DNA of 64,000 nucleotides from a virus, in IMG/VR virus record IMGVR_UViG_3300036781_000821, positions 1 through 64,000 of that record; one strand, written 5' to 3'. Shown here piece after piece: positions 1 through 64,000 of this stretch. Both the position numbers and the translations under genes were made by a program. The number at the start of each line of letters is the position of its first letter. The first letter of the stretch is position 1. The notes beneath the pieces were generated by a model that searched no databases, was not told where the DNA came from, and saw only the letters and a list, made by a program, of their open reading frames with translations.

Positions 1-261
1 CTCCGTACGGTTAGATGCCGGGTCGCTTCTGCCTGATTTGATCAAACTCGCGCGCCGACCCATCGAAGCCCGAACGGAATGCACCCAACTCTACTTTTTG
101 TCCGGTCTGATACGTTGATGCGGAGCAGCAGTGGCCACCACCCGAACTCATCGACTCCGCCACGCCCAGAAACCGTAGGGGTGTGCGATGGAATCCAGAG
201 GAAGCGAATCGCGCTTCGGATAAAAAAACTGGCGTTCCGAGCGCCAGTGATCGTTCTTGGA

Positions 262-1302
262 TCATCGCAAGATTTGTATCGAGTCGAGTAACTTCTGAAG
301 CTCATCCTCTGAAAGCTGATCTGGTTGCACGCTATCCGAAAGCTCCACGAGTTGCACATCATAGACTCGCCGTCGCAATCGATCGGCGATCTCAACCGCG
401 GCTCCCCTGCCCGCTTCATCGCCATCGAGCATGATCGCAATTTGCGCGAAACGATCCGCGAGAAGATTTTCCTGTGCGATGCTCATAGTCGAACCCATGA
501 GTGCGATACACGGGAATCCCGCTTGCGTCACTTTCATGCAGTCAAAGAATCCTTCGACCAGAACAGCTGATAATTTTGCTTGCACGCGATGCAGGTTATA
601 AAGTTCAAGTGACTTATGAAAACCCGCCGGAAATTTGTAGCGCGGTTCCGTTCCGTCGATTGATCTCCCGGCATAGGCGATGAGTTCGCCGTTCGAATCA
701 TGAATCGGGATCACAATGCGACCATGCATCGATCCCTTGCCGGAAAATAATCCGACGCCGAACGTCTTCGCGATTTCATCGCCCACTCCCCTCTCATAGA
801 GATACGGATGATAGTGATCGATGTTGCGAAGTTCGAACGTAAGCGGAAGATTCGATTCACCCTTCTCCATTCCGTTATTTTTTTCTGAAGCGGAAATTGT
901 TTTGGGTTCCTTGTCTGCGGAAATATTTTCTGCGCGAGCGGATTCCTTGCCAGGCGTTGCCGATTGAACGCCGGCGGCCGGGACGAGAAACCACGTTTGC
1001 AATTTGATTGCAGCATCGCGAATGGAACATTTCTCCATCGCGGCGACGAAGTCGAGTACGTTCCCGCCGACTCGACCTCGCGCCTTGATGCAGGATTGCG
1101 ATTGGCACGCCCAGGCTCCTCCCATCCCCTTGTTCAGAGTGGCGGTGAAACTCTCCGTGCTCTTATCCGAACGGTGCATCGGCAGCGGACATTTTCCCCG
1201 GAGTGTTGTCGGGTTCATGCGCCGCAGCGGGATGCCATAACGTTCGATCGCCATCTGAAGCGTGACTAGTTTTTTGATCTCATCGAAGCTCACCCAATCC
1301 AT
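262..1302 (-). CDS. DnaG-like DNA primase (CHC2 zinc finger + Toprim)
   Basis: This is a predicted primase that would make RNA primers for replication of the local replicon. A CHC2-type zinc site is visible (C38, H43, C66, C71), then a Toprim core with the catalytic Glu in VEGFFD (E250) and the acidic pair in LDGDEAG (D293, D295). At 346 residues it lacks the C-terminal helicase-binding part of chromosomal DnaG, as in plasmid and phage primases. It is transcribed away from the iteron array and the Rep gene, so the three form a divergent replication module. The ATG at 1302 gives an N-terminus that leads straight into the zinc domain. Confidence in the family is high; the role in plasmid replication is inferred from position. 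Confidence 0.88.
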   Translation of the reverse strand: MDWVSFDEIKKLVTLQMAIERYGIPLRRMNPTTLRGKCPLPMHRSDKSTESFTATLNKGMGGAWACQSQSCIKARGRVGGNVLDFVAAMEKCSIRDAAIKLQTWFLVPAAGVQSATPGKESARAENISADKEPKTISASEKNNGMEKGESNLPLTFELRNIDHYHPYLYERGVGDEIAKTFGVGLFSGKGSMHGRIVIPIHDSNGELIAYAGRSIDGTEPRYKFPAGFHKSLELYNLHRVQAKLSAVLVEGFFDCMKVTQAGFPCIALMGSTMSIAQENLLADRFAQIAIMLDGDEAGRGAAVEIADRLRRRVYDVQLVELSDSVQPDQLSEDELQKLLDSIQILR

Positions 1303-1438
1303 TTGTTTTGTTCTCCTTAGGTTGTTGATTTGCGTACTCCGGTAACCCTAAGGCTGATCGCGTGGGCTGTCAAATCCGTGTCGCGGAGATCCTCTTTCAA
1401 GTCGTGAAAAGCGTAAACTCGGCTCGATGTTCCAAATA

Positions 1439-1628
1439 GTGCACTCCGAATGAAAAGTATCGGGAGCCCTTGTTTTTGTTGGTGCACTGCGGATGAAACC
1501 AGCCAGTGCACCAGGAATGAAGTGGTGCACTCGGGATGAAACAATGGTGCACTCGGAATGAAGTTTTAGTGCACTCGGAATGAAGGGATAGTGCACGGCG
1601 AATGAAGTTTCGGTGCACCTCGAAATAA
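1439..1628. repeat. Iteron array, eight 16-bp copies, probable replication origin
   Basis: Eight copies of a 16-bp repeat with consensus GTGCACTCGGAATGAA start at 1439, 1482, 1506, 1525, 1547, 1569, 1591 and 1613. The last four intervals are exactly 22 bp, two helical turns, and the first gap (43 bp) is about twice that. All copies point the same way, and the block lies between the primase and the replication initiator gene. These are the hallmarks of iterons bound by a plasmid Rep protein. The outermost copies (1591, 1613) are the most diverged. Confidence 0.88.
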
Positions 1629-1719
1629 GCGCCGAGTAAATTATTGCCAGATCTTTCAGGCACGCCGCGACGTTTTTGGCTGGTTAGACTTTCTTAGAGT
1701 TCTTAGATAGACCTAAACA

Positions 1720-1740
1720 ATCAACACGCATGTTGTTGAT
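1720..1740. promoter_or_regulatory. Inverted repeat upstream of rep, possible operator
   Basis: ATCAACA (1720-1726) and TGTTGAT (1734-1740) form a 7-bp inverted repeat centred on 1730, between the iterons and the rep start. Iteron-type Rep proteins often repress their own gene through such a site. That role is an inference. Confidence 0.4.
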
Positions 1741-1754
1741 GGAAAAGGAGTTCC

Positions 1755-1784
1755 ATGAAAGAATTAAGGCACTATGAACGATGA
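1755..1784 (+). CDS. Possible 9-residue leader peptide overlapping the rep start
   Basis: The best Shine-Dalgarno here (AGGAG, 1746-1750) lies 4 bases before an ATG at 1755, not before the rep ATG at 1774. That ATG opens a 9-codon frame (MKELRHYER) ending in TGA at 1782-1784, overlapping the rep start in another frame. A weaker AAGG (1766-1769) precedes the rep ATG. Such leaders can couple or limit Rep translation, as known for some plasmids. The signal could also be chance. Confidence 0.3.
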   Translation: MKELRHYER

Positions 1785-3648
1785 GAGGGGAACAACTGAA
1801 AAAGACAACTTTGGGGAAAACGACGGGACCGTACTTCAGGTGTCGGCGGAGACCTTGCCATCGACCGAATTTGTGAAGGTGGAAAAGAATCTGGCGTCGC
1901 TCGGATTCTTCACGCCTTCGAGTAATCGACTCCGAAACACTCAAGAGAAATCGTTTACGATCACGACTGTCGCCGACGGCCAACGGTTAGAGCTGAAGGG
2001 CACCATCATTCCATCCGCGAAATACGGATTGCCGATCACCGCGGACCAGGACAAATGGATAGCACTCTGCAAAATTTTATCGGACATCCTCCAAAGGGAG
2101 GGGCAGGTGACGAACCCGGTCTCGTTCACTTCCGCGGACATCCTCCGGCTCCTTCATAAGCATCGGCACAGCGGAAAGAATTATCGCGAAATCGAAGAGT
2201 GGCTCGATGTGCTTTTTTCAACGACGATCTTCTCTGAAGGTGTTGTGTATCTCGCCAAAGAAAAGCGCCGCGTCAAAGATCGATTTCGCGTCTTCGATCG
2301 CGTGGTGAGCTTCGGCAAAGAACTTGCTGACGGAAAAGTTGCCGACAAGAATTACGTGTGGCTTTCCGACTGGCAGATACAGAACATCAACAACAACCAT
2401 TTGCTCCCGATCGACCTTGAAGCGTACCGCGAATTAAGAAACCACATCGCGAAAGCACTCGTGCCTCTTCTGCAGATTTGGCTCTACGCGACGCGAGACA
2501 AAGGTGTGTTTGAAAAACGATACAGTGAACTGTGCGAGATCCTGAACATCCGGCAGTACCAATACCGCTCACTCATCGTACAGACCCTCGGTCCATCTCT
2601 CGACGAGTTGAAACAGTTCGGCTATTTGGCAGACTGGCAGATCGCGGACACAAGCGACAAACACGGATACAAAATCATTTTGTATCACGGCGAGAAGTTC
2701 CATCGCGATCGCCGCGCTCGACTAACAAAACAGCGAACGCAGGCCGATTCGTCGCTACCCCGTCTCTACGATGATCGCGCGCGGCCGGCCGCGCCGCGCG
2801 AGCATGGAATTCGAACGCCACAATCACACACCCACGCTCGGCCGGAAAAAGTGTTCGATCCAGACCTCATCGCCGAGTTTGTCCGGCGGGGGATTACTGA
2901 AAAGAAAGCCGAGAACCTTCTCGCGAATCTGAAGACCGGCCAAGAACAGAACCTCATCGCGCAGTTGGAGCACGCCGAATACAGCGTCTTGCATTCGCGA
3001 ACGCCGATCGACAATCCCGCCGGTTTCATCATCTACCTTATCGAAATGAACACGCCGGTTCCCGATGGATTCGAGACGAGTGCGAAGCGCATCGCACGAG
3101 AAACAAGAGAACGCCGGGATCATGCGCAACGGGATGCCGAGGACGCGCGGGAACAACTGGAACTCGCGTACGAGGAATATCGCGACGCCGAAGTCGATCA
3201 ATACATCCGGGAGAATGCCGACGCTTTCGAAGCGATGAAGGATGCCAAGTGGAAAGAAGACCAGGCGCGGTTCAGCTTCGCAACCGAGAGCATGGCGCGA
3301 ATGGAAATCCGATATCAGATCCGCGGGCAACTGCCTCTCCTCACCTTCGAGGAATTCTTGACCCGAAGAGAGCAGGGGGGCGATTTTTCCTTGAAACTAG
3401 TTGCGCACTCCCCAGTCGCCGAGTCCCTCCTCGTCATCGCGCCGCCCGAAGAGTTGATCGCCGCGCAGGATCCTTCGAGTGTTCCAGCGGATCTTCCGGA
3501 AGCGGCTCCGGCGGGCGACTCGGCGAACGCACCCGAAGTTGAACCGGAAACGAACCTGGCAATGCCGGAGCCGATGATGATCCAACTCGCCTCCGAACCT
3601 CCTTACCTGGAACCGGGAGAGGCCCCCTCCGAGACAGGTCTCGCGTAG
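1774..3648 (+). CDS. Replication initiator protein, RepA/RPA type
   Basis: The protein is 624 residues. Roughly residues 70-320 resemble the plasmid replication initiator protein A family, with predicted tandem winged-helix segments (regions around KWIALCKILSDIL and LVPLLQIWLYATRDKGVF). Residues after about 330 are a long charged extension with a coiled-coil-like stretch (about 430-530) and a Pro/Glu/Ala-rich tail, probably disordered. It should bind the adjacent iterons and open the origin. Start chosen: ATG at 1774, preceded by AAGG; translation may be coupled to the overlapping leader frame at 1755. The long C-terminal extension is larger than usual and its function is unknown. Confidence 0.82.
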   Translation: MNDERGTTEKDNFGENDGTVLQVSAETLPSTEFVKVEKNLASLGFFTPSSNRLRNTQEKSFTITTVADGQRLELKGTIIPSAKYGLPITADQDKWIALCKILSDILQREGQVTNPVSFTSADILRLLHKHRHSGKNYREIEEWLDVLFSTTIFSEGVVYLAKEKRRVKDRFRVFDRVVSFGKELADGKVADKNYVWLSDWQIQNINNNHLLPIDLEAYRELRNHIAKALVPLLQIWLYATRDKGVFEKRYSELCEILNIRQYQYRSLIVQTLGPSLDELKQFGYLADWQIADTSDKHGYKIILYHGEKFHRDRRARLTKQRTQADSSLPRLYDDRARPAAPREHGIRTPQSHTHARPEKVFDPDLIAEFVRRGITEKKAENLLANLKTGQEQNLIAQLEHAEYSVLHSRTPIDNPAGFIIYLIEMNTPVPDGFETSAKRIARETRERRDHAQRDAEDAREQLELAYEEYRDAEVDQYIRENADAFEAMKDAKWKEDQARFSFATESMARMEIRYQIRGQLPLLTFEEFLTRREQGGDFSLKLVAHSPVAESLLVIAPPEELIAAQDPSSVPADLPEAAPAGDSANAPEVEPETNLAMPEPMMIQLASEPPYLEPGEAPSETGLA

Positions 3649-3740
3649 GAGACCGATGCCTATCGGCTCCCCATCTCGCCGGTTCAGGGTATGGGGCAGG
3701 GTATAGGGCGCGGTCTAGAGTCGTCCCCATACCCTCGAAA

Positions 3741-4028
3741 ACTGGCGCGCGGCCGAATGGCCGCGTAAATAGTCGGCTAGCGCCAGAACTGGGGCGCGCA
3801 CCCGTTGCCGTCTTACCGCCGGCTGCCCGTATTTTCGGCAAGGGCCGCTCCACTATCGTTTCGGGATGACCGTCTTACCAGACGATCACCAAAATACGGG
3901 CAGCCGGCGCTATCGCCCTGCCGACCGCGCCCATGGGCGCGGCGGCGCTCCGCTGACCGCTTCGGGCAACGGGTGCGCGGAACTGGCTTAACGGGTTCCT
4001 TGAAAACCGGCAACTAATTCATTGCCGG
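3741..4028. repeat. Nested inverted repeats, highly structured non-coding block
   Basis: The gap after rep is dense with palindromes. CGCGGCC-GAAT-GGCCGCG spans 3748-3765. A 14-bp outer pair (3796-3809 with 3965-3978) encloses a perfect 19-bp inner pair (3817-3835 with 3891-3909). Inside the inner pair lies CGTCT-TACC-AGACG (3871-3884). An 18-bp perfect palindrome CCGCGCCCATGGGCGCGG lies at 3925-3942, and CCGGCAA-8-TTGCCGG at 4007-4028. This could be a single-strand or transfer origin, a resolution site, or a terminator cluster; the sequence alone does not decide. No convincing gene lies in 3649-4080. Confidence 0.65.
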
Positions 4029-4081
4029 AATCCTGCGAACTAGTTTCAGGAGAACTAATGACCGGTTGGGGGCGAATCGAT

Positions 4082-4109
4082 TTGACACCCTGCCACACGG
4101 CCGTATTAT
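4082..4109 (+). promoter_or_regulatory. Sigma70-type promoter
   Basis: TTGACA (4082-4087) is followed after 16 bp by TATTAT (4104-4109), close to the sigma70 consensus. It would drive the small genes starting at 4119. Predicted transcription begins within a few bases of the 4119 ATG, so that start would be nearly leaderless. Confidence 0.55.
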
Positions 4110-4118
4110 TAGTCCAAT

Positions 4119-4442
4119 ATGACAAAACCCAAAAAAGGAGGAGCAAAAAAGAAGGCGATGACGTTGGAGGATTTTGCCGGAGCGATCCAGAAGGACCTTG
4201 CACGCATGGCGACCAAGGACGGTCTGGAACAGTTGGCGACCAAGAAGGATCTCGAACGGTTCGCAACGAAGGAAGATCTGACGACCGGCTTGTCCGACGT
4301 TAGCGACAAGATCGCCGTGGCCAAAGAAAATCTGCAGGACCAGATCGCGGGTCTTCGGTACGCGAAAGAAATCGACGAGCTTCGGGAACGGGTCAACACG
4401 CTCGAAGGCAAAGTGGGCATCAAGCCCGCCCGCGCGGCATAA
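4119..4442 (+). CDS. Small coiled-coil protein, function unknown
   Basis: This 107-residue protein has a Lys/Gly-rich N-terminus, then imperfect repeats of the form ATKKDLERF (about residues 30-55) and a heptad pattern to residue 100, so a coiled coil is likely. The start is uncertain. ATG 4119 would be almost leaderless given the promoter at 4082-4109. ATG 4158 (MTLEDFAG) lies after the purine-rich GGAGGA at 4136-4141, with an unusually long spacing. It is the first gene of a short rightward run. I do not recognise a function. Confidence 0.6.
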   Translation: MTKPKKGGAKKKAMTLEDFAGAIQKDLARMATKDGLEQLATKKDLERFATKEDLTTGLSDVSDKIAVAKENLQDQIAGLRYAKEIDELRERVNTLEGKVGIKPARAA

Positions 4443-4458
4443 CTTACTCGCCCCTCCC

Positions 4459-4668
4459 ATGACGATCACGAAGTGCGACATCTGCGCCAAGCAAATCAAA
4501 CGGGAAGATATTGAACTTTCCGTGTCTGTATGTACGCCGGCCGACTTTTCCAGCCACACCATCTGCAGCGCGTGCGGCACATCCATTCTGGCGTTTCTCA
4601 ATGACCACTGGTTGTTTGCTGAGGGTGACGACCGCCGCAAGCGACGCTCCCGCCGCCGCTCGGCATAA
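4459..4668 (+). CDS. Small zinc-ribbon-like protein, function unknown
   Basis: The 69-residue product has CDIC near the N-terminus (residues 6-9) and CSAC about 27 residues later, a likely four-Cys zinc site. It ends in an Arg/Ser-rich basic tail. It follows the coiled-coil gene by 16 bp in the same direction, so the two are probably cotranscribed. A nucleic-acid-binding or regulatory role is possible but not shown. Confidence 0.55.
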   Translation: MTITKCDICAKQIKREDIELSVSVCTPADFSSHTICSACGTSILAFLNDHWLFAEGDDRRKRRSRRRSA

Positions 4669-4675
4669 TCCCGCG

Positions 4676-4813
4676 ATGGCGACGATCGAATTCACGGTTT
4701 CAATCATTCGGAAAGGGAAGGACATTACCTTGCGCGAGGCAGTGAGCTTTCCATTGTCGGCGCGCCGGCTACCCTTGACGCCCGCTGACCAGCTCGCACT
4801 GAAGAAGGCCTAA
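4676..4813 (+). CDS. Small protein, 45 residues, unknown
   Basis: An ATG at 4676, just 8 bases after the previous stop, opens a 45-codon frame (MATIEFTVSIIRKGKDITL at the N-terminus). The alternating hydrophobic pattern suggests a short beta-rich protein, and codon use resembles its neighbours. A longer frame from 4511 overlaps the zinc-ribbon gene and is unlikely to be the real start. Confidence 0.45.
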   Translation: MATIEFTVSIIRKGKDITLREAVSFPLSARRLPLTPADQLALKKA

Positions 4814-4855
4814 ATACCCGATTGCCGGCCGCATACATAGCGTCCGCAGGGACGC

Positions 4856-5560
4856 TTATCCCTGGCGGGTGGGATCGAACAATTTGCTCATCCCGGGGTC
4901 CAGCGCAGCAAGGAATTCAGCTATCAGTTGCTCAATGAGTACGAATTGCTCCGCCGGGTTCCACACGCGGTGTGGGGGTTCTTCGAATTTGAAACGTTCC
5001 CTAGTGAGATGTGCCAGGCGCCAATCGAGCATGTCCCGATACTCCTGGAGCCAGTCAGGTGCTTCGAGTAGCCGCTGGAAACTCGGCAACAGCTTACTGA
5101 CGTCCGGCAGATAATCGTAAACAAAAACGTCCTCGTGATGACTCTTTGAATGATTCCCACGTGGATAGAAAAACTCCAGCAGCAAGCGGAAATGCAATAG
5201 GCAGGATTCCCGTATCATCGCATCCGCCGGCACGCCGTACTTGGAAGCCCCCCACAGGGAAACTCCATTTCTAAATCGGTTGATCTCGAAACTGAGATGC
5301 TTCTTCATCATGCGTTCGAGTTCATCGAGTGTCGGTTCCGATCGAGGTTTCATTTTGCGGAACGCCATCTTGACTTGCTGATACGTTGAAGATCGCCGCC
5401 ACGATTCGATCGCCACTGGCTCGCCGTAAATGCACTCCCGTATGGTCGCTTCTGCCGCGTGCATATCCCGCGCGTGGCTAAGCCGCGGTGCCACGAGTGG
5501 ATGCTGCCTCAGTCTTTTTTCCAGGGCTGGCATTCCCGAATCCAGGTGAACTTCCGACAT
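4856..5560 (-). CDS. Hypothetical protein, 234 residues
   Basis: No family is recognised. The protein is mixed alpha-helical, rich in Arg, His and Trp, with no signal peptide or membrane segment. The start at 5560 (MSEVHLD) is chosen because GGAGG lies 6 bases upstream on the minus strand; an upstream ATG at 5602 lacks such a site. It is divergent from the RHH gene at 5691 and its start lies about 85 bp from that gene's promoter, so it may be under the same control. Confidence 0.65.
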   Translation of the reverse strand: MSEVHLDSGMPALEKRLRQHPLVAPRLSHARDMHAAEATIRECIYGEPVAIESWRRSSTYQQVKMAFRKMKPRSEPTLDELERMMKKHLSFEINRFRNGVSLWGASKYGVPADAMIRESCLLHFRLLLEFFYPRGNHSKSHHEDVFVYDYLPDVSKLLPSFQRLLEAPDWLQEYRDMLDWRLAHLTRERFKFEEPPHRVWNPAEQFVLIEQLIAEFLAALDPGMSKLFDPTRQG

Positions 5561-5643
5561 GAAAAACCTCCTTCCCACATTCTCACACACAAACACACAC
5601 AATCACAATCGGGATCTAGGCTCTTCCGTGTTGATTAAGTCAC

Positions 5644-5673
5644 TTGACATGTAGAGCTGTATGGCTGTATAAC
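5644..5673 (+). promoter_or_regulatory. Promoter with tandem GCTGTAT repeats, likely RHH operator
   Basis: TTGACA (5644-5649), an 18-bp spacer and TATAAC (5668-5673) form a good sigma70 promoter for the gene at 5691. Two direct copies of GCTGTAT (5656-5662 and 5664-5670), 8 bp apart, overlap the spacer and the -10 box. RHH proteins typically bind short tandem repeats and repress their own gene. Confidence 0.55.
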
Positions 5674-5690
5674 TTGTTTTAGGAAATCTC

Positions 5691-6200
5691 TTGAGTGAAC
5701 ACAAGAAGGCGACGTTCAATCTTGATGCCGATCTTCATCAGCATCTGAAGGTTTCGGCAGCTATTCAACGACGCGAGATGGTAGGGTTGCTGGAAGAGGC
5801 GCTTCAAAGCTACTTCGGGTGGAACCGTATGACTGACATTGAAACCAAGGAACTGAAGGTCTACGAACTGGCGGACTCGCAAGGTAAAGGCCAAGAAGCA
5901 CAACTTGACTTCGGTTCCTGTGCGAGTGCGCTGGGGTGCAACGGGAGCGATCGTACGATAGCCGCGCAGCTCCTACAGTATCTTGATGCCGAGGGCAGGA
6001 TCATGGTTGATGTTTGGGACAGCAAGCAGTACAAACCCCTGAGATCTTTTCCAGATGCGCACGCTGTCGATAGGAATGGAGGATACCTCCACGTGCGGTT
6101 GACCGTACCAGGTCGGATTCGGCAAGAACAGTTGCAGCAGCGCCAACGCTTTGAAACCGCCCAATACACGACCCATCCGCCACAGGCTCCCGGAGCCTAA
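5691..6200 (+). CDS. RHH-domain DNA-binding protein
   Basis: The N-terminal 45 residues fit a ribbon-helix-helix fold: a short strand (KATFNLDADLH) followed by two helices (HLKVSAAIQRREM and GLLEEALQSYF). The remaining roughly 120 residues are of unknown type. The start is a TTG at 5691 with AGGAAA about 8 bases upstream; there is no better ATG before the RHH strand. The tandem repeat in its promoter suggests autoregulation. It may control partition, transfer or the divergent gene at 4856. The C-terminal half could be an effector or dimerisation domain. Confidence 0.65.
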   Translation: MSEHKKATFNLDADLHQHLKVSAAIQRREMVGLLEEALQSYFGWNRMTDIETKELKVYELADSQGKGQEAQLDFGSCASALGCNGSDRTIAAQLLQYLDAEGRIMVDVWDSKQYKPLRSFPDAHAVDRNGGYLHVRLTVPGRIRQEQLQQRQRFETAQYTTHPPQAPGA

Positions 6201-6385
6201 ATCCCACCCGCACCTCACCCAGCGTGATCTCGCCGCCCGTGCGGTCGAGCATCGTGGTCCGTGGCCAGAAGGATCGGTGCTCATCGAAATTTGACCGATG
6301 GCATCACTTCGAGTTAGCGTTTTCGGAGTTCTTCCCACCGCTCTGCCAGCCGGCATGAGCAATCTCATCCGAAAGAGGACTCCGC

Positions 6386-7250
6386 ATGACTGAACCGCTC
6401 CTGTCACCGACAAGCAAGCTCGCCGTGCCGCTCGTATCCGCGACACCGAGACGTTTCATCAATCAGGTCGTGAACGCCGATTGTCTGACCCTCAGCGGAC
6501 ACCACGATCCGGCCATACGTGGACACCAAAAATGCGGCCAAGGAAAGTGGACCCCACAGCGGTTTTCGGAGCCCTACACACACAATAGGAGGCAGTCACT
6601 CTTGAACTTGGGGACTCTGTCCCCAAGCCCCTGGGATTTAACGCATTCGGGCCAGGATTCCCGCACGGACTCACGTATAACCCTGAGGCTCCGGGCGGCA
6701 ACGAGGCCCGGCTCTGCAGCCAGCGATCCGTTGGCCGCATTTTTGGTGTCCACGTATGGCCGCATTTCAGGTGTCCACTGAGGGTCTGACCATTCTTCCG
6801 CAGATCCCAAGTCGAAGCATCGATTTCGTGCTGACGGACCCGCCCTATCTCGCGCACTATCTCGACCGCACGGGGCGCACCGTACAAAACGATCGCCGCG
6901 ACGCCTGGCTTGTTCCCGCTTTCGCCGAAATTTCCCGCGTGCTCAAACCCGGCCGCTTCTGCGTCAGCTTCTACGGCTGGCCCAAAGCCGACAAGTTTCT
7001 TGCGGCATGGAAAGCCGCGGGATTGCGGCCCGTGGGCCATTTAGTCTGGTCGAAGCGCTACGCATCCGCCAAGCGTTTCGTTGCCTACTGTCACGAACAA
7101 GCGTATCTCCTGGCAAAGGGGAATCCCGCTCAGCCGGCTCGCCCGATCCGCGACGTGCTCCCGTGGCACTACACCGGGAACCGCCTGCACCCGACGCAAA
7201 AGCCGGTACCGTCGCTGAAGCCGGTAATTGAAGCCTTCACCGACCAGGGC
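6386..7250 (+). pseudogene. DNA methyltransferase, split by a MITE and 3'-truncated
   Basis: The N-terminal part (6386-6489) ends at NADCLT. After the inserted 294-bp element the gene resumes at 6791 with ILPQIPSRSIDFVLTDPPYL. Removing the element plus one target copy restores one frame across the join. DPPY is the catalytic motif of amino-methyltransferases of the N6-adenine/N4-cytosine type. The coding match stops near 7250, before the expected second SAM-binding block (DPF-G-GST), so the 3' end is also lost. The downstream piece could still be translated from 6756 but would lack the C-terminal domain. Originally it was probably a solitary modification enzyme of the plasmid. Confidence 0.75.
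6490..6783. mobile_element. 294-bp MITE-like insertion with about 50-bp inverted ends
   Basis: The ends read inward as CCTCAG-GGACACC (left, 6490) and its inverted counterpart (right, ending 6783). They share about 50 bp, including two GTGGACACC-ATGCGGCC units. The 7-bp sequence GTCTGAC flanks both sides (6483-6489 and 6784-6790), a target-site duplication. There is no transposase; the interior holds a hairpin CTTGGGGAC-TCT-GTCCCCAAG (6607-6627). Multiple internal end repeats resemble IS21-type ends, so a relative of that family may have moved it. That family link is inferred. Confidence 0.75.
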
Positions 7251-7307
7251 ATTTCTACTGTAAGAGAAGCGGATGACTGGAAGGAAGCACGGGAGCTGGT
7301 GGCTGGA

Positions 7308-7598
7308 TTATTTAGCAGATCGCCACGTGCCAAAAAACAAATCGTCAGCCCACCGTCGTCCCCCTTCTTTCATTGCGGTTGCGGGAGTTGCTTGTAAGAA
7401 TCGTCTAATCTCGTCTCGGCCATACCGGTGGCTGAGCCATCGCCAATCATCGAAGTTGCCCTCGTTGATGAGTCGAATGATTATGGTCTCTTTATCACCG
7501 TGTGGATCGAGATCCGGGAACCGGAACAACCAAGGCCGAGGCTCGCAGGCTTCGGACGGGTGAGATTTGGGCTTGGTTGTACGGTGAGTGGGGGGCAT
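7308..7598 (-). CDS. DUF6922-like small protein, possibly a remnant
   Basis: Residues about 20-75 read like a small domain seen next to nucleotidyltransferase or antitoxin genes: FPDLDPHGDKETIIIRLIN, then DDWRWLSHRYGRDEIRRFL and a terminal Trp motif. The name DUF6922 is from memory. The start at 7598 (MPPTHRTT) is the most sensible, because a longer frame runs into the opposite-strand Solibacter domain. It sits between two broken genes, so it may itself be a leftover. No partner gene is present. Confidence 0.45.
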   Translation of the reverse strand: MPPTHRTTKPKSHPSEACEPRPWLFRFPDLDPHGDKETIIIRLINEGNFDDWRWLSHRYGRDEIRRFLQATPATAMKEGGRRWADDLFFGTWRSAK

Positions 7599-7625
7599 AC
7601 GAGGGAAAGATATTGCGCTGCGGTG

Positions 7626-8279
7626 GGTACACTTTACCTCGGAGCGGAAAGAATCTGGAAGAGCAGTGACTTCGTGGGCACCAAGCTGCCGACCACTCTC
7701 GAAGGGGCGACCGTCACTTTTAATGACATCCCAGCGGCGATCTACTACGTCAGGCCAACTCAACTGAACGTCCAGGTGCCCGACGGTCTGCCAAATGGTG
7801 GGGTCACGGTCAAAGTGACGACGTCGAATGGCTCGGTAACTGCAGGCGTGCAGCACGCAACTGTCGCGCCCGGTCTATTCATCAGCACCCAACTCAAAGC
7901 GAATGACGGCACCATCTACTACTACCCGGCCGCTGTCCACACAGATGGAACTCTGGTGGGCCGCGACTTTATCATTGCCGGCTCTCGCCCCGTCGTTGCC
8001 GGAGAAACCATCCTGGTCTTTGGTACCGGCTATGGGCCGTCGATTCCGCCGCAACCCTCCGGCCTTCTGGTCAATGCGTCGCCACTTGGTGGTCTTGTCA
8101 CTGTCAGCATGGCTGGCAATCGCGCGCTCGTACAATCGGCCACGCTGGTCTCCCCAGGCCTCTACCAATTCAATATGATTGTTCCGCTAGGCCTCAATTC
8201 CGGCTTTGACTATGCAATGCAGATCGGGTTCTTGGGTGGGGCACAGTCGCAGGTGGGAATCTATCTCCCTATTCAGTAG
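7626..8279 (+). pseudogene. 5'-truncated Solibacter C-terminal domain (TIGR03437)
   Basis: From about residue WKSSDFVGTKLP onward the frame matches the repeated Solibacter/Acidobacteria extracellular C-terminal domain: YYVRPTQLNVQVP, GETILVFGTGYGP and SPGLYQFNMIVP are typical blocks. The expected long upstream secreted protein and signal peptide are absent. The frame upstream of about 7626 is antisense to the gene at 7308-7598. It is therefore the 3' remnant of a large exported protein, kept beside other broken genes. It is the best taxonomic marker in the window. Confidence 0.7.
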
Positions 8280-8355
8280 AAGTTGACGCCGCTACCTGAA
8301 TCGCCAACAAGCGCACTCATAAGAAAAGGGCAGGAAGATCCTGCCCTCGAATTTG

Positions 8356-9096
8356 TTAACCGCCGCGAGCCCCACTCCGCGCAGGAGACACCCGCTCCAG
8401 AAACGAGCCGAGCCTGGCCGTCGCCCGGAACTGCGGAACTGCCTCCAACTCCTTGAATGCCGACGTAAAGGCGTTCGACAAACTCCACATAGTCCGCGGC
8501 TGGAACTCTTCCACCTGCGGGTCGAAGTAGTTACCGTGAACCAGGCGTGCCAAATGGCGCGGCACCTCCAGTTCACTCTCAACGAACGCCTGGTAGATGA
8601 CGAGCTTGGCAGTCACGTCCGAAATCTGGCTCTCCCGCCACACCTCGATCTGCCTTTGCATCGGTTCGAAATTCCGCTGCATTCGATCCACACCAATCGA
8701 TAGAGCATCGACGAGCGAAAAGCTTTTCGAGTGCTTGGCTAAGACAGGTGTAAAGTCCCCGCTGAAGGCCATATTGTCGCAAACCAAGACCCGATAGCCG
8801 ACAGTAAGCGCAAGACGCATCGACTTGTCGTTGGCATTGCGTAGGCCGATGGAAAACCGGCAACCATGCATGCCTGTTTCGAGGTCCATGACGCCAAACA
8901 TGCGCATGCCATCGTGCGAAACAGCGTACTCGTCACGAACCACGCCGATGTGCCGGAAGCCCAACGTCTCGACCACCGCCTGGACAATCTCGTGATGTGG
9001 GATTGGTTGATGAGTTCTCGTAGATTCCGGGACGGGAATGTGTTGCAAATCCGCCCTGGTGATCTTTCCTGTCTGGGAAAGTAAAGTTGCGGTCAT
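8356..9096 (-). CDS. DUF932 plasmid/phage-like protein
   Basis: This 246-residue protein resembles the DUF932 family (phage/plasmid-related, TIGR03299-like). Visible family-like parts are the regions GFRHIGVVRDEYAVSHDG, MFGVMDLE and GLRNANDKSMRLALTVGYRVLVCDNMAF. Members occur on plasmids and phages, and their biochemical role is unsettled. The ATG at 9096 has AAGGAG about 10 bases upstream. It stands alone, tail-to-tail with the truncated Solibacter fragment. Confidence 0.78.
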   Translation of the reverse strand: MTATLLSQTGKITRADLQHIPVPESTRTHQPIPHHEIVQAVVETLGFRHIGVVRDEYAVSHDGMRMFGVMDLETGMHGCRFSIGLRNANDKSMRLALTVGYRVLVCDNMAFSGDFTPVLAKHSKSFSLVDALSIGVDRMQRNFEPMQRQIEVWRESQISDVTAKLVIYQAFVESELEVPRHLARLVHGNYFDPQVEEFQPRTMWSLSNAFTSAFKELEAVPQFRATARLGSFLERVSPARSGARGG

Positions 9097-9757
9097 AAAG
9101 AACGTACTCCTTTGTGATGTTCAGGCGAGGTCAAGCCTCACCTTCCGCGATTCACTCTAGGCTGCCAGGCCACGATGAGAAAGAGGACTAAACTTGCCCA
9201 AAGCGCAAGGAGGCGATGGCTCCAGCTGCATCCATTGGAGATGGACCGGCTCGTCGTTCCCGCTCTTTCGGGCATAATCCGCCGTCCGCTACGGCCATGA
9301 AGAGAGGCGGTGCTGGATCGCGAAAAAGCGCTTCGGTGAAGGGGACGAATGACGATAGGTTCTCGACTCCGCACTGATGATGCGTACTGGAGCAGTTGGA
9401 AGAGAACCGGGATCAGCCAAGCGCTCTCTTCACCGCTCGTTGATCGGACCGGTGGGCCGAGCGGCGCTTCCAGTAAGCCTTAAGCCGCGGGTAAATTGAC
9501 GCGGCCTGGACCGATAGGTTCACCGATGGAACAAAGCAAATCAGAGTGTTTTGTGATAACTAGCATCCCGGAACGCCGACCAACAAGAAGAATCGAAGAG
9601 AGAACACAAATAAGGCGATCAACGTGTCTCGTTTTGACTTCTGTGCGTGCTCATTGCTAGGATGAGTCGTCGTGTTTCCCGAGAAAGCATTTGGAGCTAC
9701 ACGATATAACTCTTTGAAATCGTTTCCTAATCTGAATGTCCGAATTGGAGGTGGATC
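9097..9757. other. Non-coding gap, 661 bp
   Basis: No convincing gene, repeat or RNA was seen. It separates the leftward DUF932 gene from the rightward operon at 9758 and should hold both promoters. I could not single out clear -35/-10 pairs. Confidence 0.4.
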
Positions 9758-10594
9758 GTGCCTCTTCCTGCGTGGCTGGATGCACTTCGCCAAACGGAGG
9801 TCATAGCTGCCGTTCGTAGCCTGCCGGAGACAGGTGGAAATCATTTCCGCGGTCTCCATAAGGATGAAGTCGTTAACCTAGTAATCGGGGGCGGTCAGGC
9901 TGATTTCGACCTGCCGTACAAGCACCTCACCGCCAGGGATCGGGCGCTGCTCTACGCCTACTTTAACCAGCTTGGACATCTTGAGGAACTTCACGAAGCG
10001 TTCACGCAGCTCTTCGGCACAGGGCGACCAGATCAGCCACTCATCGTAGTAGACGTGGGGTGCGGACCGTTTACTGGCGGACTGGCTCTGGCAGCCGTCC
10101 TCGGCCCTGAGATTCCATTCAGCTATATTGGCGTTGATCGCTCATTAGCGATGCGCGAATTAGGCGAGCACTTCGCTAGCGCTGCGGAGCGCGTTGGCGC
10201 GTTCAATTGCGCTGGGCGGAAGTGGGTACAAGACGTAAACGCCATTGACTGGACCAACGCACCAGGATGGCGCCCAGTTCTGGTTATTGCGTCTTATCTT
10301 TTGGCGAGCCCAACGCTGAATGCGGAAGCCCTAGTTGCGGAGCTCGATCTACTTTACACACGTTTCGGAAGGGGATCCGTGACAATTTTGTACACCAACT
10401 CGCCGAACTCTACACCGAATCGGAGCTTTGCGGCTTTCAGAGCAGCCCTCGAAATGCGGGGCTTCGCCGTAATCGCTGACGATCATGGATCGATCACTAT
10501 CAACCGGTACCAGGGCTCTAAGGAACGAAAACTCCGGTATGCGCTGCTCCATCGCGGAGAACAGCGGATTCTCGATGTCCAGGAACCCCGATGA
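9758..10594 (+). CDS. SAM-dependent methyltransferase-like protein
   Basis: A class I SAM-binding motif is visible, VDVGCGPFTGG (residues 98-108), followed by GVDRS (125-129) for the ribose contact. No DNA-methylase DPPY/SPPY motif is present. The later VIASYLLAS segment resembles motif IV of RNA-methyltransferase-like (Rsm22-type) enzymes more than DNA methylases, so RNA or another substrate is possible. The start is GTG 9758 with GGAGGT 5 bases upstream. Its stop overlaps the next gene by 4 bp, so the three genes to 14492 form a tightly coupled operon. The substrate cannot be deduced. Confidence 0.65.
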   Translation: MPLPAWLDALRQTEVIAAVRSLPETGGNHFRGLHKDEVVNLVIGGGQADFDLPYKHLTARDRALLYAYFNQLGHLEELHEAFTQLFGTGRPDQPLIVVDVGCGPFTGGLALAAVLGPEIPFSYIGVDRSLAMRELGEHFASAAERVGAFNCAGRKWVQDVNAIDWTNAPGWRPVLVIASYLLASPTLNAEALVAELDLLYTRFGRGSVTILYTNSPNSTPNRSFAAFRAALEMRGFAVIADDHGSITINRYQGSKERKLRYALLHRGEQRILDVQEPR

Positions 10595-11688
10595 AGCTAC
10601 CCACATGGGATGAATTAATTCTAGAACAGCTGAACGTAATGGAGCATCCATTAGACCAACCGCTATTTGTGGCAGGTCCGCCTGGTTCAGGGAAGACAGT
10701 CTTGGCGGTGCGCCGGGCGGAAATGGCTTCCGATAAAGGTCAACCTGTGGCCCTCGTAACATATAACCGCATGCTGCGAAGATTAGCCGCGATCCTGACT
10801 GGTGGTGATACCGTTGCGAATACGATGCACCGCTTTGCGTACCTCGATTATCGGAACCGAACGGGTACCGCTCCTCCCGGGTTCTTGTACCGCCCGAGCT
10901 ACGACTACGATTGGGATACGATGTTGGCGACGCTGGATGGACACGCCAACGCTGAAGCCAACTGGGATCATGTTGTGGTAGATGAGGGACAGGACCTTCC
11001 TGAAGGGTTTTTTCGATACCTTCGTCGACACGCCGCTCGTGTATTAACTGTTTTTGCAGACGAGGACCAAGCTCTAGACGATCGCAGAACGACTTTGACG
11101 CAGATTCGGACAGGGGCAGAACTCCCGAATCCTATTCTGCTTAAGGAGAATCACCGAAACCGTCCCGAAATTGCGGCGGTGGCTGAGCACTTCCATAGCG
11201 GCGTGCTGCCCGCTGCCACGCCGCGGCGACCTGTCCTCGGGCAACGACCGCGGCTGATCCAGAGGCCGTCAATCGTCGACACCGTCGAGCTAATCGCAAC
11301 ATGGCTTGAGAATCGTGGGGGAACCATCGGCGTCATTGTTGCCAAGAACTCAATGGCTGAGCGTGTTCGCCAGGCACTGACGAGCCGCTTATCCGGAAGG
11401 CGCGTCGATTGCTACACTTCGGGAAGGAACAATGAAGACCAGATTCAGCTTCTCGATGACGGTGTTACGATTCTGAACAAGAAGTCTGTCAAGGGACAGG
11501 AGTTTGACTCGGTGTTCCTTCTGGAGTTGGAACAGTTTGTTCCGTGTGCGACCGAGGTGATGAAACGGGGCATGTACATGATGTGTTCGCGAGCGCGTGA
11601 CCATCTATTCTTAGTGTATGGAGCCGCCGGCTTGACTGCCGCTGCGATGAAAGCGTTGCCGGGAGCCGATGTTCTGGAGCGTGGATGA
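10591..11688 (+). CDS. Compact UvrD-like superfamily 1 helicase/ATPase
   Basis: The SF1 motifs are present in order: Walker A GPPGSGKT (29-36), motif II DEGQ (131-134), FADEDQ (155-160), KGQEFD (301-306) and motif VI MYMMCSRARDHL (328-339). At 365 residues it is about half the size of UvrD or Rep and lacks the 1B/2B insertions, so it is a minimal two-domain motor. It overlaps both neighbours by 4 bp (10591-10594 and 11685-11688), which implies translational coupling and fixed stoichiometry. It probably acts on nucleic acid together with the flanking methyltransferase-like and AlkB-domain proteins. Confidence 0.82.
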   Translation: MKLPTWDELILEQLNVMEHPLDQPLFVAGPPGSGKTVLAVRRAEMASDKGQPVALVTYNRMLRRLAAILTGGDTVANTMHRFAYLDYRNRTGTAPPGFLYRPSYDYDWDTMLATLDGHANAEANWDHVVVDEGQDLPEGFFRYLRRHAARVLTVFADEDQALDDRRTTLTQIRTGAELPNPILLKENHRNRPEIAAVAEHFHSGVLPAATPRRPVLGQRPRLIQRPSIVDTVELIATWLENRGGTIGVIVAKNSMAERVRQALTSRLSGRRVDCYTSGRNNEDQIQLLDDGVTILNKKSVKGQEFDSVFLLELEQFVPCATEVMKRGMYMMCSRARDHLFLVYGAAGLTAAAMKALPGADVLERG

Positions 11689-14492
11689 GCGTAAAGCAGA
11701 TTCCAATGGATTTCGTAGTTCCGGAAAGGAGGATGGACGGCCCCGTTGCTATGGGAAGCCTTTGGCTCGGCCTCACGGTGGATCATCGTGTTCTCTTTGA
11801 GGGACTTCAGGATGATTGGCTGCGCCCGCGTGAAGGAACTCACGGCTACGTCTTGGGTCGTCGAGCTTTCCCTGTCAATCGCGACGAACTCGCTGAGGGG
11901 CATCGCATTCTTGTTCGCATAAAACTAGATCCTACGCACCTCCCCCGATTGCCGGTTTATCGTCTTCAGGCTGGCGAATGGGCGCTTTCTTCAGTCCTTG
12001 CTGATGGGCCGGGCGATTCTCCTATCTTCTGGCCCGGCGTCATCCCGACCTTCGCCATATCAGACTTATTGGTCTCTTCAGATGAAGAGAGAGCACGGCT
12101 TGCCGGATTGGCCCGGCAGGTTTCGAACGTGGCACTGCCGTCAGTGCCACGCACACTGAGGCCTGGAAAAGACCTTGCTATTCCCCCGAGCGCCCTACCG
12201 CCCGAGCCAAGAGCGGGGATCGAATTGCCCGCAGGGTTAGACGCAGTCCGCGGTTCCATCGCAATGGGGATGTGGGCTATCCCACGAGTGGAACCATGGG
12301 CCGATTTGCTCTGCAAGAGTTTCGGACCCAATGCGATGGAGGAGCTGCCCTCGCTTGCCGGGTACCTTCACTCACCGTGGTGGGTTGCACCGCCCTGGAT
12401 TCGGAGATCGCCTCAATTACCCCTCTCTGGGCAAGAGCATCTATGGCTCGCTGCGATTCGTGTTTTCAGTAGGGCGCGCGCGGCACCGCAATTATTGGAA
12501 TCCGACCTGGTACAACAAATTGTTGAAGATGCCGGGCGCACCGCGTCGGACGACGACTTGCGCCGTCTCGGGGCTTGGGCAGACGAAACAAACCTGATAC
12601 TCCGAGGAAATACTCGACTCGAATTAAAAGATTGGAAATTGAATCCAGTCAGTAAGGCCATCCAGCTGGTGTTGGCACGCCCAGATCCCTCAAGTTTCGC
12701 GAAGTGGAAAGACGACCTTCCCTCGTTGCCACCGACTATCTGGTTCTCGGCCGCGGCCCTGTGTGGGCTCGTACATGGGTATCGGCGCCTTCCGATGTCG
12801 TTCAGGGGAGACGTCGAACAGCGACGTTTATTTGCGATTTATGCCCTTCATGCACTCGGTCCTGCGCCGCTCCCTGAAAACTGGGCCGCTTTAGTGCGAG
12901 CGGCCCCAGAATGGCATCGGGACTCAGGCGACATTGTGTTTTCCTGGTCGCGAACCGTGTATGCGCGAAAGGCTGAACACGCACGAGCAAAATGGTTCAC
13001 CTCGGATTTGGAGGACATAGCCGTCAGGAAGTCGGCAGAAGAAATTAGTCGGGCCAATCGGTGGCCTTGTGTTACTACCAGGGTCATTGTCCCAGGATGC
13101 GAGGTCCCGTTCTCCGGTGAATCCGTAGAAGTAATCGCGGGTCCACCGCAACATCTGGCGATGAAGGGCCGTACAGAATTCACGCTGCCTCCCGACGCGG
13201 TGTTTGAGCCGATTCTTGATCCAAAAGAATTCCGTCGGTGTATTGTGACCGAGGGGGCCACCGTTCCTATACCGGGGCCGCCGCAGCGAATCCTGCCGAC
13301 TGCAGTATCGATAGAGGTTCCGAAGCCGATCGGTGTTCCTGGGTTAGCTTATGTCCGAGAGTTTTTAACTGAGGCTCAACAGGCAGACCTGATTGCAATT
13401 ATCGATAAAGGCGAATGGAATTCTGAGCTTCGCCGCCGAGTTCAGCATTTCGGGTGGCGCTACGACTACAAGACTCGCGAGATCGATATGTCGATGAGAC
13501 TAGGTCCCTTACCTCCATGGGCGAGCGCGTTAGCAGAGAGGCTTAATTTAGAAGGGCTTCTACCGCACGTCCCTGACCAGGTGATTGTGAATGAGTACGT
13601 TGAGAATCAGGGAATCAGTAGGCACATTGACTGTGTCCCTTGTTTCGATGATGGTGTGGCGATGATCAGCCTCCTTGAATCGTGGGAAATGATATTCCAG
13701 AAGAAGGGCGAAGGGACACAAGTGGCCAAGCTACTAGAGGACCGTAGCGTTACAGTTATGAGTGGCGATGCGCGTTACCAGTGGTCACACGAGATTCCTG
13801 CGAGGTACTCGGAGCCCACTGGCCTGCGTCGGCAGCGGCGGGTCTCAGTGACTTTCCGCAAAGTGAAGGTGAGCGACACTCCTCGCCTTCGCGAATCCCG
13901 CGGCCGTTCTCGCAATAGCGGTTTGCCCGCGCGCAAGAAAGCCTTGTCCTCTCCCGTGCAGGTCAAGGTTGATCGAATTCGCGCAACAGATCCGACATTA
14001 ATGGCCACCAGGACCGCCGATGAGTCGCGTGGGATGGCAAGAGAAATAGATGTCCAGTTGCGGGCACACGAAGGAGGCATAGTAGTTGCCGCCCGTCAGG
14101 TACAGGATGGCGACAAGGCACTCGCGGCACGAATCACTGTCGTGGACATCCGCACGTTTCAAGACGGAAAGCTGATCACGAGTAAGCAGTTTCATTCGAA
14201 CGAAGGCCGCTTCCTATACCATGCCATCCAACTTAGAAGAGTTGTGGGTACAGAGGGTGACCTTCATTACGGTGACGAAGGGTTGTGGTGGCTAGTGTAC
14301 CCCATGAAGGGTAAGCAAAGCGTTCAGATGTATTGGCCGGACCGACCGATAGACCACGGCAAACAACTACCACCTGGGAGATATTGTGCTGCGTTAGAAA
14401 TCTGGATTGGAGAGAAGAGTCTTCGGTTTGAGGCGCTCTGGGAAATTGACGCAGAACACAGGGTTACGACTTCTAGGATCGAGCGCAAATGA
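11685..14492 (+). CDS. Large protein with AlkB-like 2OG-Fe(II) dioxygenase domain
   Basis: In this 935-residue protein, residues about 548-727 match the AlkB fold. The iron ligands are HID (H647, D649) and H702, and RVSVTFR (719-725) fits the AlkB RxNxTxR 2-oxoglutarate/substrate motif. AlkB enzymes remove alkyl groups from nucleobases by oxidation. Residues 1-540 contain an unrecognised, mostly globular region; residues about 750-930 form a second unknown domain. AlkB alone is about 200 residues, so this is an unusual multidomain form. It is the last gene of the operon and may sense or edit modified bases in concert with the helicase and methyltransferase-like protein. Confidence 0.78.
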   Translation: MSVKQIPMDFVVPERRMDGPVAMGSLWLGLTVDHRVLFEGLQDDWLRPREGTHGYVLGRRAFPVNRDELAEGHRILVRIKLDPTHLPRLPVYRLQAGEWALSSVLADGPGDSPIFWPGVIPTFAISDLLVSSDEERARLAGLARQVSNVALPSVPRTLRPGKDLAIPPSALPPEPRAGIELPAGLDAVRGSIAMGMWAIPRVEPWADLLCKSFGPNAMEELPSLAGYLHSPWWVAPPWIRRSPQLPLSGQEHLWLAAIRVFSRARAAPQLLESDLVQQIVEDAGRTASDDDLRRLGAWADETNLILRGNTRLELKDWKLNPVSKAIQLVLARPDPSSFAKWKDDLPSLPPTIWFSAAALCGLVHGYRRLPMSFRGDVEQRRLFAIYALHALGPAPLPENWAALVRAAPEWHRDSGDIVFSWSRTVYARKAEHARAKWFTSDLEDIAVRKSAEEISRANRWPCVTTRVIVPGCEVPFSGESVEVIAGPPQHLAMKGRTEFTLPPDAVFEPILDPKEFRRCIVTEGATVPIPGPPQRILPTAVSIEVPKPIGVPGLAYVREFLTEAQQADLIAIIDKGEWNSELRRRVQHFGWRYDYKTREIDMSMRLGPLPPWASALAERLNLEGLLPHVPDQVIVNEYVENQGISRHIDCVPCFDDGVAMISLLESWEMIFQKKGEGTQVAKLLEDRSVTVMSGDARYQWSHEIPARYSEPTGLRRQRRVSVTFRKVKVSDTPRLRESRGRSRNSGLPARKKALSSPVQVKVDRIRATDPTLMATRTADESRGMAREIDVQLRAHEGGIVVAARQVQDGDKALAARITVVDIRTFQDGKLITSKQFHSNEGRFLYHAIQLRRVVGTEGDLHYGDEGLWWLVYPMKGKQSVQMYWPDRPIDHGKQLPPGRYCAALEIWIGEKSLRFEALWEIDAEHRVTTSRIERK

Positions 14493-14811
14493 AGCCACAA
14501 ACGCACGGCCGAGCGCGCGCAGTGTACCGACAACGTACATCGGAGAGCCCAAAAGAGCCTAAGTCAGCCCAGATAATCCGAAGAGCTCTTCCCCCTATGC
14601 CTCTGCATCTGTGGGAGTTTCGCTGATTCTAAAAACCACTTGCTTGCTGGCATAGCGGCCCTGAAAAGGCTGGCGTCGGCGCTTGGCCCTGGCTTCTTCC
14701 ACGGGAATTCTTCGTCGCTGGCCTCTGCTACGCGTCGTCTGCACCCCCGTTGTTTTCGTTGACAGATTCGAGTAAAGTATGCAGCATTACCTCTAAAAGG
14801 AAGGAGCTGCA
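14493..14811. other. Non-coding gap, 319 bp
   Basis: No gene is supported here. The last 20 bases carry AAGGAAGGAGC, the ribosome-binding site of the next gene. No clear terminator with a T-run was found. Confidence 0.4.
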
Positions 14812-15510
14812 ATGGCGAAACAAGCTAACGTCATTTCGCATTGGTCGCAACTCATCGAGAATTTCCAGACCTCATCGCTTGACTTCTATACCTCCGTCGA
14901 GAGGGCGGTCGGAACAAGGGCTGTCCCGGAGATCCACTGGAGTCGCGTGGAGCACAAGGAAGGCGGTCTCGCCAGCGCAAACCGAGAGTACGTTCGCATG
15001 CATCGTGGCAAACATGCGTTCGATATCTGTGCGGCGCCCTTCGGCACCGGCTTCTTCATCTCATGGTGGTTTACGGAACCGCCCTTGCGCTTCGGCTTTC
15101 TCTATACCGTCGCCGTCTTTTTTGGAGTCCTAATCGCCGCCGACATTGCCTACACTATGGGCTTCGCGTTGGGAATAGCGATCTCGGGATTTGGCCTCGG
15201 CTTCCTGATGGCTGGCGCTGGTGTGTTCTTGGGCGTACCACTTCTGCTCTGGCTCATCGGAAATGGCCTGCGTCAAGGCATTATCCTGGGCGAAAGTATG
15301 GTTCTGGCAATGCCGCTCGTCGGCTGGCTATACGAGCGGGTTTTCGCTCCCGCAACTTTCTATAACCTTGATACTGCTCTGATGTTCCAGGAAGCAGTAC
15401 ACAATGCCGTCCTAGAAGTGCTCGATTGTGTCACCGCGGACAAGGGAGTTCGCGCGCTTACCGAAGCTGAGCGCAAGCCCATCATGAAGCGCTTAGCTGC
15501 GTCGGTCTGA
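14812..15510 (+). CDS. Multi-pass membrane protein next to the VirD4/HerA-like ATPase
   Basis: The protein is 232 residues, with a soluble N-terminal 70 residues and then three or four Gly-rich hydrophobic stretches between about 75 and 185 (for example GFALGIAISGFGLGFLMAG). The C-terminus is helical and soluble. GGAG lies 6 bases before the ATG. The ATPase gene starts 3 bases after its stop, so the two proteins probably work together, perhaps as a membrane anchor for DNA translocation. No family is recognised. Confidence 0.62.
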   Translation: MAKQANVISHWSQLIENFQTSSLDFYTSVERAVGTRAVPEIHWSRVEHKEGGLASANREYVRMHRGKHAFDICAAPFGTGFFISWWFTEPPLRFGFLYTVAVFFGVLIAADIAYTMGFALGIAISGFGLGFLMAGAGVFLGVPLLLWLIGNGLRQGIILGESMVLAMPLVGWLYERVFAPATFYNLDTALMFQEAVHNAVLEVLDCVTADKGVRALTEAERKPIMKRLAASV

Positions 15511-15513
15511 TGT

Positions 15514-18500
15514 ATGTCTTGCGAGTCTTCGTCTAGCGAAGCCCTGACTCGGCAGTTCTATAACTGGGAAGTCCGGGGAAGGGGATGGGAAGTCTGGGGC
15601 CAGCCGGTTGAGCTGGAGCCGCCGTTCCGTCCTTTCTTCGGTCACTTCCTCGCGGGGATGCCCGGTACCCGAAAAGATGACGGTCGAAAACCGACGTTTC
15701 TAAGTTCGTTCTTCGATCGGCTCAAACCGATGGGTACCGCCCCTGAGTTGATTGCCACCGAGGAGGAACCGGCAGCCACGTACCTGACGGATGAACCCTC
15801 CATTCTTGAAATACAGACCGCGCTTCCGCCGGAGATGAAGATCACCAAAGATGCTGCCAGCCAATTCCTGCTCAGTCTGGGACACGTCTCCCGTCCGGTC
15901 AGTTTCGAGGTTATCGGCACAGGCGAATCCATCGTGGTGCAAATGGCCTGTGCTCGACCCGATCACCGCCAGATCCGCGAACAACTGCAAGCGTACTTCC
16001 CAGACGCGATCCTCACGGAGCGACACGGACACCTGGGAGCGCTATGGGATGAAACCGGGGCACGCGAGAGCGTTGCCGTTGATTTCGGTTTATCGAAAGA
16101 GTTCATGCGTCCTCTACGTTCTTACGAACGGTTCGATCCTGATCCGTTGGCCGGTCTCATTGGAACCATGGCCGAACTATCGAAAGATGAAGTTGCCGTA
16201 TTCCAGGTGCTCTTCACCCCAGTACGGCATGCATGGCCGGAGAGCATCATTAGGGCAGTAACCGATGCAGAAGGCAACTCCTTCTTCCTTGATGATCCGT
16301 CCATGATCAAACTGGCTGCGGATAAAGTATCGTCGCCGCTCTTTGCCGCGGTCGTCCGCGTTGCCGCTCAGAGCCCACGGAGAAAGAGGGCGTGGCGGAT
16401 CGTCCAAGGCATCGGCAAATCACTCCGCCAATTTGCCGATGCTGCCAGCAATGAGTTCATTCCGCTTGCAAACGATGACTATGAGGATGGGCAACACGCG
16501 CGTGATGTCGTCGCGCGAGCGAGTTGCCGTTCGGGCATGCTGCTCAACTGCAATGAGCTGCTCTCACTTGTTCATCTACCATCGGCGTCCGCACGGACAG
16601 TCAAGCTCAAGCGGGAAGAACGGCGGACGAAGGCGGCGCCAGTTCTCGCATTCGGCCACAAGCTTGCCATAGGCGAGAATCACCACGCCGGCAAAACCAA
16701 ACACATAACGATGAGTCCCGACCAGCGGGTACGGCATATGCACGTTATTGGGACATCCGGGAGTGGTAAAAGCACGCTCCTGTTGAACATGATTGCTGAG
16801 GACATTCGGAACGGGGAAGGCCTGGCGGTGCTCGATCCCCATGGGGATTTGATTGACCAGGTGCTCGGTCACATTCCCGAGGAGCGGATCGGTGACGTGG
16901 TGCTCGTTGATCCCTCTGACGAAGCCTATCCCATCGGATTCAACATTCTCTCCGCTCACTCCGAGCTTGAACGGAATCTTCTCGCGTCGGATCTGGTTTC
17001 AGTCTTTCGCAGACTCTCGACCTCCTTTGGCGATCAAATGACCACCGTGCTGGCCAACGCCATCATGGCATTTCTAGAGAGCGATGAAGGGGGGACTCTC
17101 TCGGACCTTCGAAGGTTTCTCGTTGAGCCTGGCTTCCGAGCCGAGTTTCTCCAGTCGGTTCGCGACCCTGAGATTGTGTACTACTGGGAGAAAGAATTCG
17201 CGCTTCTCGCGGGTAAACCGCAAGGCCCGATCCTGACCCGGCTCGATACCTTTCTCCGACCCAAGGTCATCCGGTACATGGTTTCGCAAAAGCAGAACCG
17301 CATTGATTTCGCGGCGATTATGAATAGCCGAAAGATCCTCCTGGTCAAGCTTGCCCAGGGTCTCATCGGCGAGGAGAACTCATATCTCTTAGGTACACTC
17401 ATGGTCTCGAGGATCAATCAGATGGCCATGAGCCGCCAGAATATGGCCGCTTCGGAGCGCAAGCACTTCTATCTCTATATCGATGAGTTCCACAACTTTA
17501 TAACGCCATCGCTCGCAGCGATTCTCGCCGGTGCACGGAAATACAACCTCGGGCTGATCCTCGCGCACCAAGAACTGCAGCAGCTTTCGACTCGCGACGG
17601 TGACGTGGCAAGTGCCGTGATTTCGAATCCATACACACGAGTCTGCTTTCGACTCGGCGACTTCGACGCAAGGAAGCTGGAAGACGGATTCTCTTATTTC
17701 AAAGCCAAAGATCTCCAGAACCTCGCGGTCGGGGAGGCGATCTGCCGCATCGAACGGGCGGAGTATGATTTCAATCTGAAGATCACGCCGCTTCCTGCGG
17801 TGGAGCCGGAGGTCGCCGCACGGCGTCGGGAGCAGATTATCGCCTCCTCACGGGAGCGATATGCGACGCGGCGCGAGGATGTAGAGACGCTGCTTCGTGC
17901 CGGGCATTCGGTCGCGGAGGAGCCGTCGGCTCCCGCTTCGAGGAAGACGGCGAAGATCAGGGTTCCCGTTCCGCTCCCGACTGAGAAACTCGCAACGGAG
18001 GAAACCCTACCGGCGGTCGCGACACCGGGCCGCGGGGGAGAGCATCATAAATATCTCCAGCAGCTCATAAAGCGCTGGGCGGAGGCTCGCGGATACGCGG
18101 TCACGATAGAAAAATCGATCCTCGACGGTCTGGGATCGATCGATGTAGCTTTGGAGAAGGGGAACCGTTCGGTCGCGTGCGAGGTGTCGGTGACCACCGA
18201 TCCCCAGCACGAAGTCAGCAACGTTCAAAAGTGCCTGGCCGCTGGCTTTGACGAGGTGATGCTCATTTCTTCGGAGAAGAAGGTGCTCGCCGCCGCGCGG
18301 CACGCCCTGGTCTCGGTGCTCAGCTCCGCTCAGTACCGGCAGGTGAGGTTCCTGACGCCGGAGGAACTCTTCTCTTTCCTGGAAAGTTCGGAGGCCAAGC
18401 CCGCTGCGAAGGGGGCGAGCGCCGATCCGGACGAGATGTTGACCGCCAAGGAAGTAGAGGAGCTCCTCCGGATCGACGTGAAGACGGTTTACAGCTACGC

Positions 18501-18621
18501 CCAACGGGGCCTCTTGCCGTATGTAAAGATCCAGTCGAACCTCCGTTTCGTGAAGAGCGAGATCCTCAAGTGGATGGCGGAGCACCAGTTCAAGCCGACT
18601 ACGCGAAACTCAAGAAAGTGA
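15514..18621 (+). CDS. VirD4/HerA-like ATPase fused to nuclease-like domain and HTH
   Basis: The 1035-residue protein has Walker A GTSGSGKS (413-420), Walker B YLYIDEFHNF (about 650) and the long region typical of TraD/VirD4-HerA DNA pumps (DUF87-like, with a LAHQELQQL motif). After a Pro/Glu-rich linker, about residues 850-960 look like a PD-(D/E)XK-type fold: GSIDVALEKG, then ACEVSVTT. The last 60 residues are an excisionase-type HTH (LTAKEVEELLRIDVKTVYSYA). The ATG at 15514 follows the membrane-protein stop by 3 bases. It is likely a DNA translocase for conjugation or defence. The three-part fusion is notable. Confidence 0.8.
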   Translation: MSCESSSSEALTRQFYNWEVRGRGWEVWGQPVELEPPFRPFFGHFLAGMPGTRKDDGRKPTFLSSFFDRLKPMGTAPELIATEEEPAATYLTDEPSILEIQTALPPEMKITKDAASQFLLSLGHVSRPVSFEVIGTGESIVVQMACARPDHRQIREQLQAYFPDAILTERHGHLGALWDETGARESVAVDFGLSKEFMRPLRSYERFDPDPLAGLIGTMAELSKDEVAVFQVLFTPVRHAWPESIIRAVTDAEGNSFFLDDPSMIKLAADKVSSPLFAAVVRVAAQSPRRKRAWRIVQGIGKSLRQFADAASNEFIPLANDDYEDGQHARDVVARASCRSGMLLNCNELLSLVHLPSASARTVKLKREERRTKAAPVLAFGHKLAIGENHHAGKTKHITMSPDQRVRHMHVIGTSGSGKSTLLLNMIAEDIRNGEGLAVLDPHGDLIDQVLGHIPEERIGDVVLVDPSDEAYPIGFNILSAHSELERNLLASDLVSVFRRLSTSFGDQMTTVLANAIMAFLESDEGGTLSDLRRFLVEPGFRAEFLQSVRDPEIVYYWEKEFALLAGKPQGPILTRLDTFLRPKVIRYMVSQKQNRIDFAAIMNSRKILLVKLAQGLIGEENSYLLGTLMVSRINQMAMSRQNMAASERKHFYLYIDEFHNFITPSLAAILAGARKYNLGLILAHQELQQLSTRDGDVASAVISNPYTRVCFRLGDFDARKLEDGFSYFKAKDLQNLAVGEAICRIERAEYDFNLKITPLPAVEPEVAARRREQIIASSRERYATRREDVETLLRAGHSVAEEPSAPASRKTAKIRVPVPLPTEKLATEETLPAVATPGRGGEHHKYLQQLIKRWAEARGYAVTIEKSILDGLGSIDVALEKGNRSVACEVSVTTDPQHEVSNVQKCLAAGFDEVMLISSEKKVLAAARHALVSVLSSAQYRQVRFLTPEELFSFLESSEAKPAAKGASADPDEMLTAKEVEELLRIDVKTVYSYAQRGLLPYVKIQSNLRFVKSEILKWMAEHQFKPTTRNSRK

Positions 18622-18956
18622 TATGGCTCCAGGGCCGAGCCGTGATGGCGGCGATGCCGTCAGAAATAAATCGGGTTTTAGCGCGCCAGCCAGGGCGAAG
18701 AGTGACTTGATAAAGTATTCCTTGAACTTAAGACTTCAGTGATGTAAAGTAAGGGAAACGTCGCCGGTATAAGTCTACCCACAGACTTTCCGGCCGAGCC
18801 AAGCAGTAGATGAAATTGATGGTCGTCAGATTCGTAGACGTGCTGGCGTCCCTTGCAGCGAAAGATAAAGCCCGGTTGGTGTTCCCACAACACCAGATCC
18901 GGGCCTGCACACGCTCCTAGAGAGAGCGCGCGGGATGTTGGCGGAAGGAACTGAGA
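18622..18956. other. Non-coding gap, 335 bp
   Basis: No gene or clear RNA was recognised. The right edge carries GGAAGGAA, the ribosome-binding site of the next gene. AT-richer stretches around 18710-18760 may hold a promoter but do not match consensus well. Confidence 0.35.
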
Positions 18957-19436
18957 ATGTCCACCAACATCGTTCGCGCTCCCGCTGGTACGCACTCCTC
19001 TCGCGAGCCCTCAGATCGTACTCCTGCTTCCCCAGCCCGTCAAGCGGAACCACTTCCAGTACAAGAAAGCGCCAATCCAGAGACGGTTGCAAAGCTGGAG
19101 CTAGCGATGCGAGTGGCCGTGGTGCAAGCAATTCATTCGAACTTCAAAAGCCAGCCCAACCGGCTAGAGATTAAGCTCGCGATTGAATCAGTAGCGAAGC
19201 TCTTCCAGTCGCCGGTCCGCCGGGGCCGGCGGCGCGATCCCTCCGTCACCCGGGCGGTCGAACTGCGATTGCAGAATATGCCTTGGCCACAAGTGTACCG
19301 ATCTATCATTGCCAACTTTGATGAACTCGACGACGGTCCACGGATGCTGGCTACGCTCAAACTGCGCCAGGCAGTTGGGATGCGGATGAAAACCGTGAAC
19401 AGCGTCGATAATTCCCCGTCGAATTTCTTAGCCTAA
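18957..19436 (+). CDS. Hypothetical protein, 159 residues
   Basis: The first 45 residues are Pro/Ser/Ala-rich and probably disordered. The remainder is helical and basic, with an RRGRRRDP stretch near residue 90. No family is recognised; a DNA-binding role is possible. GGAAGGAA precedes the ATG. It is followed by a string of very small genes. Confidence 0.55.
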   Translation: MSTNIVRAPAGTHSSREPSDRTPASPARQAEPLPVQESANPETVAKLELAMRVAVVQAIHSNFKSQPNRLEIKLAIESVAKLFQSPVRRGRRRDPSVTRAVELRLQNMPWPQVYRSIIANFDELDDGPRMLATLKLRQAVGMRMKTVNSVDNSPSNFLA

Positions 19437-19565
19437 GAATTAGGTCACCTTTCATGCGGATTAAAAAAACGCCGCGTTGATATTCGTCTCGACGACTCCG
19501 GCGTATCGCCGTACACTGATCTCGGGCTGCATAGAAGCTAGCAGCCGGGAAGGAGAAGACACAAC

Positions 19566-19640
19566 ATGGACAACCCACTTTCGACATTCATCGAGAAGGC
19601 AATTGAGGTTGGCACGCAGGTCATCAGAAACGGGAACTGA
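19566..19640 (+). CDS. 24-residue small protein
   Basis: GGAAGGAGAAG lies directly upstream of the ATG at 19566. The product (MDNPLSTFIEKAIEVGTQVI and four more residues) is an amphipathic helix by pattern. The strong ribosome-binding site and the terminator 22 bases after its stop suggest an expressed mini-gene. No function is known. Confidence 0.4.
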   Translation: MDNPLSTFIEKAIEVGTQVIRNGN

Positions 19641-19661
19641 TACCAGGCGGCCGGTATGGGC

Positions 19662-19702
19662 GGTGGCGAGGGCCCGTTGGGGGCTCTCGCCACCTTTTCT
19701 TT
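19662..19702 (+). terminator. Rho-independent terminator
   Basis: GGTGGCGAG (19662-19670) pairs with CTCGCCACC (19686-19694). The stem is extended by the G/C-rich middle and followed by TTTTCTTT (19695-19702). It closes the transcription unit that ends with the 24-residue gene. Confidence 0.75.
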
Positions 19703-19713
19703 AGAGGTGAAAC

Positions 19714-19818
19714 ATGGAAAAGCGGAAGCCATATGGTGAACCTTACGTAGTTTGCGATTGCTTGCCGCCGGTGCACGATCTGCAAGAAGGAGTCGTGGTC
19801 CTGGGCAAGGGTAAGTAA
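19714..19818 (+). CDS. 34-residue small protein
   Basis: An ATG at 19714 is preceded by GAGGTGA. The product contains CDC and a short hydrophobic end (GVVVLGKGK). The next gene begins 4 bases after its stop, which favours a real, cotranscribed mini-gene. No family is known. Confidence 0.4.
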   Translation: MEKRKPYGEPYVVCDCLPPVHDLQEGVVVLGKGK

Positions 19819-19822
19819 CGGT

Positions 19823-20044
19823 ATGTTGCTCTGCCCCCGTTGCGAAAACGGAAGAAATCGGGACATAGGTTATTTCTTTTCGACGATTATGCGCACTCCC
19901 GAAACCCAGGCTCTACATTGTTTGAATGCCGCGATCGATCTACCAATCGTGAGGTGTGAGAACTGTGGTTGGACGTTCGAGACTGTTTTGACGCGCGAGG
20001 ATCTGTTCGGAATGACGGTGTCCAAGCGTTTTGGAAAAGGTTAA
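19823..20044 (+). CDS. Small four-Cys zinc-ribbon protein
   Basis: The 73-residue product has CPRC (residues 4-7) and CENC (about 45-48), a likely zinc ribbon, with WTFETVLT following. It starts 4 bases after the 34-residue gene. Such proteins are often nucleic-acid-binding accessories. The function is unknown. Confidence 0.5.
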   Translation: MLLCPRCENGRNRDIGYFFSTIMRTPETQALHCLNAAIDLPIVRCENCGWTFETVLTREDLFGMTVSKRFGKG

Positions 20045-20293
20045 CCGATCCACGGGTTTGACGTACATCGGGGAGCGCAGCCTGGCGGGCGGTTATGATA
20101 CACTGCGGTCGTGCGAGGCGGCTGCCAGATTGGGAAGCGACCGCAAGGTGGATTCTCAAGTTGTGTACTGTCTGGCTTACTGTCCGTTTTCGCCTCCGAA
20201 CAGGGGGTATTTGATAGACAGTATAGATGGTATAGACAGTTTCTTAGAAGTGTAAGCGGCGCAGAATGAGCTAAGTAGCGGATTCAACGGTGA

Positions 20294-20368
<75 letters not shown>

Positions 20369-20403
20369 ACTTTTCAAAGACTTACGAACCCGAGCACAAC
20401 CCC

Positions 20404-20422
20404 GTGCTCGATCTTTGCTCGA
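20404..20422 (+). promoter_or_regulatory. Probable integrase arm-type site, left
   Basis: GTGCTCGATCTTTGCTCGA holds two TGCTCGA units. A 17/19 match lies near the other end at 63852-63870 in the same orientation. Paired repeats near both attachment cores are typical arm-binding sites. This one ends 2 bp from the integrase stop codon. Confidence 0.5.
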
Positions 20423-20423
20423 T

Positions 20424-21509
20424 TCAGTTCACCGACAGGCTTTGCTCAAGCTGATTGAGCGCCACCTGCCTCAATTCGACCGCTGTGCTGGTATACACAT
20501 TCTGGTTAACGTCCAGGCTGTGCCCGAGCTGATCCGCTACCAGCTTCCCGTCCACGCCCAGCGCCTTCATTAAGGATGAGTGTGTCCGACGGAGGACGAG
20601 GAAATTCACCCAGCCCAACCCGACCTTGGACAGCTTGGGATGGATTGAACGCCGAAAGCAGTTGTCCTTGGACAGTGGCGTCATCCGTTCAGACGGAAAG
20701 ACCCATGCCTCTGGACATGTATCAACCGCGATCGCTCGCCACGCTTCGATCTCGCGAAGCAATCCCTCCGGCAATGCCGCCTGCCGAACGGACTGGTTGG
20801 TCTTCGGAGTATCGATCACGTTCCGGTAGGTCCGTTGCCGGATGTCCGCGTAAGCCGCCGTCATCCGACCCCACGTGAGGGCGAAAATCTCGCCCGGCCG
20901 CATTCCGGCCACGACCCCTAATTTGCAGATCAAGCGTTCACGGCCGTCCAATACTTCAAAACAGGTTTGCACCTCCTTTAAGGTCATAACGCGGCGCACG
21001 GGCTTCGCCGCTTCTCTCGGGGTGAACAGCAACATCGCCGGGTTTCGCTGGACACGACCTTCAGCCACGGCCATGTCAAAAATTTGCTTCGCGTCCCAAC
21101 GGAGATGATCCACGGTCGAGTAGGACAAACCCGCGTTGGCCTTTGCGTCCAAAAGATCCTGCAACTCGTCCCGCTTCAAGCTGGACAAGGCCCGATCTCC
21201 AAACGCGCTGACCAAATGCGTGTTCACCCTATACACGTTGTTTTCTCTCGTGCTGCGTTTCCACTTCCGACCGTAAAATTCGTAATACGGCCCGCTCACA
21301 AATTCGCCGAACGTCCAAACCCGGTTTTCGTCGACCTTGGCGTTCGCCTCATCCGCGAACTTATTCACCGCCGCCCGCGCCTGAGTCTTGGTCATCGACT
21401 TCACTGGACCCAAAACTCTGGAACGATGGCTGCCCGTGGAGTCGTAAAACATCCCGACCCACTTGCCCTTCTGCTTCTTCAAACTGCCACGCTGATACTT
21501 TTGACGCAT
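20424..21509 (-). CDS. int: Tyrosine recombinase integrase
   Basis: The 361-residue protein has an N-terminal arm-binding region, a core-binding domain (about 65-160) and a catalytic domain. Catalytic residues visible are R204 (GMRPGEIFAL), K236, R307 (LRRTHSS), H330 (LGHS) and Y339. The usual box II His three residues before R307 is replaced by Leu304, which is unusual though tolerated in some members. It lies directly beside the tRNA-Gly attachment site, as expected for a site-specific integrase, and catalyses insertion and excision of the element. Confidence 0.93.
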   Translation of the reverse strand: MRQKYQRGSLKKQKGKWVGMFYDSTGSHRSRVLGPVKSMTKTQARAAVNKFADEANAKVDENRVWTFGEFVSGPYYEFYGRKWKRSTRENNVYRVNTHLVSAFGDRALSSLKRDELQDLLDAKANAGLSYSTVDHLRWDAKQIFDMAVAEGRVQRNPAMLLFTPREAAKPVRRVMTLKEVQTCFEVLDGRERLICKLGVVAGMRPGEIFALTWGRMTAAYADIRQRTYRNVIDTPKTNQSVRQAALPEGLLREIEAWRAIAVDTCPEAWVFPSERMTPLSKDNCFRRSIHPKLSKVGLGWVNFLVLRRTHSSLMKALGVDGKLVADQLGHSLDVNQNVYTSTAVELRQVALNQLEQSLSVN

Positions 21510-21522
21510 TCGGATTCTCTCC

Positions 21523-21759
21523 TTATGCGTTTCCAGCGCTTCGTCCTAGCGAAGCCATCGTAGCAGCTTTTTCGTTTTGCTCGACCCACGCCAGCAACGA
21601 AGCTCGGCGCACCAATTTCCTGCGTCCAAGGCTTACGCACGGAATCGCCGGACAGCCAGGCACACGCCCAGAAACGGCCTTAGTGATGTGCGCGCGCGAC
21701 ACGCCCAACAGCTTCGCGACGTCTTCGAGTGACAGAAAATCAAACTCTTGGAGTGCCGT
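21523..21759 (-). CDS. Excisionase-like HTH protein, possible ACG start
   Basis: The product reads LSLEDVAKLLGVSRAHITKA then VSLGRRKLVRRASLLAWVE, a MerR/excisionase-type HTH. The start is odd: GGAGGT (plus-strand 21766-21771) lies 6 bases before an ACG codon at 21759, giving 78 residues. The first conventional start is TTG 21708, which cuts off the first HTH helix and has no ribosome-binding site. Either ACG is used or a base was misread. Position next to int suggests a recombination directionality role. Confidence 0.6.
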   Translation of the reverse strand, partial: TALQEFDFLSLEDVAKLLGVSRAHITKAVSGRVPGCPAIPCVSLGRRKLVRRASLLAWVEQNEKAATMASLGRSAGNA

Positions 21760-21771
21760 CTCTCTACCTCC

Positions 21772-22254
21772 TCACACCCACTCATGCAGCTTGCCAAGCA
21801 ATTTCTCCCATACTTCTTTCGCTCGCCAATCCAGCCATCGCAGGTACCCACGCTTGTCTAGTTGCCAACCAATGACCACACATGCAGCCATATACCCTTG
21901 ACCAATGAAGAATGCACCTCCGTGATGAACCCACTCCGCGATGTTTATAGAAAATAACGCGACCGCCGCGCCGCCAATCCAGCCAAGCACCACCAGCGTT
22001 TCATTGCGATGCCTTATGCTGCGCTTCAATTCCCGCGCCAGCTCATCCACACGAAGCGCAACATGATCAATACGCTCCAGCACAGCAGATTGATCGACCG
22101 CGACGCTTTCCCTGCTCTCGCCCGACTCCTGTTTAAGAAAATGCTGGACAGTGCTTGGCGGCTGGCCAATCCTCTCAGCGATCTTTCGGACTGATTCGCC
22201 AGCTTCGCGCAGGTCGAGAATTTGCTGACGGTATCCGTCAAGTTTGTGTGCCAT
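21772..22254 (-). CDS. HTH protein with two membrane segments
   Basis: The 160-residue protein starts with an HTH of recombinase/Hin type (REAGESVRKIAERIGQPPST). A linker with a coiled-coil-like part follows, then two hydrophobic spans (about 95-112 and 118-138) and a basic C-terminus. The ATG at 22254 overlaps the upstream gene's stop (TGATG). A membrane-tethered DNA binder near the coupling protein could belong to the transfer module; this is inferred. Confidence 0.6.
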   Translation of the reverse strand: MAHKLDGYRQQILDLREAGESVRKIAERIGQPPSTVQHFLKQESGESRESVAVDQSAVLERIDHVALRVDELARELKRSIRHRNETLVVLGWIGGAAVALFSINIAEWVHHGGAFFIGQGYMAACVVIGWQLDKRGYLRWLDWRAKEVWEKLLGKLHEWV

Positions 22255-22520
22255 CAGATTGTTTTCGCTTCGATCATGCGATCCAATTTCCAACGATCCA
22301 CGTATACTCGCCGATCTATTCGGTGAAGGCAGCCGTCGAGCTTGCCGTGGAACACCATCTTTTCTACCGCGCTTTTGGTTCGTCCGATGTAAACCGCAGT
22401 CTGCTCCAGCGTCATCAATCTGGGGAAGGGGGTCTTGTCTTGACCCCCGCCCAGACGACGAGCCAGCAGCACCACAACTTGCGTAATCATGTACTGCAAC
22501 TGGTCGTTTTCTAACCGCAT
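22254..22520 (-). CDS. Excisionase-type HTH_17 DNA-binding protein
   Basis: In this 88-residue protein, RLMTLEQTAVYIGRTKSAVE followed by RIDRRVYVDRWKLDRMI matches the HTH_17/MerR-like excisionase layout. The first 30 residues form a hydrophobic helix. It is a second excisionase-like gene in the int-proximal operon; one of the two may be Xis and the other a regulator or relaxosome accessory. Confidence 0.62.
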   Translation of the reverse strand: MRLENDQLQYMITQVVVLLARRLGGGQDKTPFPRLMTLEQTAVYIGRTKSAVEKMVFHGKLDGCLHRIDRRVYVDRWKLDRMIEAKTI

Positions 22521-22526
22521 TCATGG

Positions 22527-22772
22527 CTACCTCAGGAAGCCTAAATTGATCGGCGTTGTCCACGCCTTCCACGCCAGAAATATGACCAAACCCGCAAGCA
22601 GCACTCGCCCTACTCGTGAGTAGATGAATGCCCTTGAAGGCTCGGTTGCGCCCCGAACGATGATTAGGAGAATCATCCTTGCCGCGCCGACGATGGAATA
22701 CACCAGCGCAAGCGCAGCCCCGAGACGCACAAAGACCATCAGCATTTCCCACAGACTCATTTCATGGATCAT
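22527..22772 (-). CDS. Small membrane protein with two TM segments
   Basis: The start at 22772 (MIHEMSLWEML) overlaps the stop of the upstream gene by 4 bp. Two hydrophobic segments (about 12-38 and 55-72) flank a short basic loop. The size and place beside a coupling protein allow a role in transfer, but no family is recognised. Confidence 0.55.
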   Translation of the reverse strand: MIHEMSLWEMLMVFVRLGAALALVYSIVGAARMILLIIVRGATEPSRAFIYSRVGRVLLAGLVIFLAWKAWTTPINLGFLR

Positions 22773-22921
22773 TTGCCTAGCCTCCCGATTCTTTCCCGGT
22801 TGGCTTTCGCGTCTTCTGCTTGCTTTGCTTCCCGAGCAAGCTTTTCCGCTACCGTCTCGTAGTCCGACTTCGGCGGGTCTGAGTACGGCAATCGGGGTTT
22901 GCTCCAATCTTCATTTGCCAT
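22769..22921 (-). CDS. Small charged protein, 50 residues
   Basis: The ATG at 22921 has AGGTG 8 bases upstream. The product is hydrophilic with a helical Ala/Lys/Glu-rich second half. It lies 7 bp after the coupling-protein gene and overlaps the next gene by 4 bp, so it is in the same operon. The function is unknown. Confidence 0.5.
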   Translation of the reverse strand: MANEDWSKPRLPYSDPPKSDYETVAEKLAREAKQAEDAKANRERIGRLGK

Positions 22922-22928
22922 TCGTTTT

Positions 22929-24482
22929 TCACCTGCCTTTCCTTGGTAGATTTGCGATGTATCTGTCGTCACGGCTGAGCCAACGTCGCCACCAACTTGA
23001 CTCTCGTTGGCCCACATTCACGTCGAAGAAAATCCGGTCGATTTGCATTCCATCCGGGTAAACGCACCGCACGATGGCTTCCGCTAAACCGTCTTTGCGA
23101 TTGCCACGCTGCATGCCCGGGAACCATTCCGGTGGAACCTTGCGCTTGCGTTTGCGCGAGTAGCTCACGCTTGCGTCCTGCATTGGCTGATTGAGAATGT
23201 CCTCGTCTGGGAATGGCACCCAATCACGCTTGCGCCCGCTCATCCCCGCTTCCCAGACTTCCTCTTCACCGCAGTCCTGCGATGCCCATTCGTTTGTCTC
23301 GGGGCAGGTGTTGTTCAGGTAGACGCGGTTATTGATCGTTGCAAGCAACGCCTGAACCTGATTAGTGTCCCTGATTTCGCTCTTGAGGTTGTTAATGGAT
23401 TGAGTACTGAGGAAATAGCACGCCCGCGATTCACGGCACATGGCGGTGAAGTTGAAGTCGCTGGTGGAAACGTAATTCTGGCCTTCACCGAGGTACAGCG
23501 TTACGGGCCGTGCGCCCTTTGGCCGACCGAGCAAATACTTTTGCACCGCCAGCTTCCACAAAACGAATGCGACCTTCGCCGATCCACCGTGCGACATCGG
23601 CAGATTAATCAGGATTATCGCGCCATGTTCCAGCAGGTCAGGCGTGATTGCTTCATCGCCGGGCGCGGGTTCGCCAAAGAGTTTATTTAACGGATACTCA
23701 CCCAAGCCCGCCCACACCGTTGTTGCTGAGATGATGCAATTGCCTTTGACGCGCGGTTCCAGGTTGCGAAGTTCCTCAATCAGGAACAAAACGGCGCGGC
23801 GCACATCGCCCACTTCCTCGTCCTTGCATTTGGCAAGTGCGTTTTGACAATGCTCCTGACAATTGATCTCGCGCGGCTTGGGATTCTTTTCGTCGTCATA
23901 TTCTTGAACCCGTGGCCGAGATTCATCGACCGTCTGGATCATTCGCAGGCATCGCTCGGCAGAGATACCATCATTAGCCGCGAGGTCAACCGTCATCACT
24001 GCGTGGTTAATGCGGTCAGACATCTGGTTGAAGAAGCGATTCTCCCCGCCAGCATCCGTCATCCGTCCGCGCTCGGAAACCTCGCCGGTTTCTTTGAGAA
24101 AATCGACGGCTACTCTGACGACCCCTTGCCTGCCCTTCGTGCCAGTGGCGAGCCAGCTCAATATCGGGAACATCGTCTTGCCATCCGCGTTGACGACGAT
24201 GACATCCTGCTCGCGTCCGCGATCACGCGCCCACCCAGTGATTTGCTCAGAGGTAAGCGGCTTTGGGCAGGCGCCGAGCATCGCGAATCCGGCATCAAAC
24301 ATGCCCTTGATCCACGTTTGCTCAGCAAACAGGGTCTTGCCCGCGCCTATGCCGCCAGTGAATGCGACGTTCTCGAAACATTGCCAGACTTCCGGCCCAT
24401 ACTTCTGCGCGGAGTCAAAATGAAAAAGGATGTGATCGTCTGCAGCGAACGGCAGATGATGATCGTGGACATTGACGAGCAT
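22929..24482 (-). CDS. VirD4/TraG-like coupling protein ATPase
   Basis: The 517-residue protein has Walker A GGIGAGKT (43-50) and a Walker B-like strand TLYLGEGQNYV that lacks the usual DE pair, then LSTQSINNL (sensor region). The C-terminal half resembles the TraM-recognition part of type IV coupling proteins. No N-terminal membrane anchor is visible; the small membrane proteins downstream might supply it. With the MobF relaxase (60142-62892) it forms a DNA-transfer pair, and the two are close neighbours when the element is circular. A Zot-like or packaging role is a less likely alternative. Confidence 0.72.
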   Translation of the reverse strand: MLVNVHDHHLPFAADDHILFHFDSAQKYGPEVWQCFENVAFTGGIGAGKTLFAEQTWIKGMFDAGFAMLGACPKPLTSEQITGWARDRGREQDVIVVNADGKTMFPILSWLATGTKGRQGVVRVAVDFLKETGEVSERGRMTDAGGENRFFNQMSDRINHAVMTVDLAANDGISAERCLRMIQTVDESRPRVQEYDDEKNPKPREINCQEHCQNALAKCKDEEVGDVRRAVLFLIEELRNLEPRVKGNCIISATTVWAGLGEYPLNKLFGEPAPGDEAITPDLLEHGAIILINLPMSHGGSAKVAFVLWKLAVQKYLLGRPKGARPVTLYLGEGQNYVSTSDFNFTAMCRESRACYFLSTQSINNLKSEIRDTNQVQALLATINNRVYLNNTCPETNEWASQDCGEEEVWEAGMSGRKRDWVPFPDEDILNQPMQDASVSYSRKRKRKVPPEWFPGMQRGNRKDGLAEAIVRCVYPDGMQIDRIFFDVNVGQRESSWWRRWLSRDDRYIANLPRKGR

Positions 24483-24935
24483 AGGCGCGAGAATCTCCTG
24501 TTTGAAATTGCTTCAAACCGGGTGAAGTATTCTCGCGACCTACCGTTAGGAGGGTTGCGATACTAGCGCAGCCAGCTCCTGCCAGCCATAGCAGGAACCG
24601 GAGAAGCTCCGAACAGCCTATGAAGCTTCGCGCATCTACCGATCTTGGATCTTGGGTATTCCCTCGACCCGAGGGGCTAATACGGCTTGCATCCCTGTAT
24701 AGAATGCTGCCCCTCTGGTAGAGAGAAATATCATATTTTCCGCAGCTACGCAATGGCTTGCCCTGAATGGATACTCTAGGAAGAATCAGGAAACCTTTCC
24801 CCTGCTGATCCCTGATTGTGCGCCGCCGTCCTCGCGGGTAAACCCTTCCCTCTGGCTCGCTGCGCTCGGGGTTGACTCCGCTCCGGGTGCGGCTAACCCG
24901 GATGGGGACGCAGGGGAAAAGAAAAATGGGAAGGG
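24483..24935. other. Non-coding gap, 453 bp
   Basis: It separates the structural operon end from the transfer operon. G/C-rich short palindromes occur at about 24830-24900 and could terminate the late transcript. No gene is supported. The gap should contain the promoter for the leftward transfer/int operon. Confidence 0.4.
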
Positions 24936-26477
24936 TTAAGGGGCTTCTGCTGCGTACTGCTTGCGGAGCATTGCCTTGCGAATCGCCTCGCGATCCTGAA
25001 AGCTTTGGCGGTTCTGCGCCATGACATCGATGACGTTCTGCAATTTGGTCTCTTGTGCACCAGCCGCAGCTTTCCGAACGAGGCTCGAAACAACTTGCCC
25101 AGCGCCGCCGGCCACGATACCGGCTCCGGGACCCGCCGCCATTCCTGTAGTCGCGCCAGCAACGTAAGGAACTAATCGGCTGCCAAACACCTTCAGCAAC
25201 TTGGTCCCAGTGCCTGTTTTGGCGGCATCTTCGAGAGCGGCGATTTCCTCATCGGTATACCCTCGCATCAACGAATCGTTGTTTAGCAGCGACCTTGCGC
25301 CTGACTTGATGGTTGTGTCTGGATTGTCCGACAGCGCAGCCCGCGCCTGAATGCGCTCAACATCTCGCATCTTCATTGCCTGAGACCATTGCGCGCGAGC
25401 GTCTTTTAGCGACTCATACCCTTCTTTGCCTCCCACTACTTCCGTTTCAGGGACGTTATCCAGCATGTTTCTGAGCTTGGCCTTGGCATCGAGCAGATCC
25501 CGACCTTGCTTGGATATACCTTTTAGACCATACTCAGCATCCGCTAAACTACTGAGCCGCTCGTCAAGTATCTGGGCGTCCTTAAGGGTGAACGGCTGAT
25601 CTCGTATGCCAGCGAACTCCGCAGCAAACTGTTTTACTGGATCGCTCTTGGCGGCGATTATCTCCGTGGGTGTTTTGGGTGTCGGGCCAGCTATTTCATC
25701 AAGCACCTTGTTTGGAAACGTCGGAGAGTATACATACTTGCCGTAATCGTAACTTTCCCCAGCCCCCGCTTTCATCGCCTTGGAAGCGGGCCCAGCTTCA
25801 GTTTTCGCGTCCAGCATCGTAGAAACCTTGTTCGCCAGGTCTGCGCCAGGCGACGTAGGCGCCGTGCCTCTATTCAGTTCGGCGGCTTCAGGGATCATGA
25901 GCGGGAGTACGGCTTTGCCCACAGTGTTACCGACACCGAAAGATGCTGGATTCGTTTCCTTGGCGACAGCCGACTTCTCGCGTTCGTTAGCCGCTTTCAA
26001 TCGCTCGAAATTCAGTTCGCCCTTTGCCTCTCCCTCCGGGTCGAGAACGTGTGCGGTTCCAGCCATCGCATAAAACGGAAGGTTTGCCGCATCTAACGCC
26101 AGATCCACGCCGCTCGTGCCAACGCCATGCGCCAGGCCCTCTGTGGTCTTAACCGGGTCTTTGCCCATCCCAATCACTGTGTTGATAAGGTTTTCGCCGA
26201 GGCCGCCTACCGTGTTGTCTATGGCGTCGACGACCTTGTTGCCGGCATCGACCGGGTGCTTTATTGCATCGCCGACGACATCCGCGACCTTTGAAGCACC
26301 GCGCGCAAGCGGATTGGATGCCGAAGCCTGCGAAACATACTGAGCGCGTTCTTCGGGCGTGAGATCACGCGTCTGCATGATCTTTTCGAGATCGTCGATG
26401 CTGGACGGCGCTGAAGCATCAAACTTGTCGAATGGGTTTGAGCTTGGCTGTTGATCGAATTTATCGAATGGGTTCAT
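24936..26477 (-). CDS. Internal virion (ejection) protein
   Basis: The 513-residue protein opens with two NPFDKFD repeats, a common start in podovirus internal proteins. A Gly/Ala-rich region (KVADVVGDAI, then a hydrophobic stretch) follows, with long helices after it and a hydrophobic Gly/Ala segment near 440-475. Proteins of this kind are packed in the capsid and ejected with the DNA. It is the last gene of the late operon and overlaps its upstream neighbour by 4 bp. Confidence 0.62.
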   Translation of the reverse strand: MNPFDKFDQQPSSNPFDKFDASAPSSIDDLEKIMQTRDLTPEERAQYVSQASASNPLARGASKVADVVGDAIKHPVDAGNKVVDAIDNTVGGLGENLINTVIGMGKDPVKTTEGLAHGVGTSGVDLALDAANLPFYAMAGTAHVLDPEGEAKGELNFERLKAANEREKSAVAKETNPASFGVGNTVGKAVLPLMIPEAAELNRGTAPTSPGADLANKVSTMLDAKTEAGPASKAMKAGAGESYDYGKYVYSPTFPNKVLDEIAGPTPKTPTEIIAAKSDPVKQFAAEFAGIRDQPFTLKDAQILDERLSSLADAEYGLKGISKQGRDLLDAKAKLRNMLDNVPETEVVGGKEGYESLKDARAQWSQAMKMRDVERIQARAALSDNPDTTIKSGARSLLNNDSLMRGYTDEEIAALEDAAKTGTGTKLLKVFGSRLVPYVAGATTGMAAGPGAGIVAGGAGQVVSSLVRKAAAGAQETKLQNVIDVMAQNRQSFQDREAIRKAMLRKQYAAEAP

Positions 26478-27805
26478 TGCCCGAGAATGCTCTTGGAAGC
26501 TCCGGCCCCATATTTCTGATCGAACTGAGCTGCGAGACTCGGATTCTGTTTAAGGTATTGTTTGGCTTCGTCGGGAATGGACTGCGTAGCTGGCTGACCG
26601 CCGCCACCGCCTTGGGCGGGAGATGGCGCCGCCGCGGCCCCCGTGATTGGTGCGAACTCAAATTGGTTGTAAGGGACGCGACTCGGATTAACGATCATCA
26701 CCCGACCCTTGGGATCTGCGGTTTTCCCGTCAGAGCTGCGCACTAGGAGCGGATTGGCCTTTTGATATTGCTCGGTGTAGCGTTCCGCGTCCGGTATGCT
26801 TGCGCCCCGCTGGATTAGCTCGTTTTTCAGCTGAAGCGCGTCGCGGTCGGCATCCACGGCCGCCTTGAAGCCTTGGATCAATCGCTGATTGACCTTTGGA
26901 TCTTTGGCGGCGTCTGGAATATTCGCGGTCGCACCCATGTACTCAAGGACATTTCGCATGTTCTTGGTGTTGGCGAGGACATTCTGACGCATCAGCGCCA
27001 CGTCCGAATTGAGCTGCGAACCTGCCGCGCCCTGCACCATAGGCGATGAGCCGAGGAGCGGTACGTTAGCGCGGATCTGGTCCCACTTGCCGGTATTGTC
27101 GACATCGGACTGCACAGTCGGGATCAGGCCGTCCACCTTGTCGATCGCTTCCATTGCCTTGGCATTGTCGACCAGTGCCTTTTCCTTGTCTTTTATGCGC
27201 ATTTCATCGCCCTTCTTGGCGAGGTCAGGTGAGACTCCAAAATTCTGATTCGTGCCGGTCAGCGGTTTGCCATTTGGACCAGTAAACGTATAGGTGGGTG
27301 AATTTGTGTCTGTCGGGGTAGCGATCTTTGTGCTCTCGTTCTTGGTCTGCTCCTCAACATACTTTTGCCTCGCAGTGTTTAGGTCGATTTCAGATTTGAT
27401 CTTTGGGTCGGTAACGACCATAGGCGGCACTACGTCTTGTGCGCTCGTGATTGGAGGGAGGCCCGCAGCCACGCGAGGCTCGTTCATGGCATCGACCTGT
27501 TGTTGCGGGGTGTAGGGAACAGCCGGAGCCGTGGGAGTTGCGGCATCCGCGCGCTCTTGCTCATCCTTCATCACGCGGTTGGCATAATCCTGCTTGGCGA
27601 TGTTCAGGTAGTCGGCTGACTGGCCGAGTCTCGTGTTTTCCCGGTCATTAACCAGAGCGTCATTTGCCACGCGGTGATCTTCAATCGCCTTATCCAAGGC
27701 AATGCGATCGGCAAATTGCTTGCGGCGTTGCTCCAGATCCGCAGCCGTCTGGAAGATGCTCGCGCCGTTTGCAATCGACTTGTTTAAGACTTCCGCGATT
27801 CCCAT
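26474..27805 (-). CDS. Internal virion or ejection protein
   Basis: The 443-residue protein is strongly helical and Gln/Lys/Asp-rich in the first 240 residues, then has a helical bundle pattern and a low-complexity Gly/Gln tail (residues 405-420). No enzyme motif is visible. Its position between a similar gene and the tail genes, with a 4-bp overlap, supports a virion-internal role. The family is not certain. Confidence 0.58.
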   Translation of the reverse strand: MGIAEVLNKSIANGASIFQTAADLEQRRKQFADRIALDKAIEDHRVANDALVNDRENTRLGQSADYLNIAKQDYANRVMKDEQERADAATPTAPAVPYTPQQQVDAMNEPRVAAGLPPITSAQDVVPPMVVTDPKIKSEIDLNTARQKYVEEQTKNESTKIATPTDTNSPTYTFTGPNGKPLTGTNQNFGVSPDLAKKGDEMRIKDKEKALVDNAKAMEAIDKVDGLIPTVQSDVDNTGKWDQIRANVPLLGSSPMVQGAAGSQLNSDVALMRQNVLANTKNMRNVLEYMGATANIPDAAKDPKVNQRLIQGFKAAVDADRDALQLKNELIQRGASIPDAERYTEQYQKANPLLVRSSDGKTADPKGRVMIVNPSRVPYNQFEFAPITGAAAAPSPAQGGGGGQPATQSIPDEAKQYLKQNPSLAAQFDQKYGAGASKSILGQ

Positions 27806-27814
27806 AACGTCTCC

Positions 27815-28633
27815 CTAGGCCAATTTCTTTCCCGCGTATCCGAGACCGCCGCCGAGAATAGTGCCGGCCAGCGCCATCCACGGAGGCGTGTAGTTCAACT
27901 GCGAATTGTAGAGCTGGTTTGTGGCATTCTGCCCAGCGCTATAGAGTCCTCCCTGCGTTCCGTAGGTGCTTTGACCCGCCGAGATTGCGGCTGTGCCGGC
28001 CGCGGGGTTAACTGGCGACGTGGGATTGACCACCTGCCCCTGGAATGGCGTGGGAGCTGTTGTTGCCGGAGTCGTGAGCTGTTGACCATTCGTAAACGCT
28101 TGGGCGTTGCCAAGCCGTTGTTGCTGGAGTGCCAATCCCGCGTTGCCGACCGTCATTCCCTCCTCGATTGCCGGAGCCAGTCCGCTGACATTGCCGTGGG
28201 CGGCGGAAATACCGCGAGCCTGTTGCTCGAGCTGGTTAATTGACGTCGGATCCAACGTCGTACCAAGGTCGAGGTCGCTGTTGATCGTCTGGCCGAGCTT
28301 TTGGTGGGCAAGGTAGCCCTCGGGATCGAGCTGCTTGAGCGAGTCGAGTTCGACCTGGTTGTAGTCGCTCCCATACTTCTGTTGAAGCGCGAGATTAGCA
28401 GCCGCGTTGCGATCCGCGCTCTCGGCGTTTACCTGATCGGTGTACTTGGTCAGATCCGCCGCGCCCGTTCCCGCGAACGCACCTTGCCCGGTCTCCGCAT
28501 TAAACGCCGTCTGCTGCACTTGGGGAGCGCTTCCGAGCATTGATTGAATGCCCTGGTTGTAGAGGGAGGCGAAATCCGGTGTCTGCGGGTAGGGAACGGG
28601 ATTTGAGGGAGGTGTTGGCGCGGAGCTGTTCAT
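27815..28633 (-). CDS. Probable internal virion protein
   Basis: The 272-residue protein is rich in Gln, Asn, Ala and Gly, with helical heptads at about 60-170 and a hydrophobic Gly-rich C-terminus (MALAGTILGGGLGYAG) that could insert in a membrane. This matches small ejection proteins of short-tailed phages. The C-terminal segment is the main argument. No close family is recognised. Confidence 0.52.
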   Translation of the reverse strand: MNSSAPTPPSNPVPYPQTPDFASLYNQGIQSMLGSAPQVQQTAFNAETGQGAFAGTGAADLTKYTDQVNAESADRNAAANLALQQKYGSDYNQVELDSLKQLDPEGYLAHQKLGQTINSDLDLGTTLDPTSINQLEQQARGISAAHGNVSGLAPAIEEGMTVGNAGLALQQQRLGNAQAFTNGQQLTTPATTAPTPFQGQVVNPTSPVNPAAGTAAISAGQSTYGTQGGLYSAGQNATNQLYNSQLNYTPPWMALAGTILGGGLGYAGKKLA

Positions 28634-29032
28634 TTAAACTTTCATGTGGCGGTTCATCAGTCCAATATCCTTGAACACGTACCGTTTCCGGTTTCGTTTC
28701 AACCGTTCATAACCAATCACGCTCTGGCGTGGGAAATGCGATCGCATCGACCACCAGAGAGTCTTCAAAGCCTCACCCGTTCGCGCGACTGCGATGTCAA
28801 TCCACATCACTTCGCCGGCATCATCGCGCACGTGCCAGTCCAGAGCCTGAGAACCGTGCGAAATCGGCCGCCCGATACCCACAGCGAGGCATCGGCCCGC
28901 GCCGTCGACGCAATAGATGAGGCTCTTTCGGTTCAGGGCGAAGCGAACGAAGCCGAAAAGCCGCTTCCAGCCCCACTCGCGGCATCGCGCCGAGTAGAGC
29001 CACAGGAAACGGGCGAAATCCACGGCGATCAC
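28634..29032 (-). CDS. Phage protein of unknown function
   Basis: The 132-residue protein is basic and rich in Trp and Arg, with no signal peptide. It overlaps the tail gene upstream by 4 bp and abuts the next gene. The alternating pattern in the middle (CLAVGIGRPI, DWHVRDDAGEVMWIDIAVA) suggests a compact alpha/beta fold. Position implies a tail or ejection accessory role. Confidence 0.5.
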   Translation of the reverse strand: MIAVDFARFLWLYSARCREWGWKRLFGFVRFALNRKSLIYCVDGAGRCLAVGIGRPISHGSQALDWHVRDDAGEVMWIDIAVARTGEALKTLWWSMRSHFPRQSVIGYERLKRNRKRYVFKDIGLMNRHMKV

Positions 29033-30612
29033 GGCGTCAGCTCCTTTTCCACGGTGTCGAGATAGCCCGCGAGGTTCATCGAGCGCATTCCGCAGTTGCC
29101 CTTTGTGTTGTGGATCTTGATAGCCATCTCCCGGAAGGGTCCGAATTGCATGAGATCACCCGCGTAGCGGTCGATACCCACCTTCTTGAGATCAAAAGGC
29201 AGGTCAACGGGCAGATCCACGGTCTCTACCTCGAAATCCTCCTTGACCTCGTTCTCGGTGTCCTCATCCAAAATCGCGCTTGCGGAAGTGTTTTCACCGC
29301 TGTCTTCCAAGTTCTCCAGCTCCAGCTCGCAATAATCGCCAGTCTTCGGGTTTTTGAGTTCCCGGAAATTCATCGAGCGGCTCAGAACATCGAAATCGTA
29401 ATCGGCGCCATCGTCCTGGAAGTCGGCCGCCACAAGGTTTTGCTCGCCCTTGTAATCGTTATTGACCAGCAGCTTTCCGGTATCCATACCGAGAACAAGT
29501 TTCAGGTCGCTGTTGAACTCAGTAATTTCCGAGCAACGCGCGCCGATGGACCACGGGCCTTCCCACGCCTTGTTTAGGAAGTTGTAGACGAGCGTGTAGT
29601 TCGGCACCTGACTCGCATCGATCGGCACGCTCAGGCGATAGGTGTTGTTGCGGAAGACTGCGCTGGAGTTTTGCACGAACGCCCAATTGATGCGCTCGAT
29701 CCAATCTTGGATCTTCTTAGAAATCGGGTCGCTCACGCTGAAGCGGCCGTCGTTCGTCAACGTCGGGGTCAGGAGGCGAACGCCCTCCTTGTACGAGAGG
29801 AATGCAATTACGTCGTTGCACTGAACGGCAGTACGGTGCGCGCAACACCCAATCGAATCGCTGGTCTTGTTGATGGTCCAATCCCCCGCCGAGGTAGCCG
29901 TGGGATCTGCGTTGACCACGTAAATCCTGTTGAGCTTGAACACCGCGAGATTGAACTGAAACCACGGACAGGCGCCAGTAATGGGCTTTCCATCGCCGCC
30001 GACGCGGAAAGAAAATTGATTCTGCCAGTGCCCAGCCGTTGGATCGAGCAAGTCGCAGGCGTGGACCTGGTCCAGGACGGCCGAACTCGCCACAGGATTG
30101 TTGTAGTTGAGGACGAAGACGCGCTCTGTATGCGGAACGATGTATTTGTAGCCTGCTCCGGGGGTGTTTACGCCCGTAATTTGCGTAAACGCCGCCCCAT
30201 CCCACGAATACACATTTTGAACGCCATCGACCAACAGCATTAAATCTGCAAGCTGCGCCATATGCACCTGGGCACCAGCGGTGGGAACGTACGTTCCTAT
30301 TGCGCCGGACACGACCACGCCGTCGAAGCTTTTCATCTGCGCATTACAGGCGATCAGAAGCTTCTCGACGGTAGGTGTCTTGAAATGCTTCATCCCCTGA
30401 ATCGCTTGGGCAGCCGTCACCGTCGCGAGTAGACTGTGACCAATTCTCTTCTTGCACCGCTCATTGCTGAACAGCCGCCCGTTCAAGATCAGTTGCGCTT
30501 CATTGGGCGCGAGACTGTTCGGACGGTCGTTGGAATTCATGCCACCTCCGAACGAGATTTGCTCGTCGAAGATCAGCGGATCATCCAGAAGTTCGTTATT
30601 GTGGACGGGCAT
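29029..30612 (-). CDS. Tail hub/tube-like beta-propeller protein
   Basis: The 527-residue protein is a repetitive beta protein with NGRLF, SWDGAAF and YNFLNKAWEGPW type blades, as in podovirus tail hub or stabilisation proteins (P22 gp10 type). There is no signal peptide, unlike the next gene. It overlaps its upstream neighbour by 1 bp and its downstream neighbour by 4 bp, indicating tight coupling in the late operon. It probably joins the portal/adaptor to the spike. Confidence 0.65.
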   Translation of the reverse strand: MPVHNNELLDDPLIFDEQISFGGGMNSNDRPNSLAPNEAQLILNGRLFSNERCKKRIGHSLLATVTAAQAIQGMKHFKTPTVEKLLIACNAQMKSFDGVVVSGAIGTYVPTAGAQVHMAQLADLMLLVDGVQNVYSWDGAAFTQITGVNTPGAGYKYIVPHTERVFVLNYNNPVASSAVLDQVHACDLLDPTAGHWQNQFSFRVGGDGKPITGACPWFQFNLAVFKLNRIYVVNADPTATSAGDWTINKTSDSIGCCAHRTAVQCNDVIAFLSYKEGVRLLTPTLTNDGRFSVSDPISKKIQDWIERINWAFVQNSSAVFRNNTYRLSVPIDASQVPNYTLVYNFLNKAWEGPWSIGARCSEITEFNSDLKLVLGMDTGKLLVNNDYKGEQNLVAADFQDDGADYDFDVLSRSMNFRELKNPKTGDYCELELENLEDSGENTSASAILDEDTENEVKEDFEVETVDLPVDLPFDLKKVGIDRYAGDLMQFGPFREMAIKIHNTKGNCGMRSMNLAGYLDTVEKELTP

Positions 30613-33137
30613 TAATTCAGGACTTCAATAGTCAGGTTGGTGCAGGTGATGGTGTTGCTCGCGCTGGCCGTTCCCCATGTCACAAACAGCCCAACAGTCT
30701 GGCTGTTTGCGGAGTTGAACGTCGCAGCCTGGTCGGGAGCATCCAGCGGATTATTCGTAGTGGCCGCACTGAAATAACTGCATGCGCCCACGGTCTTGCT
30801 CGTTGCGCTGCCGCCCGTCGTCCGCAGGGTCAGATCGAAACTGGCTTCCCAGTCTTTCGTTCCGGTGATCGACACCATCGTCTGGGCGCTGGTGTCGGCC
30901 ATGACCGTCGTTCCCAGCTTTAATTGGAAGCGGAGTGTCGGGGTTCCCGTGTTTGCTATGATTCCGCGCGCATGAACTCTGATGGTTTTCCCGGCAACGA
31001 GGAAACTGGCTGGAATTGTCGCTGTACCTATGCCGGTTCCGACCAGTGTCGTTCCAGCACCGGAATTGGCTACCGTCACATCGGCGGTCTGCGTGAACAG
31101 CGTTCTCGTCGTGGAAACTGTTGCTCCCGTTTCACGAAATAGAAGCGTAGTCTGCGTCGAATCATTCCAGAGATCGCCGTTGGTCGTCGTCGCGGCTTTG
31201 CTGGCAAGATTGATCCTGCCGCCCAAGAATACATCCTTGGCAATGCCGAGGCCGCCTGCGAATGTCGCGCAACCGCTACCCGTGCTCGTCGATTGGGTTG
31301 CATCATTGAAGGCCCCGTTGCCTCCGAATACAAAAACACCGTTGATGTTCGCATTTTGACCAGATGCCGGAGAAATCGTTACTGAGCCCGATGTATTCAC
31401 CGAGATCGGAGCCACGAAAACAAGAGCGTCAGTCCCGATCGTAATCGGACTCGTCGCGCCGCAGACAAATTCCTGCTTGCCGTTGACTGTGCCAGCCAGC
31501 GCGTATATCTTCTGCGCGATGATCTTGTCCGATGTGTCGTACTGCGTATGCCGCATCAGGATGAACGGGTGCGAGCCATCGCCAGTTTGAATCAGCACAT
31601 AAAGTCCATTCTGGAAGGTGCTGGCCTGCCCTGTGACAAGAATTGCCATACCCTGTGTGGTCGCGGTGCCGTTAACCGTACCAAGTGCGCCGTTGGAATT
31701 GCCCGTCAGGGTTGCTCCAACTCCGCTCGTTCCGTTGGCATAGGTACAGGCGGGTAATGCGCTGAAAGCTAACAAGTCCGCTTTTAGAGGACCGCGAAGG
31801 TAGTTTCCGCCGCCCAGCTTAGCAACCGGGTTTCCGGTGAAGTCCGTCGCATTATTGAATTGGGGAACGCAACCGGAAAACGTCGGCGCTCCCAATGCCG
31901 AGTCGATCATAACGTCGTTAAAAATCAGGTTTGAGGCGTTCGCGATGTTGAAGCTCGTTGGCGTTGTCGTGCCAACCACGTCCCGCTCGCGCAGCTTGAG
32001 GTTCGTAAAGATTATGTTGGTGATGTTGCCGGAGCTAGGAGAAGTAATGTGGACCCCGTGCTTAATTGTTCCTCCAGAGAGATCGGCATCGTTAACCTCG
32101 AAATCGCAATCGTCCCACTCCATGTTTGAATAGGTGTTGCCTCCCTGACCGTTGAGCGAAACGCCCGCATTGCGCAGGTTTTTTCCAACGCAGCCAATGG
32201 CCTTGTAGTTTGCAATCGGCCCTTCGTAATAGAACATGGTGCTGACGTTTTCCGCGTAACCGGCAATCTGCGTGACTGGCCCAACACCCGTTCCGCCGAA
32301 GGCACAGGTTGAAAAGTTTGAGGATGCGCCAAGCTTGTTGTAGACGCTGCAATGACTCCAAATCGCTTGGCAGCTCTTGGAACCGCTGGTCGTGAACGTC
32401 AGAAATGTGCCGCCGTAATTGCCCTGGAACGAGTCTTCAGTTAGATCGGCGCCATAGTTCCCGGAAACGTCATGTTCGCCACCGCCATCGGTATAGGTGG
32501 CAAAGGTAAAGGTGAAGCCCTCGCTTCCACCGGTGTTGCCGTACATGTTGATCGCCTTCACACCGAGCATGAAGCATTTGTTTCCATACAATTTGATTGC
32601 ATTGATGCTGTTTGAAGTACTCGCGCTCAGCGCGGTCGCATTACCGTCGAGAGTTGCGCCATAACCGATAACGCCCGCGCCCGCGCCATCTGCGTTGTAG
32701 ACGTTTCCGAACATCGTCGGAGTTGCGTTGGTCAACGAATTGAGCTTGAAATAGCATCCGTTGATCACGACGATGCAGCTTTGCGGAATCTGCCAGGTGT
32801 TATTCGATGTGCCGTCGCCGTTGCCTTCGATCAGGTATGGATTCGCCGAGGAGTTGGGAATGCAGACGACGACCGTGTTCGCAAAGTTATGATTGAACCA
32901 AACCGAAGACCATTTTGCGGGTGTGGAAACATCGTAGGGGTCCCACTGAGCGCCAGTACCCGCAACGCTATCGGTTCGCATCGCCAAATAAACGGCGTTG
33001 GCGAGGCCGAGTTGCGCGACGGTGCCCAGGCTTGAGCCGCCACTCGTTCCCCCCATCAACCTGGGCGCGGGATCATACTGACCAAAACTGGCGGTCAGCC
33101 CCAAGACCGCAACAAGAAGGATTCTTAGCCAGCGCAT
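30612..33137 (-). CDS. Tail spike-like beta-helix protein with signal peptide
   Basis: In this 841-residue protein, residues about 90-430 carry the short repeating strands and Asn/Gly turns of a parallel beta helix, then Thr/Gly/Asn-rich fibre-like domains. It should bind or degrade a host surface polymer. The N-terminus (MRWLRILLVAVLGLTASFG) is a textbook Sec signal peptide with a likely cut near residue 19-20. That is unusual for a tail protein, which normally folds in the cytoplasm. The start is firm because the signal begins at the first in-frame ATG, 2 bases after the previous stop. Confidence 0.68.
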   Translation of the reverse strand: MRWLRILLVAVLGLTASFGQYDPAPRLMGGTSGGSSLGTVAQLGLANAVYLAMRTDSVAGTGAQWDPYDVSTPAKWSSVWFNHNFANTVVVCIPNSSANPYLIEGNGDGTSNNTWQIPQSCIVVINGCYFKLNSLTNATPTMFGNVYNADGAGAGVIGYGATLDGNATALSASTSNSINAIKLYGNKCFMLGVKAINMYGNTGGSEGFTFTFATYTDGGGEHDVSGNYGADLTEDSFQGNYGGTFLTFTTSGSKSCQAIWSHCSVYNKLGASSNFSTCAFGGTGVGPVTQIAGYAENVSTMFYYEGPIANYKAIGCVGKNLRNAGVSLNGQGGNTYSNMEWDDCDFEVNDADLSGGTIKHGVHITSPSSGNITNIIFTNLKLRERDVVGTTTPTSFNIANASNLIFNDVMIDSALGAPTFSGCVPQFNNATDFTGNPVAKLGGGNYLRGPLKADLLAFSALPACTYANGTSGVGATLTGNSNGALGTVNGTATTQGMAILVTGQASTFQNGLYVLIQTGDGSHPFILMRHTQYDTSDKIIAQKIYALAGTVNGKQEFVCGATSPITIGTDALVFVAPISVNTSGSVTISPASGQNANINGVFVFGGNGAFNDATQSTSTGSGCATFAGGLGIAKDVFLGGRINLASKAATTTNGDLWNDSTQTTLLFRETGATVSTTRTLFTQTADVTVANSGAGTTLVGTGIGTATIPASFLVAGKTIRVHARGIIANTGTPTLRFQLKLGTTVMADTSAQTMVSITGTKDWEASFDLTLRTTGGSATSKTVGACSYFSAATTNNPLDAPDQAATFNSANSQTVGLFVTWGTASASNTITCTNLTIEVLN

Positions 33138-33139
33138 CG

Positions 33140-33538
33140 TTAGAACCCTCCAATTTCGGTGCGGATAACTATCGTCACCTGCGTGTTGGATTCATCCGCG
33201 CGCCTGATCCAAAGCTCGTTGCAGTCTCGCGTCTGAAATCCACGGACGGTAACGGCTGCGTTGGCGGGCAGAACCATTCCGAACGTGTCGGTGCTGCCTT
33301 GGCGCACCTCGATGGGAACGCTTGTGCCAGTCTTGACCGACGTTGGAATGATCACGCGATCACAAATGACATCCGGGAGCTGAACCCACGTTGAACCCGA
33401 AGCCGAGGTCGTGACCTGAAAATTCTTTCCCTTTTCCGGCTGGTAGGACTTCACTACGGGGTCCGCATAAACCAGACCGCACAACAGCACCAACGCGAGC
33501 CACACGCTCGCCATCTTCGTCATCCACTTCGTTCTCAT
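33140..33538 (-). CDS. Small exported beta protein in tail region
   Basis: In this 132-residue protein, residues 1-25 form a signal peptide (basic start, LALVLLCGL core, cut after VYA). The rest is an all-beta domain of about 105 residues without Cys pairs. It lies in the tail operon directly before the spike gene. It may be a spike partner or a receptor-masking protein; function unknown. Confidence 0.55.
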   Translation of the reverse strand: MRTKWMTKMASVWLALVLLCGLVYADPVVKSYQPEKGKNFQVTTSASGSTWVQLPDVICDRVIIPTSVKTGTSVPIEVRQGSTDTFGMVLPANAAVTVRGFQTRDCNELWIRRADESNTQVTIVIRTEIGGF

Positions 33539-33558
33539 TTCTCTCTTTCGGTTTGGGG

Positions 33559-34512
33559 TTAAGCTTTCAGGAATTGGTCGTATCCGCCGTCACAGGCGAA
33601 ATCCACATCATCGGAGGCAATAAATGGAGCGTCGGGAACGAGCCGCACCTGGTTGGCGCGCTGGTATTCGTGGGCATCCTTCAAAATCGCGAGCTGCGTG
33701 TTGGCCTCTTCGATTTTGGCTTGGGCCTTGGCGTACTGCCGGCTGCGCTCCAGCATGTCCGCCGTGCCGAAGGCGATGAGCGTGTTTTCCATGAACGACA
33801 ACTCGGGAGTGTCGTTATCGTCGATCAATTGCCGCGCGCGGATCTTGTAGAGCACGAGCATGGTTTTGTCGGTCGACGGAATCGGGTGCAATTGAATCTG
33901 CTGGCACTTCACGTCGCGGTGTTCCGCCCACACCGTAATCAGCGTCGTGCCGCTGGTGTTGCCCTTGACGACCAGATCCCCGGTCATGTCGTCTTTTCCC
34001 ATCTGCCAGACATCATCGTAGGTGTTCGTCGACAGGACATCGGCACCGGAGCTGAGCGTCACCGTCTCACGGTAGATCACGCCCTCATATTCGCCCTCGA
34101 CGCGGACTTTCTTGCCGTTATCGGCCGCCTGCACCTGAACAAACTTGAGCTTTTCCCCGGCCGGCTTCACTTCGGTGGCAACCGGCCGTTCAAGCGAGTA
34201 ATCCCAGGGCTCACCCGACTGCTCAAAGATGTTGGCGTAGGTCAGGTAGAGATATTCCTTTTGGACGGGTAGGATGAAGCGCGTGTCGTAGCGAATGGCG
34301 AGGACCAGCGCCATTGTCTGGGGAAAGATGATGTACTGGTTCGCGGTCGTAACCGCAACCGACTTCAGCCGCAGCAGCTCGCGCCAAATTGTGTAGAGGC
34401 AGATCATGTCATGGCGCTGGCGCAGGAATTTCTTGCAAGCGGTTTGGCTCACGGCATCGTTCTTACCCACCTTCGTGCCGATCACGTCGACCATCTGGGA
34501 GAGTGACATCAT
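33559..34512 (-). CDS. Head-tail adaptor / tail tubular-like protein
   Basis: The 317-residue protein has a helical N-terminus (30-60) followed by a middle beta region with an Ig-like pattern (about 110-190), then helices with EEANTQLAILKDAHEY. This organisation resembles the adaptor (tail tubular A-like) proteins between portal and tail in podoviruses. There is no signal peptide. It overlaps the next upstream gene by 4 bp. Confidence 0.5.
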   Translation of the reverse strand: MMSLSQMVDVIGTKVGKNDAVSQTACKKFLRQRHDMICLYTIWRELLRLKSVAVTTANQYIIFPQTMALVLAIRYDTRFILPVQKEYLYLTYANIFEQSGEPWDYSLERPVATEVKPAGEKLKFVQVQAADNGKKVRVEGEYEGVIYRETVTLSSGADVLSTNTYDDVWQMGKDDMTGDLVVKGNTSGTTLITVWAEHRDVKCQQIQLHPIPSTDKTMLVLYKIRARQLIDDNDTPELSFMENTLIAFGTADMLERSRQYAKAQAKIEEANTQLAILKDAHEYQRANQVRLVPDAPFIASDDVDFACDGGYDQFLKA

Positions 34513-34754
34513 CGCAGGCCGTCCAGTTTGACATTGATCTTCGCCACGTCAGAGCAAATCATGTCCAACTTGGTTTCAGAGCGAATTTGGCTCTCGCGGT
34601 GATTGACCATCTTGTCCTCAGCCTCATCCAGCCGCCTATCCAAAGCATCCTGACGTTTTTCAACACGGTCAAGGCGGTAGGGAATAACAGCCCAGGCCGC
34701 CAACGCCCCCAGGACGGAGAAAATCGCCATTACCGTGTTGATGTCGAATTGCAT
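34509..34754 (-). CDS. Small membrane-anchored coiled-coil protein
   Basis: The 81-residue protein has one N-terminal membrane span (IFSVLGALAAWAVIPY), then a coiled coil with RLDRVEKRQDALDRRLDEAE. This resembles holin-associated or spanin-like proteins of lysis cassettes. It is 2 bp from the collar-protein gene and overlaps the adaptor gene by 4 bp. Confidence 0.55.
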   Translation of the reverse strand: MQFDINTVMAIFSVLGALAAWAVIPYRLDRVEKRQDALDRRLDEAEDKMVNHRESQIRSETKLDMICSDVAKINVKLDGLR

Positions 34755-34756
34755 TT

Positions 34757-35881
34757 TCAGATTTTGATGATCTTGTTCACGATGGCCGTGGGTTGGGTGA
34801 TGTTGTGCGGATTTCCACCGCCCGTGTCGCCTGTCACGGGGGAAGCGCCGCTTGTCGTAACTGCTGTACTCGCTCCAGTCGCGGCGAAAACCGCCTGTGT
34901 GCCCATGCCGTGATGGTGAGCGGGCATTTCGGCGATGGAGAGCGTTTCGCTCTCGGAACCACCCACCGCAGCCAGGTTCGTTGCCGTGCCGCCAAAATAC
35001 GTTGCCGTCAGGCGATTGGCGGCCGAGCCGCCCATATTGTCTTTACCAGCGCAGACGCGCCCGCGCAGGTCGGGGACGTTGAACGTGGTCGTGCCATCGC
35101 CCACACCCCACGTGGTGCCAATCTGGGCGAACAGCGCGGCGTAGGTCGTGCGGGAGACGGCGGATCCGTCACAGAGGAGGAAACCGGTCGGAACCGTGCC
35201 CCCGCCGAAGTCCAGCATCACGCCCGTCGGTACATATCCGGTTGCGGCCGGGATCTCCGCGAGGATCTGCACATAGGCCGTGGTCGTACTCGTGGCGATG
35301 AAGATTTGCTTGTCGAATTGGCCCGCAGTTGTGGGCGCCGTCGTCGTGCTCGCGCCGGCAGTCGCGCCGCTCAGGTAATAGATTGAACCCGAGGACAGAC
35401 TGGTAAGCCCCGTAATCACGCCCTCGTTGATGAATGTGAAATTGTTGGCATCGGCCACTGCGCTGACCACGCCAACCGCGTGGACCGTGCCCGAGGCATC
35501 GGCTTTCGCCTTTGAGTAGGCGGAGCCCGTGTAATAAATGATGTCTCCCACGGCGAACCCGTGCGAGGCCTGGTTGATGCTCTGCTGGAGCCGCGTCAGG
35601 TTCGTGGAGGGAACCGCGTCGCTGTAGAGAACTTTCTTGAGCAATCCGCTCGCGTTCTCGTACACCAGCATCAAATCGCCGGGCTGGGGACTGCCGGAAA
35701 TCGCGGTCTTCGTCGTGAGGAAACTCGGCTGGACCACCGCACCGTTGACGATCTGGTTCAGCTCGGTGTTGTTGATGTTCTTCTGGTCGGGAGCAAACGT
35801 GTAGCCCGTCAGGATGTCTCCCCCCAAACAGGAGAGACATCCCAACAGAACCAGCGTCAGTATGTAACGCAGGCGGTCCAT
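34757..35881 (-). CDS. Tail collar-domain fibre protein with lipoprotein-type signal
   Basis: In this 374-residue protein, residues about 210-285 match the phage tail collar domain (PTGFLLCDGSAVSRTTYAAL, then FNVPDLRGRV) and the C-terminal His-rich MPAHHHGM region is typical of fibre tips. The first 20 residues (MDRLRYILTLVLLGC) form a signal with a lipobox LLGC, so the fibre could be exported and lipidated. That is unexpected. It overlaps the endolysin gene by 1 bp. Confidence 0.65.
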   Translation of the reverse strand: MDRLRYILTLVLLGCLSCLGGDILTGYTFAPDQKNINNTELNQIVNGAVVQPSFLTTKTAISGSPQPGDLMLVYENASGLLKKVLYSDAVPSTNLTRLQQSINQASHGFAVGDIIYYTGSAYSKAKADASGTVHAVGVVSAVADANNFTFINEGVITGLTSLSSGSIYYLSGATAGASTTTAPTTAGQFDKQIFIATSTTTAYVQILAEIPAATGYVPTGVMLDFGGGTVPTGFLLCDGSAVSRTTYAALFAQIGTTWGVGDGTTTFNVPDLRGRVCAGKDNMGGSAANRLTATYFGGTATNLAAVGGSESETLSIAEMPAHHHGMGTQAVFAATGASTAVTTSGASPVTGDTGGGNPHNITQPTAIVNKIIKI

Positions 35882-36570
35882 TACTCGATGCAGGCTTCCA
35901 TATGCATCGGATCAACCGACGCGCCTTTGAAGTCACCGCCCCATGTCCAACCCTCGGCCTTGAACAGGTCGATCAGGATTTGCGGAACTCCTTTTTCGGG
36001 GTTCCACTTGCTTCCCTGCGGATTGTTATCCGGGTCCCAGTCAATCGCCGCACCATACGCGTGGAGCGAGAGACGGCTGCTATTCCGTTGTTTACGGAAC
36101 TCGAAACCGCCGCCAAACAAGTGCAGGTCATCGGCCTCGATCTTCTCCTGGTCGCGGCCGTATTCCTGCCACAGCGCGGCCAGAATGCGGTCGATGCTCG
36201 GCTTTACGCGCTCATGGACGCGGAATCGCCGCAGGAGCTTATTTTCCATCTTCCCGGTGTTGGGATTGATCTCCTGCCAGCTCGTCACCATCCGAAACGG
36301 AGGCTCGACGAACTTGAGGAAATTGCTTTCCCACCAGGGATCGAGGTTGCCGTCGATGCCAACCGGATTACGGAATACGTTAATCGCCTCATCGCGTGTA
36401 GGCCACGAATTTCGCACGAGGCTATCGCGCAGAGGACGCACAACCACAGGCACAATCGCTTTCGGCGCGTCCGCTTCAGGTGCCGGGTTCGGAGTGTTCT
36501 CCGCAGGTGGAGTTTCCGGCGCGTCCGCTTCCGGTGCGCCCTCATCCTTCTTGGTGTCATTCTTAGCCAT
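35881..36570 (-). CDS. M15-type peptidase endolysin
   Basis: In this 229-residue protein, residues 1-45 are an acidic Pro/Ala/Glu linker. The C-terminal half fits zinc D-Ala-D-Ala carboxypeptidase-like peptidases (VanY/M15_4): H170 and D177 (LHAYGAAIDWD), GWTWGGDF, then D220 and H223 (DPMHME). It would cut peptidoglycan at lysis. No signal peptide is present, so release depends on a holin. It lies between the collar and capsid genes. Confidence 0.8.
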   Translation of the reverse strand: MAKNDTKKDEGAPEADAPETPPAENTPNPAPEADAPKAIVPVVVRPLRDSLVRNSWPTRDEAINVFRNPVGIDGNLDPWWESNFLKFVEPPFRMVTSWQEINPNTGKMENKLLRRFRVHERVKPSIDRILAALWQEYGRDQEKIEADDLHLFGGGFEFRKQRNSSRLSLHAYGAAIDWDPDNNPQGSKWNPEKGVPQILIDLFKAEGWTWGGDFKGASVDPMHMEACIE

Positions 36571-36577
36571 CGTTTTC

Positions 36578-36838
36578 CTATCCGTTTTGCCCTTTGAACT
36601 GCGAGATCAACTGCGATCTCATGTCATCGAGGCTGGGTTCACTTTGCTGTTGAGCTTGGTCCACGGGCTGCCCGTTAACGGCGCTCGGCGTGATCGTCAC
36701 CATCCCGTTCTGGGATTGCGACACCTTGCCGTCGACCGTCACCGAAACGTCGTCACCGACTTGCGGCTCGCTACCGTCAGCGGAAACCGCCGAGGCCGGG
36801 AGCACCAACTGCGCCTGCGTTTGCGTTTGCATATTCAT
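36578..36838 (-). CDS. Small protein next to capsid gene
   Basis: The 86-residue protein has a Gln/Asp/Ser-rich composition with a short beta segment (GDDVSVTVDGKV) and a helical C-terminus. It is between the endolysin and major capsid genes and could be a capsid decoration or assembly factor, but no family is recognised. Confidence 0.48.
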   Translation of the reverse strand: MNMQTQTQAQLVLPASAVSADGSEPQVGDDVSVTVDGKVSQSQNGMVTITPSAVNGQPVDQAQQQSEPSLDDMRSQLISQFKGQNG

Positions 36839-36891
36839 TTCAGGGTTCAGCGGGCGACCAGCCCATGCCAGCCGCCGCCGAATCCATTTCC

Positions 36892-37863
36892 TTACGCGTT
36901 AACGTTGGTTTGAGTGCAGAGGGTCGATACCCAAGTCGCATCGAGCGTCTTGGTCGCGAACCAGAGCATGTGTACCGCGATGATCCAGGCATTTGCGGGG
37001 TCGGACTTGTCCGCTTTATCTAGCACGTTGACCTGCGGTGCTTTCGGAGTGCCCTGACCTTCGAGGTCCGCAACACCGAACGCGCCCTTGCCGAAGAACA
37101 GACCCGTGTGGATCGTGCCGGCATCATCGTAGGTGCCTTCGGCGGCCGACTGCTTGAACGGCTGAGTGGCCTCGACGATATTCACGCCGAACAACGTTCC
37201 GACGTATCCCTTGGTCATCCGCATCGGCTCGCTGTAGGTCACAAGCTGCTTCCAGTCGGGGTCCTTGCGGAAATCCCGGCCTTGGCGAGGCGAAATGACG
37301 CCGACGTAGTTTCCGTCGGAGAATTTCGGCGCTCGGGTGTCCTTCAACTGAGTCGCAATGCGGTCGATGTCCGCTACGATTGCGCGACCAGCGCTGTAGG
37401 TGGACAACGCGGCAAAGTTCGCGCCGTTTTGGGCGTAGAACTTGTTGTTCGTATCCACGTTGCCGACCAGCTCGTCCCGGACCATCTTGTCCGCGAAAAG
37501 CGTTGCCGCCTCGATCATGCGATCGTTTTCTTTGTCCATCGCACGGAAGATCGAGAGCTGCTTTTGACGGCGGCTCACGCGAGCTGCGTCGTAGTACTCA
37601 TCGAGCTTCACGTCCACCGGCGTGAGCGTGGTGTTCGTGTATTCAAGATTGGTCTGACCTTCCGCCAGCTTCTTGAAGCTGCCAGCAGAGGCGGCAGCCC
37701 TCTTGTGGAACCGGATCGTGTCCGTGCCCTCTTCCAAAGGCAGATCGCTTTTATCGCCGTACTTTGGAAGCACGACGTCCTGGATAACCGTCTCCAGGAA
37801 TTTCTTGTTTAGGTAGTACGGCAGGTTCGACGTTGCGTGTGTCGCTACTTTGACATCACCCAT
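36892..37863 (-). CDS. Major capsid protein, N4-gp56 family
   Basis: The 323-residue protein resembles the N4-gp56 capsid family: N-terminal YLNKKFLETV, the central KRAAASAGSFKKLAEGQTN loop, DEYYDAARVSRRQ, RDFRKDPDWKQLV and WFATKTLD. Many copies build the icosahedral head. It lies next to the scaffold gene, as usual. It is one of the firmest virion assignments and indicates a short-tailed phage. Confidence 0.88.
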   Translation of the reverse strand: MGDVKVATHATSNLPYYLNKKFLETVIQDVVLPKYGDKSDLPLEEGTDTIRFHKRAAASAGSFKKLAEGQTNLEYTNTTLTPVDVKLDEYYDAARVSRRQKQLSIFRAMDKENDRMIEAATLFADKMVRDELVGNVDTNNKFYAQNGANFAALSTYSAGRAIVADIDRIATQLKDTRAPKFSDGNYVGVISPRQGRDFRKDPDWKQLVTYSEPMRMTKGYVGTLFGVNIVEATQPFKQSAAEGTYDDAGTIHTGLFFGKGAFGVADLEGQGTPKAPQVNVLDKADKSDPANAWIIAVHMLWFATKTLDATWVSTLCTQTNVNA

Positions 37864-37881
37864 ATATTTGAATTCCTATAG

Positions 37882-38925
37882 TTAGGAACGGTGTGCCATG
37901 TCCGCCTCTCGTGCCTGACGCAATATATCCGTTTTCATGTCCGAGACTGACTTGGACTTGAACTCGGGTGCTGCGCCGGGCGAGCCGGGAGCGCTTCCAT
38001 CAATCCGTCTGGATTGCTGCAACCGTTCATTTTCTTTCGTTAGTTCGTCAACCTTTTTCTGCAAGCCAGCCGCTGAATCCGCTTTCAAGCGCAGATTTTC
38101 GTGCTCGACGATCCAGTAGTGCATGACCGGGGGAACCGGCATATTGAGGGGCGTGAGCGCTTCCTTCACCTTGTCGAAGGCTGCGTTCGCGTTTTTCGAT
38201 AGGGGGCTATCGGCGTTGGCGTAGTCGGGGAAATCCTTCTTTGCCGCATCGGTATTACGGGTAATCTCCGATGAGAAGAAGGTGTGGTATTCCGTCTGCG
38301 CTGACTGCCTCATCTCCTTGGCATCATTCCGGGCTAGTTGTGCCAGGCGCAGCTGTTCTTTCCCCGCGTCGGTATCCTTGCCCAACTTTTCAGCCTCTTT
38401 ATCGAACGCGCCCGCGATCTCATCCAGCTCCTGAGCCGTGTACTTGCCCTTGGCTTTCGCCGCAGGTTTTCCATCGTCCTTGGGAGCGGCGTCTTTCTGC
38501 TTCAGCGCTTCTTCACGATGCTGAATTTCCGCTTCCCGCTGGTTGAGTTTCTCGTGCCGCTTGGCCGCACGCGCACCCGCGCGCCGCGCCTTTTCCATGC
38601 GTTTCTGGTAGTCGGACATCTGCGCCCCAGCCAGGTCGTCGTCATTTTCGGGAACGTCGTCGGGTGACTTCGCATCCTTTTTGTCGTCGATCTTGGGTGT
38701 GGCCGCAGCGGCCGGCTTGCCGTCAGGTTGACCCTCTGAAGGGGCCTGCTTGTTGTCGGCAGGCTTCTGCGAATCGGGATTTTTGTCATCGACGGGCGCG
38801 GCAGCACCGGGATCAGCGGGCTGGGCGTCTGTCATAATGCCCGGCCCTCCGCTCTCATGCTCCGCAGCCGATTTAAGTAACTCGGATTTCATATCCGCCA
38901 GTGATGTCTTGCCTTCTTCGCTCAT
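37882..38925 (-). CDS. Capsid scaffolding-like protein
   Basis: In this 347-residue protein the N-terminal 110 residues are low-complexity, acidic and Pro/Ala/Lys-rich. Residues 110-300 form long coiled coils (RRAGARAAKRHEKLNQRE, LQKKVDELTKENERLQ). The charged, helical make-up and the position between capsid and portal genes are typical of scaffolding proteins. The repeated motif SDMKTDILRQ at both ends is a curious internal similarity. Confidence 0.65.
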   Translation of the reverse strand: MSEEGKTSLADMKSELLKSAAEHESGGPGIMTDAQPADPGAAAPVDDKNPDSQKPADNKQAPSEGQPDGKPAAAATPKIDDKKDAKSPDDVPENDDDLAGAQMSDYQKRMEKARRAGARAAKRHEKLNQREAEIQHREEALKQKDAAPKDDGKPAAKAKGKYTAQELDEIAGAFDKEAEKLGKDTDAGKEQLRLAQLARNDAKEMRQSAQTEYHTFFSSEITRNTDAAKKDFPDYANADSPLSKNANAAFDKVKEALTPLNMPVPPVMHYWIVEHENLRLKADSAAGLQKKVDELTKENERLQQSRRIDGSAPGSPGAAPEFKSKSVSDMKTDILRQAREADMAHRS

Positions 38926-38949
38926 GGTTTTTCTAGTTTCCTTCTAGAG

Positions 38950-39312
38950 TCAGGGAATGGTTCCCGAGATCCCGTCGTCTCCCTGTTCAACGTCGGGTTC
39001 GGATTCGTGCAGTTGCCGCCGCACGTGCGCGGAAAGTCGTAGTTGTTCGGTAAACATGCCCCGCAAGCCCATCGCATAGCCGCACCAGAGCTTGTCCCCG
39101 GTGCGGACGCTGGCCGCGTCCTGGTCCTGGCAAAGGCGCAGAACCTTGCGCTGGAATTTTTCGCCCGTCTCGGAGATGAGGAACGCATTCCAGTTTTCCT
39201 CGTCGGCCTCGACCCACTCGGATGGACGATCCGGCCGGATGGGAGCCAGCAGAATGTCCGAAAGACTCATCAGTGCCCAAATCTTGAGCCGCCATTTCAG
39301 CTTCTGGATCAT
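38950..39312 (-). CDS. Phage protein between scaffold and portal
   Basis: The 120-residue protein has a short hydrophobic N-terminus (LKIWALMSLSDILLAP) followed by a soluble alpha/beta region. It overlaps the portal gene by 4 bp (39309-39312), so it is translationally coupled to it. The family is unknown. Confidence 0.5.
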   Translation of the reverse strand: MIQKLKWRLKIWALMSLSDILLAPIRPDRPSEWVEADEENWNAFLISETGEKFQRKVLRLCQDQDAASVRTGDKLWCGYAMGLRGMFTEQLRLSAHVRRQLHESEPDVEQGDDGISGTIP

Positions 39313-41204
39313 GCCGCCACCGCCATTTCCGATTGCGGCGCGGGCGCGTGACCGTTGCGGATCATGGCGCCGTGTTCCATACCCGCGAGATGCGCAGCCT
39401 CTGCCTTGAGCTGGTTAACGGCGCTCTTCTCCATCTCGGCGAACTGAAACGCCAACTTTTTCGCGAGCTGGGGATTCTGCTTTTGGAGCAGTTGAATGTG
39501 TTGTTCGGTGTTTTGCTTGAGCAGGCCTTCCGCACGCGGGCTGATTGCCTTGCGCTCGGTAAATAGCTTGTGCATCACCTGGAAATTGGTTGCCACGCGC
39601 GTCGCGTGATCCTGGCCCTGTTCGGCATCGACCTGCATTTCGAGAACCGGGTTGGTCATCAGGTCAATGCAATTGGCCTGATCCAACTGCTCGCGCTTGG
39701 CCGCATCCTGACCCGCCACAAACAGCCGTTTCTTCGTCTCAGCGCCACGCACCTCGTAGTACATGGAATAGAGTTCGTCCTGGTTGCAGCGCGGATCTCC
39801 GCGCAGGTTCTGGAACATATCGTTAACGATCTGGACTTCACCGGCGCGGCCCAGCCCATCGGGGTTTCCACTCGGCTCGATGACGTAGGCGTCGGAAATG
39901 GCTTCCTGCGGCAAAATCTGCGTTTGCCCGTCGAAGATGTAGACCAGCGATTCCCCGTCGAATTGGCACGTGAGGCTCCACGCCTGACTGAAGACTTCCG
40001 TGAGCGTCTCGCGGATGGAAAAGATGCGTTCCTCGCTGACCAGTGAGCTGTTGTTTTGCGCGGCTCCCACCGCCCGGGCCGTTTGCGCGTCACCGGACTG
40101 GAGCGTTTGCTGCAAAGCGAAATCGGGACTGCCGACCAGCTCCTGTTGGAGACTGCGGGAATTGAGCATTTCCTGGAGCAGCTCTTTCGGCGGTGGATCG
40201 AACGAAACGGCCGACAGCCCGCCCTTGGTCACATCGCCCGGCTTCAGCAATTCGTTGGTGATGTTGACCTGCGTTCCCTGCGTCGTGAGAATCGGTTTGG
40301 CCTTGAACGCCATGTAGTCGGTCCACATGTTGCGGTACTTGGTGGCGTTGACCTCCTCGCCCATGCCCTTCTCGACCACGCCGCGAGATCCATTCCAGCT
40401 CTTGTCGATGATTTCCTGCTCGAACTTGGCGTAGGGATATTTGTTGTGCTTGTAGGGCAGGGGTTGATCCGCGCGCACGGGAATATCCTTACGCAGCGGC
40501 GACCACCAGACCACGCGCACGTTGCCGGCGTCATCCCGGTAGTAAACCTCCCAGATAATGATCTCTTCGAGATTGTCGGAGTGGGTGAGACCCTCGCGCT
40601 TGTACTTGAGCTTGGAAAACTCGCTCTCTTTGCTGTTTTTGCTGCCATCACCCTTGATGGAGTCAATGAAATCTTCGTGCTGGTTGTAGAGCTTGTTCTT
40701 CTTGTACGCTTCCAGCGACACGCGCTTGATCTCCATGCACCAGTCCGCTTTCTGCAGGTCGGTGGTCCAGGGCGGGACGACGAAGGAAGAGGAGCGAATA
40801 TCGTCAAACGCAACCTTGTTCTCGTCAACGTCGCGGTAAATCTTGATCAGGCTTATGCCGCTTTCGAGCATGTAGTCGATGGATCGCTTCGTCGACTTGT
40901 TGAAATTGGTCTTGCGCTTGAGGCGGTAACTGAAGCAGTTCGCGGCGTTCTTCAAATAGGGAGCGAGATTGTCCTGCTCCGTGCCGAATGTGCAGATCAC
41001 ATCGTTCTGGAAAATAGTGCGGTTGATCTGACCCTTGATCTTGTCGATCGCGGGGTCTGCGAGCTTAACGGGCGTGTCCGACTGCCATTTCTCTTTGCCC
41101 AAACGCCTGACACCATCGCGGCGGATTTTATAGAAGGTGCGCTGCCGGTCGTCGTACTTCTCCCGGTTTTTCAGCACCTCTATGATTTGGTCGTAACGGT
41201 CCAT
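39309..41204 (-). CDS. Portal protein
   Basis: The 631-residue protein has the layout of podovirus portal proteins. It has a helical N-terminal part, a region with DIRSSSFVVPPWTTDLQKADWC, a beta-rich wing (EIIIWEVYYRDD), a central helix with GMGEEVNATKYRNM, and a long Gln-rich helical C-terminus near 560-610 as a barrel. It forms the dodecameric DNA gate at one capsid vertex and docks the terminase. It lies between the scaffold-side genes and the lysis genes. Confidence 0.75.
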   Translation of the reverse strand: MDRYDQIIEVLKNREKYDDRQRTFYKIRRDGVRRLGKEKWQSDTPVKLADPAIDKIKGQINRTIFQNDVICTFGTEQDNLAPYLKNAANCFSYRLKRKTNFNKSTKRSIDYMLESGISLIKIYRDVDENKVAFDDIRSSSFVVPPWTTDLQKADWCMEIKRVSLEAYKKNKLYNQHEDFIDSIKGDGSKNSKESEFSKLKYKREGLTHSDNLEEIIIWEVYYRDDAGNVRVVWWSPLRKDIPVRADQPLPYKHNKYPYAKFEQEIIDKSWNGSRGVVEKGMGEEVNATKYRNMWTDYMAFKAKPILTTQGTQVNITNELLKPGDVTKGGLSAVSFDPPPKELLQEMLNSRSLQQELVGSPDFALQQTLQSGDAQTARAVGAAQNNSSLVSEERIFSIRETLTEVFSQAWSLTCQFDGESLVYIFDGQTQILPQEAISDAYVIEPSGNPDGLGRAGEVQIVNDMFQNLRGDPRCNQDELYSMYYEVRGAETKKRLFVAGQDAAKREQLDQANCIDLMTNPVLEMQVDAEQGQDHATRVATNFQVMHKLFTERKAISPRAEGLLKQNTEQHIQLLQKQNPQLAKKLAFQFAEMEKSAVNQLKAEAAHLAGMEHGAMIRNGHAPAPQSEMAVAA

Positions 41205-41587
41205 TACTTCGCGTCTACCTTGGTTTTGTTCTCGTCGATCTGCTGATGGAGCTGGAGTTCAACTTTGTCGCGGGCCACCATGTACGCCGTGGACGCCAGG
41301 CACATCGGCGCGGTGAGAACCACCGTTGTCTTGGTTGGGCCGTCCTTGGTCTCGTTAATCGCCACAGCACGAAAAGCCTGAGCATCCGCGACTGACGGGA
41401 AGACAATCCACGATCCAGCGGGGAGTTGCATCCGGTAGGCGTTTCCATCAACTGTTTGGCTTACCGTCGGGAGTCCAGCCGTGTGAAATCCGCAGCTCAC
41501 TGAGAATATGCTCAGCGCGGACATAATCACCGCGAGCCTCAGCAGCGGCCAACTGCGCCCGGAGGTTTGAGTAGCGGGTTTGCTCAT
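41204..41587 (-). CDS. Exported or lipoprotein-type lysis protein, o-spanin-like
   Basis: The start at 41587 (MSKPATQT) gives 127 residues with an N-terminal hydrophobic segment ending in SVSC, a possible lipobox of weak quality. It overlaps the preceding gene in another frame over 41448-41587. Overlap of a lipoprotein frame with a single-span coiled-coil gene is the hallmark of Rz/Rz1 pairs. The mature part is longer than classic Rz1, so this is tentative. It overlaps the portal start by 1 bp. Confidence 0.5.
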   Translation of the reverse strand: MSKPATQTSGRSWPLLRLAVIMSALSIFSVSCGFHTAGLPTVSQTVDGNAYRMQLPAGSWIVFPSVADAQAFRAVAINETKDGPTKTTVVLTAPMCLASTAYMVARDKVELQLHQQIDENKTKVDAK

Positions 41588-41699
41588 CCTGCAATTGCTC
41601 CTGCGTGGTTGGCGCTGCTTTGCGGCGATACCAGAACCACCATGCCGAGAACAAAGTCCCCGCAATTCCGAGTGCGCCAGAAATAAGTGATAGTGACAT
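41448..41699 (-). CDS. i-spanin-like membrane coiled-coil protein
   Basis: The 83-residue protein has one N-terminal membrane span (ALGIAGTLFSAWWFWY) and then a coiled coil (QEQLQDEQTRYSNLRAQLA). The last 140 bp also encode the start of the lipoprotein-like gene in another frame. It follows a holin-like gene directly. This fits an i-spanin, though shorter than most. Confidence 0.5.
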   Translation of the reverse strand: MSLSLISGALGIAGTLFSAWWFWYRRKAAPTTQEQLQDEQTRYSNLRAQLAAAEARGDYVRAEHILSELRISHGWTPDGKPNS

Positions 41700-41915
41700 T
41701 CACGGACCCTTTGCTCCCGCTTTTTCGTCGCTTACCTTGTTGTCACGGGCGTGGAATGCGACCCAACCCAAGCTGAAGGCGGTACTGATAACACCCCAAT
41801 CGGTTACTGTCGGCAATGTCCCATGATCGAGGAAGTTCTTGGCCGCATTGCAGACAAGGCCAATGCCGCTGCCAAAGGACAGCACACCGCCGAGGGTTGT
41901 CCGCCACGACCTCAT
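41700..41915 (-). CDS. Holin-like small membrane protein
   Basis: The 71-residue protein has two hydrophobic segments (about 7-25 and 42-56) separated by a short polar loop and a charged C-terminus. It abuts the spanin-like gene and overlaps the upstream lipoprotein gene by 4 bp. The pattern resembles small phage holins. Confidence 0.55.
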   Translation of the reverse strand: MRSWRTTLGGVLSFGSGIGLVCNAAKNFLDHGTLPTVTDWGVISTAFSLGWVAFHARDNKVSDEKAGAKGP

Positions 41916-42391
41916 TGCGGCCCCTGGGTTACGGTTGAATACGCGGAGGCCGCTTGCTCGCAGCCTTGGGCCAGTGCGCTCAGCACTTCGATGGCATACT
42001 TCGGATTGCCCACAATCTGCGGGTAGTAGGCGCTGTAAATCTCCGCGATTGTCCCGGAGAATTGCGCGTAGATCCCGACGTTGCCAGTCCAGTGGAATGA
42101 GGCAACGGCTTCCGCCACTTGCTCGGGTGTGGGGACCTTGCCGTCCGTCAGCGAATAAACGCCACTGGCTGCGGAATAGATTTGATTCGCGAGCAGCGTC
42201 CGCTCCGCAGCGTCATTAACGCCGAACTGGAGGAACACGCCCGTGGCAATATGGGCGCCAGTGGTGATCGTGCCCAAGTATGGCGCAACCGGGTCCGCCG
42301 ATGCGGGAACCGCGGGAGCCGTTGGAACCGTCGATTTACAGCCGATCAGCGCGACGCAGATCAGCACCAGCAGTATGTTGAACCATTTCAT
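41912..42391 (-). CDS. Phage-encoded lipoprotein
   Basis: The start at 42391 gives MKWFNILLVLICVALIGC, a lipoprotein signal with lipobox LIGC. The mature 140 residues are mostly helical and soluble, with no known motif. Location in the lysis block suggests a lysis accessory or a superinfection-exclusion factor. It overlaps the holin-like gene by 4 bp. Confidence 0.6.
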   Translation of the reverse strand: MKWFNILLVLICVALIGCKSTVPTAPAVPASADPVAPYLGTITTGAHIATGVFLQFGVNDAAERTLLANQIYSAASGVYSLTDGKVPTPEQVAEAVASFHWTGNVGIYAQFSGTIAEIYSAYYPQIVGNPKYAIEVLSALAQGCEQAASAYSTVTQGPQ

Positions 42392-42507
42392 TCCTGTCCT
42401 TCTGTTAACTTTCAATTCGAGTGTGGCCGGCCAAGGATGTTTGGATAACGTCGCGCTTGGCGAAGTCGTCCAAACCATCCTTATGGCCGTTGTGCACAAA
42501 TCTTTTC

Positions 42508-43230
42508 CTATCGCAGCGTTGTCTGGAAATATTTCACCGACTGGTAATCGACCTGCACAGTCCGCGCGGTCGTTCCCGCAGTCTTCAAGATGCTGACACC
42601 CGCGCCCACCGCCGCAGTCGGGATGTTGGTCTTGTGCGTGGCGACCAGCACGTCGTTGACGTAGAAGTTGACTTCCTTGGCCTTCTCATCCACGCGAATC
42701 GCCAGCTTCTGGAATGTGCCCGCGACTGGATCATAGGCGCTGCCCAATGTCGTGGTCGTGGCCGTGCCCGCATTGTCCGTCCGGCAGATCAAGTGCGTAC
42801 TCGCGTTCGTGTACTTGAAGCAGATGTCGTTGTTGTTATCGCCGCTGGTCCCCGCCAGGAATCCCTCGCGGATACCGGCGGAATCAGTTCCATCCGGCAG
42901 TGTCGGAATATTAACGGCCGTCTCGTAGAGCAGCACGCCGGATCCCGGAGTCGTGAAGCTCACCGAGTTGGAATCGCCCGTGCCACGGTAGGAATAGCCG
43001 GAGGTGGTCGTACCCGTCGAGAGCTGGACAATGCCGGGGCGCAGCGCGGTGCCTGCAACCTGCGACTGTGCAGCGCCCGTTCCGCTGTTGACCACGTTAA
43101 ACCCGTGAATCGCAGCGGGCGTGGTGCATTCGTCGAATAGTTGGACAGGCGGATAGAGCTGTGCGCTCGCGCTGACGATTGATACGAAGGCGAGCAGGAC
43201 TACTGCCAGCCAGTGATTTACTTTCTTCAT
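42508..43230 (-). CDS. Secreted LamG/concanavalin-like protein
   Basis: The start at 43230 gives a signal peptide (MKKVNHWLAVVLLAFVSIV with a cut after ASA). Residues about 70-240 show a beta-sandwich of the LamG/concanavalin type (LAIRVDEKAKEVNFYVNDVLV). Such domains bind carbohydrate. With a signal peptide it may be a fibre-like adhesin or a host-surface modifier. A longer in-frame start exists at 43326, but it would bury the signal. Confidence 0.6.
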   Translation of the reverse strand: MKKVNHWLAVVLLAFVSIVSASAQLYPPVQLFDECTTPAAIHGFNVVNSGTGAAQSQVAGTALRPGIVQLSTGTTTSGYSYRGTGDSNSVSFTTPGSGVLLYETAVNIPTLPDGTDSAGIREGFLAGTSGDNNNDICFKYTNASTHLICRTDNAGTATTTTLGSAYDPVAGTFQKLAIRVDEKAKEVNFYVNDVLVATHKTNIPTAAVGAGVSILKTAGTTARTVQVDYQSVKYFQTTLR

Positions 43231-43261
43231 CTCTGTTGTTTCCTTGGTTGGTTGTTGTTTG

Positions 43262-44683
43262 TCAGTAGGCGACGCCGCCCACTTCGCAAACGTCGCGACT
43301 GGATTCCGTCTCCTCGTAGATTTCACTTAACGGCTTGAAAATTTGCTCCGATCCCTTCACCCAACTCGTGACCGGGGATTCGCCGGCCCACCAGACGCCG
43401 GCGACGGCATCGGCGCGGTCGGGCGAGGACACGCCGCGATCATGCAGGTCTCGCTTGCTTTCCAGGCGCAACTTGCCAGTAGCTTCGTTCAGCACACCGT
43501 AGCGGTCGGTTAGCTGCGCGCGCAGGATGCCATCGGGATCTGGAGGAAGCCCGACTTCCATGCGCTCGATGGCGCGGCCGAGGCCGTACCACTGTTGAGC
43601 GGCGACGTTGTCGTAGGCTTCGTCATTCACCTTGGCATTGGCGTTGACCCGGTTGAGCGCCCAGCCAGCCTTGTCGAAAGCGTCGCAGATGGGAATGTCG
43701 ATACCATCCGCACCAGCCCAGACTTCTGAGGGCTTGAGCTTGTATTCCTTGAAAAGCTGAATGAAGCGCGCGACTGCCGCCATGCTGTCCTTCTCGCGCC
43801 AGCAGATCAGGGCCTTGATGTAATTTCCTTCGCGGTAGCAGAAAACATTTTCATCGCCGCCGAGCGCGAAATCGAGGTAGGCCGCGCGGTCATGGCGGTT
43901 GATGCGGATCACGCCGCCGTTTGTCCCTCCGCTGTACGCGCGAGCCAGGTACTGAATCTTGACGGGCTTGGCGGCCGCCATCAGGTCGTCGTCACCCATG
44001 AACTCCGCGTAAAGCGCCGAGCGCGTGAGCGGATGATTCTCACCGTACTTTGCGAAGAACTTTTTCTTGTCCTCCTCGCCCATGTGCGGACAGTCGTCGA
44101 TGGTGATGGTGATATTGGTAAAGCCCAGTGTCGGATTGTTGAACGAGTCGTAGAAATCTCCCATCATCATGCCCGTGGAGCTGAGCAAGATCAGGCGCTG
44201 GTATTTGCAGCGATCCATCGCCGTGAAGATTGGCTTGGGAATGCTCTTGGCTTCGTCACCCCAGATCCACAGCGACTCTTGAAGATTGCCGTGGTTTCCC
44301 TCGAAGCGACCGGCTTCCTTCGTCGATATGAAACGCGCCCAGGAACCGTTAGGCGCCGTGATCTCATCGTTGGTCATTTTCCAGCGAGGCAAGCGTTCCT
44401 TGTGATTGAAAATGTTCGGCTGGACCTGCGTTTCGAGCTGGGTCCAGGACGCGGATGTGATGATGTGACGCGAGCGCGGGAATTTCGACATCGCCCACAA
44501 CAGACCGGGCGCGAGAATGTTGCTGGTCTTGCCACCGCCATTGTTAGCCTTCACGGAGAGGCGGTCAGTTTCTGTCAACGCATCGAGAGCGGCGATCTGC
44601 TTCGGCGTGGGTGTAAGCCCCAGCTCCTTCTCCGCGAAAACAACGGGGTGCAGCTCGATGTGCTCTTTGAGGAAGCTGTTCAT
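43262..44683 (-). CDS. Terminase large subunit
   Basis: The 473-residue protein has a Walker A-like ANNGGGKTS (46-54), a Walker B-like LWIWGDEA (about 138-145), and a C-terminal RNase-H-like nuclease (acidic residues in AYLDFALGGDEN and in GADGIDIP). It powers DNA packaging and cuts concatemers. It is coupled to the 29-residue gene and the small subunit by 4-bp overlaps, in standard terminase order. Confidence 0.87.
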   Translation of the reverse strand: MNSFLKEHIELHPVVFAEKELGLTPTPKQIAALDALTETDRLSVKANNGGGKTSNILAPGLLWAMSKFPRSRHIITSASWTQLETQVQPNIFNHKERLPRWKMTNDEITAPNGSWARFISTKEAGRFEGNHGNLQESLWIWGDEAKSIPKPIFTAMDRCKYQRLILLSSTGMMMGDFYDSFNNPTLGFTNITITIDDCPHMGEEDKKKFFAKYGENHPLTRSALYAEFMGDDDLMAAAKPVKIQYLARAYSGGTNGGVIRINRHDRAAYLDFALGGDENVFCYREGNYIKALICWREKDSMAAVARFIQLFKEYKLKPSEVWAGADGIDIPICDAFDKAGWALNRVNANAKVNDEAYDNVAAQQWYGLGRAIERMEVGLPPDPDGILRAQLTDRYGVLNEATGKLRLESKRDLHDRGVSSPDRADAVAGVWWAGESPVTSWVKGSEQIFKPLSEIYEETESSRDVCEVGGVAY

Positions 44684-44769
44684 TTCTTGCCCCCGTATCG
44701 AATCCAGTCCGCAATCGGCCGGACGATGGTGTTCCCGAACCAGATGATTGCGCGATCGAAGATGTTCAT
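44680..44769 (-). CDS. 29-residue protein between terminase genes
   Basis: An ATG at 44769 overlaps the small-subunit stop by 4 bp, and the stop at 44680 overlaps the large-subunit start by 4 bp. The product (MNIFDRAIIWFGNTIVRPIA and nine more residues) is an amphipathic, Trp-containing helix. The perfect double coupling argues for a genuine gene; its role is unknown. Confidence 0.5.
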   Translation of the reverse strand: MNIFDRAIIWFGNTIVRPIADWIRYGGKK

Positions 44770-45152
44770 TGCCGCGCTGCCAATCTCCGGGCTTCCTCGA
44801 TCCGCGTGAAATAATCGTTCTTCTCGGCGGGCGTGACGACCACTGTGGTGACAGAAATGTTCGGTGTCAGGCCTTTCCACTCAGGCAGCACGGCCGCAGC
44901 GAATCCCATCAGGAACTTGTCCGAGACGTTTGGATCCTTCAATCGCGCGGTAACAATCTCGCGCAGTTGTTCCTCGTACCGCTCCTCGCATTCCTTAACC
45001 TCCTGGGCGAACTCAGTGCAGTTTTCGATCCTGCTTTTGAGCGTCGACGGCGAAACGCCAGCCAAGTCGCAGGCTTCGAGTTTATTCCTCGATTGGGCGT
45101 AGTAATGGAGGAAATCAGCCTCCCATTGTTCAGAAAACTCGCCGTGTGGCAC
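44766..45152 (-). CDS. Terminase small subunit-like
   Basis: The 128-residue protein has an N-terminal HTH (EACDLAGVSPSTLKSRIENC), a helical middle (EVKECEERYEEQLREIV) for oligomerisation and a variable C-terminus. The size and position directly before the large subunit support the call. It would recognise the packaging site. Confidence 0.68.
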   Translation of the reverse strand: MPHGEFSEQWEADFLHYYAQSRNKLEACDLAGVSPSTLKSRIENCTEFAQEVKECEERYEEQLREIVTARLKDPNVSDKFLMGFAAAVLPEWKGLTPNISVTTVVVTPAEKNDYFTRIEEARRLAARQ

Positions 45153-45222
45153 GCTGAGAGCAATAACGCACGTCCTAGCGAAGCATCAACCGGAATCAAG
45201 TCGACGGTTTTGGACGAACTGC

Positions 45223-45429
45223 TTAACGTCTCTTACGATTCACGCGCTTTCGCGGTCGAATGCGGAAGTGTGGACGAGCGGCCAGCCATGCGCGCGCTTC
45301 GTCTTCAGTGGCCTTGCGGTCGGGCATGGGAAAGCCCTGGTGACGCATGGACAGGATGAAATCGCGGCTCTTTGGTTTCTTGCCGCCGAGCGCAAACGCC
45401 AGCTCTTTGATCGAGAGGCGCTCACTCAT
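45223..45429 (-). CDS. Small DNA-binding-like protein
   Basis: The 68-residue protein opens with MSERLSIKELAFALGGKKP and ends in an Arg/Lys-rich tail (RPRKRVNRKRR), suggesting a small HTH or DNA-binding protein, possibly with the terminase. It overlaps the stop of the upstream frame. Confidence 0.52.
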   Translation of the reverse strand: MSERLSIKELAFALGGKKPKSRDFILSMRHQGFPMPDRKATEDEARAWLAARPHFRIRPRKRVNRKRR

Positions 45430-45544
45430 TCGTTCGAGTGCGCCAGAATTTTATCGGCTGACCATTGGGCTCAGGGAGCGGCGTCGACTGAAAGATGCTG
45501 TACGATGCGTACCGCAACAATTCGCGCTGGAGAAACGCGCACAT
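45422..45544 (-). CDS. Possible 40-residue protein; frame uncertain
   Basis: Between 45429 and 45630 all three minus frames are open, so the coding frame is ambiguous. This frame (MCAFLQRELLRYASYSIF and on) ends by overlapping the next gene start. A 50-residue frame beginning MVVMVANLAG (45613 down) and a 64-residue frame (45451-45645) are alternatives. One of the three is probably used. Confidence 0.25.
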   Translation of the reverse strand: MCAFLQRELLRYASYSIFQSTPLPEPNGQPIKFWRTRTNE

Positions 45545-45626
45545 CGCAGTTCGTGGCTGTTGATCTCTGCCCCAGAAATGTAAGCGAGATACAACCCGCC
45601 AGATTCGCCACCATAACCACCATGCG

Positions 45627-45947
45627 TTAGCTCGCACGCTCGCAACCTCGGGCATGAAGCCCTCGGTAGGCGAGTTTTGCAAATCCGTCAAGAAGATTTG
45701 TGCGTTTGTCGCCACAGGCTTCCCGCACGTCGGTGCTCACATTGAACTCGGCGTTCCAATAGTCGAGCGGGACGAACAAAAAGTCCTCGTAACGCCAAGG
45801 TTCACCGAACTCAACAAGGACATATCCGTGAAGGCCCGGAATGAAGGGGCGTTCAACGATGCACTCTACAGTGTAAATCTGGTGAAGCTGAGGCACTGGT
45901 CCAGGCCAAAGCGGTTGCTGACCACGATAAATATAGACCACTTTCAC
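45627..45947 (-). CDS. Phage hypothetical protein, 106 residues
   Basis: The protein has beta-rich and aromatic segments (KVVYIYRGQQPLWPGPVPQ, YVLVEFGEPWRYEDFLFVP) with an SH3-like feel. It overlaps the replication-type gene by 4 bp. No family is identified. Confidence 0.55.
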   Translation of the reverse strand: MKVVYIYRGQQPLWPGPVPQLHQIYTVECIVERPFIPGLHGYVLVEFGEPWRYEDFLFVPLDYWNAEFNVSTDVREACGDKRTNLLDGFAKLAYRGLHARGCERAS

Positions 45948-46876
45948 GCTGCCCTCGCTTTCTCCACTGAACTCACCAACTTCACGATCCGATTTCGCAG
46001 CGTGATGTCCGTCATACCACCTCGATTCGCCACGTCATCGCAATACTGGATCATTCCCTGTTCATCGCGAGAGAGGCCGGCAACTTGAGCCCTCACAGCG
46101 TCTTCACCCTCAGCCAACAGCTTTTCCACGATGCCGTAGAGCCGTTTCCACTGCGCTTGTTCTCTCTTCGTGGTTTCAGTACGCGCCGCATCCGCACGTT
46201 CCTTCGCCTTGGCTTTCGCCGCAGGTTGCGGATCTGGCGCGCCCAGGTTGCCTAGCCAGCTCAGCAAGAACGTTCGCGTCATGGGCTTGCCCGGATACTT
46301 GATCTTGGATTTGTTCTCCGCGAGCTGTGCCTCGCGCTCAACTTCCAAATGGCGATAGGCCGGGCTTGCCTTCAGCTCCTTCAGGTATTCGGGAGTGACT
46401 TGATCGAAGCCGACGCGCGGCGCAGCCGGTTCCTCTCTTCTTCCATTCCGTTCCATTCCATTCCCTTCCATAGGCACTTCGCCGCAGCGTGGTGCGGTTT
46501 CGCCGCATGAAGGTGCGAGATTGTCGGAAGCTGCTGCCTCCGTGTCGAATAGCTCCAGCCAACCGATCTTAAGAAGCCGCGGAATTGCCTCCTCAAAGAC
46601 CGCTTCAGAGCCATGCGTCATGCGCGCTAAAGACCCCGCATCATGGGCCACCGCACCCTCCCGCAGGAGAGTGCCGCGCATGTCGCACTTGCTTGCGACC
46701 TCCACAATCAGCGCCCAAGCGCCGAAGTGGGACATCCCATTCGCGTGGTGCAGTAATTCAGTGAAGCCGTCGCCATCGTGCTTATTGGGCATCGGAACCC
46801 ATTCCATGCGTTTCAACTCACGTGTGCGGTTGTTCTCGAAGAGATTGGCCCACTCTCTGACGCGAAGGACTTTCAT
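45944..46876 (-). CDS. Phage replication-organiser-like protein
   Basis: The start at 46876 (MKVLRVREW) overlaps the upstream gene by 4 bp and gives 310 residues. The N-terminal 110 residues look like a winged helix (LTRMTHGS-type turn, LKIGWLELF), as in phage primosome-loading proteins. After an acidic linker there is a helical C-terminal part (about 170-300). It may organise replication, since the element has no polymerase or primase of its own. The frame also allows a start at 46912. Confidence 0.55.
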   Translation of the reverse strand: MKVLRVREWANLFENNRTRELKRMEWVPMPNKHDGDGFTELLHHANGMSHFGAWALIVEVASKCDMRGTLLREGAVAHDAGSLARMTHGSEAVFEEAIPRLLKIGWLELFDTEAAASDNLAPSCGETAPRCGEVPMEGNGMERNGRREEPAAPRVGFDQVTPEYLKELKASPAYRHLEVEREAQLAENKSKIKYPGKPMTRTFLLSWLGNLGAPDPQPAAKAKAKERADAARTETTKREQAQWKRLYGIVEKLLAEGEDAVRAQVAGLSRDEQGMIQYCDDVANRGGMTDITLRNRIVKLVSSVEKARAA

Positions 46877-47253
46877 AACCGCGCTGCTTTTCTCCGGTTG
46901 CACGAACCGCATAACGGTTGAAGATTGCGTTCTTCGTCGGTTCCACCTTTCGATACCGGCATAATATGATCAACTTGAAGATCCATCGAAGTGCTGCAAT
47001 GAAGGCATCGGCCCGCTGCCAGCACCCGACGCCGAACGTCAGGGGATAACTTACCTCGCTTGAAACGCGGCGCAACTGGCCCGAATCGGACAGCCCCAAT
47101 GAATGCAAGACCTTTAAATGGCTCACGAACTCCAAACAGGCATGATTCGCAAAGACGACGAAACAACGCACCTTCCTGCTCCAGACTCATCATCTGGACG
47201 TTCGCATCAGCCAGGTAGTCCCCGGCATAGAACTGGAAGGCGGGGGATTTCAT
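46873..47253 (-). CDS. DUF1376-like N-terminus fused to HNH endonuclease
   Basis: Residues 1-42 (KSPAFQFYAGDYLADANVQM, then LEQEGALFRRLCESCLF) match the start of DUF1376 phage replication proteins. Residues 75-126 are an HNH nuclease: CLHC, a VDHIMPVSKGGTDEERNLQ core, and CGSCNRRK. The usual remainder of the DUF1376 protein is missing here. An HNH may have invaded an old replication gene, leaving the gene at 45944-46876 as its partner. The fusion boundary is clear at about residue 45. Confidence 0.68.
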   Translation of the reverse strand: MKSPAFQFYAGDYLADANVQMMSLEQEGALFRRLCESCLFGVREPFKGLAFIGAVRFGPVAPRFKRGKLSPDVRRRVLAAGRCLHCSTSMDLQVDHIMPVSKGGTDEERNLQPLCGSCNRRKAARL

Positions 47254-47831
47254 GCGCCGCGCTCCAATCGCCGCAGACGCGCTATTTCCGCTGCCAACTT
47301 CTCGCCGATGTCGTGAACCTGATCCTCGATGGCGATGTTCTCGCCAAAATAAACTTGATGCCGCAGCCGGCGAACCCGTTCGCTGGTAAAACAGCCGGAC
47401 ATCAGCAGCGCTTGAATATTGATCTGATCCCAGGCATCGGCCACGCGCACACGCGGTGCCTTCGCCACGGACCAGCCGTTGTCCCCGCGAACGATCAAAC
47501 CCGCTTCATCCGGTAGTTCCTTTTTCGAGACCAGTCCGGGCAAACACGCGAAATAGAATCGGGCGCAGAAAGGCAGATACTTTTTCCATTTGTTGGTCGA
47601 GACATCCTTCAGGTAGTCGTTGCGCGACACCTTCACGTCGTAAATCGCGGGATTGAACCGCGTGTACGATCGTTCAAGCGTCAACACATCGGGAATGGGA
47701 ATGCGGCCACCGCTCAACCAGATGGAATCAATTCTTGGCTCCGCAAACACAATGCGCATGCCGTAGAAGAACTTTGCCAGATCCTCTACGACCGCGCCGT
47801 GCGGCGTTTCCCCCAGTGGACGCCGACGCAT
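47250..47831 (-). CDS. MmcB-like PD-(D/E)XK nuclease-family protein
   Basis: The 193-residue protein contains IPDVLTLERSYTRFNPAIYD followed by VKVSRNDYLKD and KWKKYLPFCARFYFA. This is the pattern of the MmcB-type restriction-endonuclease-like family (D followed by an Asp/Lys pair). A phage recombination, repair or defence role is possible. It overlaps the HNH fusion gene by 4 bp. Confidence 0.6.
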   Translation of the reverse strand: MRRRPLGETPHGAVVEDLAKFFYGMRIVFAEPRIDSIWLSGGRIPIPDVLTLERSYTRFNPAIYDVKVSRNDYLKDVSTNKWKKYLPFCARFYFACLPGLVSKKELPDEAGLIVRGDNGWSVAKAPRVRVADAWDQINIQALLMSGCFTSERVRRLRHQVYFGENIAIEDQVHDIGEKLAAEIARLRRLERGA

Positions 47832-47834
47832 AGA

Positions 47835-48626
47835 CTACGATGCTTCCGCCAGCCGCTTCATATCGTCCAACGCCTCTTTGTTGGAGCAATAGAAGTTTGG
47901 GATTTTCTCAATCTTCGGATCGCTCTTGAGGTAGATCAACGCAGCAGCAGCCGGAGTTCCCATGCAAAACTCCATCGCCCGACCCGCATCACCAGCAAGA
48001 TGAACAACCCATCCCGCCTGGCAATGCGTCGTGTCGCAGGAGTGCCAGTTGTTCATGTCCAGCGCGTCGGGTTTGCACGCGGCCTCATATACCGCTTTGT
48101 GAATGTCTTTAATGAACGGCACGCCATTGAGGTCGGCACCGCTCAGGACGGCATCGCGCAGGTCGGCACCGCGCAGGACGGCATCGCGCAGGACGGCACC
48201 GCTCAGGACGGCATCGCGCAGGTCGGCACCGCGCAGGACGGCATCGCGCAGGTCGGCACCGCGCAGGTCGGCACCGCGCAGGACGGCATCGCGCAGGACG
48301 GCATCGCGCAGGTCGGCACCGCGCAGGTCGGCACCGCGCAGGACGGCATCGCGCAGGACGGCATCGCTCAGGACGGCACCGCGCAGGTCGGCATCGCTCA
48401 GGACGGCATCGCGCAGGACGGCATCGCGCAGGTCGGCACCGCGCAGGTCGGCACCGCGCAGGACGGCATCGCGCAGGTCGGCACCGCGCAGGACGGCATC
48501 GCGCAGGACGGCACCGCTCAGGACGGCATCGCTCTTAACAGCAGCTTCCAACGCCAGTTTCCAACTATCCGTTTCAATGGAGAAAAGCACGCTCCCCGTC
48601 CAACGACTCTTGATTTCAAACTTCAT
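47835..48626 (-). CDS. Pentapeptide-repeat protein
   Basis: The 263-residue protein has a unique N-terminal 31 residues, then 27 pentapeptide units (GADLR/DAVLR types) forming a right-handed quadrilateral beta helix. A unique C-terminal 95 residues includes MNNWHSCDTTHCQAGW, a Cys/His patch. Some pentapeptide proteins mimic DNA and inhibit gyrase; the C-terminal domain resembles those fused to repeat shields in some phages. The DNA repeats are nearly identical (see the repeat entry), so the array is young. It starts 4 bp inside the next upstream frame. Confidence 0.8.
   Translation of the reverse strand: MKFEIKSRWTGSVLFSIETDSWKLALEAAVKSDAVLSGAVLRDAVLRGADLRDAVLRGADLRGADLRDAVLRDAVLSDADLRGAVLSDAVLRDAVLRGADLRGADLRDAVLRDAVLRGADLRGADLRDAVLRGADLRDAVLSGAVLRDAVLRGADLRDAVLSGADLNGVPFIKDIHKAVYEAACKPDALDMNNWHSCDTTHCQAGWVVHLAGDAGRAMEFCMGTPAAAALIYLKSDPKIEKIPNFYCSNKEALDDMKRLAEAS
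48131..48535. repeat. 15-bp coding repeat array, 27 units
   Basis: The pentapeptide region consists of 15-bp units with only a few variable bases. Positions 48241-48300 and 48301-48360 are identical, a recent 60-bp tandem duplication, and 48421-48480 differs by one base. Because unit length is a multiple of 3 with few stops, all plus frames also remain open. Confidence 0.85.
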
Positions 48627-48814
48627 TTTTTCCTTGGGTTTGTGACCCTCGAAGCCAAGGCACAGGCGAACGCTCGATGACTGATGATTGTGAAGGCAGC
48701 AGAAGAAAGAACGCTGCCCATGCCTTGGCCGCGAGAGTCTGGATTAACTGCCTTCACGAGGCCGACCATAAAGGCCAGCGTGAGCGTGTCAACACAATTT
48801 TTCGGATTCGGCAT
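48623..48814 (-). CDS. Possible small protein, 63 residues
   Basis: The stop overlaps the start of the pentapeptide gene by 4 bp, which favours translation. The content (one weak hydrophobic stretch, Ser/Ala-rich) is not informative. It overlaps the neighbouring frame at 48789-48814. Confidence 0.35.
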   Translation of the reverse strand: MPNPKNCVDTLTLAFMVGLVKAVNPDSRGQGMGSVLSSAAFTIISHRAFACALASRVTNPRKK

Positions 48815-49031
48815 CCATTCGAAACCCGAACAGGAGCAGATTCTGTAGTCGCTGTGGTGAGAGCGTAGCCATCTTGAACGGCGGCTCCAGTTGGGTCTCA
48901 GCGCAGGGATCTTCGTTCCAGCTCAGAACCCCAGCCGCGAAATCGTTCCAACGCCTCATCCAGTCCAGCCGCGCTTGGAGCATGGAGGGGAGATGTGGGT
49001 GTTTTAGTCGCCGAAGATTCTTGTTGCGCAT
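48789..49031 (-). CDS. Possible small protein, 80 residues
   Basis: The frame opens at 49031 with MRNKNLRRLKH and shows a helical region (LQARLDWMRRWNDFAAG). It overlaps the 63-residue frame downstream. It would be the first gene of the leftward pentapeptide operon and is divergent from the methylase gene at 49248. Confidence 0.35.
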   Translation of the reverse strand: MRNKNLRRLKHPHLPSMLQARLDWMRRWNDFAAGVLSWNEDPCAETQLEPPFKMATLSPQRLQNLLLFGFRMDAESEKLC

Positions 49032-49247
49032 TTGTAGCGGGGTTGGCGACGACGGGACCGGAATAGGTAGAAGAGAATGGCGAACGGGCCGAACATGATC
49101 ACGTGCCCGAGCCTGACCAGGCGACCGAAATGGTCAAGAACAAAAGTGCGTTAGAATGTATGGTTTGACAAGCAACTCAGGCTAACCCGGCGCAAGGTTT
49201 TCGATGGCGCTGACGATTGATGGAAAGGCTCGTTTCGCACCTATCGA

Positions 49248-50399
49248 ATGGCGACTGTCACAAATCCGCTGCCCTCCGGCTTCCAGCCGCCGCCCGCTGT
49301 TCTCGCGCCGAATTGGGCGGGAAGCGCGTTAAAGGCCGAAAGCACGTTCCACCAGCTCTCGCCATACATCGGAAAACTCAAGTCCTCCATCGCCGGATCG
49401 TTGATTGAACAGTTCACGCAACCGTCAGATGTGGTATACGATCCGTTCTCGGGAAGTGGCACGGTTGCGCTCGAAGCGTGGATTGCCGGCCGCCACATCA
49501 TCGCCAACGATCTAAGCCCATACGCGGCGATCCTCACGCGCGCAAAACTTTTTCCCTACGATTCGCTTGAAGACGCGCTCGACGACATGGAGGATCTTGA
49601 GGACTTCGCCGCAGCCGTGGCCGATAGCCTCGACCTTCGCACCGTTCCCCGATGGGTGCGCGAGTTTTTCCATACCCGAACCCTTCGCGAAACTCTCGGG
49701 TGGACTTACGTACTCAGGCAACGGCGCCGCTGGTTTCTGTTGGCATCCCTCATGGGCATCTTGCACCACCAGAGACCGGGCTTTCTATCATTCCCGAGCA
49801 GCCACACCGTGCCCTATTTGCGGAAGAAGGCTTTCCCGCCCGCGAAGTTTCCCGATCTCTACGAATACCGCTCGCTGGCAGACCGCTTCGAGGCCAAGAT
49901 TGAACGTGCCTTTTCCCGTGTTCCCGATCTGGACAGCGGAATTAACCGCGCATGCTTCCAGACATCGGCGCATCTCCTTACGCCCGCGCAGAAGGTGGAT
50001 GCCATTATCACGAGCCCGCCGTACATGCGGCAGCTCGATTACGGCCGCGACAACCGCCTCCGACTTTGGTTCCTGGGTGTTCCCGACTCCCGCGCGCTCG
50101 ATCACGAGATTTCGCCGCGCAAGGACGCTTTCCTGAAGCTCATGGCGCGTTGCTTCAAGAAGTGGAAGTCGATCTTGAAGCCCGATCGCTATTGCATCCT
50201 CGTCGTGGGCGACGGCAGCAGCGAGTTAAAAGATGCCAATCTTCCCGTACTCATCTCCCAGATCGCGCAGAAGGAAGGGTTCGTCCACGTCCTCGACCAC
50301 ACTGAAGCCATACCGAACGAGCGCCGGGTCCGCCGCGGACTGACGGGCAGCACGTCGGAAACAATCGTCATCCTTCGCAACGCATCGCGCAGTACATAG
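49248..50399 (+). CDS. DNA methyltransferase (SPPY-type) of candidate defence cassette
   Basis: The 383-residue protein has the SAM motif DPFSGSGT (65-72) before the catalytic TSPPY (255-259), an order found in some amino-methyltransferases. It would methylate adenine-N6 or cytosine-N4. It begins a rightward three-gene run in an otherwise leftward prophage region. The DUF262 gene starts 11 bp after its stop. No restriction nuclease with a recognisable REase fold follows, so the usual modification-restriction pairing is replaced here. Confidence 0.82.
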   Translation: MATVTNPLPSGFQPPPAVLAPNWAGSALKAESTFHQLSPYIGKLKSSIAGSLIEQFTQPSDVVYDPFSGSGTVALEAWIAGRHIIANDLSPYAAILTRAKLFPYDSLEDALDDMEDLEDFAAAVADSLDLRTVPRWVREFFHTRTLRETLGWTYVLRQRRRWFLLASLMGILHHQRPGFLSFPSSHTVPYLRKKAFPPAKFPDLYEYRSLADRFEAKIERAFSRVPDLDSGINRACFQTSAHLLTPAQKVDAIITSPPYMRQLDYGRDNRLRLWFLGVPDSRALDHEISPRKDAFLKLMARCFKKWKSILKPDRYCILVVGDGSSELKDANLPVLISQIAQKEGFVHVLDHTEAIPNERRVRRGLTGSTSETIVILRNASRST

Positions 50400-50409
50400 G
50401 AGCGACACA

Positions 50410-51492
50410 ATGCAGCAGGTTTTCAACACGCGTAACTATAGCGTTCGAGATTTTGAAGAATGGCAGCAACGCGACGAGCTTGTACTACAGCCCAAATTCC
50501 AACGCCGCGAGGTATGGAGCGAAAAGGCTCGCTCCTATTTGATCGACACGATCATCCGAGGAAAGCCCATACCCAAGGTCTATATGCGGCAGGATGTCAA
50601 TCCCAAGACCCGCCGCGTATTGCGCGAAATCGTCGATGGGCAACAGCGACTTCATTCCGTTCTCAACTTCTTGAAGGATGGATTTAAGATCAGCCGCGCC
50701 CACAACGAAGAGTTTGGCGGAAAAACATTCAGCCAACTGAACGAGGACGCGCAACGCGACATCCTCAAATACGAGTTCGCCGTTGACCTCCTTCAGGACA
50801 TGCCGGACAACGAGATTTACAATATCTTTGCGCGGATCAACACCTATTCCGAGAAGCTGAAGGATCAAGAATTACGCAATTCAAAGTGGTACGGCTTCTT
50901 CAAGTCTTCCGTTTATTTGCTCGCCGAAGAGTTCACCACATTCTTTGTAGAAAACAAGCTCTTCACCGCGAAAACGATCCTCCGCATGGCCGAGGCCGAA
51001 TTCATATCGGATCTTCTCCTGTCGATGCACGAGGGAATCGTCGCGCGGTCCAAGATGGTGCTCGACAACGCATACAAAAAATACGATGATGATTTCCCGT
51101 CTCGCAAAACCTACGAAAAAAGGTTCCGTGAGACCATTGACATCATCAAGGCCATCCACGGTGATGACCTCGGGGAATCCGAATTTCGAGCGCAGCGGCT
51201 TTTCTATCCGATGTTCTGCTCGATTTACCACCTCAAGTACGGCCTTCCCAATTTCACGCTTCCCCGAAAGACGATCAAGGTATCGGACTACCCCAAGATG
51301 AAGACCGCCCTTGAGTCGGTCGATACGCTACTGGAAGAGATCAAAGAATCTCACACCAACCCGGCTGCGCTCGCTCTTTCGGATGTTGACAGCAAGTTCT
51401 ACGACTCAATAACAGTGCACTTCGTCCACGCGGACAAGCGCGTAATTTCCACGACCTACATTTGCCGAAAACTCGCCAAGGTATTGAGCTAA
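50410..51492 (+). CDS. DUF262-family protein with DGQQR motif
   Basis: In this 360-residue protein, QPKFQRREVW (27-36) and IVDGQQRL (75-81) are the hallmark motifs of the DUF262/ParB-like NTPase fold seen in GmrS and SspE-type defence proteins. No DUF1524 HNH (GmrD-like) domain is present, so nucleolytic action must come from a partner. It lies between the methylase and the HEPN-type gene, with spacings of 10 and 6 bp. It likely senses DNA modification state and hydrolyses nucleotides; this is inferred from the family. Confidence 0.8.
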   Translation: MQQVFNTRNYSVRDFEEWQQRDELVLQPKFQRREVWSEKARSYLIDTIIRGKPIPKVYMRQDVNPKTRRVLREIVDGQQRLHSVLNFLKDGFKISRAHNEEFGGKTFSQLNEDAQRDILKYEFAVDLLQDMPDNEIYNIFARINTYSEKLKDQELRNSKWYGFFKSSVYLLAEEFTTFFVENKLFTAKTILRMAEAEFISDLLLSMHEGIVARSKMVLDNAYKKYDDDFPSRKTYEKRFRETIDIIKAIHGDDLGESEFRAQRLFYPMFCSIYHLKYGLPNFTLPRKTIKVSDYPKMKTALESVDTLLEEIKESHTNPAALALSDVDSKFYDSITVHFVHADKRVISTTYICRKLAKVLS

Positions 51493-51498
51493 AAGTTT

Positions 51499-52140
51499 AT
51501 GCCTGCACCCCGCCTTCACTCAGCGCTAGTTTCGTTTTCCCGCTCCGTAGAAGAAGCACGGGACTTGGCTGATGACGCTCACCGATGGTCCACGCCCCCG
51601 CGCCCAGGCGCACGCTCCCAAATCACAATCCAACGGCGCAACACACTTACCGAGATGGCCTTTTTGAGAGCCTTCACAAGTTGGGAAAGCTTTTTAGAAG
51701 ATACATTCCTTCTTTATTTGTTGGGTCATAAACCACCAAAGGGAGCGCCTCCCCGCCGTTATGGGTTTCCTCAAACCCCGGATGCGGCGGCAGAATGGTG
51801 TACCGATGGTAAGCCATATGCCAAATGGCACGTGAACGACGTGCAGCGCAGGGCGAACCGATGGTTCAAAGATGGAAAGCCGTTCACTCCCGCGCTCCAA
51901 AGCCAGCAATCCCGACTGATGCAGCTCGTTAGCATTCGCAACGCGATTGCCCATGAATCCGACAGCGCCAAAGGTAAATTTGAAAACGTCGTTCGCACTG
52001 AACTTGGGGCCGTGCCGCCGAACACGACGGTGGGTTCATTCTTGATGACGACCAAACCGAACACAACGCCTCCGATTTCGTTTCTGGAATTTTATGTCAG
52101 CGAGATTCTCCGGGCCGCTCAGAACATTGTCCCGAGATGA
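51499..52140 (+). CDS. HEPN-type ribonuclease-like protein
   Basis: The 213-residue all-helical protein contains the motif R147-N-x3-H152 (IRNAIAHES), the R-x4-6-H signature of HEPN RNases common in toxins and defence effectors. MAFLRAFTSWESFLEDTFLL forms the first long helix. It ends the methylase/DUF262 operon and overlaps a minus-strand tRNA-like element by 3 bp. It is the likely killing or RNA-cleaving effector. The HEPN call rests on one motif and helix pattern. Confidence 0.66.
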   Translation: MPAPRLHSALVSFSRSVEEARDLADDAHRWSTPPRPGARSQITIQRRNTLTEMAFLRAFTSWESFLEDTFLLYLLGHKPPKGAPPRRYGFPQTPDAAAEWCTDGKPYAKWHVNDVQRRANRWFKDGKPFTPALQSQQSRLMQLVSIRNAIAHESDSAKGKFENVVRTELGAVPPNTTVGSFLMTTKPNTTPPISFLEFYVSEILRAAQNIVPR

Positions 52141-52215
52141 CGGAGGAAGGATTCGAACCTTCCTTACTGCGGGATTCGCACCCCATGTCAGCTTCCCTCG
52201 CCAGAGGCACCGTCA
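52138..52215 (-). ncRNA. tRNA-like element, incomplete cloverleaf
   Basis: Read on the minus strand, TGACGG and CCGTCA pair at the ends. A perfect T arm is present (GAAGG-TTCGAAT-CCTTC), and CCTC-TGGC-GAGG could be a D-like hairpin. The middle forms a second T-loop-like hairpin (GGGG-TGCGAAT-CCC) instead of a normal anticodon arm. It may be a decayed tRNA or tRNA mimic at the end of the defence cassette. Confidence 0.3.
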
Positions 52216-52278
52216 AAACTGTTTCGTCCGCACCTTCAAAGGCGTAATCCACGTCGTAAGGGAAGGCAGACGCTTCGT

Positions 52279-52452
52279 TCATGGAAGGACACGCCATTCC
52301 AATCTTTGAACACGAGAATCGAGCGTTATTACCCAACCGACTCCCGCATACAGCCAGCAGCCAATTTGAAACGCGCCAATCATAGCCAGCGCGAAGAAGC
52401 ACGCCAGAGCCACATCGACCCACACACTTTCCTTCTCAGACTTCCTACTCAT
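52279..52452 (-). CDS. Small membrane protein, 57 residues
   Basis: The start at 52452 (MSRKSEKES) gives two hydrophobic stretches (about 12-40). It is part of the small-gene operon running left from 55 kb. No family is known. Confidence 0.45.
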   Translation of the reverse strand: MSRKSEKESVWVDVALACFFALAMIGAFQIGCWLYAGVGWVITLDSRVQRLEWRVLP

Positions 52453-52475
52453 TCCATTCCTTCTGTTTTGGTCGA

Positions 52476-52667
52476 CTAACACATATCCGCCACGCGCACC
52501 CGTTTGTGCGCTGGCGGTTCCGGCATCTTCAACCGTAGATGCGGAAAGCTGGGGTTAAGGCTTGGCGTTGCTGGAATGCGCCTCATCAAAATGTGAAAGC
52601 TGCAAATCGCCGTCACCAGCCCGAAGATCAGCAGCCAGTACACCATTGCCCAATGTCGGAGCGTCAT
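52476..52667 (-). CDS. Small single-span membrane protein
   Basis: The 63-residue protein has a hydrophobic N-terminal half (WAMVYWLLIFGLVTAICSF) and a Pro/Arg-rich tail. It overlaps the upstream gene by 4 bp. The function is unknown. Confidence 0.48.
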   Translation of the reverse strand: MTLRHWAMVYWLLIFGLVTAICSFHILMRRIPATPSLNPSFPHLRLKMPEPPAHKRVRVADMC

Positions 52668-53080
52668 TTCAACATCTCCTCCACAGCGCCTAATGCTTTC
52701 ACGGTTTCTTTAAGCGCGTGTCCACATGTGATGCACTCACTGAGCTTCGTTTTTCCCTCGTGTTCCGCGACCCGAGCGAGCAGATAACGCACTTCTTCTA
52801 CTAACTTCTCCACCAATGGCCGCATGTTAACGCTGGAGACGATCAGGGCTGCATTTGCTTCGGCGGTGACTGCATCATCATCGTCCGCATCGGGTATGCA
52901 CCTGGCGACGAAAACTTCATTCGCGCTCTTGATCGTGTCGCTATGCTGAGTCCACGGAAGTGGGCTAGGCTTTTCTTTTTTCTTTGCCTGTTGCTTCCTC
53001 GCACGCGCTTTGTCCGCCGCGTCCTTCAGTTGATCGATCACATCGTAGATGTCCTCGACACATGGTTTTCCCTCATTCAT
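52664..53080 (-). CDS. Phage hypothetical protein with nucleotide-related motif
   Basis: The start at 53080 (MNEGKPCVED) overlaps the upstream gene by 4 bp. The middle (WTQHSDTIKSANEVFVARC, then AEANAALIVSSV) is a short domain common in phages beside replication genes. CITCGHAL near the end may bind metal. No precise role is known. Confidence 0.55.
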   Translation of the reverse strand: MNEGKPCVEDIYDVIDQLKDAADKARARKQQAKKKEKPSPLPWTQHSDTIKSANEVFVARCIPDADDDDAVTAEANAALIVSSVNMRPLVEKLVEEVRYLLARVAEHEGKTKLSECITCGHALKETVKALGAVEEMLK

Positions 53081-53379
53081 GCCTCTACCTTTCGTACAGT
53101 TTTGCCCGTCACCGGGCATTTGATGTTTTCCACTTCCCGCAACAGCCCCGCTTCCACCAGCTCGCTGATTCTTGGTTGAACCGCGCTACGGTGCTGAAAG
53201 CCCATGGCCTTCGCTATTTCCCGATCAGTGCCGCCTCCGTATCGCCGCACGTGCGCTAGGACTGCCATCGCCTTCTTGCCCAGCTTCGGCTTTTCCTCGC
53301 GGTAAGCATGTGCGCTGTTCTCATGCGTCCGGCGCACGTAGTCGTCAAACGTGAATTGCTCTGCGGCGTACACGCTCAT
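53077..53379 (-). CDS. Winged-helix DNA-binding protein
   Basis: The start at 53379 (MSVYAAEQF) gives 100 residues. HVRRYGGGTDREIAKAMGF followed by SAVQPRISELVEAGLL is a clear winged helix of the DnaC/MarR-like kind. It may be a transcriptional regulator of the early operon; no other repressor was found. Confidence 0.65.
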   Translation of the reverse strand: MSVYAAEQFTFDDYVRRTHENSAHAYREEKPKLGKKAMAVLAHVRRYGGGTDREIAKAMGFQHRSAVQPRISELVEAGLLREVENIKCPVTGKTVRKVEA

Positions 53380-53552
53380 TCCTCCTGCTCGCTTTCCCCC
53401 AAATGAATGCTTATGACGACCGCGAACCCAGCGCACAAGCCGCCCACAAAGAAAGCTGCGCAAGCCAAGGGATAGAGGCCGCAGTGATACGAATACACGC
53501 CCACGAGGACCATTTGCAGGGTAAGTCCCAGCTCCAAAAGTAGGTGTTTCAT
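53376..53552 (-). CDS. Small membrane protein, two TM spans
   Basis: The start at 53552 (MKHLLLELG) is in a 4-bp overlap with the previous gene. It has two hydrophobic spans of about 17 residues and an acidic C-terminus. The function is unknown. Confidence 0.48.
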   Translation of the reverse strand: MKHLLLELGLTLQMVLVGVYSYHCGLYPLACAAFFVGGLCAGFAVVISIHLGESEQEE

Positions 53553-53773
53553 CGTTTCGTCTTCCGGTCGACGATAAATCTGACCTTGCTCGGATCGTTC
53601 CAGTCCCGTTGACCCTTGACGACAAACTTCAGGTGACGAAGCGCGAACAACCGCGCCGCCATTGCGTCTTTGGCGGCCACGGTGAACTCGCTCTTTAGCT
53701 GAAGATTGAGCGCGAGCAGCGCGAGCCCGACACGCGAGCGAACCTTCCGTTTGCGGGACACGCGCGTGGACAT
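53549..53773 (-). CDS. Small basic protein, 74 residues
   Basis: An Arg/Lys-rich start (MSTRVSRKRKVRSRVGLALL) and a beta-like C-terminal part (KVRFIVDRKTKR) suggest a DNA- or RNA-binding protein. It abuts the SSB gene (1-base overlap) and overlaps the next by 4 bp. Confidence 0.5.
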   Translation of the reverse strand: MSTRVSRKRKVRSRVGLALLALNLQLKSEFTVAAKDAMAARLFALRHLKFVVKGQRDWNDPSKVRFIVDRKTKR

Positions 53774-54126
53774 TATTTGCCGCCTTTGGTTTGTTGTTGA
53801 TCCTTCGGCCCATCGAGGAGAATCACGCGATCCACCACGACCGCTAGACGGCTATGACGCACCTGGTCTTGGCCGTCCCACACCTTCTTGACGAGATGGC
53901 CCTCGATGAACACACCCTTGCCCTTCTTCACGTACTTCTCGAAGATGTCGGAGGTCTTGCCCCACGCCTCGAAGTCGATGAAGTTCACGCCACGCTCGCG
54001 GGTATCCCCTTGACCCACGGTGTAGTTCACGCCGAGCGAACCCGTCGTGACCTTGCTGCTCTTGGTTGTTCTCGTTTCGGGATCGGCGGCCACGTGGCCG
54101 GCCAACTGCACTTTGTTGTAGTCCAC
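53773..54126 (-). CDS. Single-stranded DNA-binding protein, tail-less paralogue
   Basis: In this 117-residue protein, residues 5-105 match the SSB OB fold (VQLAGHVAADPETR, FIDFEAWGKTSDIFEKYVKKG, VFIEGHL). The start is GTG 54126, preceded by GAAGGAAG. The C-terminus ends in Lys/Gly and lacks the acidic DDIPF tip that recruits partners. It is a paralogue of the SSB at 54657-55073 and may bind ssDNA without partner recruitment. Confidence 0.82.
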   Translation of the reverse strand: MDYNKVQLAGHVAADPETRTTKSSKVTTGSLGVNYTVGQGDTRERGVNFIDFEAWGKTSDIFEKYVKKGKGVFIEGHLVKKVWDGQDQVRHSRLAVVVDRVILLDGPKDQQQTKGGK

Positions 54127-54139
54127 TTGCTTCCTTCGG

Positions 54140-54634
54140 TTAGAGGTTGATGCCGAGTATGTACATGCCGATGAAGGCCACAATCCCGCCCACGACCTTG
54201 GCGGCTCTCACGATGCCGGGAATGAGCGCGATGGGAACGCACTCTTCGAGTGCGGGAACTTCATCCGGGCAGTACTTGGCGATTACGTAGTCGATTTGGC
54301 GAATGGCGGCATCTGCCGTCTTGCGCGAACCCATATCCCACGCATCCACTTCATTTTCTGGTTGCCAACTTAGGGAGTACCAGATTTCCTGTAGAGCATT
54401 AAGCTGCTCTGCGTCACGCAACGCAATACTAGCCTCATGTCCGTTTACATTCAAATAGAGCGCCTCTCCTATGTGGGACACTCCCTTAAGTTCGCGCATC
54501 CAACCAACGATGCAACATGAGTGAATTTGCATATGAGGAATTGGGCGCGGATTTGTCATCCATAAACACGCAGGATTCGCGTCGATCATCCCGCGCACCT
54601 GCAACAACGTTTTCTTATCAATTACTGGATTCAT
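54140..54634 (-). CDS. Hypothetical protein with C-terminal membrane span
   Basis: The start at 54634 gives 164 residues. The body has an unfamiliar alpha/beta pattern; the last 25 residues (VVGGIVAFIGMYILG) form a membrane span or tail anchor. It lies between the two SSB genes. Confidence 0.5.
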   Translation of the reverse strand: MNPVIDKKTLLQVRGMIDANPACLWMTNPRPIPHMQIHSCCIVGWMRELKGVSHIGEALYLNVNGHEASIALRDAEQLNALQEIWYSLSWQPENEVDAWDMGSRKTADAAIRQIDYVIAKYCPDEVPALEECVPIALIPGIVRAAKVVGGIVAFIGMYILGINL

Positions 54635-54656
54635 TGTTTTTCTTTCTGTTGGTTGT

Positions 54657-55073
54657 TTAAAACGGAATGTCATCGCCGCTTTCGTCTACGGCTCGACCTT
54701 CCTCTGGCGGCGCTTCCTCTCGCCTTGGCTCGCGTTTCTGCGAATCAGGCGACGAGAGAAATTGAACCCGATCAGCGCGAATGCGTGTGCGGCTTTTCTT
54801 TTCACCACCGGATTCCCATTGCTCGGTTTTCAGCCGCCCTTCTACCAACACGGCCCGGCCCTTGGCGAGATATTCCTTGCAAGCTTCGGCTTGACTGCCC
54901 CAGACCTCCACCTCGCCCCAATAGACCTCTTCCTTCACCCCGCCGGAATCGGTTTTATATTTGTGGTTCACTGCCAGCCCAAAATTGGACACGGCAGTTC
55001 CTTTCGGCGTGTACTTGCATTCGGGGTCGCGGGTGAGATGCCCAACGAGAATGACGCGATTGTAATTAGGCAT
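54657..55073 (-). CDS. ssb: Single-stranded DNA-binding protein with acidic tail
   Basis: The start at 55073 gives MPNYNRVILVGHLTRDPECK, a classic SSB N-terminus. The OB fold includes FGLAVNHKY and KGRAVLVEGRLKT. The C-terminus is charged and ends in DDIPF, the canonical partner-binding tip. It works with the ERF annealing protein upstream in the same operon. The presence of a second SSB is unusual. Confidence 0.9.
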   Translation of the reverse strand: MPNYNRVILVGHLTRDPECKYTPKGTAVSNFGLAVNHKYKTDSGGVKEEVYWGEVEVWGSQAEACKEYLAKGRAVLVEGRLKTEQWESGGEKKSRTRIRADRVQFLSSPDSQKREPRREEAPPEEGRAVDESGDDIPF

Positions 55074-55683
55074 TTTTGGCCGCGCCTTTCTTCTTGGGTT
55101 CCACACCAAGCCGTTTGGCGGTCGCGGCGTAGAGCGACGCGAAGTGGTTGAGTTCTTGCTGGCTCAGTTTGTCCTTTATCGCCGTCACCATCTTGCTGGT
55201 GTTTTCCAAGTCACCCGCGCTTTCGGAGGCAAGGAACTTCGATTCGATGTCCTCTAGCTTGTCTTTCGACACCAAGCTTGGGACTGCTCGCTTCATCGCG
55301 CCCTCAGCATCGTCGTCTTCAGTCACAACCCCGACAATCGCAGCCAGTGAATAGCGCCGTGCGTAGGTAATTGCGGAACCGACAGCTTGCGGATCAGTCT
55401 TAACCGCCGTCATCGTCAGCGTCCCGCTAATAAACTGCCCGGATTTGTGCATGAGCACCGTCTCGACGCTCACCGTACCCGGCACATCTTCGGGCGCGAA
55501 TACCTGAGACACGGCCAGATCGTTTGCCGTCAACGCTTCCCGGCAAGCATCCGTGACGCTTTCCAAATCCGCATACTTCGACTTGAAGTAGGGATTGTCC
55601 GCATCCTTCAGGGCTTTCTTCACTGCTTTCTGCGTGAGCACCAACGCCGCAGCCAACTCTCCAATGGAATCGCTTCTATTCAT
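55066..55683 (-). CDS. ERF-family single-strand annealing protein
   Basis: In this 205-residue protein, LVLTQKAVKKALKDADNPYF, KYADLESVTDACREAL and AITYARRYSLAAIVGVVTEDDDA are the conserved blocks of ERF recombinases (P22 Erf-like). It promotes annealing-based recombination, useful for circularising linear phage DNA. It overlaps the SSB gene by 8 bp and the Gam-like gene by 1 bp. Confidence 0.85.
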   Translation of the reverse strand: MNRSDSIGELAAALVLTQKAVKKALKDADNPYFKSKYADLESVTDACREALTANDLAVSQVFAPEDVPGTVSVETVLMHKSGQFISGTLTMTAVKTDPQAVGSAITYARRYSLAAIVGVVTEDDDAEGAMKRAVPSLVSKDKLEDIESKFLASESAGDLENTSKMVTAIKDKLSQQELNHFASLYAATAKRLGVEPKKKGAAKNA

Positions 55684-56441
55684 TACCGCGCTCCGATTGC
55701 GAGTTTGATGTCCTCTTCGAAGAACATTCCCGGCGTTTTCAGCGTCCCTGCCTCATCCAGCTTCAGCGCGGCTTGCACCTTCGACGCGCTCAGCGTGATG
55801 TCAAACAAATCGGGACGTGCAGCGAAGGCCAGCTTCGCGTCGACAACTTGGGCCTTGTACCGCTTCCGCAATTGAGTGCCCTTGGTCTGATTGGCTTGCG
55901 CTTCCAGTTCGCGTTGCTGGCTGGCTTGAATCTCCACAGCCGCACGGACGTTCACCTTGTCGAGCTTCTTTTCCAACTTCCCGCGCTCGGCTTCCGTGAT
56001 TTGCTCGCTTTCCAGTTTCTTGCGGAGCTTTTCTTCCTCTGCGCGCGCGGCGGCGAGTGCTTCCTCACGCTTGCGCCGTTCTTCGGCCTCGACGCGCTCT
56101 TGTTCCTCGCGCTTTTGGCGCAGGAAACTCCCACAAGCATTCTGGAGGCGATTGACTTCCGCATCCACGTCCGCGGTGAAGGTTTTTGCCACGTTGTCGA
56201 TTTCCTTGCCCAGCGCGAGCAAAGGTTCCTTAAGTTCCTTCCTCGTCGCTTCCACGCTGTTGCTCAGGGCTTTTAGGTCACGCACGACTTCGACTGCGCT
56301 CTGTTGGGTTTCATCGTTGGTTACGGTCGTGATACTCGCGGCCCGAGTGGTCAACGCTTTTTTCTGGTCATCAGCTTCCTGCGTTATGGCGATTGCAGGT
56401 GCTTTGAACCCCGGCTTCATTAACATCAGTTCCTTGCTCAT
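55683..56441 (-). CDS. Coiled-coil recombination accessory protein
   Basis: In this 252-residue protein, residues 60-165 form a long charged coiled coil (RREEALAAARAEEEKLRKK type). The C-terminal part is globular. Proteins of this layout sit beside ERF in phages and may be host-nuclease inhibitors. It overlaps the ERF gene by 1 bp. The exact function is unproven. Confidence 0.55.
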   Translation of the reverse strand: MSKELMLMKPGFKAPAIAITQEADDQKKALTTRAASITTVTNDETQQSAVEVVRDLKALSNSVEATRKELKEPLLALGKEIDNVAKTFTADVDAEVNRLQNACGSFLRQKREEQERVEAEERRKREEALAAARAEEEKLRKKLESEQITEAERGKLEKKLDKVNVRAAVEIQASQQRELEAQANQTKGTQLRKRYKAQVVDAKLAFAARPDLFDITLSASKVQAALKLDEAGTLKTPGMFFEEDIKLAIGAR

Positions 56442-56451
56442 TTCGGTCTTT

Positions 56452-56535
56452 CTAGTTGAGTGCTGCCAATGCGATCAATGCGCCGAGGCACACGCCTAGC
56501 AGCACCGCATTGGTGAATTTGTTTATCGTTTGCAT
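56452..56535 (-). CDS. 27-residue single-span membrane peptide
   Basis: MQTINKFTNA is followed by a 15-residue hydrophobic helix (VLLGVCLGALIALAA). It would be the first gene of the leftward early operon, starting 37 bp from the operator-like palindrome. It is 10 bp from the next start. Small and unproven, but well placed. Confidence 0.4.
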   Translation of the reverse strand: MQTINKFTNAVLLGVCLGALIALAALN

Positions 56536-56571
56536 GGCGCGACCCTACCAGCCAGCAGCTCGGGGTCAAGT

Positions 56572-56598
56572 CTTTTTGAAAACTTTCTTTTCAAAAAG
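56572..56598. promoter_or_regulatory. Operator-like perfect inverted repeat in divergent control region
   Basis: CTTTTTGAAAA (56572-56582) and TTTTCAAAAAG (56588-56598) are perfect 11-bp arms with a 5-bp spacer. They lie between the leftward early operon (from 56535) and the rightward operon (from 56636). This is the expected place for a lysogeny or copy-control operator. Confidence 0.55.
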
Positions 56599-56635
56599 TT
56601 CTTGCCTTCTGGTCTACGCTCTGCAAACTGAGCGC

Positions 56636-56926
56636 ATGAACGTACTCGATCAATTCGCCAACATCGCCAAGACTCACGGCGCAATCGCCGCATACAACGC
56701 TCGCAAGAGCCAACCCGAAAGAATGCCGCTTATGCTGTGCTGGCCCGTGGAGCAATGGCATTGCCAAGATTGCGGCCATAAATGGACTACGCCGCCGAAC
56801 GATCGCGCACAGGGCGAACCCGAGTGTCCCAAGTGTGCCAATCCCGAGGAACGCGACGAAGTACCCGCATCCGGCCCACGCTGGAATGATCCACTGGCCC
56901 AGAACTGGCTTGGGGAGCGCGGTTAA
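56636..56926 (+). CDS. Small zinc-ribbon protein
   Basis: In this 96-residue protein, CQDCGHKWTTPP followed by PECPKC is a zinc ribbon. The start at 56636 is the first ATG after the control region; a longer frame from 56456 is not credible. It leads the rightward ArdC-like/ParB operon. Confidence 0.6.
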   Translation: MNVLDQFANIAKTHGAIAAYNARKSQPERMPLMLCWPVEQWHCQDCGHKWTTPPNDRAQGEPECPKCANPEERDEVPASGPRWNDPLAQNWLGERG

Positions 56927-56948
56927 ACCATAAAACGGAAGGCACAGC

Positions 56949-57848
56949 ATGACCAAGGAAGCGCTCAGCCAGATCACGGACGTTCTTTTCGAGCGTCTTT
57001 GCGAGGCGATGGAATCCGGCGCGAACGACGATGTGAAAGCCGTTCTCAAGTCAATGAGCGCGTTTCACGACTACAGCTTTGCGAATGTCTGCCTCATCCT
57101 GAGCCAGTTCCCGAAGGCTACGAAGGTCGCGGGTTTCCGCACGTGGGAGAAATTCGACCGCCACGTGGTGAAAGGATCAAAGGGAATCGGTATCCGGGTT
57201 CCCATGCGCTACAAGAAAGGCGAGGCGACCGAGGAGGAGCAAGCGACCGGAATCTTTTTCGGCGTTGGGCATGTGTTCGACATTTCCCAGACCGAGGGCG
57301 CACCACTCCCCGACTTTCACAGTGATCCGGTTAGGGGCGAACCCGCCGCATTGTTGGAGAAGTTGCGCGAGAACATCACCGCGAGCGGGATCAAGCTTGA
57401 CTACGTTGAACACCTTGCTGGAGCCGAAGGTGTTTCCAAGGGCGGCGCGATTGCGATCAAAGACGGCCACGAACGCCCGAAAGACTTCGCCGTTCTTTGC
57501 CACGAATGGGCGCACGAACTCTTGCATAGGGATGGCAACCGCCACGCGCTGACCAAGACGCAAAAGGAAACGGAGGCCGAAGCGACTGCCTACATCGTCT
57601 CCACCGCAATCGGCCTCGATCTTGGCAACAGTTCCGCGAACTACATCGCGCTTTACAACGGCGACAAAGCCACGCTCAAAGCCAGCATGGACAGGATTCA
57701 AAAAACCGCGCAGTTCATTTTGAAGGGGCTGGGTTACGGACGGCAGGAAGAACCCTACCACAGCACACGCCCCTCTTTAGCCCTCAGCCAAATAACCCCG
57801 GCGAGTTACGCCAACCCGCCACCAAAACAGAAAGAACCAGCAATATGA
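56949..57848 (+). CDS. ArdC-like antirestriction protein
   Basis: The 299-residue protein has an N-terminal ssDNA-binding domain (about 10-130, with ATKVAGFRTWEKFDRHVVKG) and a C-terminal zincin domain: HEWAHELLH (185-193) with a further Glu in ETEAEATAYIV. ArdC proteins protect incoming single-stranded DNA from restriction during conjugation. Its place in an element with a relaxase and coupling protein fits that role. It overlaps the ParB-like gene by 4 bp. Confidence 0.8.
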   Translation: MTKEALSQITDVLFERLCEAMESGANDDVKAVLKSMSAFHDYSFANVCLILSQFPKATKVAGFRTWEKFDRHVVKGSKGIGIRVPMRYKKGEATEEEQATGIFFGVGHVFDISQTEGAPLPDFHSDPVRGEPAALLEKLRENITASGIKLDYVEHLAGAEGVSKGGAIAIKDGHERPKDFAVLCHEWAHELLHRDGNRHALTKTQKETEAEATAYIVSTAIGLDLGNSSANYIALYNGDKATLKASMDRIQKTAQFILKGLGYGRQEEPYHSTRPSLALSQITPASYANPPPKQKEPAI

Positions 57849-59380
57849 CGACAGAACTACCCGTAAAGTCCCTCGAACCGTCCCCGACGAACCCGAGGAA
57901 AACTATCGACAAAACCACAATCGCGGAACTGGCCGAGTCCATAAAGACAAACGGCCTCCTGCAGCCGCTTCTCGTCCGGCCCCTAGGCAAGAGCAAAGAC
58001 CGCTATGAAGTAGTTTGCGGTAATCGCCGCTTGCTGGCCTTGCGGCAAACTGGCCTCGAAAAATGTCCGGTAACAGTCCGTGAGCTGACCGACGAGGAAG
58101 CCGTCGACGCGCAGCAGGTCGAGAACTTGCAGCGCGAGGACGTGCCACCGCTCGAAGAGGGAGAGGCTTTCGCCGCACTGGTGAAAAAGTACAACGTGGA
58201 AATGGTCGCGTTCAAGGTGGGCAAGACTCCGGCGTTCATTCGCCGCCGCATCATGTTGACCAGACTAACGGGCGATGCCCGGACGCTCCTGCAAAAAGGC
58301 GAGTTGCCGATCAAGTCGGCAGAGATGATCGCCGGGATCGAGGACGAGAAAGCGCGAAAGGCATTGGTCGACGGTCTCCGATGGGCTGGGAAGTCGCCCG
58401 AGGATATAGCGGGAGCTATTCGCCAGACGATTCTTCAGAAGATCAGTAAGGCCCCGTTCGACACGCGCAAGGTTTACGGATGCGCCGATGAGCAGCCGAC
58501 AACCTGCGACGTTTGCCCGTTTAACACCGCAGCCAAGAGCGGTAGTCTGTTCCCCGAATTGGCGAAGGACGCGCAATGCACAAATGGCAAATGCTTCCGG
58601 GCAAAGACCGACGCGCATTACCAGATCAAGGTTGACGAACATTTGCAGAAAGGTGGGAGCAAGTTGGGCGAGCAGGATGCGAAGAAGTGCTGGCCGCGCA
58701 ATTACTATAGCGGCGGGGACATGCCTGTCAGCGATCGCGCACCGTTCATCGAATTGAGTGTTGTGCAGCCGCTCTTCAAAAAGGCGAAGGTGGATTTGCC
58801 GAAGGATAAAGTGTTTATCGTTCGCAATCCGAGCACCCAGAAGGTTCACTACGTCGTCGCGCGGGATTTCGCTAGCAAGGTAATGCCCAAACCAAAGAAA
58901 GAGGAACCGACACGCAGCAGGGGAGAGTCTGCCGCCGCGAAGCTCAAGTACGAAATCGAAACCGCCGTGCGCGAGCAAGCGCAAGTGGCTTACGCGACGG
59001 AATTCGCAAAGCTGAAGGCGATTGACGGTAGAATCCACCGCGCACTCGCGAACATTCTTGGCGACGAAATCCATGGAAGCGATTGGGAATTGTTTGCCAA
59101 AGCTTTCGCAACCGAGACCCCTCCACAGGGCAAGGGCTACGATGCGGCGCAGAAGTGGGGCAAGAAATTCTTGGCAGGACTGGACAAGAATCAACTCCCG
59201 GCTTTCATCGTGTTGGCCATCGCCATGAAGGACTGCTATGGCGCGACACCGGAAATACGTGCATTGGCTACAGCCGCAGGAGTGGATTGCAAGAAACTCG
59301 AAGCAAACGTAACCAAACAGGTCAAGGCTCAGCTTGCGGAGCGAAAGAATGCGGAACCCGCGACCAAGGCGGCAGCATGA
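57845..59380 (+). CDS. ParB-like protein with Cys-rich central region
   Basis: In this 511-residue protein, residues 1-170 are a ParB/Srx nuclease-type domain (LEPSPTNPRK, NGLLQPLLVRPL, VVCGNRRLLAL) with the following helical HTH. Residues about 214-255 hold a Cys cluster (CADEQPTTCDVCPF, then CTNGKCF), rare in plain ParB. No ParA is seen. It may help partition, or regulate. A 4-bp overlap links it with both neighbours. Confidence 0.75.
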   Translation: MTTELPVKSLEPSPTNPRKTIDKTTIAELAESIKTNGLLQPLLVRPLGKSKDRYEVVCGNRRLLALRQTGLEKCPVTVRELTDEEAVDAQQVENLQREDVPPLEEGEAFAALVKKYNVEMVAFKVGKTPAFIRRRIMLTRLTGDARTLLQKGELPIKSAEMIAGIEDEKARKALVDGLRWAGKSPEDIAGAIRQTILQKISKAPFDTRKVYGCADEQPTTCDVCPFNTAAKSGSLFPELAKDAQCTNGKCFRAKTDAHYQIKVDEHLQKGGSKLGEQDAKKCWPRNYYSGGDMPVSDRAPFIELSVVQPLFKKAKVDLPKDKVFIVRNPSTQKVHYVVARDFASKVMPKPKKEEPTRSRGESAAAKLKYEIETAVREQAQVAYATEFAKLKAIDGRIHRALANILGDEIHGSDWELFAKAFATETPPQGKGYDAAQKWGKKFLAGLDKNQLPAFIVLAIAMKDCYGATPEIRALATAAGVDCKKLEANVTKQVKAQLAERKNAEPATKAAA

Positions 59381-59580
59381 CCACGCCGCACCTTACCAGA
59401 TGCCGTGTTTGCCGCTGCACAGAGGAACGTGCATGTAATCCACCATGTGCATGGGAGCGCGGAGAAGAAGACCTTTGCGACTCATGCGCGAAGGTTGTTC
59501 GAGCCGTAGCAGAGTGGCTTAACACAGGCCGCAGGCCGAGCTTCGCGGCCCTAAAACGAGAGGCTCAGAAGGCCGCATAG
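59377..59580 (+). CDS. Small Cys-rich phage protein
   Basis: The ATG at 59377 overlaps the ParB-like stop by 4 bp. The 67-residue product has CRVCRCTEERACNPPCAW and CDSC, a common phage Zn-binding mini-domain. A tRNA-like RNA follows within 10 bp. Confidence 0.55.
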   Translation: MTTPHLTRCRVCRCTEERACNPPCAWERGEEDLCDSCAKVVRAVAEWLNTGRRPSFAALKREAQKAA

Positions 59581-59586
59581 AAATTT

Positions 59587-59702
59587 GCAGGTGCAGCAAG
59601 GTGGGTTACTGCCGCGACCGCGCTCCGAAGGCGCGGCGCGAAGTTCGGCAGGGGTTTGCGGTTTTTTTTCCCTGCTAGTCGGTTCAAATCCGGCCACCTG
59701 CA
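59587..59702 (+). ncRNA. tRNA-like RNA, class II-like, odd anticodon arm
   Basis: The ends pair as a 7-bp acceptor (GCAGGTG/CACCTGC, discriminator A). The T arm is regular (GTCGG-TTCAAAT-CCGGC), and a long variable-type hairpin GCAGGG/CCCTGC is present with a 16-base loop containing eight T. The anticodon-like hairpin is a 10-bp stem with one bulge and loop TCCGAAG, giving CGA but with C at the usual U33. It could be an aberrant tRNA-Ser(CGA) or a tRNA mimic. Confidence 0.4.
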
Positions 59703-59800
59703 TTTTCCGATTCGCGTTATTTCCGGCCTCTCACTTTTCGTTCTCGCTCCGGGCTGCTACGCAGTCCTCGCGCCGTTCGAGGCGCAGAATAACCACCGAA

Positions 59801-60145
59801 CTATTGCACAAGACACCGAGCTTCAATCTTTGCGATCTGCCATTTGTGCTTTGGCGTTTCGGCAAACTGGTCCATGCGCTGCCCCTCTTCGAGAACGTCC
59901 TGAACACGGCGTTCAAAAACGGTGTGAAGCGCGAGCAGGTTTTTGCCTGTGATCTTCACCAGCCAGTACGAGAATACGACCAAAACCACATCGTCCTTGA
60001 TTTCGCAGCCGCCGAATTGAAGCCACGGGAAAATCCAGCCCTCAGCCTTGTTAGCCTTTTTGAGCGTCAACGTCTCGCTCATCGTCGGAGCAGGCAACGC
60101 CTTGGGCATTACCCGGTCTGTCACTTTTGTTTCTAACGTATTCAT
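59801..60145 (-). CDS. Phage hypothetical protein next to relaxase
   Basis: The 114-residue protein has an alpha/beta pattern (GWIFPWLQFGGCEIKDDVVL, FSYWLVKITGKNLLALH). It overlaps the relaxase stop by 4 bp, so it is cotranslated with it, and may be a relaxase accessory. No family is recognised. Confidence 0.5.
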   Translation of the reverse strand: MNTLETKVTDRVMPKALPAPTMSETLTLKKANKAEGWIFPWLQFGGCEIKDDVVLVVFSYWLVKITGKNLLALHTVFERRVQDVLEEGQRMDQFAETPKHKWQIAKIEARCLVQ

Positions 60146-62892
60146 CTGCTTACCTCCTGTGCCATGCTGACCCCTTGAGTTTGGGCGGCGGCGACGCTAG
60201 CACGCCCAGAGTTACCGTACGACCGTCCCGCTTGCTGCGTATGGGCGTGAGCCACGTTAACCGCTTGCGCCTTCGCCGCAAGCTCCATTGCCGTCTGACG
60301 CGCCCCCGAGCGATTGACGCTGTCCCGCAGACCTTCCAAGTTACTCGTGAACACCTGGCACGTCTCCCGCGCCCGAGACACCGACACGTAAAACGCGTCG
60401 TGGCGCATGTGGTCGCCGGAGACGATGACGTTATCGACCGTCTTGGACTGTGCAATGTAGCTGGTGGATGCCCAACCGTGTTTCATGTGCCCGAAGTCGT
60501 GATTGATTGAACGACCATCCTTCAGCCGCATCGCCGTCCCGTCCTGCGCCTTCTCCACCTGCACGCGCTCGCCGTTGGTCAGATCCAAGTCCCGGTCGTT
60601 TTTCTTCAGGATCAGGAAATCGCCATCGCAGACTTCGATTGAAGACTGTTTGTACACCGAGAAATTCTTGGCCTGTTTTGCAAGGTCCACTTCTTTCCCG
60701 CCGCGCAACACGCCGTCTTTCCGCACTTCGCCGCCGACGTAGGCAACGCCGTTCTTTGCCGCTGTAACCTCTAAATTCTTTCCCGCATTCGCGCCCTTGA
60801 AAAATGCCAGTACCAGCCCCGGCTGGTAGAACTCCGCTTTCTGCTTTTCCTCATTCGACCAATTCAACGCTTCCAGTTTTGGAATCGTCACGCCCTCTTT
60901 GGCGAGATCGCCCATTTCCTTTCGCTTTGCGCGGATGGCGGCCGTCAGCTCCTCGACCTCGGCATTGGACGGCGTGACCACCACGGTACTGCCGTGCAAT
61001 TGGGAATGAGCTTCGGCCACCAACGTTGCACGCTCGCGTCGATCCACTTCCTTGATCGTTCCCATTTCTTGCAGCTTGGCGAAGGCCCGCTCCGGTTCTT
61101 TCCACGCATCCTTGACCGCCTCGTGATATGCCGGGAATTGTTCGGGATCTTGCCGCACGTTCAAGTCGAGCATTTTGGACGCGAGACGGCTTTCCTTCTC
61201 CATCATCCGCAGCGCATCGCACGCGGTTACCGGGCCATGTTGTTCGGTGTCACCAGAGAACATCATCCGCGCACCATAGCGATGGCATACGTCCATCAGT
61301 TTTTTCATGTCCTCGCCGCCGACCATTCCCGCCTCGTCGACGATCAGCACGCGCCCTTTCATCAGGGCTTGCTCCTCGCGGCAGCCCAGGAAGCTGGCTA
61401 TGGTCATGGGATTCTCGACACCTTCCTCGGCCAGCGACTTCACCGCCGAATGCGTTTGCGCCACCACCGTGCAAACCTTTCCGTTTTGTCCAAGACCGCG
61501 CACCATTTCCGCGATCAGGTGAGTTTTGCCCGCGCCGGCGATGCCCTGGACGTTCACCGCCCAATCCGTCGATTGGAACGCCCAGTCCAAGACTTCCTGC
61601 TGTTTTTCGTTCAGGCCCTTGCCCGTGTACGGAATTGTGCCGAGCTTGCCGTGGGCGCCAACGCCCTCATTGACTATCGCGACCATGTCTTCCTCCCGCT
61701 GATACGCTTCCTTGGTCGTGCATTCGCCGTCAACGGCCAACACCGCCTTCGACTCTTTCAGCACGTTCCACACGGTTTGAACGTCCGAGAAATTGACATG
61801 GCCGCGATTAAACCGGAGCGCAGCGGCTAGCACATCGACTTCCTTGGCGACTGAGACTTGCGAGAAGGTGTGTTTAATCGCCGACTGCACAGCTTCGTGC
61901 GCGGACTGGTAGGTGATGTCCTCGCCGCGACCGGAAAGCTCGATGGCGTGATCCCGCGCCGCCCGAAGCCGTTCGCTCATGCCGGGAAACTTGGCTTCAG
62001 CTCGCGCCTTTTGCATGGCAATGACATCGGCGGTGCTAATCTCGATTAAGTTGTCGGGCCGCGTTTCGCGGTACAAGTGCGAGATCAGGTTGTCCGACGG
62101 GTGAATGCCGTGGGGATTTTTGGCCTTGTCGTTCTTGAACGCCTCGACCGCGGCGGCCACAGCCTTCGATCCCTGGCTAAACTCCTCGCTCTCCTCCTGC
62201 CGCACACAGGCCAGACCGAACCCCATTTCCTTGTCGTTCTTGTACGGCATTGTCCGTAGAACATAGCCGCCGTCTATGCACAGCCCGGCCAGAATGTTGC
62301 GGTAGACCTCGGTCGCGAGCGCCTTGGCCTCATACATCTTTTCGGTTTGGAGGGCTTTCCAACGTCCCTCCTCCACATCCTGGGTCAGGTTCCCGCAGGT
62401 CAGATGGCTGTGAAGGTGTGGATCTAGCGCGCGGGAGCAGTCATGTTCAAACCGCGCATAGATCAAATTCCCGGTCAGCCTGGTCTCGTCTTTTTTCCCG
62501 AACAGCCGTACTCGCGTCCCGGCCTGTTTCTCGACGAACTCCATCGCCTCGCTGACGGCCTGCTTGTGCCACTCGGGAATGCGTTCATCCCCGCCGATCC
62601 GCCACTGGATTGATAGATCCTTCGGGCAGGCGAACACCCAATCGTAAAACGTCCGACCGTTCTCCCGCTCGTGGCTGAATCGTTGGCGAAGCTTCGCGCC
62701 TGTTAAGGGATCAAGACCTTGCCGCATCCTCTCGAAAGCTTGCTCCGTGACCTCACCTTCAAGTCCCAGCAATCGCGCTCCGCGACCTTTCCACGTGCCA
62801 ACCGATTGATCGTTTTTGTCGAGGTAATCCTTATAGGAAAGGTGGCTTACGAAGTACGTGTCACCTCGATAGAGGGGCATTCCGTTGAGCAC
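60142..62892 (-). CDS. MobF (TrwC/TraI-like) relaxase-helicase
   Basis: This is a 916-residue protein. The N-terminal relaxase domain has candidate nicking tyrosines (Y13, Y20, Y23), TWKGRGARLLGLEGEV, and the metal-binding DPHLHSHL (H159, H161, H163). The helicase part has Walker A GIAGAGKT (450-457) and DEAG (519-522), then later SF1 motifs. It nicks oriT and unwinds the transferred strand. The start is GTG 62892; upstream in-frame codons read SKLPHAGHV, which fits the family, so the true start could be a few codons earlier. The coupling-protein partner is at 22929. Confidence 0.88.
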   Translation of the reverse strand: MLNGMPLYRGDTYFVSHLSYKDYLDKNDQSVGTWKGRGARLLGLEGEVTEQAFERMRQGLDPLTGAKLRQRFSHERENGRTFYDWVFACPKDLSIQWRIGGDERIPEWHKQAVSEAMEFVEKQAGTRVRLFGKKDETRLTGNLIYARFEHDCSRALDPHLHSHLTCGNLTQDVEEGRWKALQTEKMYEAKALATEVYRNILAGLCIDGGYVLRTMPYKNDKEMGFGLACVRQEESEEFSQGSKAVAAAVEAFKNDKAKNPHGIHPSDNLISHLYRETRPDNLIEISTADVIAMQKARAEAKFPGMSERLRAARDHAIELSGRGEDITYQSAHEAVQSAIKHTFSQVSVAKEVDVLAAALRFNRGHVNFSDVQTVWNVLKESKAVLAVDGECTTKEAYQREEDMVAIVNEGVGAHGKLGTIPYTGKGLNEKQQEVLDWAFQSTDWAVNVQGIAGAGKTHLIAEMVRGLGQNGKVCTVVAQTHSAVKSLAEEGVENPMTIASFLGCREEQALMKGRVLIVDEAGMVGGEDMKKLMDVCHRYGARMMFSGDTEQHGPVTACDALRMMEKESRLASKMLDLNVRQDPEQFPAYHEAVKDAWKEPERAFAKLQEMGTIKEVDRRERATLVAEAHSQLHGSTVVVTPSNAEVEELTAAIRAKRKEMGDLAKEGVTIPKLEALNWSNEEKQKAEFYQPGLVLAFFKGANAGKNLEVTAAKNGVAYVGGEVRKDGVLRGGKEVDLAKQAKNFSVYKQSSIEVCDGDFLILKKNDRDLDLTNGERVQVEKAQDGTAMRLKDGRSINHDFGHMKHGWASTSYIAQSKTVDNVIVSGDHMRHDAFYVSVSRARETCQVFTSNLEGLRDSVNRSGARQTAMELAAKAQAVNVAHAHTQQAGRSYGNSGRASVAAAQTQGVSMAQEVSR

Positions 62893-63332
62893 GTGACCAG
62901 CATGAGGCAGCTTGGAAAGAGCGTCAAATTTGGGCTTTTAGGGGATCTGGAGGTAAATCCAGGATAGTGGGCCTCCCCCTATCAGACGAGCTACTGAGAA
63001 GAGAAACATCTACCCCTAAGCGCTTCGCGCTTGGGAAAACCGCGTTTGCAGGGGCGCGCCAGGACCAGGCTACTCCAGAGGCGCATGGTATACTGGACTT
63101 GAGCTTAGGCTCACGAAAAAAAAACTTCAAAACACAAACTCAAAACCTACACACTTCACAAACTTAAAAACTACACACAAAATTAAACTCCAAAAAAAAC
63201 TTACTCTTTAAAAAACTTCTTCTGCTTTTGCTTTTTGCTGATTTTGGGCTCACCGGCTGGAGCCACCGTTTGAAGAGATGCACCTTGGAGTAGTGTAGGG
63301 ACAATCTTCCTGACGGCCGGGTAGGAGATTGT
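62893..63332. other. Non-coding region upstream of relaxase, candidate oriT
   Basis: The hairpin CCC-t-AAGCGC-TTC-GCGCTT-GGG (63014-63035) lies about 125 bp upstream of the relaxase start. A 108-base stretch without any G on the plus strand (63116-63223) follows, A/C-rich with short repeats such as CTACACAC. The strand bias and hairpin recall transfer origins. No nic site was identified with confidence. Small frames inside are not convincing. Confidence 0.4.
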
Positions 63333-63518
63333 GTGCGTAGACCGCGTTTCGACCCCCATCGGGTCATCAACCAGATTAAGTATTGGGCCATCGAGATCAC
63401 GATCCTGGTCCTGTTTTTGAAGTGGCTCGGCGGTTCTCTTTGGCACGAGCTGGGCTTCGATCACTCGGCGGAAGCCAAAGCCGCGCAGAGCTGTGTTGTG
63501 GAACAGCCACGGAGGTAG
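63333..63518 (+). CDS. Small membrane protein
   Basis: The 61-residue protein has one clear membrane span (YWAIEITILVLFLKWLGG) flanked by basic residues. It is 9 bp before the next gene, so both are probably cotranscribed. It is the penultimate gene before attR. Confidence 0.5.
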   Translation: MRRPRFDPHRVINQIKYWAIEITILVLFLKWLGGSLWHELGFDHSAEAKAAQSCVVEQPRR

Positions 63519-63527
63519 AATCAGGCC

Positions 63528-63848
63528 ATGACCGTAGCCGAACTCCGCGAGGCCCTTGCCGGGTATCCCGACGACGCGCCGCTTCAGATCCACATGGAGC
63601 GATTGCCGGACGACAACGAAGAAGCGTTCGTCGTGAACGTCCAACCGAATTATGCGGGCTGGAGCGAGCGCGAGCATAAGCCCCACGTCGTGCTGTACGG
63701 CGAGCAATTCCCAAAGGACTTCATCGAGACGACCCGCGACCGGGTTGTGGAACGTGCAAAACAGTTCAGCAAATGGGATTGGCCTTACGGGATGTGGAAC
63801 TGGTGGGAAGCGAAACAGTGGAAGCGGACGTTTGGGCGAGGACGTTAA
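63528..63848 (+). CDS. Small alpha/beta phage protein
   Basis: The 106-residue protein has the N-terminal pattern MTVAELREALAGYPDDAPLQ with a following beta strand, as in a common small family of plasmid and phage hypothetical proteins. The C-terminus is Trp-rich. The function is unknown. It is the last gene of the element. Confidence 0.6.
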   Translation: MTVAELREALAGYPDDAPLQIHMERLPDDNEEAFVVNVQPNYAGWSEREHKPHVVLYGEQFPKDFIETTRDRVVERAKQFSKWDWPYGMWNWWEAKQWKRTFGRGR

Positions 63849-63851
63849 GGC

Positions 63852-63870
63852 GTGCTCGATTTGTGCTCGA
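63852..63870 (+). promoter_or_regulatory. Probable integrase arm-type site, right
   Basis: GTGCTCGATTTGTGCTCGA matches 20404-20422 at 17 of 19 positions and has the same two TGCTCGA units. It lies 103 bp from attR. This supports paired arm sites used by the integrase. Confidence 0.5.
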
Positions 63871-63972
63871 AGTAATCCGCGCCGAACGGCACGGGGCTGA
63901 CTTGCGGGATTCGCAATTGCTAGAACGATGCCACTGGAAACGCTAAATTCTGTGTTTCCAATTTACCGTCGT

Positions 63973-64000
63973 CTTCCCAAGCTGGACGTCGCCGGTTCGA
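63973..64000. other. attR core (tRNA-Gly 3' fragment)
   Basis: The 28 bases are identical to 20323-20350 and run to the end of the window. Only the 3' half of the tRNA is duplicated here; the right boundary of identity lies beyond the sequence. Confidence 0.85.

Follow-up and report, generated by a model that had tools for sequence, protein, structure and literature searches.

The window analysed here, a stretch of 64,000 nucleotides from an IMG/VR virus record, is a mobile element encoding RepA, a conjugative relaxase, a coupling protein, and a portal, in agreement with the plasmid-like backbone proposed in the first-pass annotation. At positions 9758–14492, three co-directional genes on the plus strand form an operon. 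Gene 1 (9758–10594, 278 aa, GTG start, identified as an ORF) encodes a class I SAM-dependent methyltransferase (MT), gene 2 (10591–11688, 365 aa, identified by ORF and Pfam) encodes a minimal SF1 helicase/translocase (Hel), and gene 3 (11685–14492) encodes a 935-aa protein that joins an N-terminal adaptor-like region, an ALKBH8-type AlkB domain, and a C-terminal extension specific to the window. The ORF coordinates confirm the 4-bp overlaps previously noted between genes 1 and 2 (10591–10594) and between genes 2 and 3 (11685–11688), both on the plus strand, and the overlap of the helicase and AlkB genes is also present in most relatives. The GC content of the operon is close to that of its surroundings, and there is therefore no sign of a recent insertion. 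No promoters or terminators above chance were found near the operon, a search for a conserved fourth gene beside it found none, and it contains no nuclease match (Pfam, PADLOC) and no protease or membrane effector. A search against a viral structure library returned no useful match.

The AlphaFold model of gene 1 is confidently that of a class I methyltransferase (pLDDT 91), and the SAM motif DxGCGPFT at aa 99–106 is invariant in a family whose members share 35%–53% identity with the window copy in an alignment of 28 sequences. Pfam methyltransferase matches were sub-threshold only. The best Foldseek match of the model is 8csp_7, named METTL17 (a mitoribosome assembly factor), a likeness that amounts to the generic class I fold (TM 0.39–0.56). 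A canonical DNA methyltransferase was considered and rejected, as neither the [DNS]PP[YFW] nor the PCQ motif occurs in any of the 28 MT sequences; PADLOC gave no DrmM match for gene 1, so the DISARM DNA methyltransferases (DrmMI/DrmMII) have no counterpart here. For gene 2, the earlier description as an SF1 motor of 365 residues holds: Pfam identifies SF1 domains (AAA_19, E=4e-10), profile matches include HelD, UvrD, and GajB, and the motif columns, with Walker A (GPPGSGKT, aa 29–36) and Walker B (DEGQ, aa 131–134), are invariant in 26 sequences.

The AlkB (2OG/Fe(II) dioxygenase) domain of gene 3 occupies aa 537–735 (13293–13889, plus strand) and contains a Pfam 2OG-FeII_Oxy_2 match above cut-off at aa 591–725 (E=8e-16). 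The iron ligands H647, D649, and H702 are each present in 28/28 sequences, as are N636/Y638, R716, R718, and R719, which probably bind 2OG, in agreement with the iron and substrate motifs read from the single sequence. By sequence, the best match of the domain is ALKBH8 (3thp, E=2e-43), which places it closest to ALKBH8 among characterised AlkB relatives. The first-pass annotation had read genes 1 and 3 as a methyl writer (or sensor) and a demethylase-like eraser; a writer and eraser in the sense of DNA restriction-modification is unsupported, because motifs of DNA methyltransferases are missing from the MT and the AlkB belongs to the ALKBH8 group. It had also assigned two domains of unknown nature to gene 3, and these fare differently. 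The N-terminal region (aa 1–548, conserved from about aa 27; 11685–13328, plus strand; model pLDDT 86) is kept across the family over about 535 aa, whereas the C-terminal extension of about 200 aa (aa 736–935; 13890–14489, plus strand) is present in the window's copy only, is absent in 27 relatives, and has no significant PDB match and no Pfam domain. Within the N-terminal region, aa 28–170 possibly adopt a DarT/Tpt1-like ADP-ribosyltransferase (ART) fold, as weakly suggested by the model: Foldseek returned DarT entries with probabilities of 0.92–1.00 and E values of 0.02–0.3, none reaching 0.001. Comparison with eight DarTs by hhalign was similarly weak (6%, E=0.006), direct comparison with the DarT encoded at one relative's locus (L018) gave no signal, and no invariant acidic residue was found at aa 133–135. 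An ADP-ribosylglycohydrolase origin of the helical N-region was raised by a Foldseek match (probability 0.69) and a motif resemblance, and was rejected at the sequence level since hhalign against 14 ARH sequences (0.3%) performed no better than the control.

Relatives were recovered with an alignment of the AlkB domain; the full 935-aa protein as a single query found none in viral or genome contigs, a thin three-sequence MT alignment found none in viral contigs, and no INPHARED phage record gave a match to either the AlkB or the MT. Elsewhere, more than 20 complete operons were identified, with genes 1 and 2 aligning over their full length and gene 3 over aa 1 to about 735. The first-pass annotation had made its reading depend on the three genes keeping company in other genomes and on conserved AlkB and Walker motifs, and both points are borne out. 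MT and Hel adjoin the N-extended AlkB at 29 of 33 genome loci, spanning Acidobacteriota, Pseudomonadota, Bdellovibrionota, Gemmatimonadota, Tectimicrobiota, and Cyanobacteriota, and in the same scan neither gene was present at any of 44 loci with a solitary AlkB. A search with MT only (396 Acidobacteriota, 292 Cyanobacteriota, and 16 Gemmatimonadota) yielded nine loci, all nine linked to Hel and/or AlkB, and added genomes G313, G861, and G1029. The three genes also co-diverge (distance-matrix r of 0.88–0.93, 0/2000 permutations), and the conservation of the operon in relatives is far beyond chance. The N-extended AlkBs form one well-supported branch (100/95) in which phyla are mixed, and the operon is patchy in occurrence, being found in about 1% of sampled genomes; by sequence, both features fit what would be expected of a horizontally spread accessory system. 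MT and AlkB are also found as a pair without the helicase, including on Picosynechococcus plasmids.

The affinity to defence suggested by the first-pass annotation is best seen in genes 2 and 3. Relatives of the helicase lie in DrmA-DrmB operons (L004, L007, L008, L014, L125, L126, L128, L139, and L140), where profile matches range from E=2e-47 to 7e-75, and the N-terminal 400 or so residues of the AlkB protein share homology with the uncharacterised product of the gene immediately downstream of the same helicase in those operons. For the latter, hhalign gave 97% probability (E=9e-11, 335 columns) against 0.2% for the negative control A5, and hmmsearch found N-region homologues in DISARM-like loci at E=1e-10 (L139) and 9e-7. 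Because both are homologous to proteins of DrmA-DrmB operons, the helicase and N-region constitute a module in common with a defence system. Moreover, the operon adjoins DrmA/DrmB at L088, and DarT stands beside two relatives: at L018 the N-extended AlkB follows UvrD, DarT, and an ADP-ribosylglycohydrolase, and at L074 DarT and macro genes lie upstream of MT-AlkB. The case for a wider enrichment of defence genes is weak. The operon flanks do include CBASS-type HORMA/TRIP13/NucC, type I restriction-modification, and PARIS-like genes, but PADLOC models are also matched in the control flanks around solitary AlkBs (62 models against 112, with differing taxa), and at many loci the genes bordering the operon are ordinary housekeeping genes.

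As the operon recurs in unrelated bacteria and its motor and adaptor are common to an anti-phage family, it is probably an undescribed AlkB-based defence system. We give about an even chance to the reading that it acts in defence or conflict against mobile genetic elements, from a phage-plasmid-like element, through a motor-adaptor, an AlkB, and an MT. The minimal SF1 helicase and the gene 3 N-region would form a motor-adaptor complex, paired as in DrmA-DrmB operons, that engages nucleic acid of foreign origin or under replication and delivers the AlkB dioxygenase to single strands exposed there. The AlkB enzyme and the methyltransferase paired with it may then work successively on one and the same base or nucleic acid, which would be marked or inactivated, or by which self might be told from non-self. 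The lack of a nuclease, protease, or membrane effector in the operon counts against this reading, as does the capacity of bacterial ALKBH8 proteins to repair etheno adducts. The conserved operon, the invariant catalytic residues, the DISARM-like homology of helicase and N-region, the separate MT-AlkB pair, and the single cross-phylum N-extended clade are read directly from sequence; the formation of the complex, its target nucleic acid, the reaction, and the anti-phage activity are inferred. Neither the profile libraries searched nor literature searches on AlkB in connection with defence, DarT, or type III CRISPR turned up a description of the operon, in line with the earlier failure to match it to a named system. 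It is conceivable, if somewhat doubtful, that this would be the first defence system to use AlkB-type oxidation, with a DISARM-related motor-adaptor directing sequential methylation and oxidation of invader nucleic acid, and that it would represent the native role for part of the orphan bacterial ALKBH8 group.

A dedicated repair module, in which the helicase opens duplex or structured nucleic acid, the AlkB removes alkyl or etheno lesions, and the MT is regulatory or protective, appears unlikely. Human ASCC3 helicase works with the ALKBH3 dioxygenase, opening duplex for lesion removal, and offers a precedent for the pairing of helicase and AlkB; ASCC3 is an SF2 helicase, ALKBH3 belongs to another AlkB group, and the pair is not known to have a methyltransferase partner. 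The invariant catalytic residues are consistent with repair, and the ALKBH8 of Rhizobium etli is as effective as E. coli AlkB in reactivating ssDNA phage with etheno damage (PMC4051686). However, other bacterial ALKBH8s have low or negligible repair activity, and a dedicated MT with no obvious repair role is kept with the AlkB, also at loci that lack the helicase. The occurrence of the helicase and N-region in DISARM-like operons and the patchy distribution also argue against repair.

It is more doubtful that the operon hypermodifies or rescues RNA, the MT and then the ALKBH8-type dioxygenase acting on tRNA or rRNA opened by the helicase, perhaps against RNA-damaging toxins. The closeness to ALKBH8, the METTL17 match, and the existence of MT-AlkB pairs on their own would suit such a role, as would eukaryotic ALKBH8, where fused AlkB and methyltransferase act in sequence to methylate and then hydroxylate. 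Nevertheless, an Agrobacterium ALKBH8 mutant retains the tRNA-Gly modification, the METTL17 likeness is one of generic fold, and tRNA is not where a motor with ties to DISARM would be expected. Anti-restriction, by which the element would alter its own nucleic acid or strip the host's methyl marks to evade defence instead of protecting the host, is improbable: the mobile setting of the window, the Picosynechococcus plasmids, and the jumbo-phage AlkB-like enzymes proposed to reset methyl marks (PMC7824862) favour it, but at many loci the operon sits among housekeeping genes on its contig, and no INPHARED phage record matched the AlkB or the MT.

The native substrates of bacterial ALKBH8-type AlkB proteins are not established (PMC4051686). 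A set of bacterial ALKBH8-type AlkBs is now tied to a fixed methyltransferase partner, and one AlkB clade to a motor-adaptor module common to DISARM-like defence operons, which together give a directly testable idea of what ALKBH8-type oxygenases do in bacteria. Base oxidation is suggested as a further chemistry of bacterial immune systems, and the family of the uncharacterised protein encoded next to DrmB is found in at least two operon types.

Among known systems, restriction-modification couples a DNA methyltransferase to a cognate endonuclease, whereas this operon has no nuclease match and its MT lacks DNA-type motifs. Gene 2 has SF1 motifs in common with Gabija GajB, HelD, and UvrD, although its 365-aa core is much shorter and a GajA partner is missing. 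With DarTG and DarT-ADP-ribosylglycohydrolase modules, the possible DarT-like fold and the flanks of L018 and L074 constitute a link of context, not membership. ARMADA type II, a DISARM-related system, also places a methyltransferase and a UvrD/GajB-like helicase in a defence operon, but is multi-helicase (YprA-like and BrxHII-like) with a PglX-type DNA methyltransferase, and AlkB is not mentioned there (PMC12458937). Eukaryotic ALKBH8 (RRM-AlkB-methyltransferase) hydroxylates a tRNA side chain, its AlkB being fused to a methyltransferase for the wobble uridine; the operon has the same AlkB group and a methyltransferase working beside it, but the MT is a separate gene without special match to that of ALKBH8, the RRM and zinc finger are missing, and there are a long N-region and a helicase partner. 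DISARM-like DrmA-DrmB operons have the same gene order, with a homologous compact SF1 helicase followed by a homologous downstream protein. DrmA, DrmB, DrmC, and a nuclease are missing from the operon (PADLOC found neither DrmA, the helicase, nor DrmB, DUF1998, among the three genes); unlike in DISARM, the downstream protein is fused to an AlkB domain and a methyltransferase of non-DNA type has been added.

The three-gene operon recurs in other genomes. A profile scan with the AlkB domain across 84,980 genomes returned the best 80 loci, which are the top-scoring ones and not a random sample, and AlkB carries the conserved N-terminal region (N-region) in 33 of them. The methyltransferase and the helicase both accompany this N-extended AlkB at 29 of the 33 loci and the window gene order is kept in 27, with the methyltransferase placed last in two, both from Gemmatimonadota (L041 and L081); the gene order singled out by the first-pass annotation is therefore found elsewhere. 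Frames are interrupted or partial in L023, L025, L036, L064, and L088, and N-extended AlkB stands without one or both partners in L018, L019, L049, and L060. Among the same best 80 loci, three are methyltransferase-AlkB pairs lacking the helicase and 44 are solitary AlkBs with neither partner. When the methyltransferase was searched first in 396 Acidobacteriota, 292 Cyanobacteriota, and 16 Gemmatimonadota genomes, three, three, and two genomes were positive, respectively (partly in the earlier set; G313, G861, and G1029 are new), and 9/9 loci adjoin the helicase and/or AlkB, the contig end falling inside the helicase in G313. One Vicinamibacterales genome (G001) holds two near-identical operon copies on separate contigs (L015 and L130).

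The distance matrices computed for the three proteins are correlated (0.88–0.93), partly through shared descent. In the AlkB tree, 35 N-extended proteins and one AlkB without a detected N-region form a single supported branch (100/95) in which phyla are intermixed, Synechococcus lying inside Pseudomonadota for example. The AlkBs of L060, L068, and L019, whose N-regions are shortened or went undetected, belong to the operon clade and are apparently decaying or simplified forms.

In the window, gene 1 (9758-10594), gene 2 (10591-11688), and gene 3 (11685-14492) lie on the + strand with 4-bp overlaps, exactly as first annotated. The plasmid-like backbone proposed at that stage is also supported, as the 91,887 bp IMG/VR record encodes a RepA-type initiator (window 1774-3648), a TrwB-like coupling protein (15514-18621), and a TrwC/TraI relaxase (60142-62892), together with a weakly matched SU10-like portal (39309-41204, E=1e-4) whose portal matches are in phages. 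Together, these genes give the 91.9 kb record the appearance of a conjugative phage-plasmid. An ORF at 7428-8279, which we take to resemble a TIGR03437-type domain of Acidobacteriota, may point to the host. A second methyltransferase, of DNA type (N6_N4_Mtase, E=4e-11), is encoded at 6756-7397, 2.4 kb upstream of the operon.

Gene 1 gives a weak methyltransferase signal in profile libraries and matches C3a159, a PADLOC candidate methyltransferase (E=1e-8). Its product is a class I methyltransferase as predicted by a confident AlphaFold model (pLDDT 91), with a best fold match, at a generic level, to 8csp_7 (METTL17 going by the chain name). D99, G101, G103, P104, and T106 do not vary across 28 sequences, and because DPPY-like and PCQ motifs are absent in all 28, the predicted enzyme appears unlike the DNA methyltransferases of restriction-modification systems. 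Gene 2 encodes an SF1 helicase core of 365 aa; across 26 sequences, its Walker A, Walker B, motif III, and motif VI residues vary little or not at all, in agreement with the compact motor originally described; HelD, UvrD, and GajB are the nearest solved structures.

The AlkB domain of gene 3 (residues 537-735) is closest to ALKBH8 (3thp, E=2e-43), and its iron and 2-oxoglutarate ligands are all invariant among homologues. Two unknown domains had been noted beside AlkB. The N-region (residues ~27-535; model pLDDT 86) is a separate region conserved among relatives, but the last 200 residues (window 13890-14489), for which no match was found, are confined to the window copy and absent in all 27 relatives. 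The best fold matches of residues 28-170 are DarT structures (five DarT entries and two DarTG chains; probability 0.92–1.00, E 0.02–0.3), to which sequence profile comparison lends weak support; a DarT-like fold is suggestive only. No acidic residue is invariant at residues 133-135, which may not correspond to the DarT catalytic positions.

A helicase profile search covered 369 Gammaproteobacteria and 247 Bacteroidota genomes. Operons with the DISARM genes DrmA and DrmB hold three of the five gammaproteobacterial matches, excluding two genomes with the operon itself, and both Bacteroidota matches. In L128:661-10211, L126, L125, L139, and L004, the DISARM-like operon runs DrmA, DrmB, compact SF1 helicase, an unnamed protein, and NERD-helicase, and DrmA and DrmB precede the helicase in plasmid loci L004, L007, and L014 and prophage-like L008. 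The PADLOC DrmA model matched L128 (E=7e-199) and L007 (E=2e-199). DrmA and DrmB appear fused in one long open frame in a Bacteroidota genome (L140:2043-7061). In such operons, the gene directly after the helicase encodes a protein that drew no Pfam or PADLOC hit in the cases tested and is homologous to the N-region of AlkB (hhalign 97%, E=9e-11, 335 columns, negative control 0.2%; hmmsearch E=1e-10 for L139 and 9e-7 for L128). In genome G740, the helicase is paired with an N-region-homologous protein, and the 18 kb of sequence read there contains no DrmA/DrmB match.

The simplest interpretation is that a motor-adaptor pair common to DISARM-like operons, helicase plus N-region, was joined to a methyltransferase-AlkB chemical pair, which also occurs by itself. 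Through its fused N-region, the AlkB oxygenase would be delivered to the substrate on which the helicase works. The two enzymes of the chemical pair may act one after the other, like those of eukaryotic ALKBH8, or against each other as a writer and an eraser, and the sequence fits either. Bacterial ALKBH8 proteins vary in DNA repair activity and their native substrate is not established (PMC4051686).

Other conflict genes occur near these loci. L088 has the operon and DrmA/DrmB within 10 kb. UvrD helicase, DarT, ADP-ribosylglycohydrolase, and N-extended AlkB are consecutive in L018:2555-8639, a variant in which DarT replaces the methyltransferase, and DarTG-like DarT and macro-domain genes lie upstream of the methyltransferase-AlkB pair in a Saprospiraceae MAG (L074:4857-8546). 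In cyanobacterial loci (L002:3722-7396, L003:2894-6582, and L132), including Picosynechococcus plasmids, an AAA_33/KTI12-WYL protein precedes the pair, with a reverse transcriptase (pAQ5) or CRISPR RAMP gene (pAQ6) nearby. PADLOC matched HORMA, TRIP13, NucC, type I R-M, AriA, and DrmB among 100 proteins flanking operon loci, although 100 control proteins flanking solitary AlkBs also matched models (of those shown, mostly AbiEi, SoFic, cyclases, and type II methyltransferases). Because these controls were not matched by taxon, the PADLOC figures count models rather than genes, and Pfam finds many housekeeping neighbours, the flanks are weak support for a role in conflict.

As first annotated, the operon corresponds to no named defence system: Pfam, NCBIfam, PADLOC, and PHROGs hold no model covering it as a system, and no description was found in the open-access papers searched. 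By their defining tests it is neither DISARM nor restriction-modification. The operon probably belongs with motor-driven, modification-based conflict systems, and there is a real chance that it is more novel than that.
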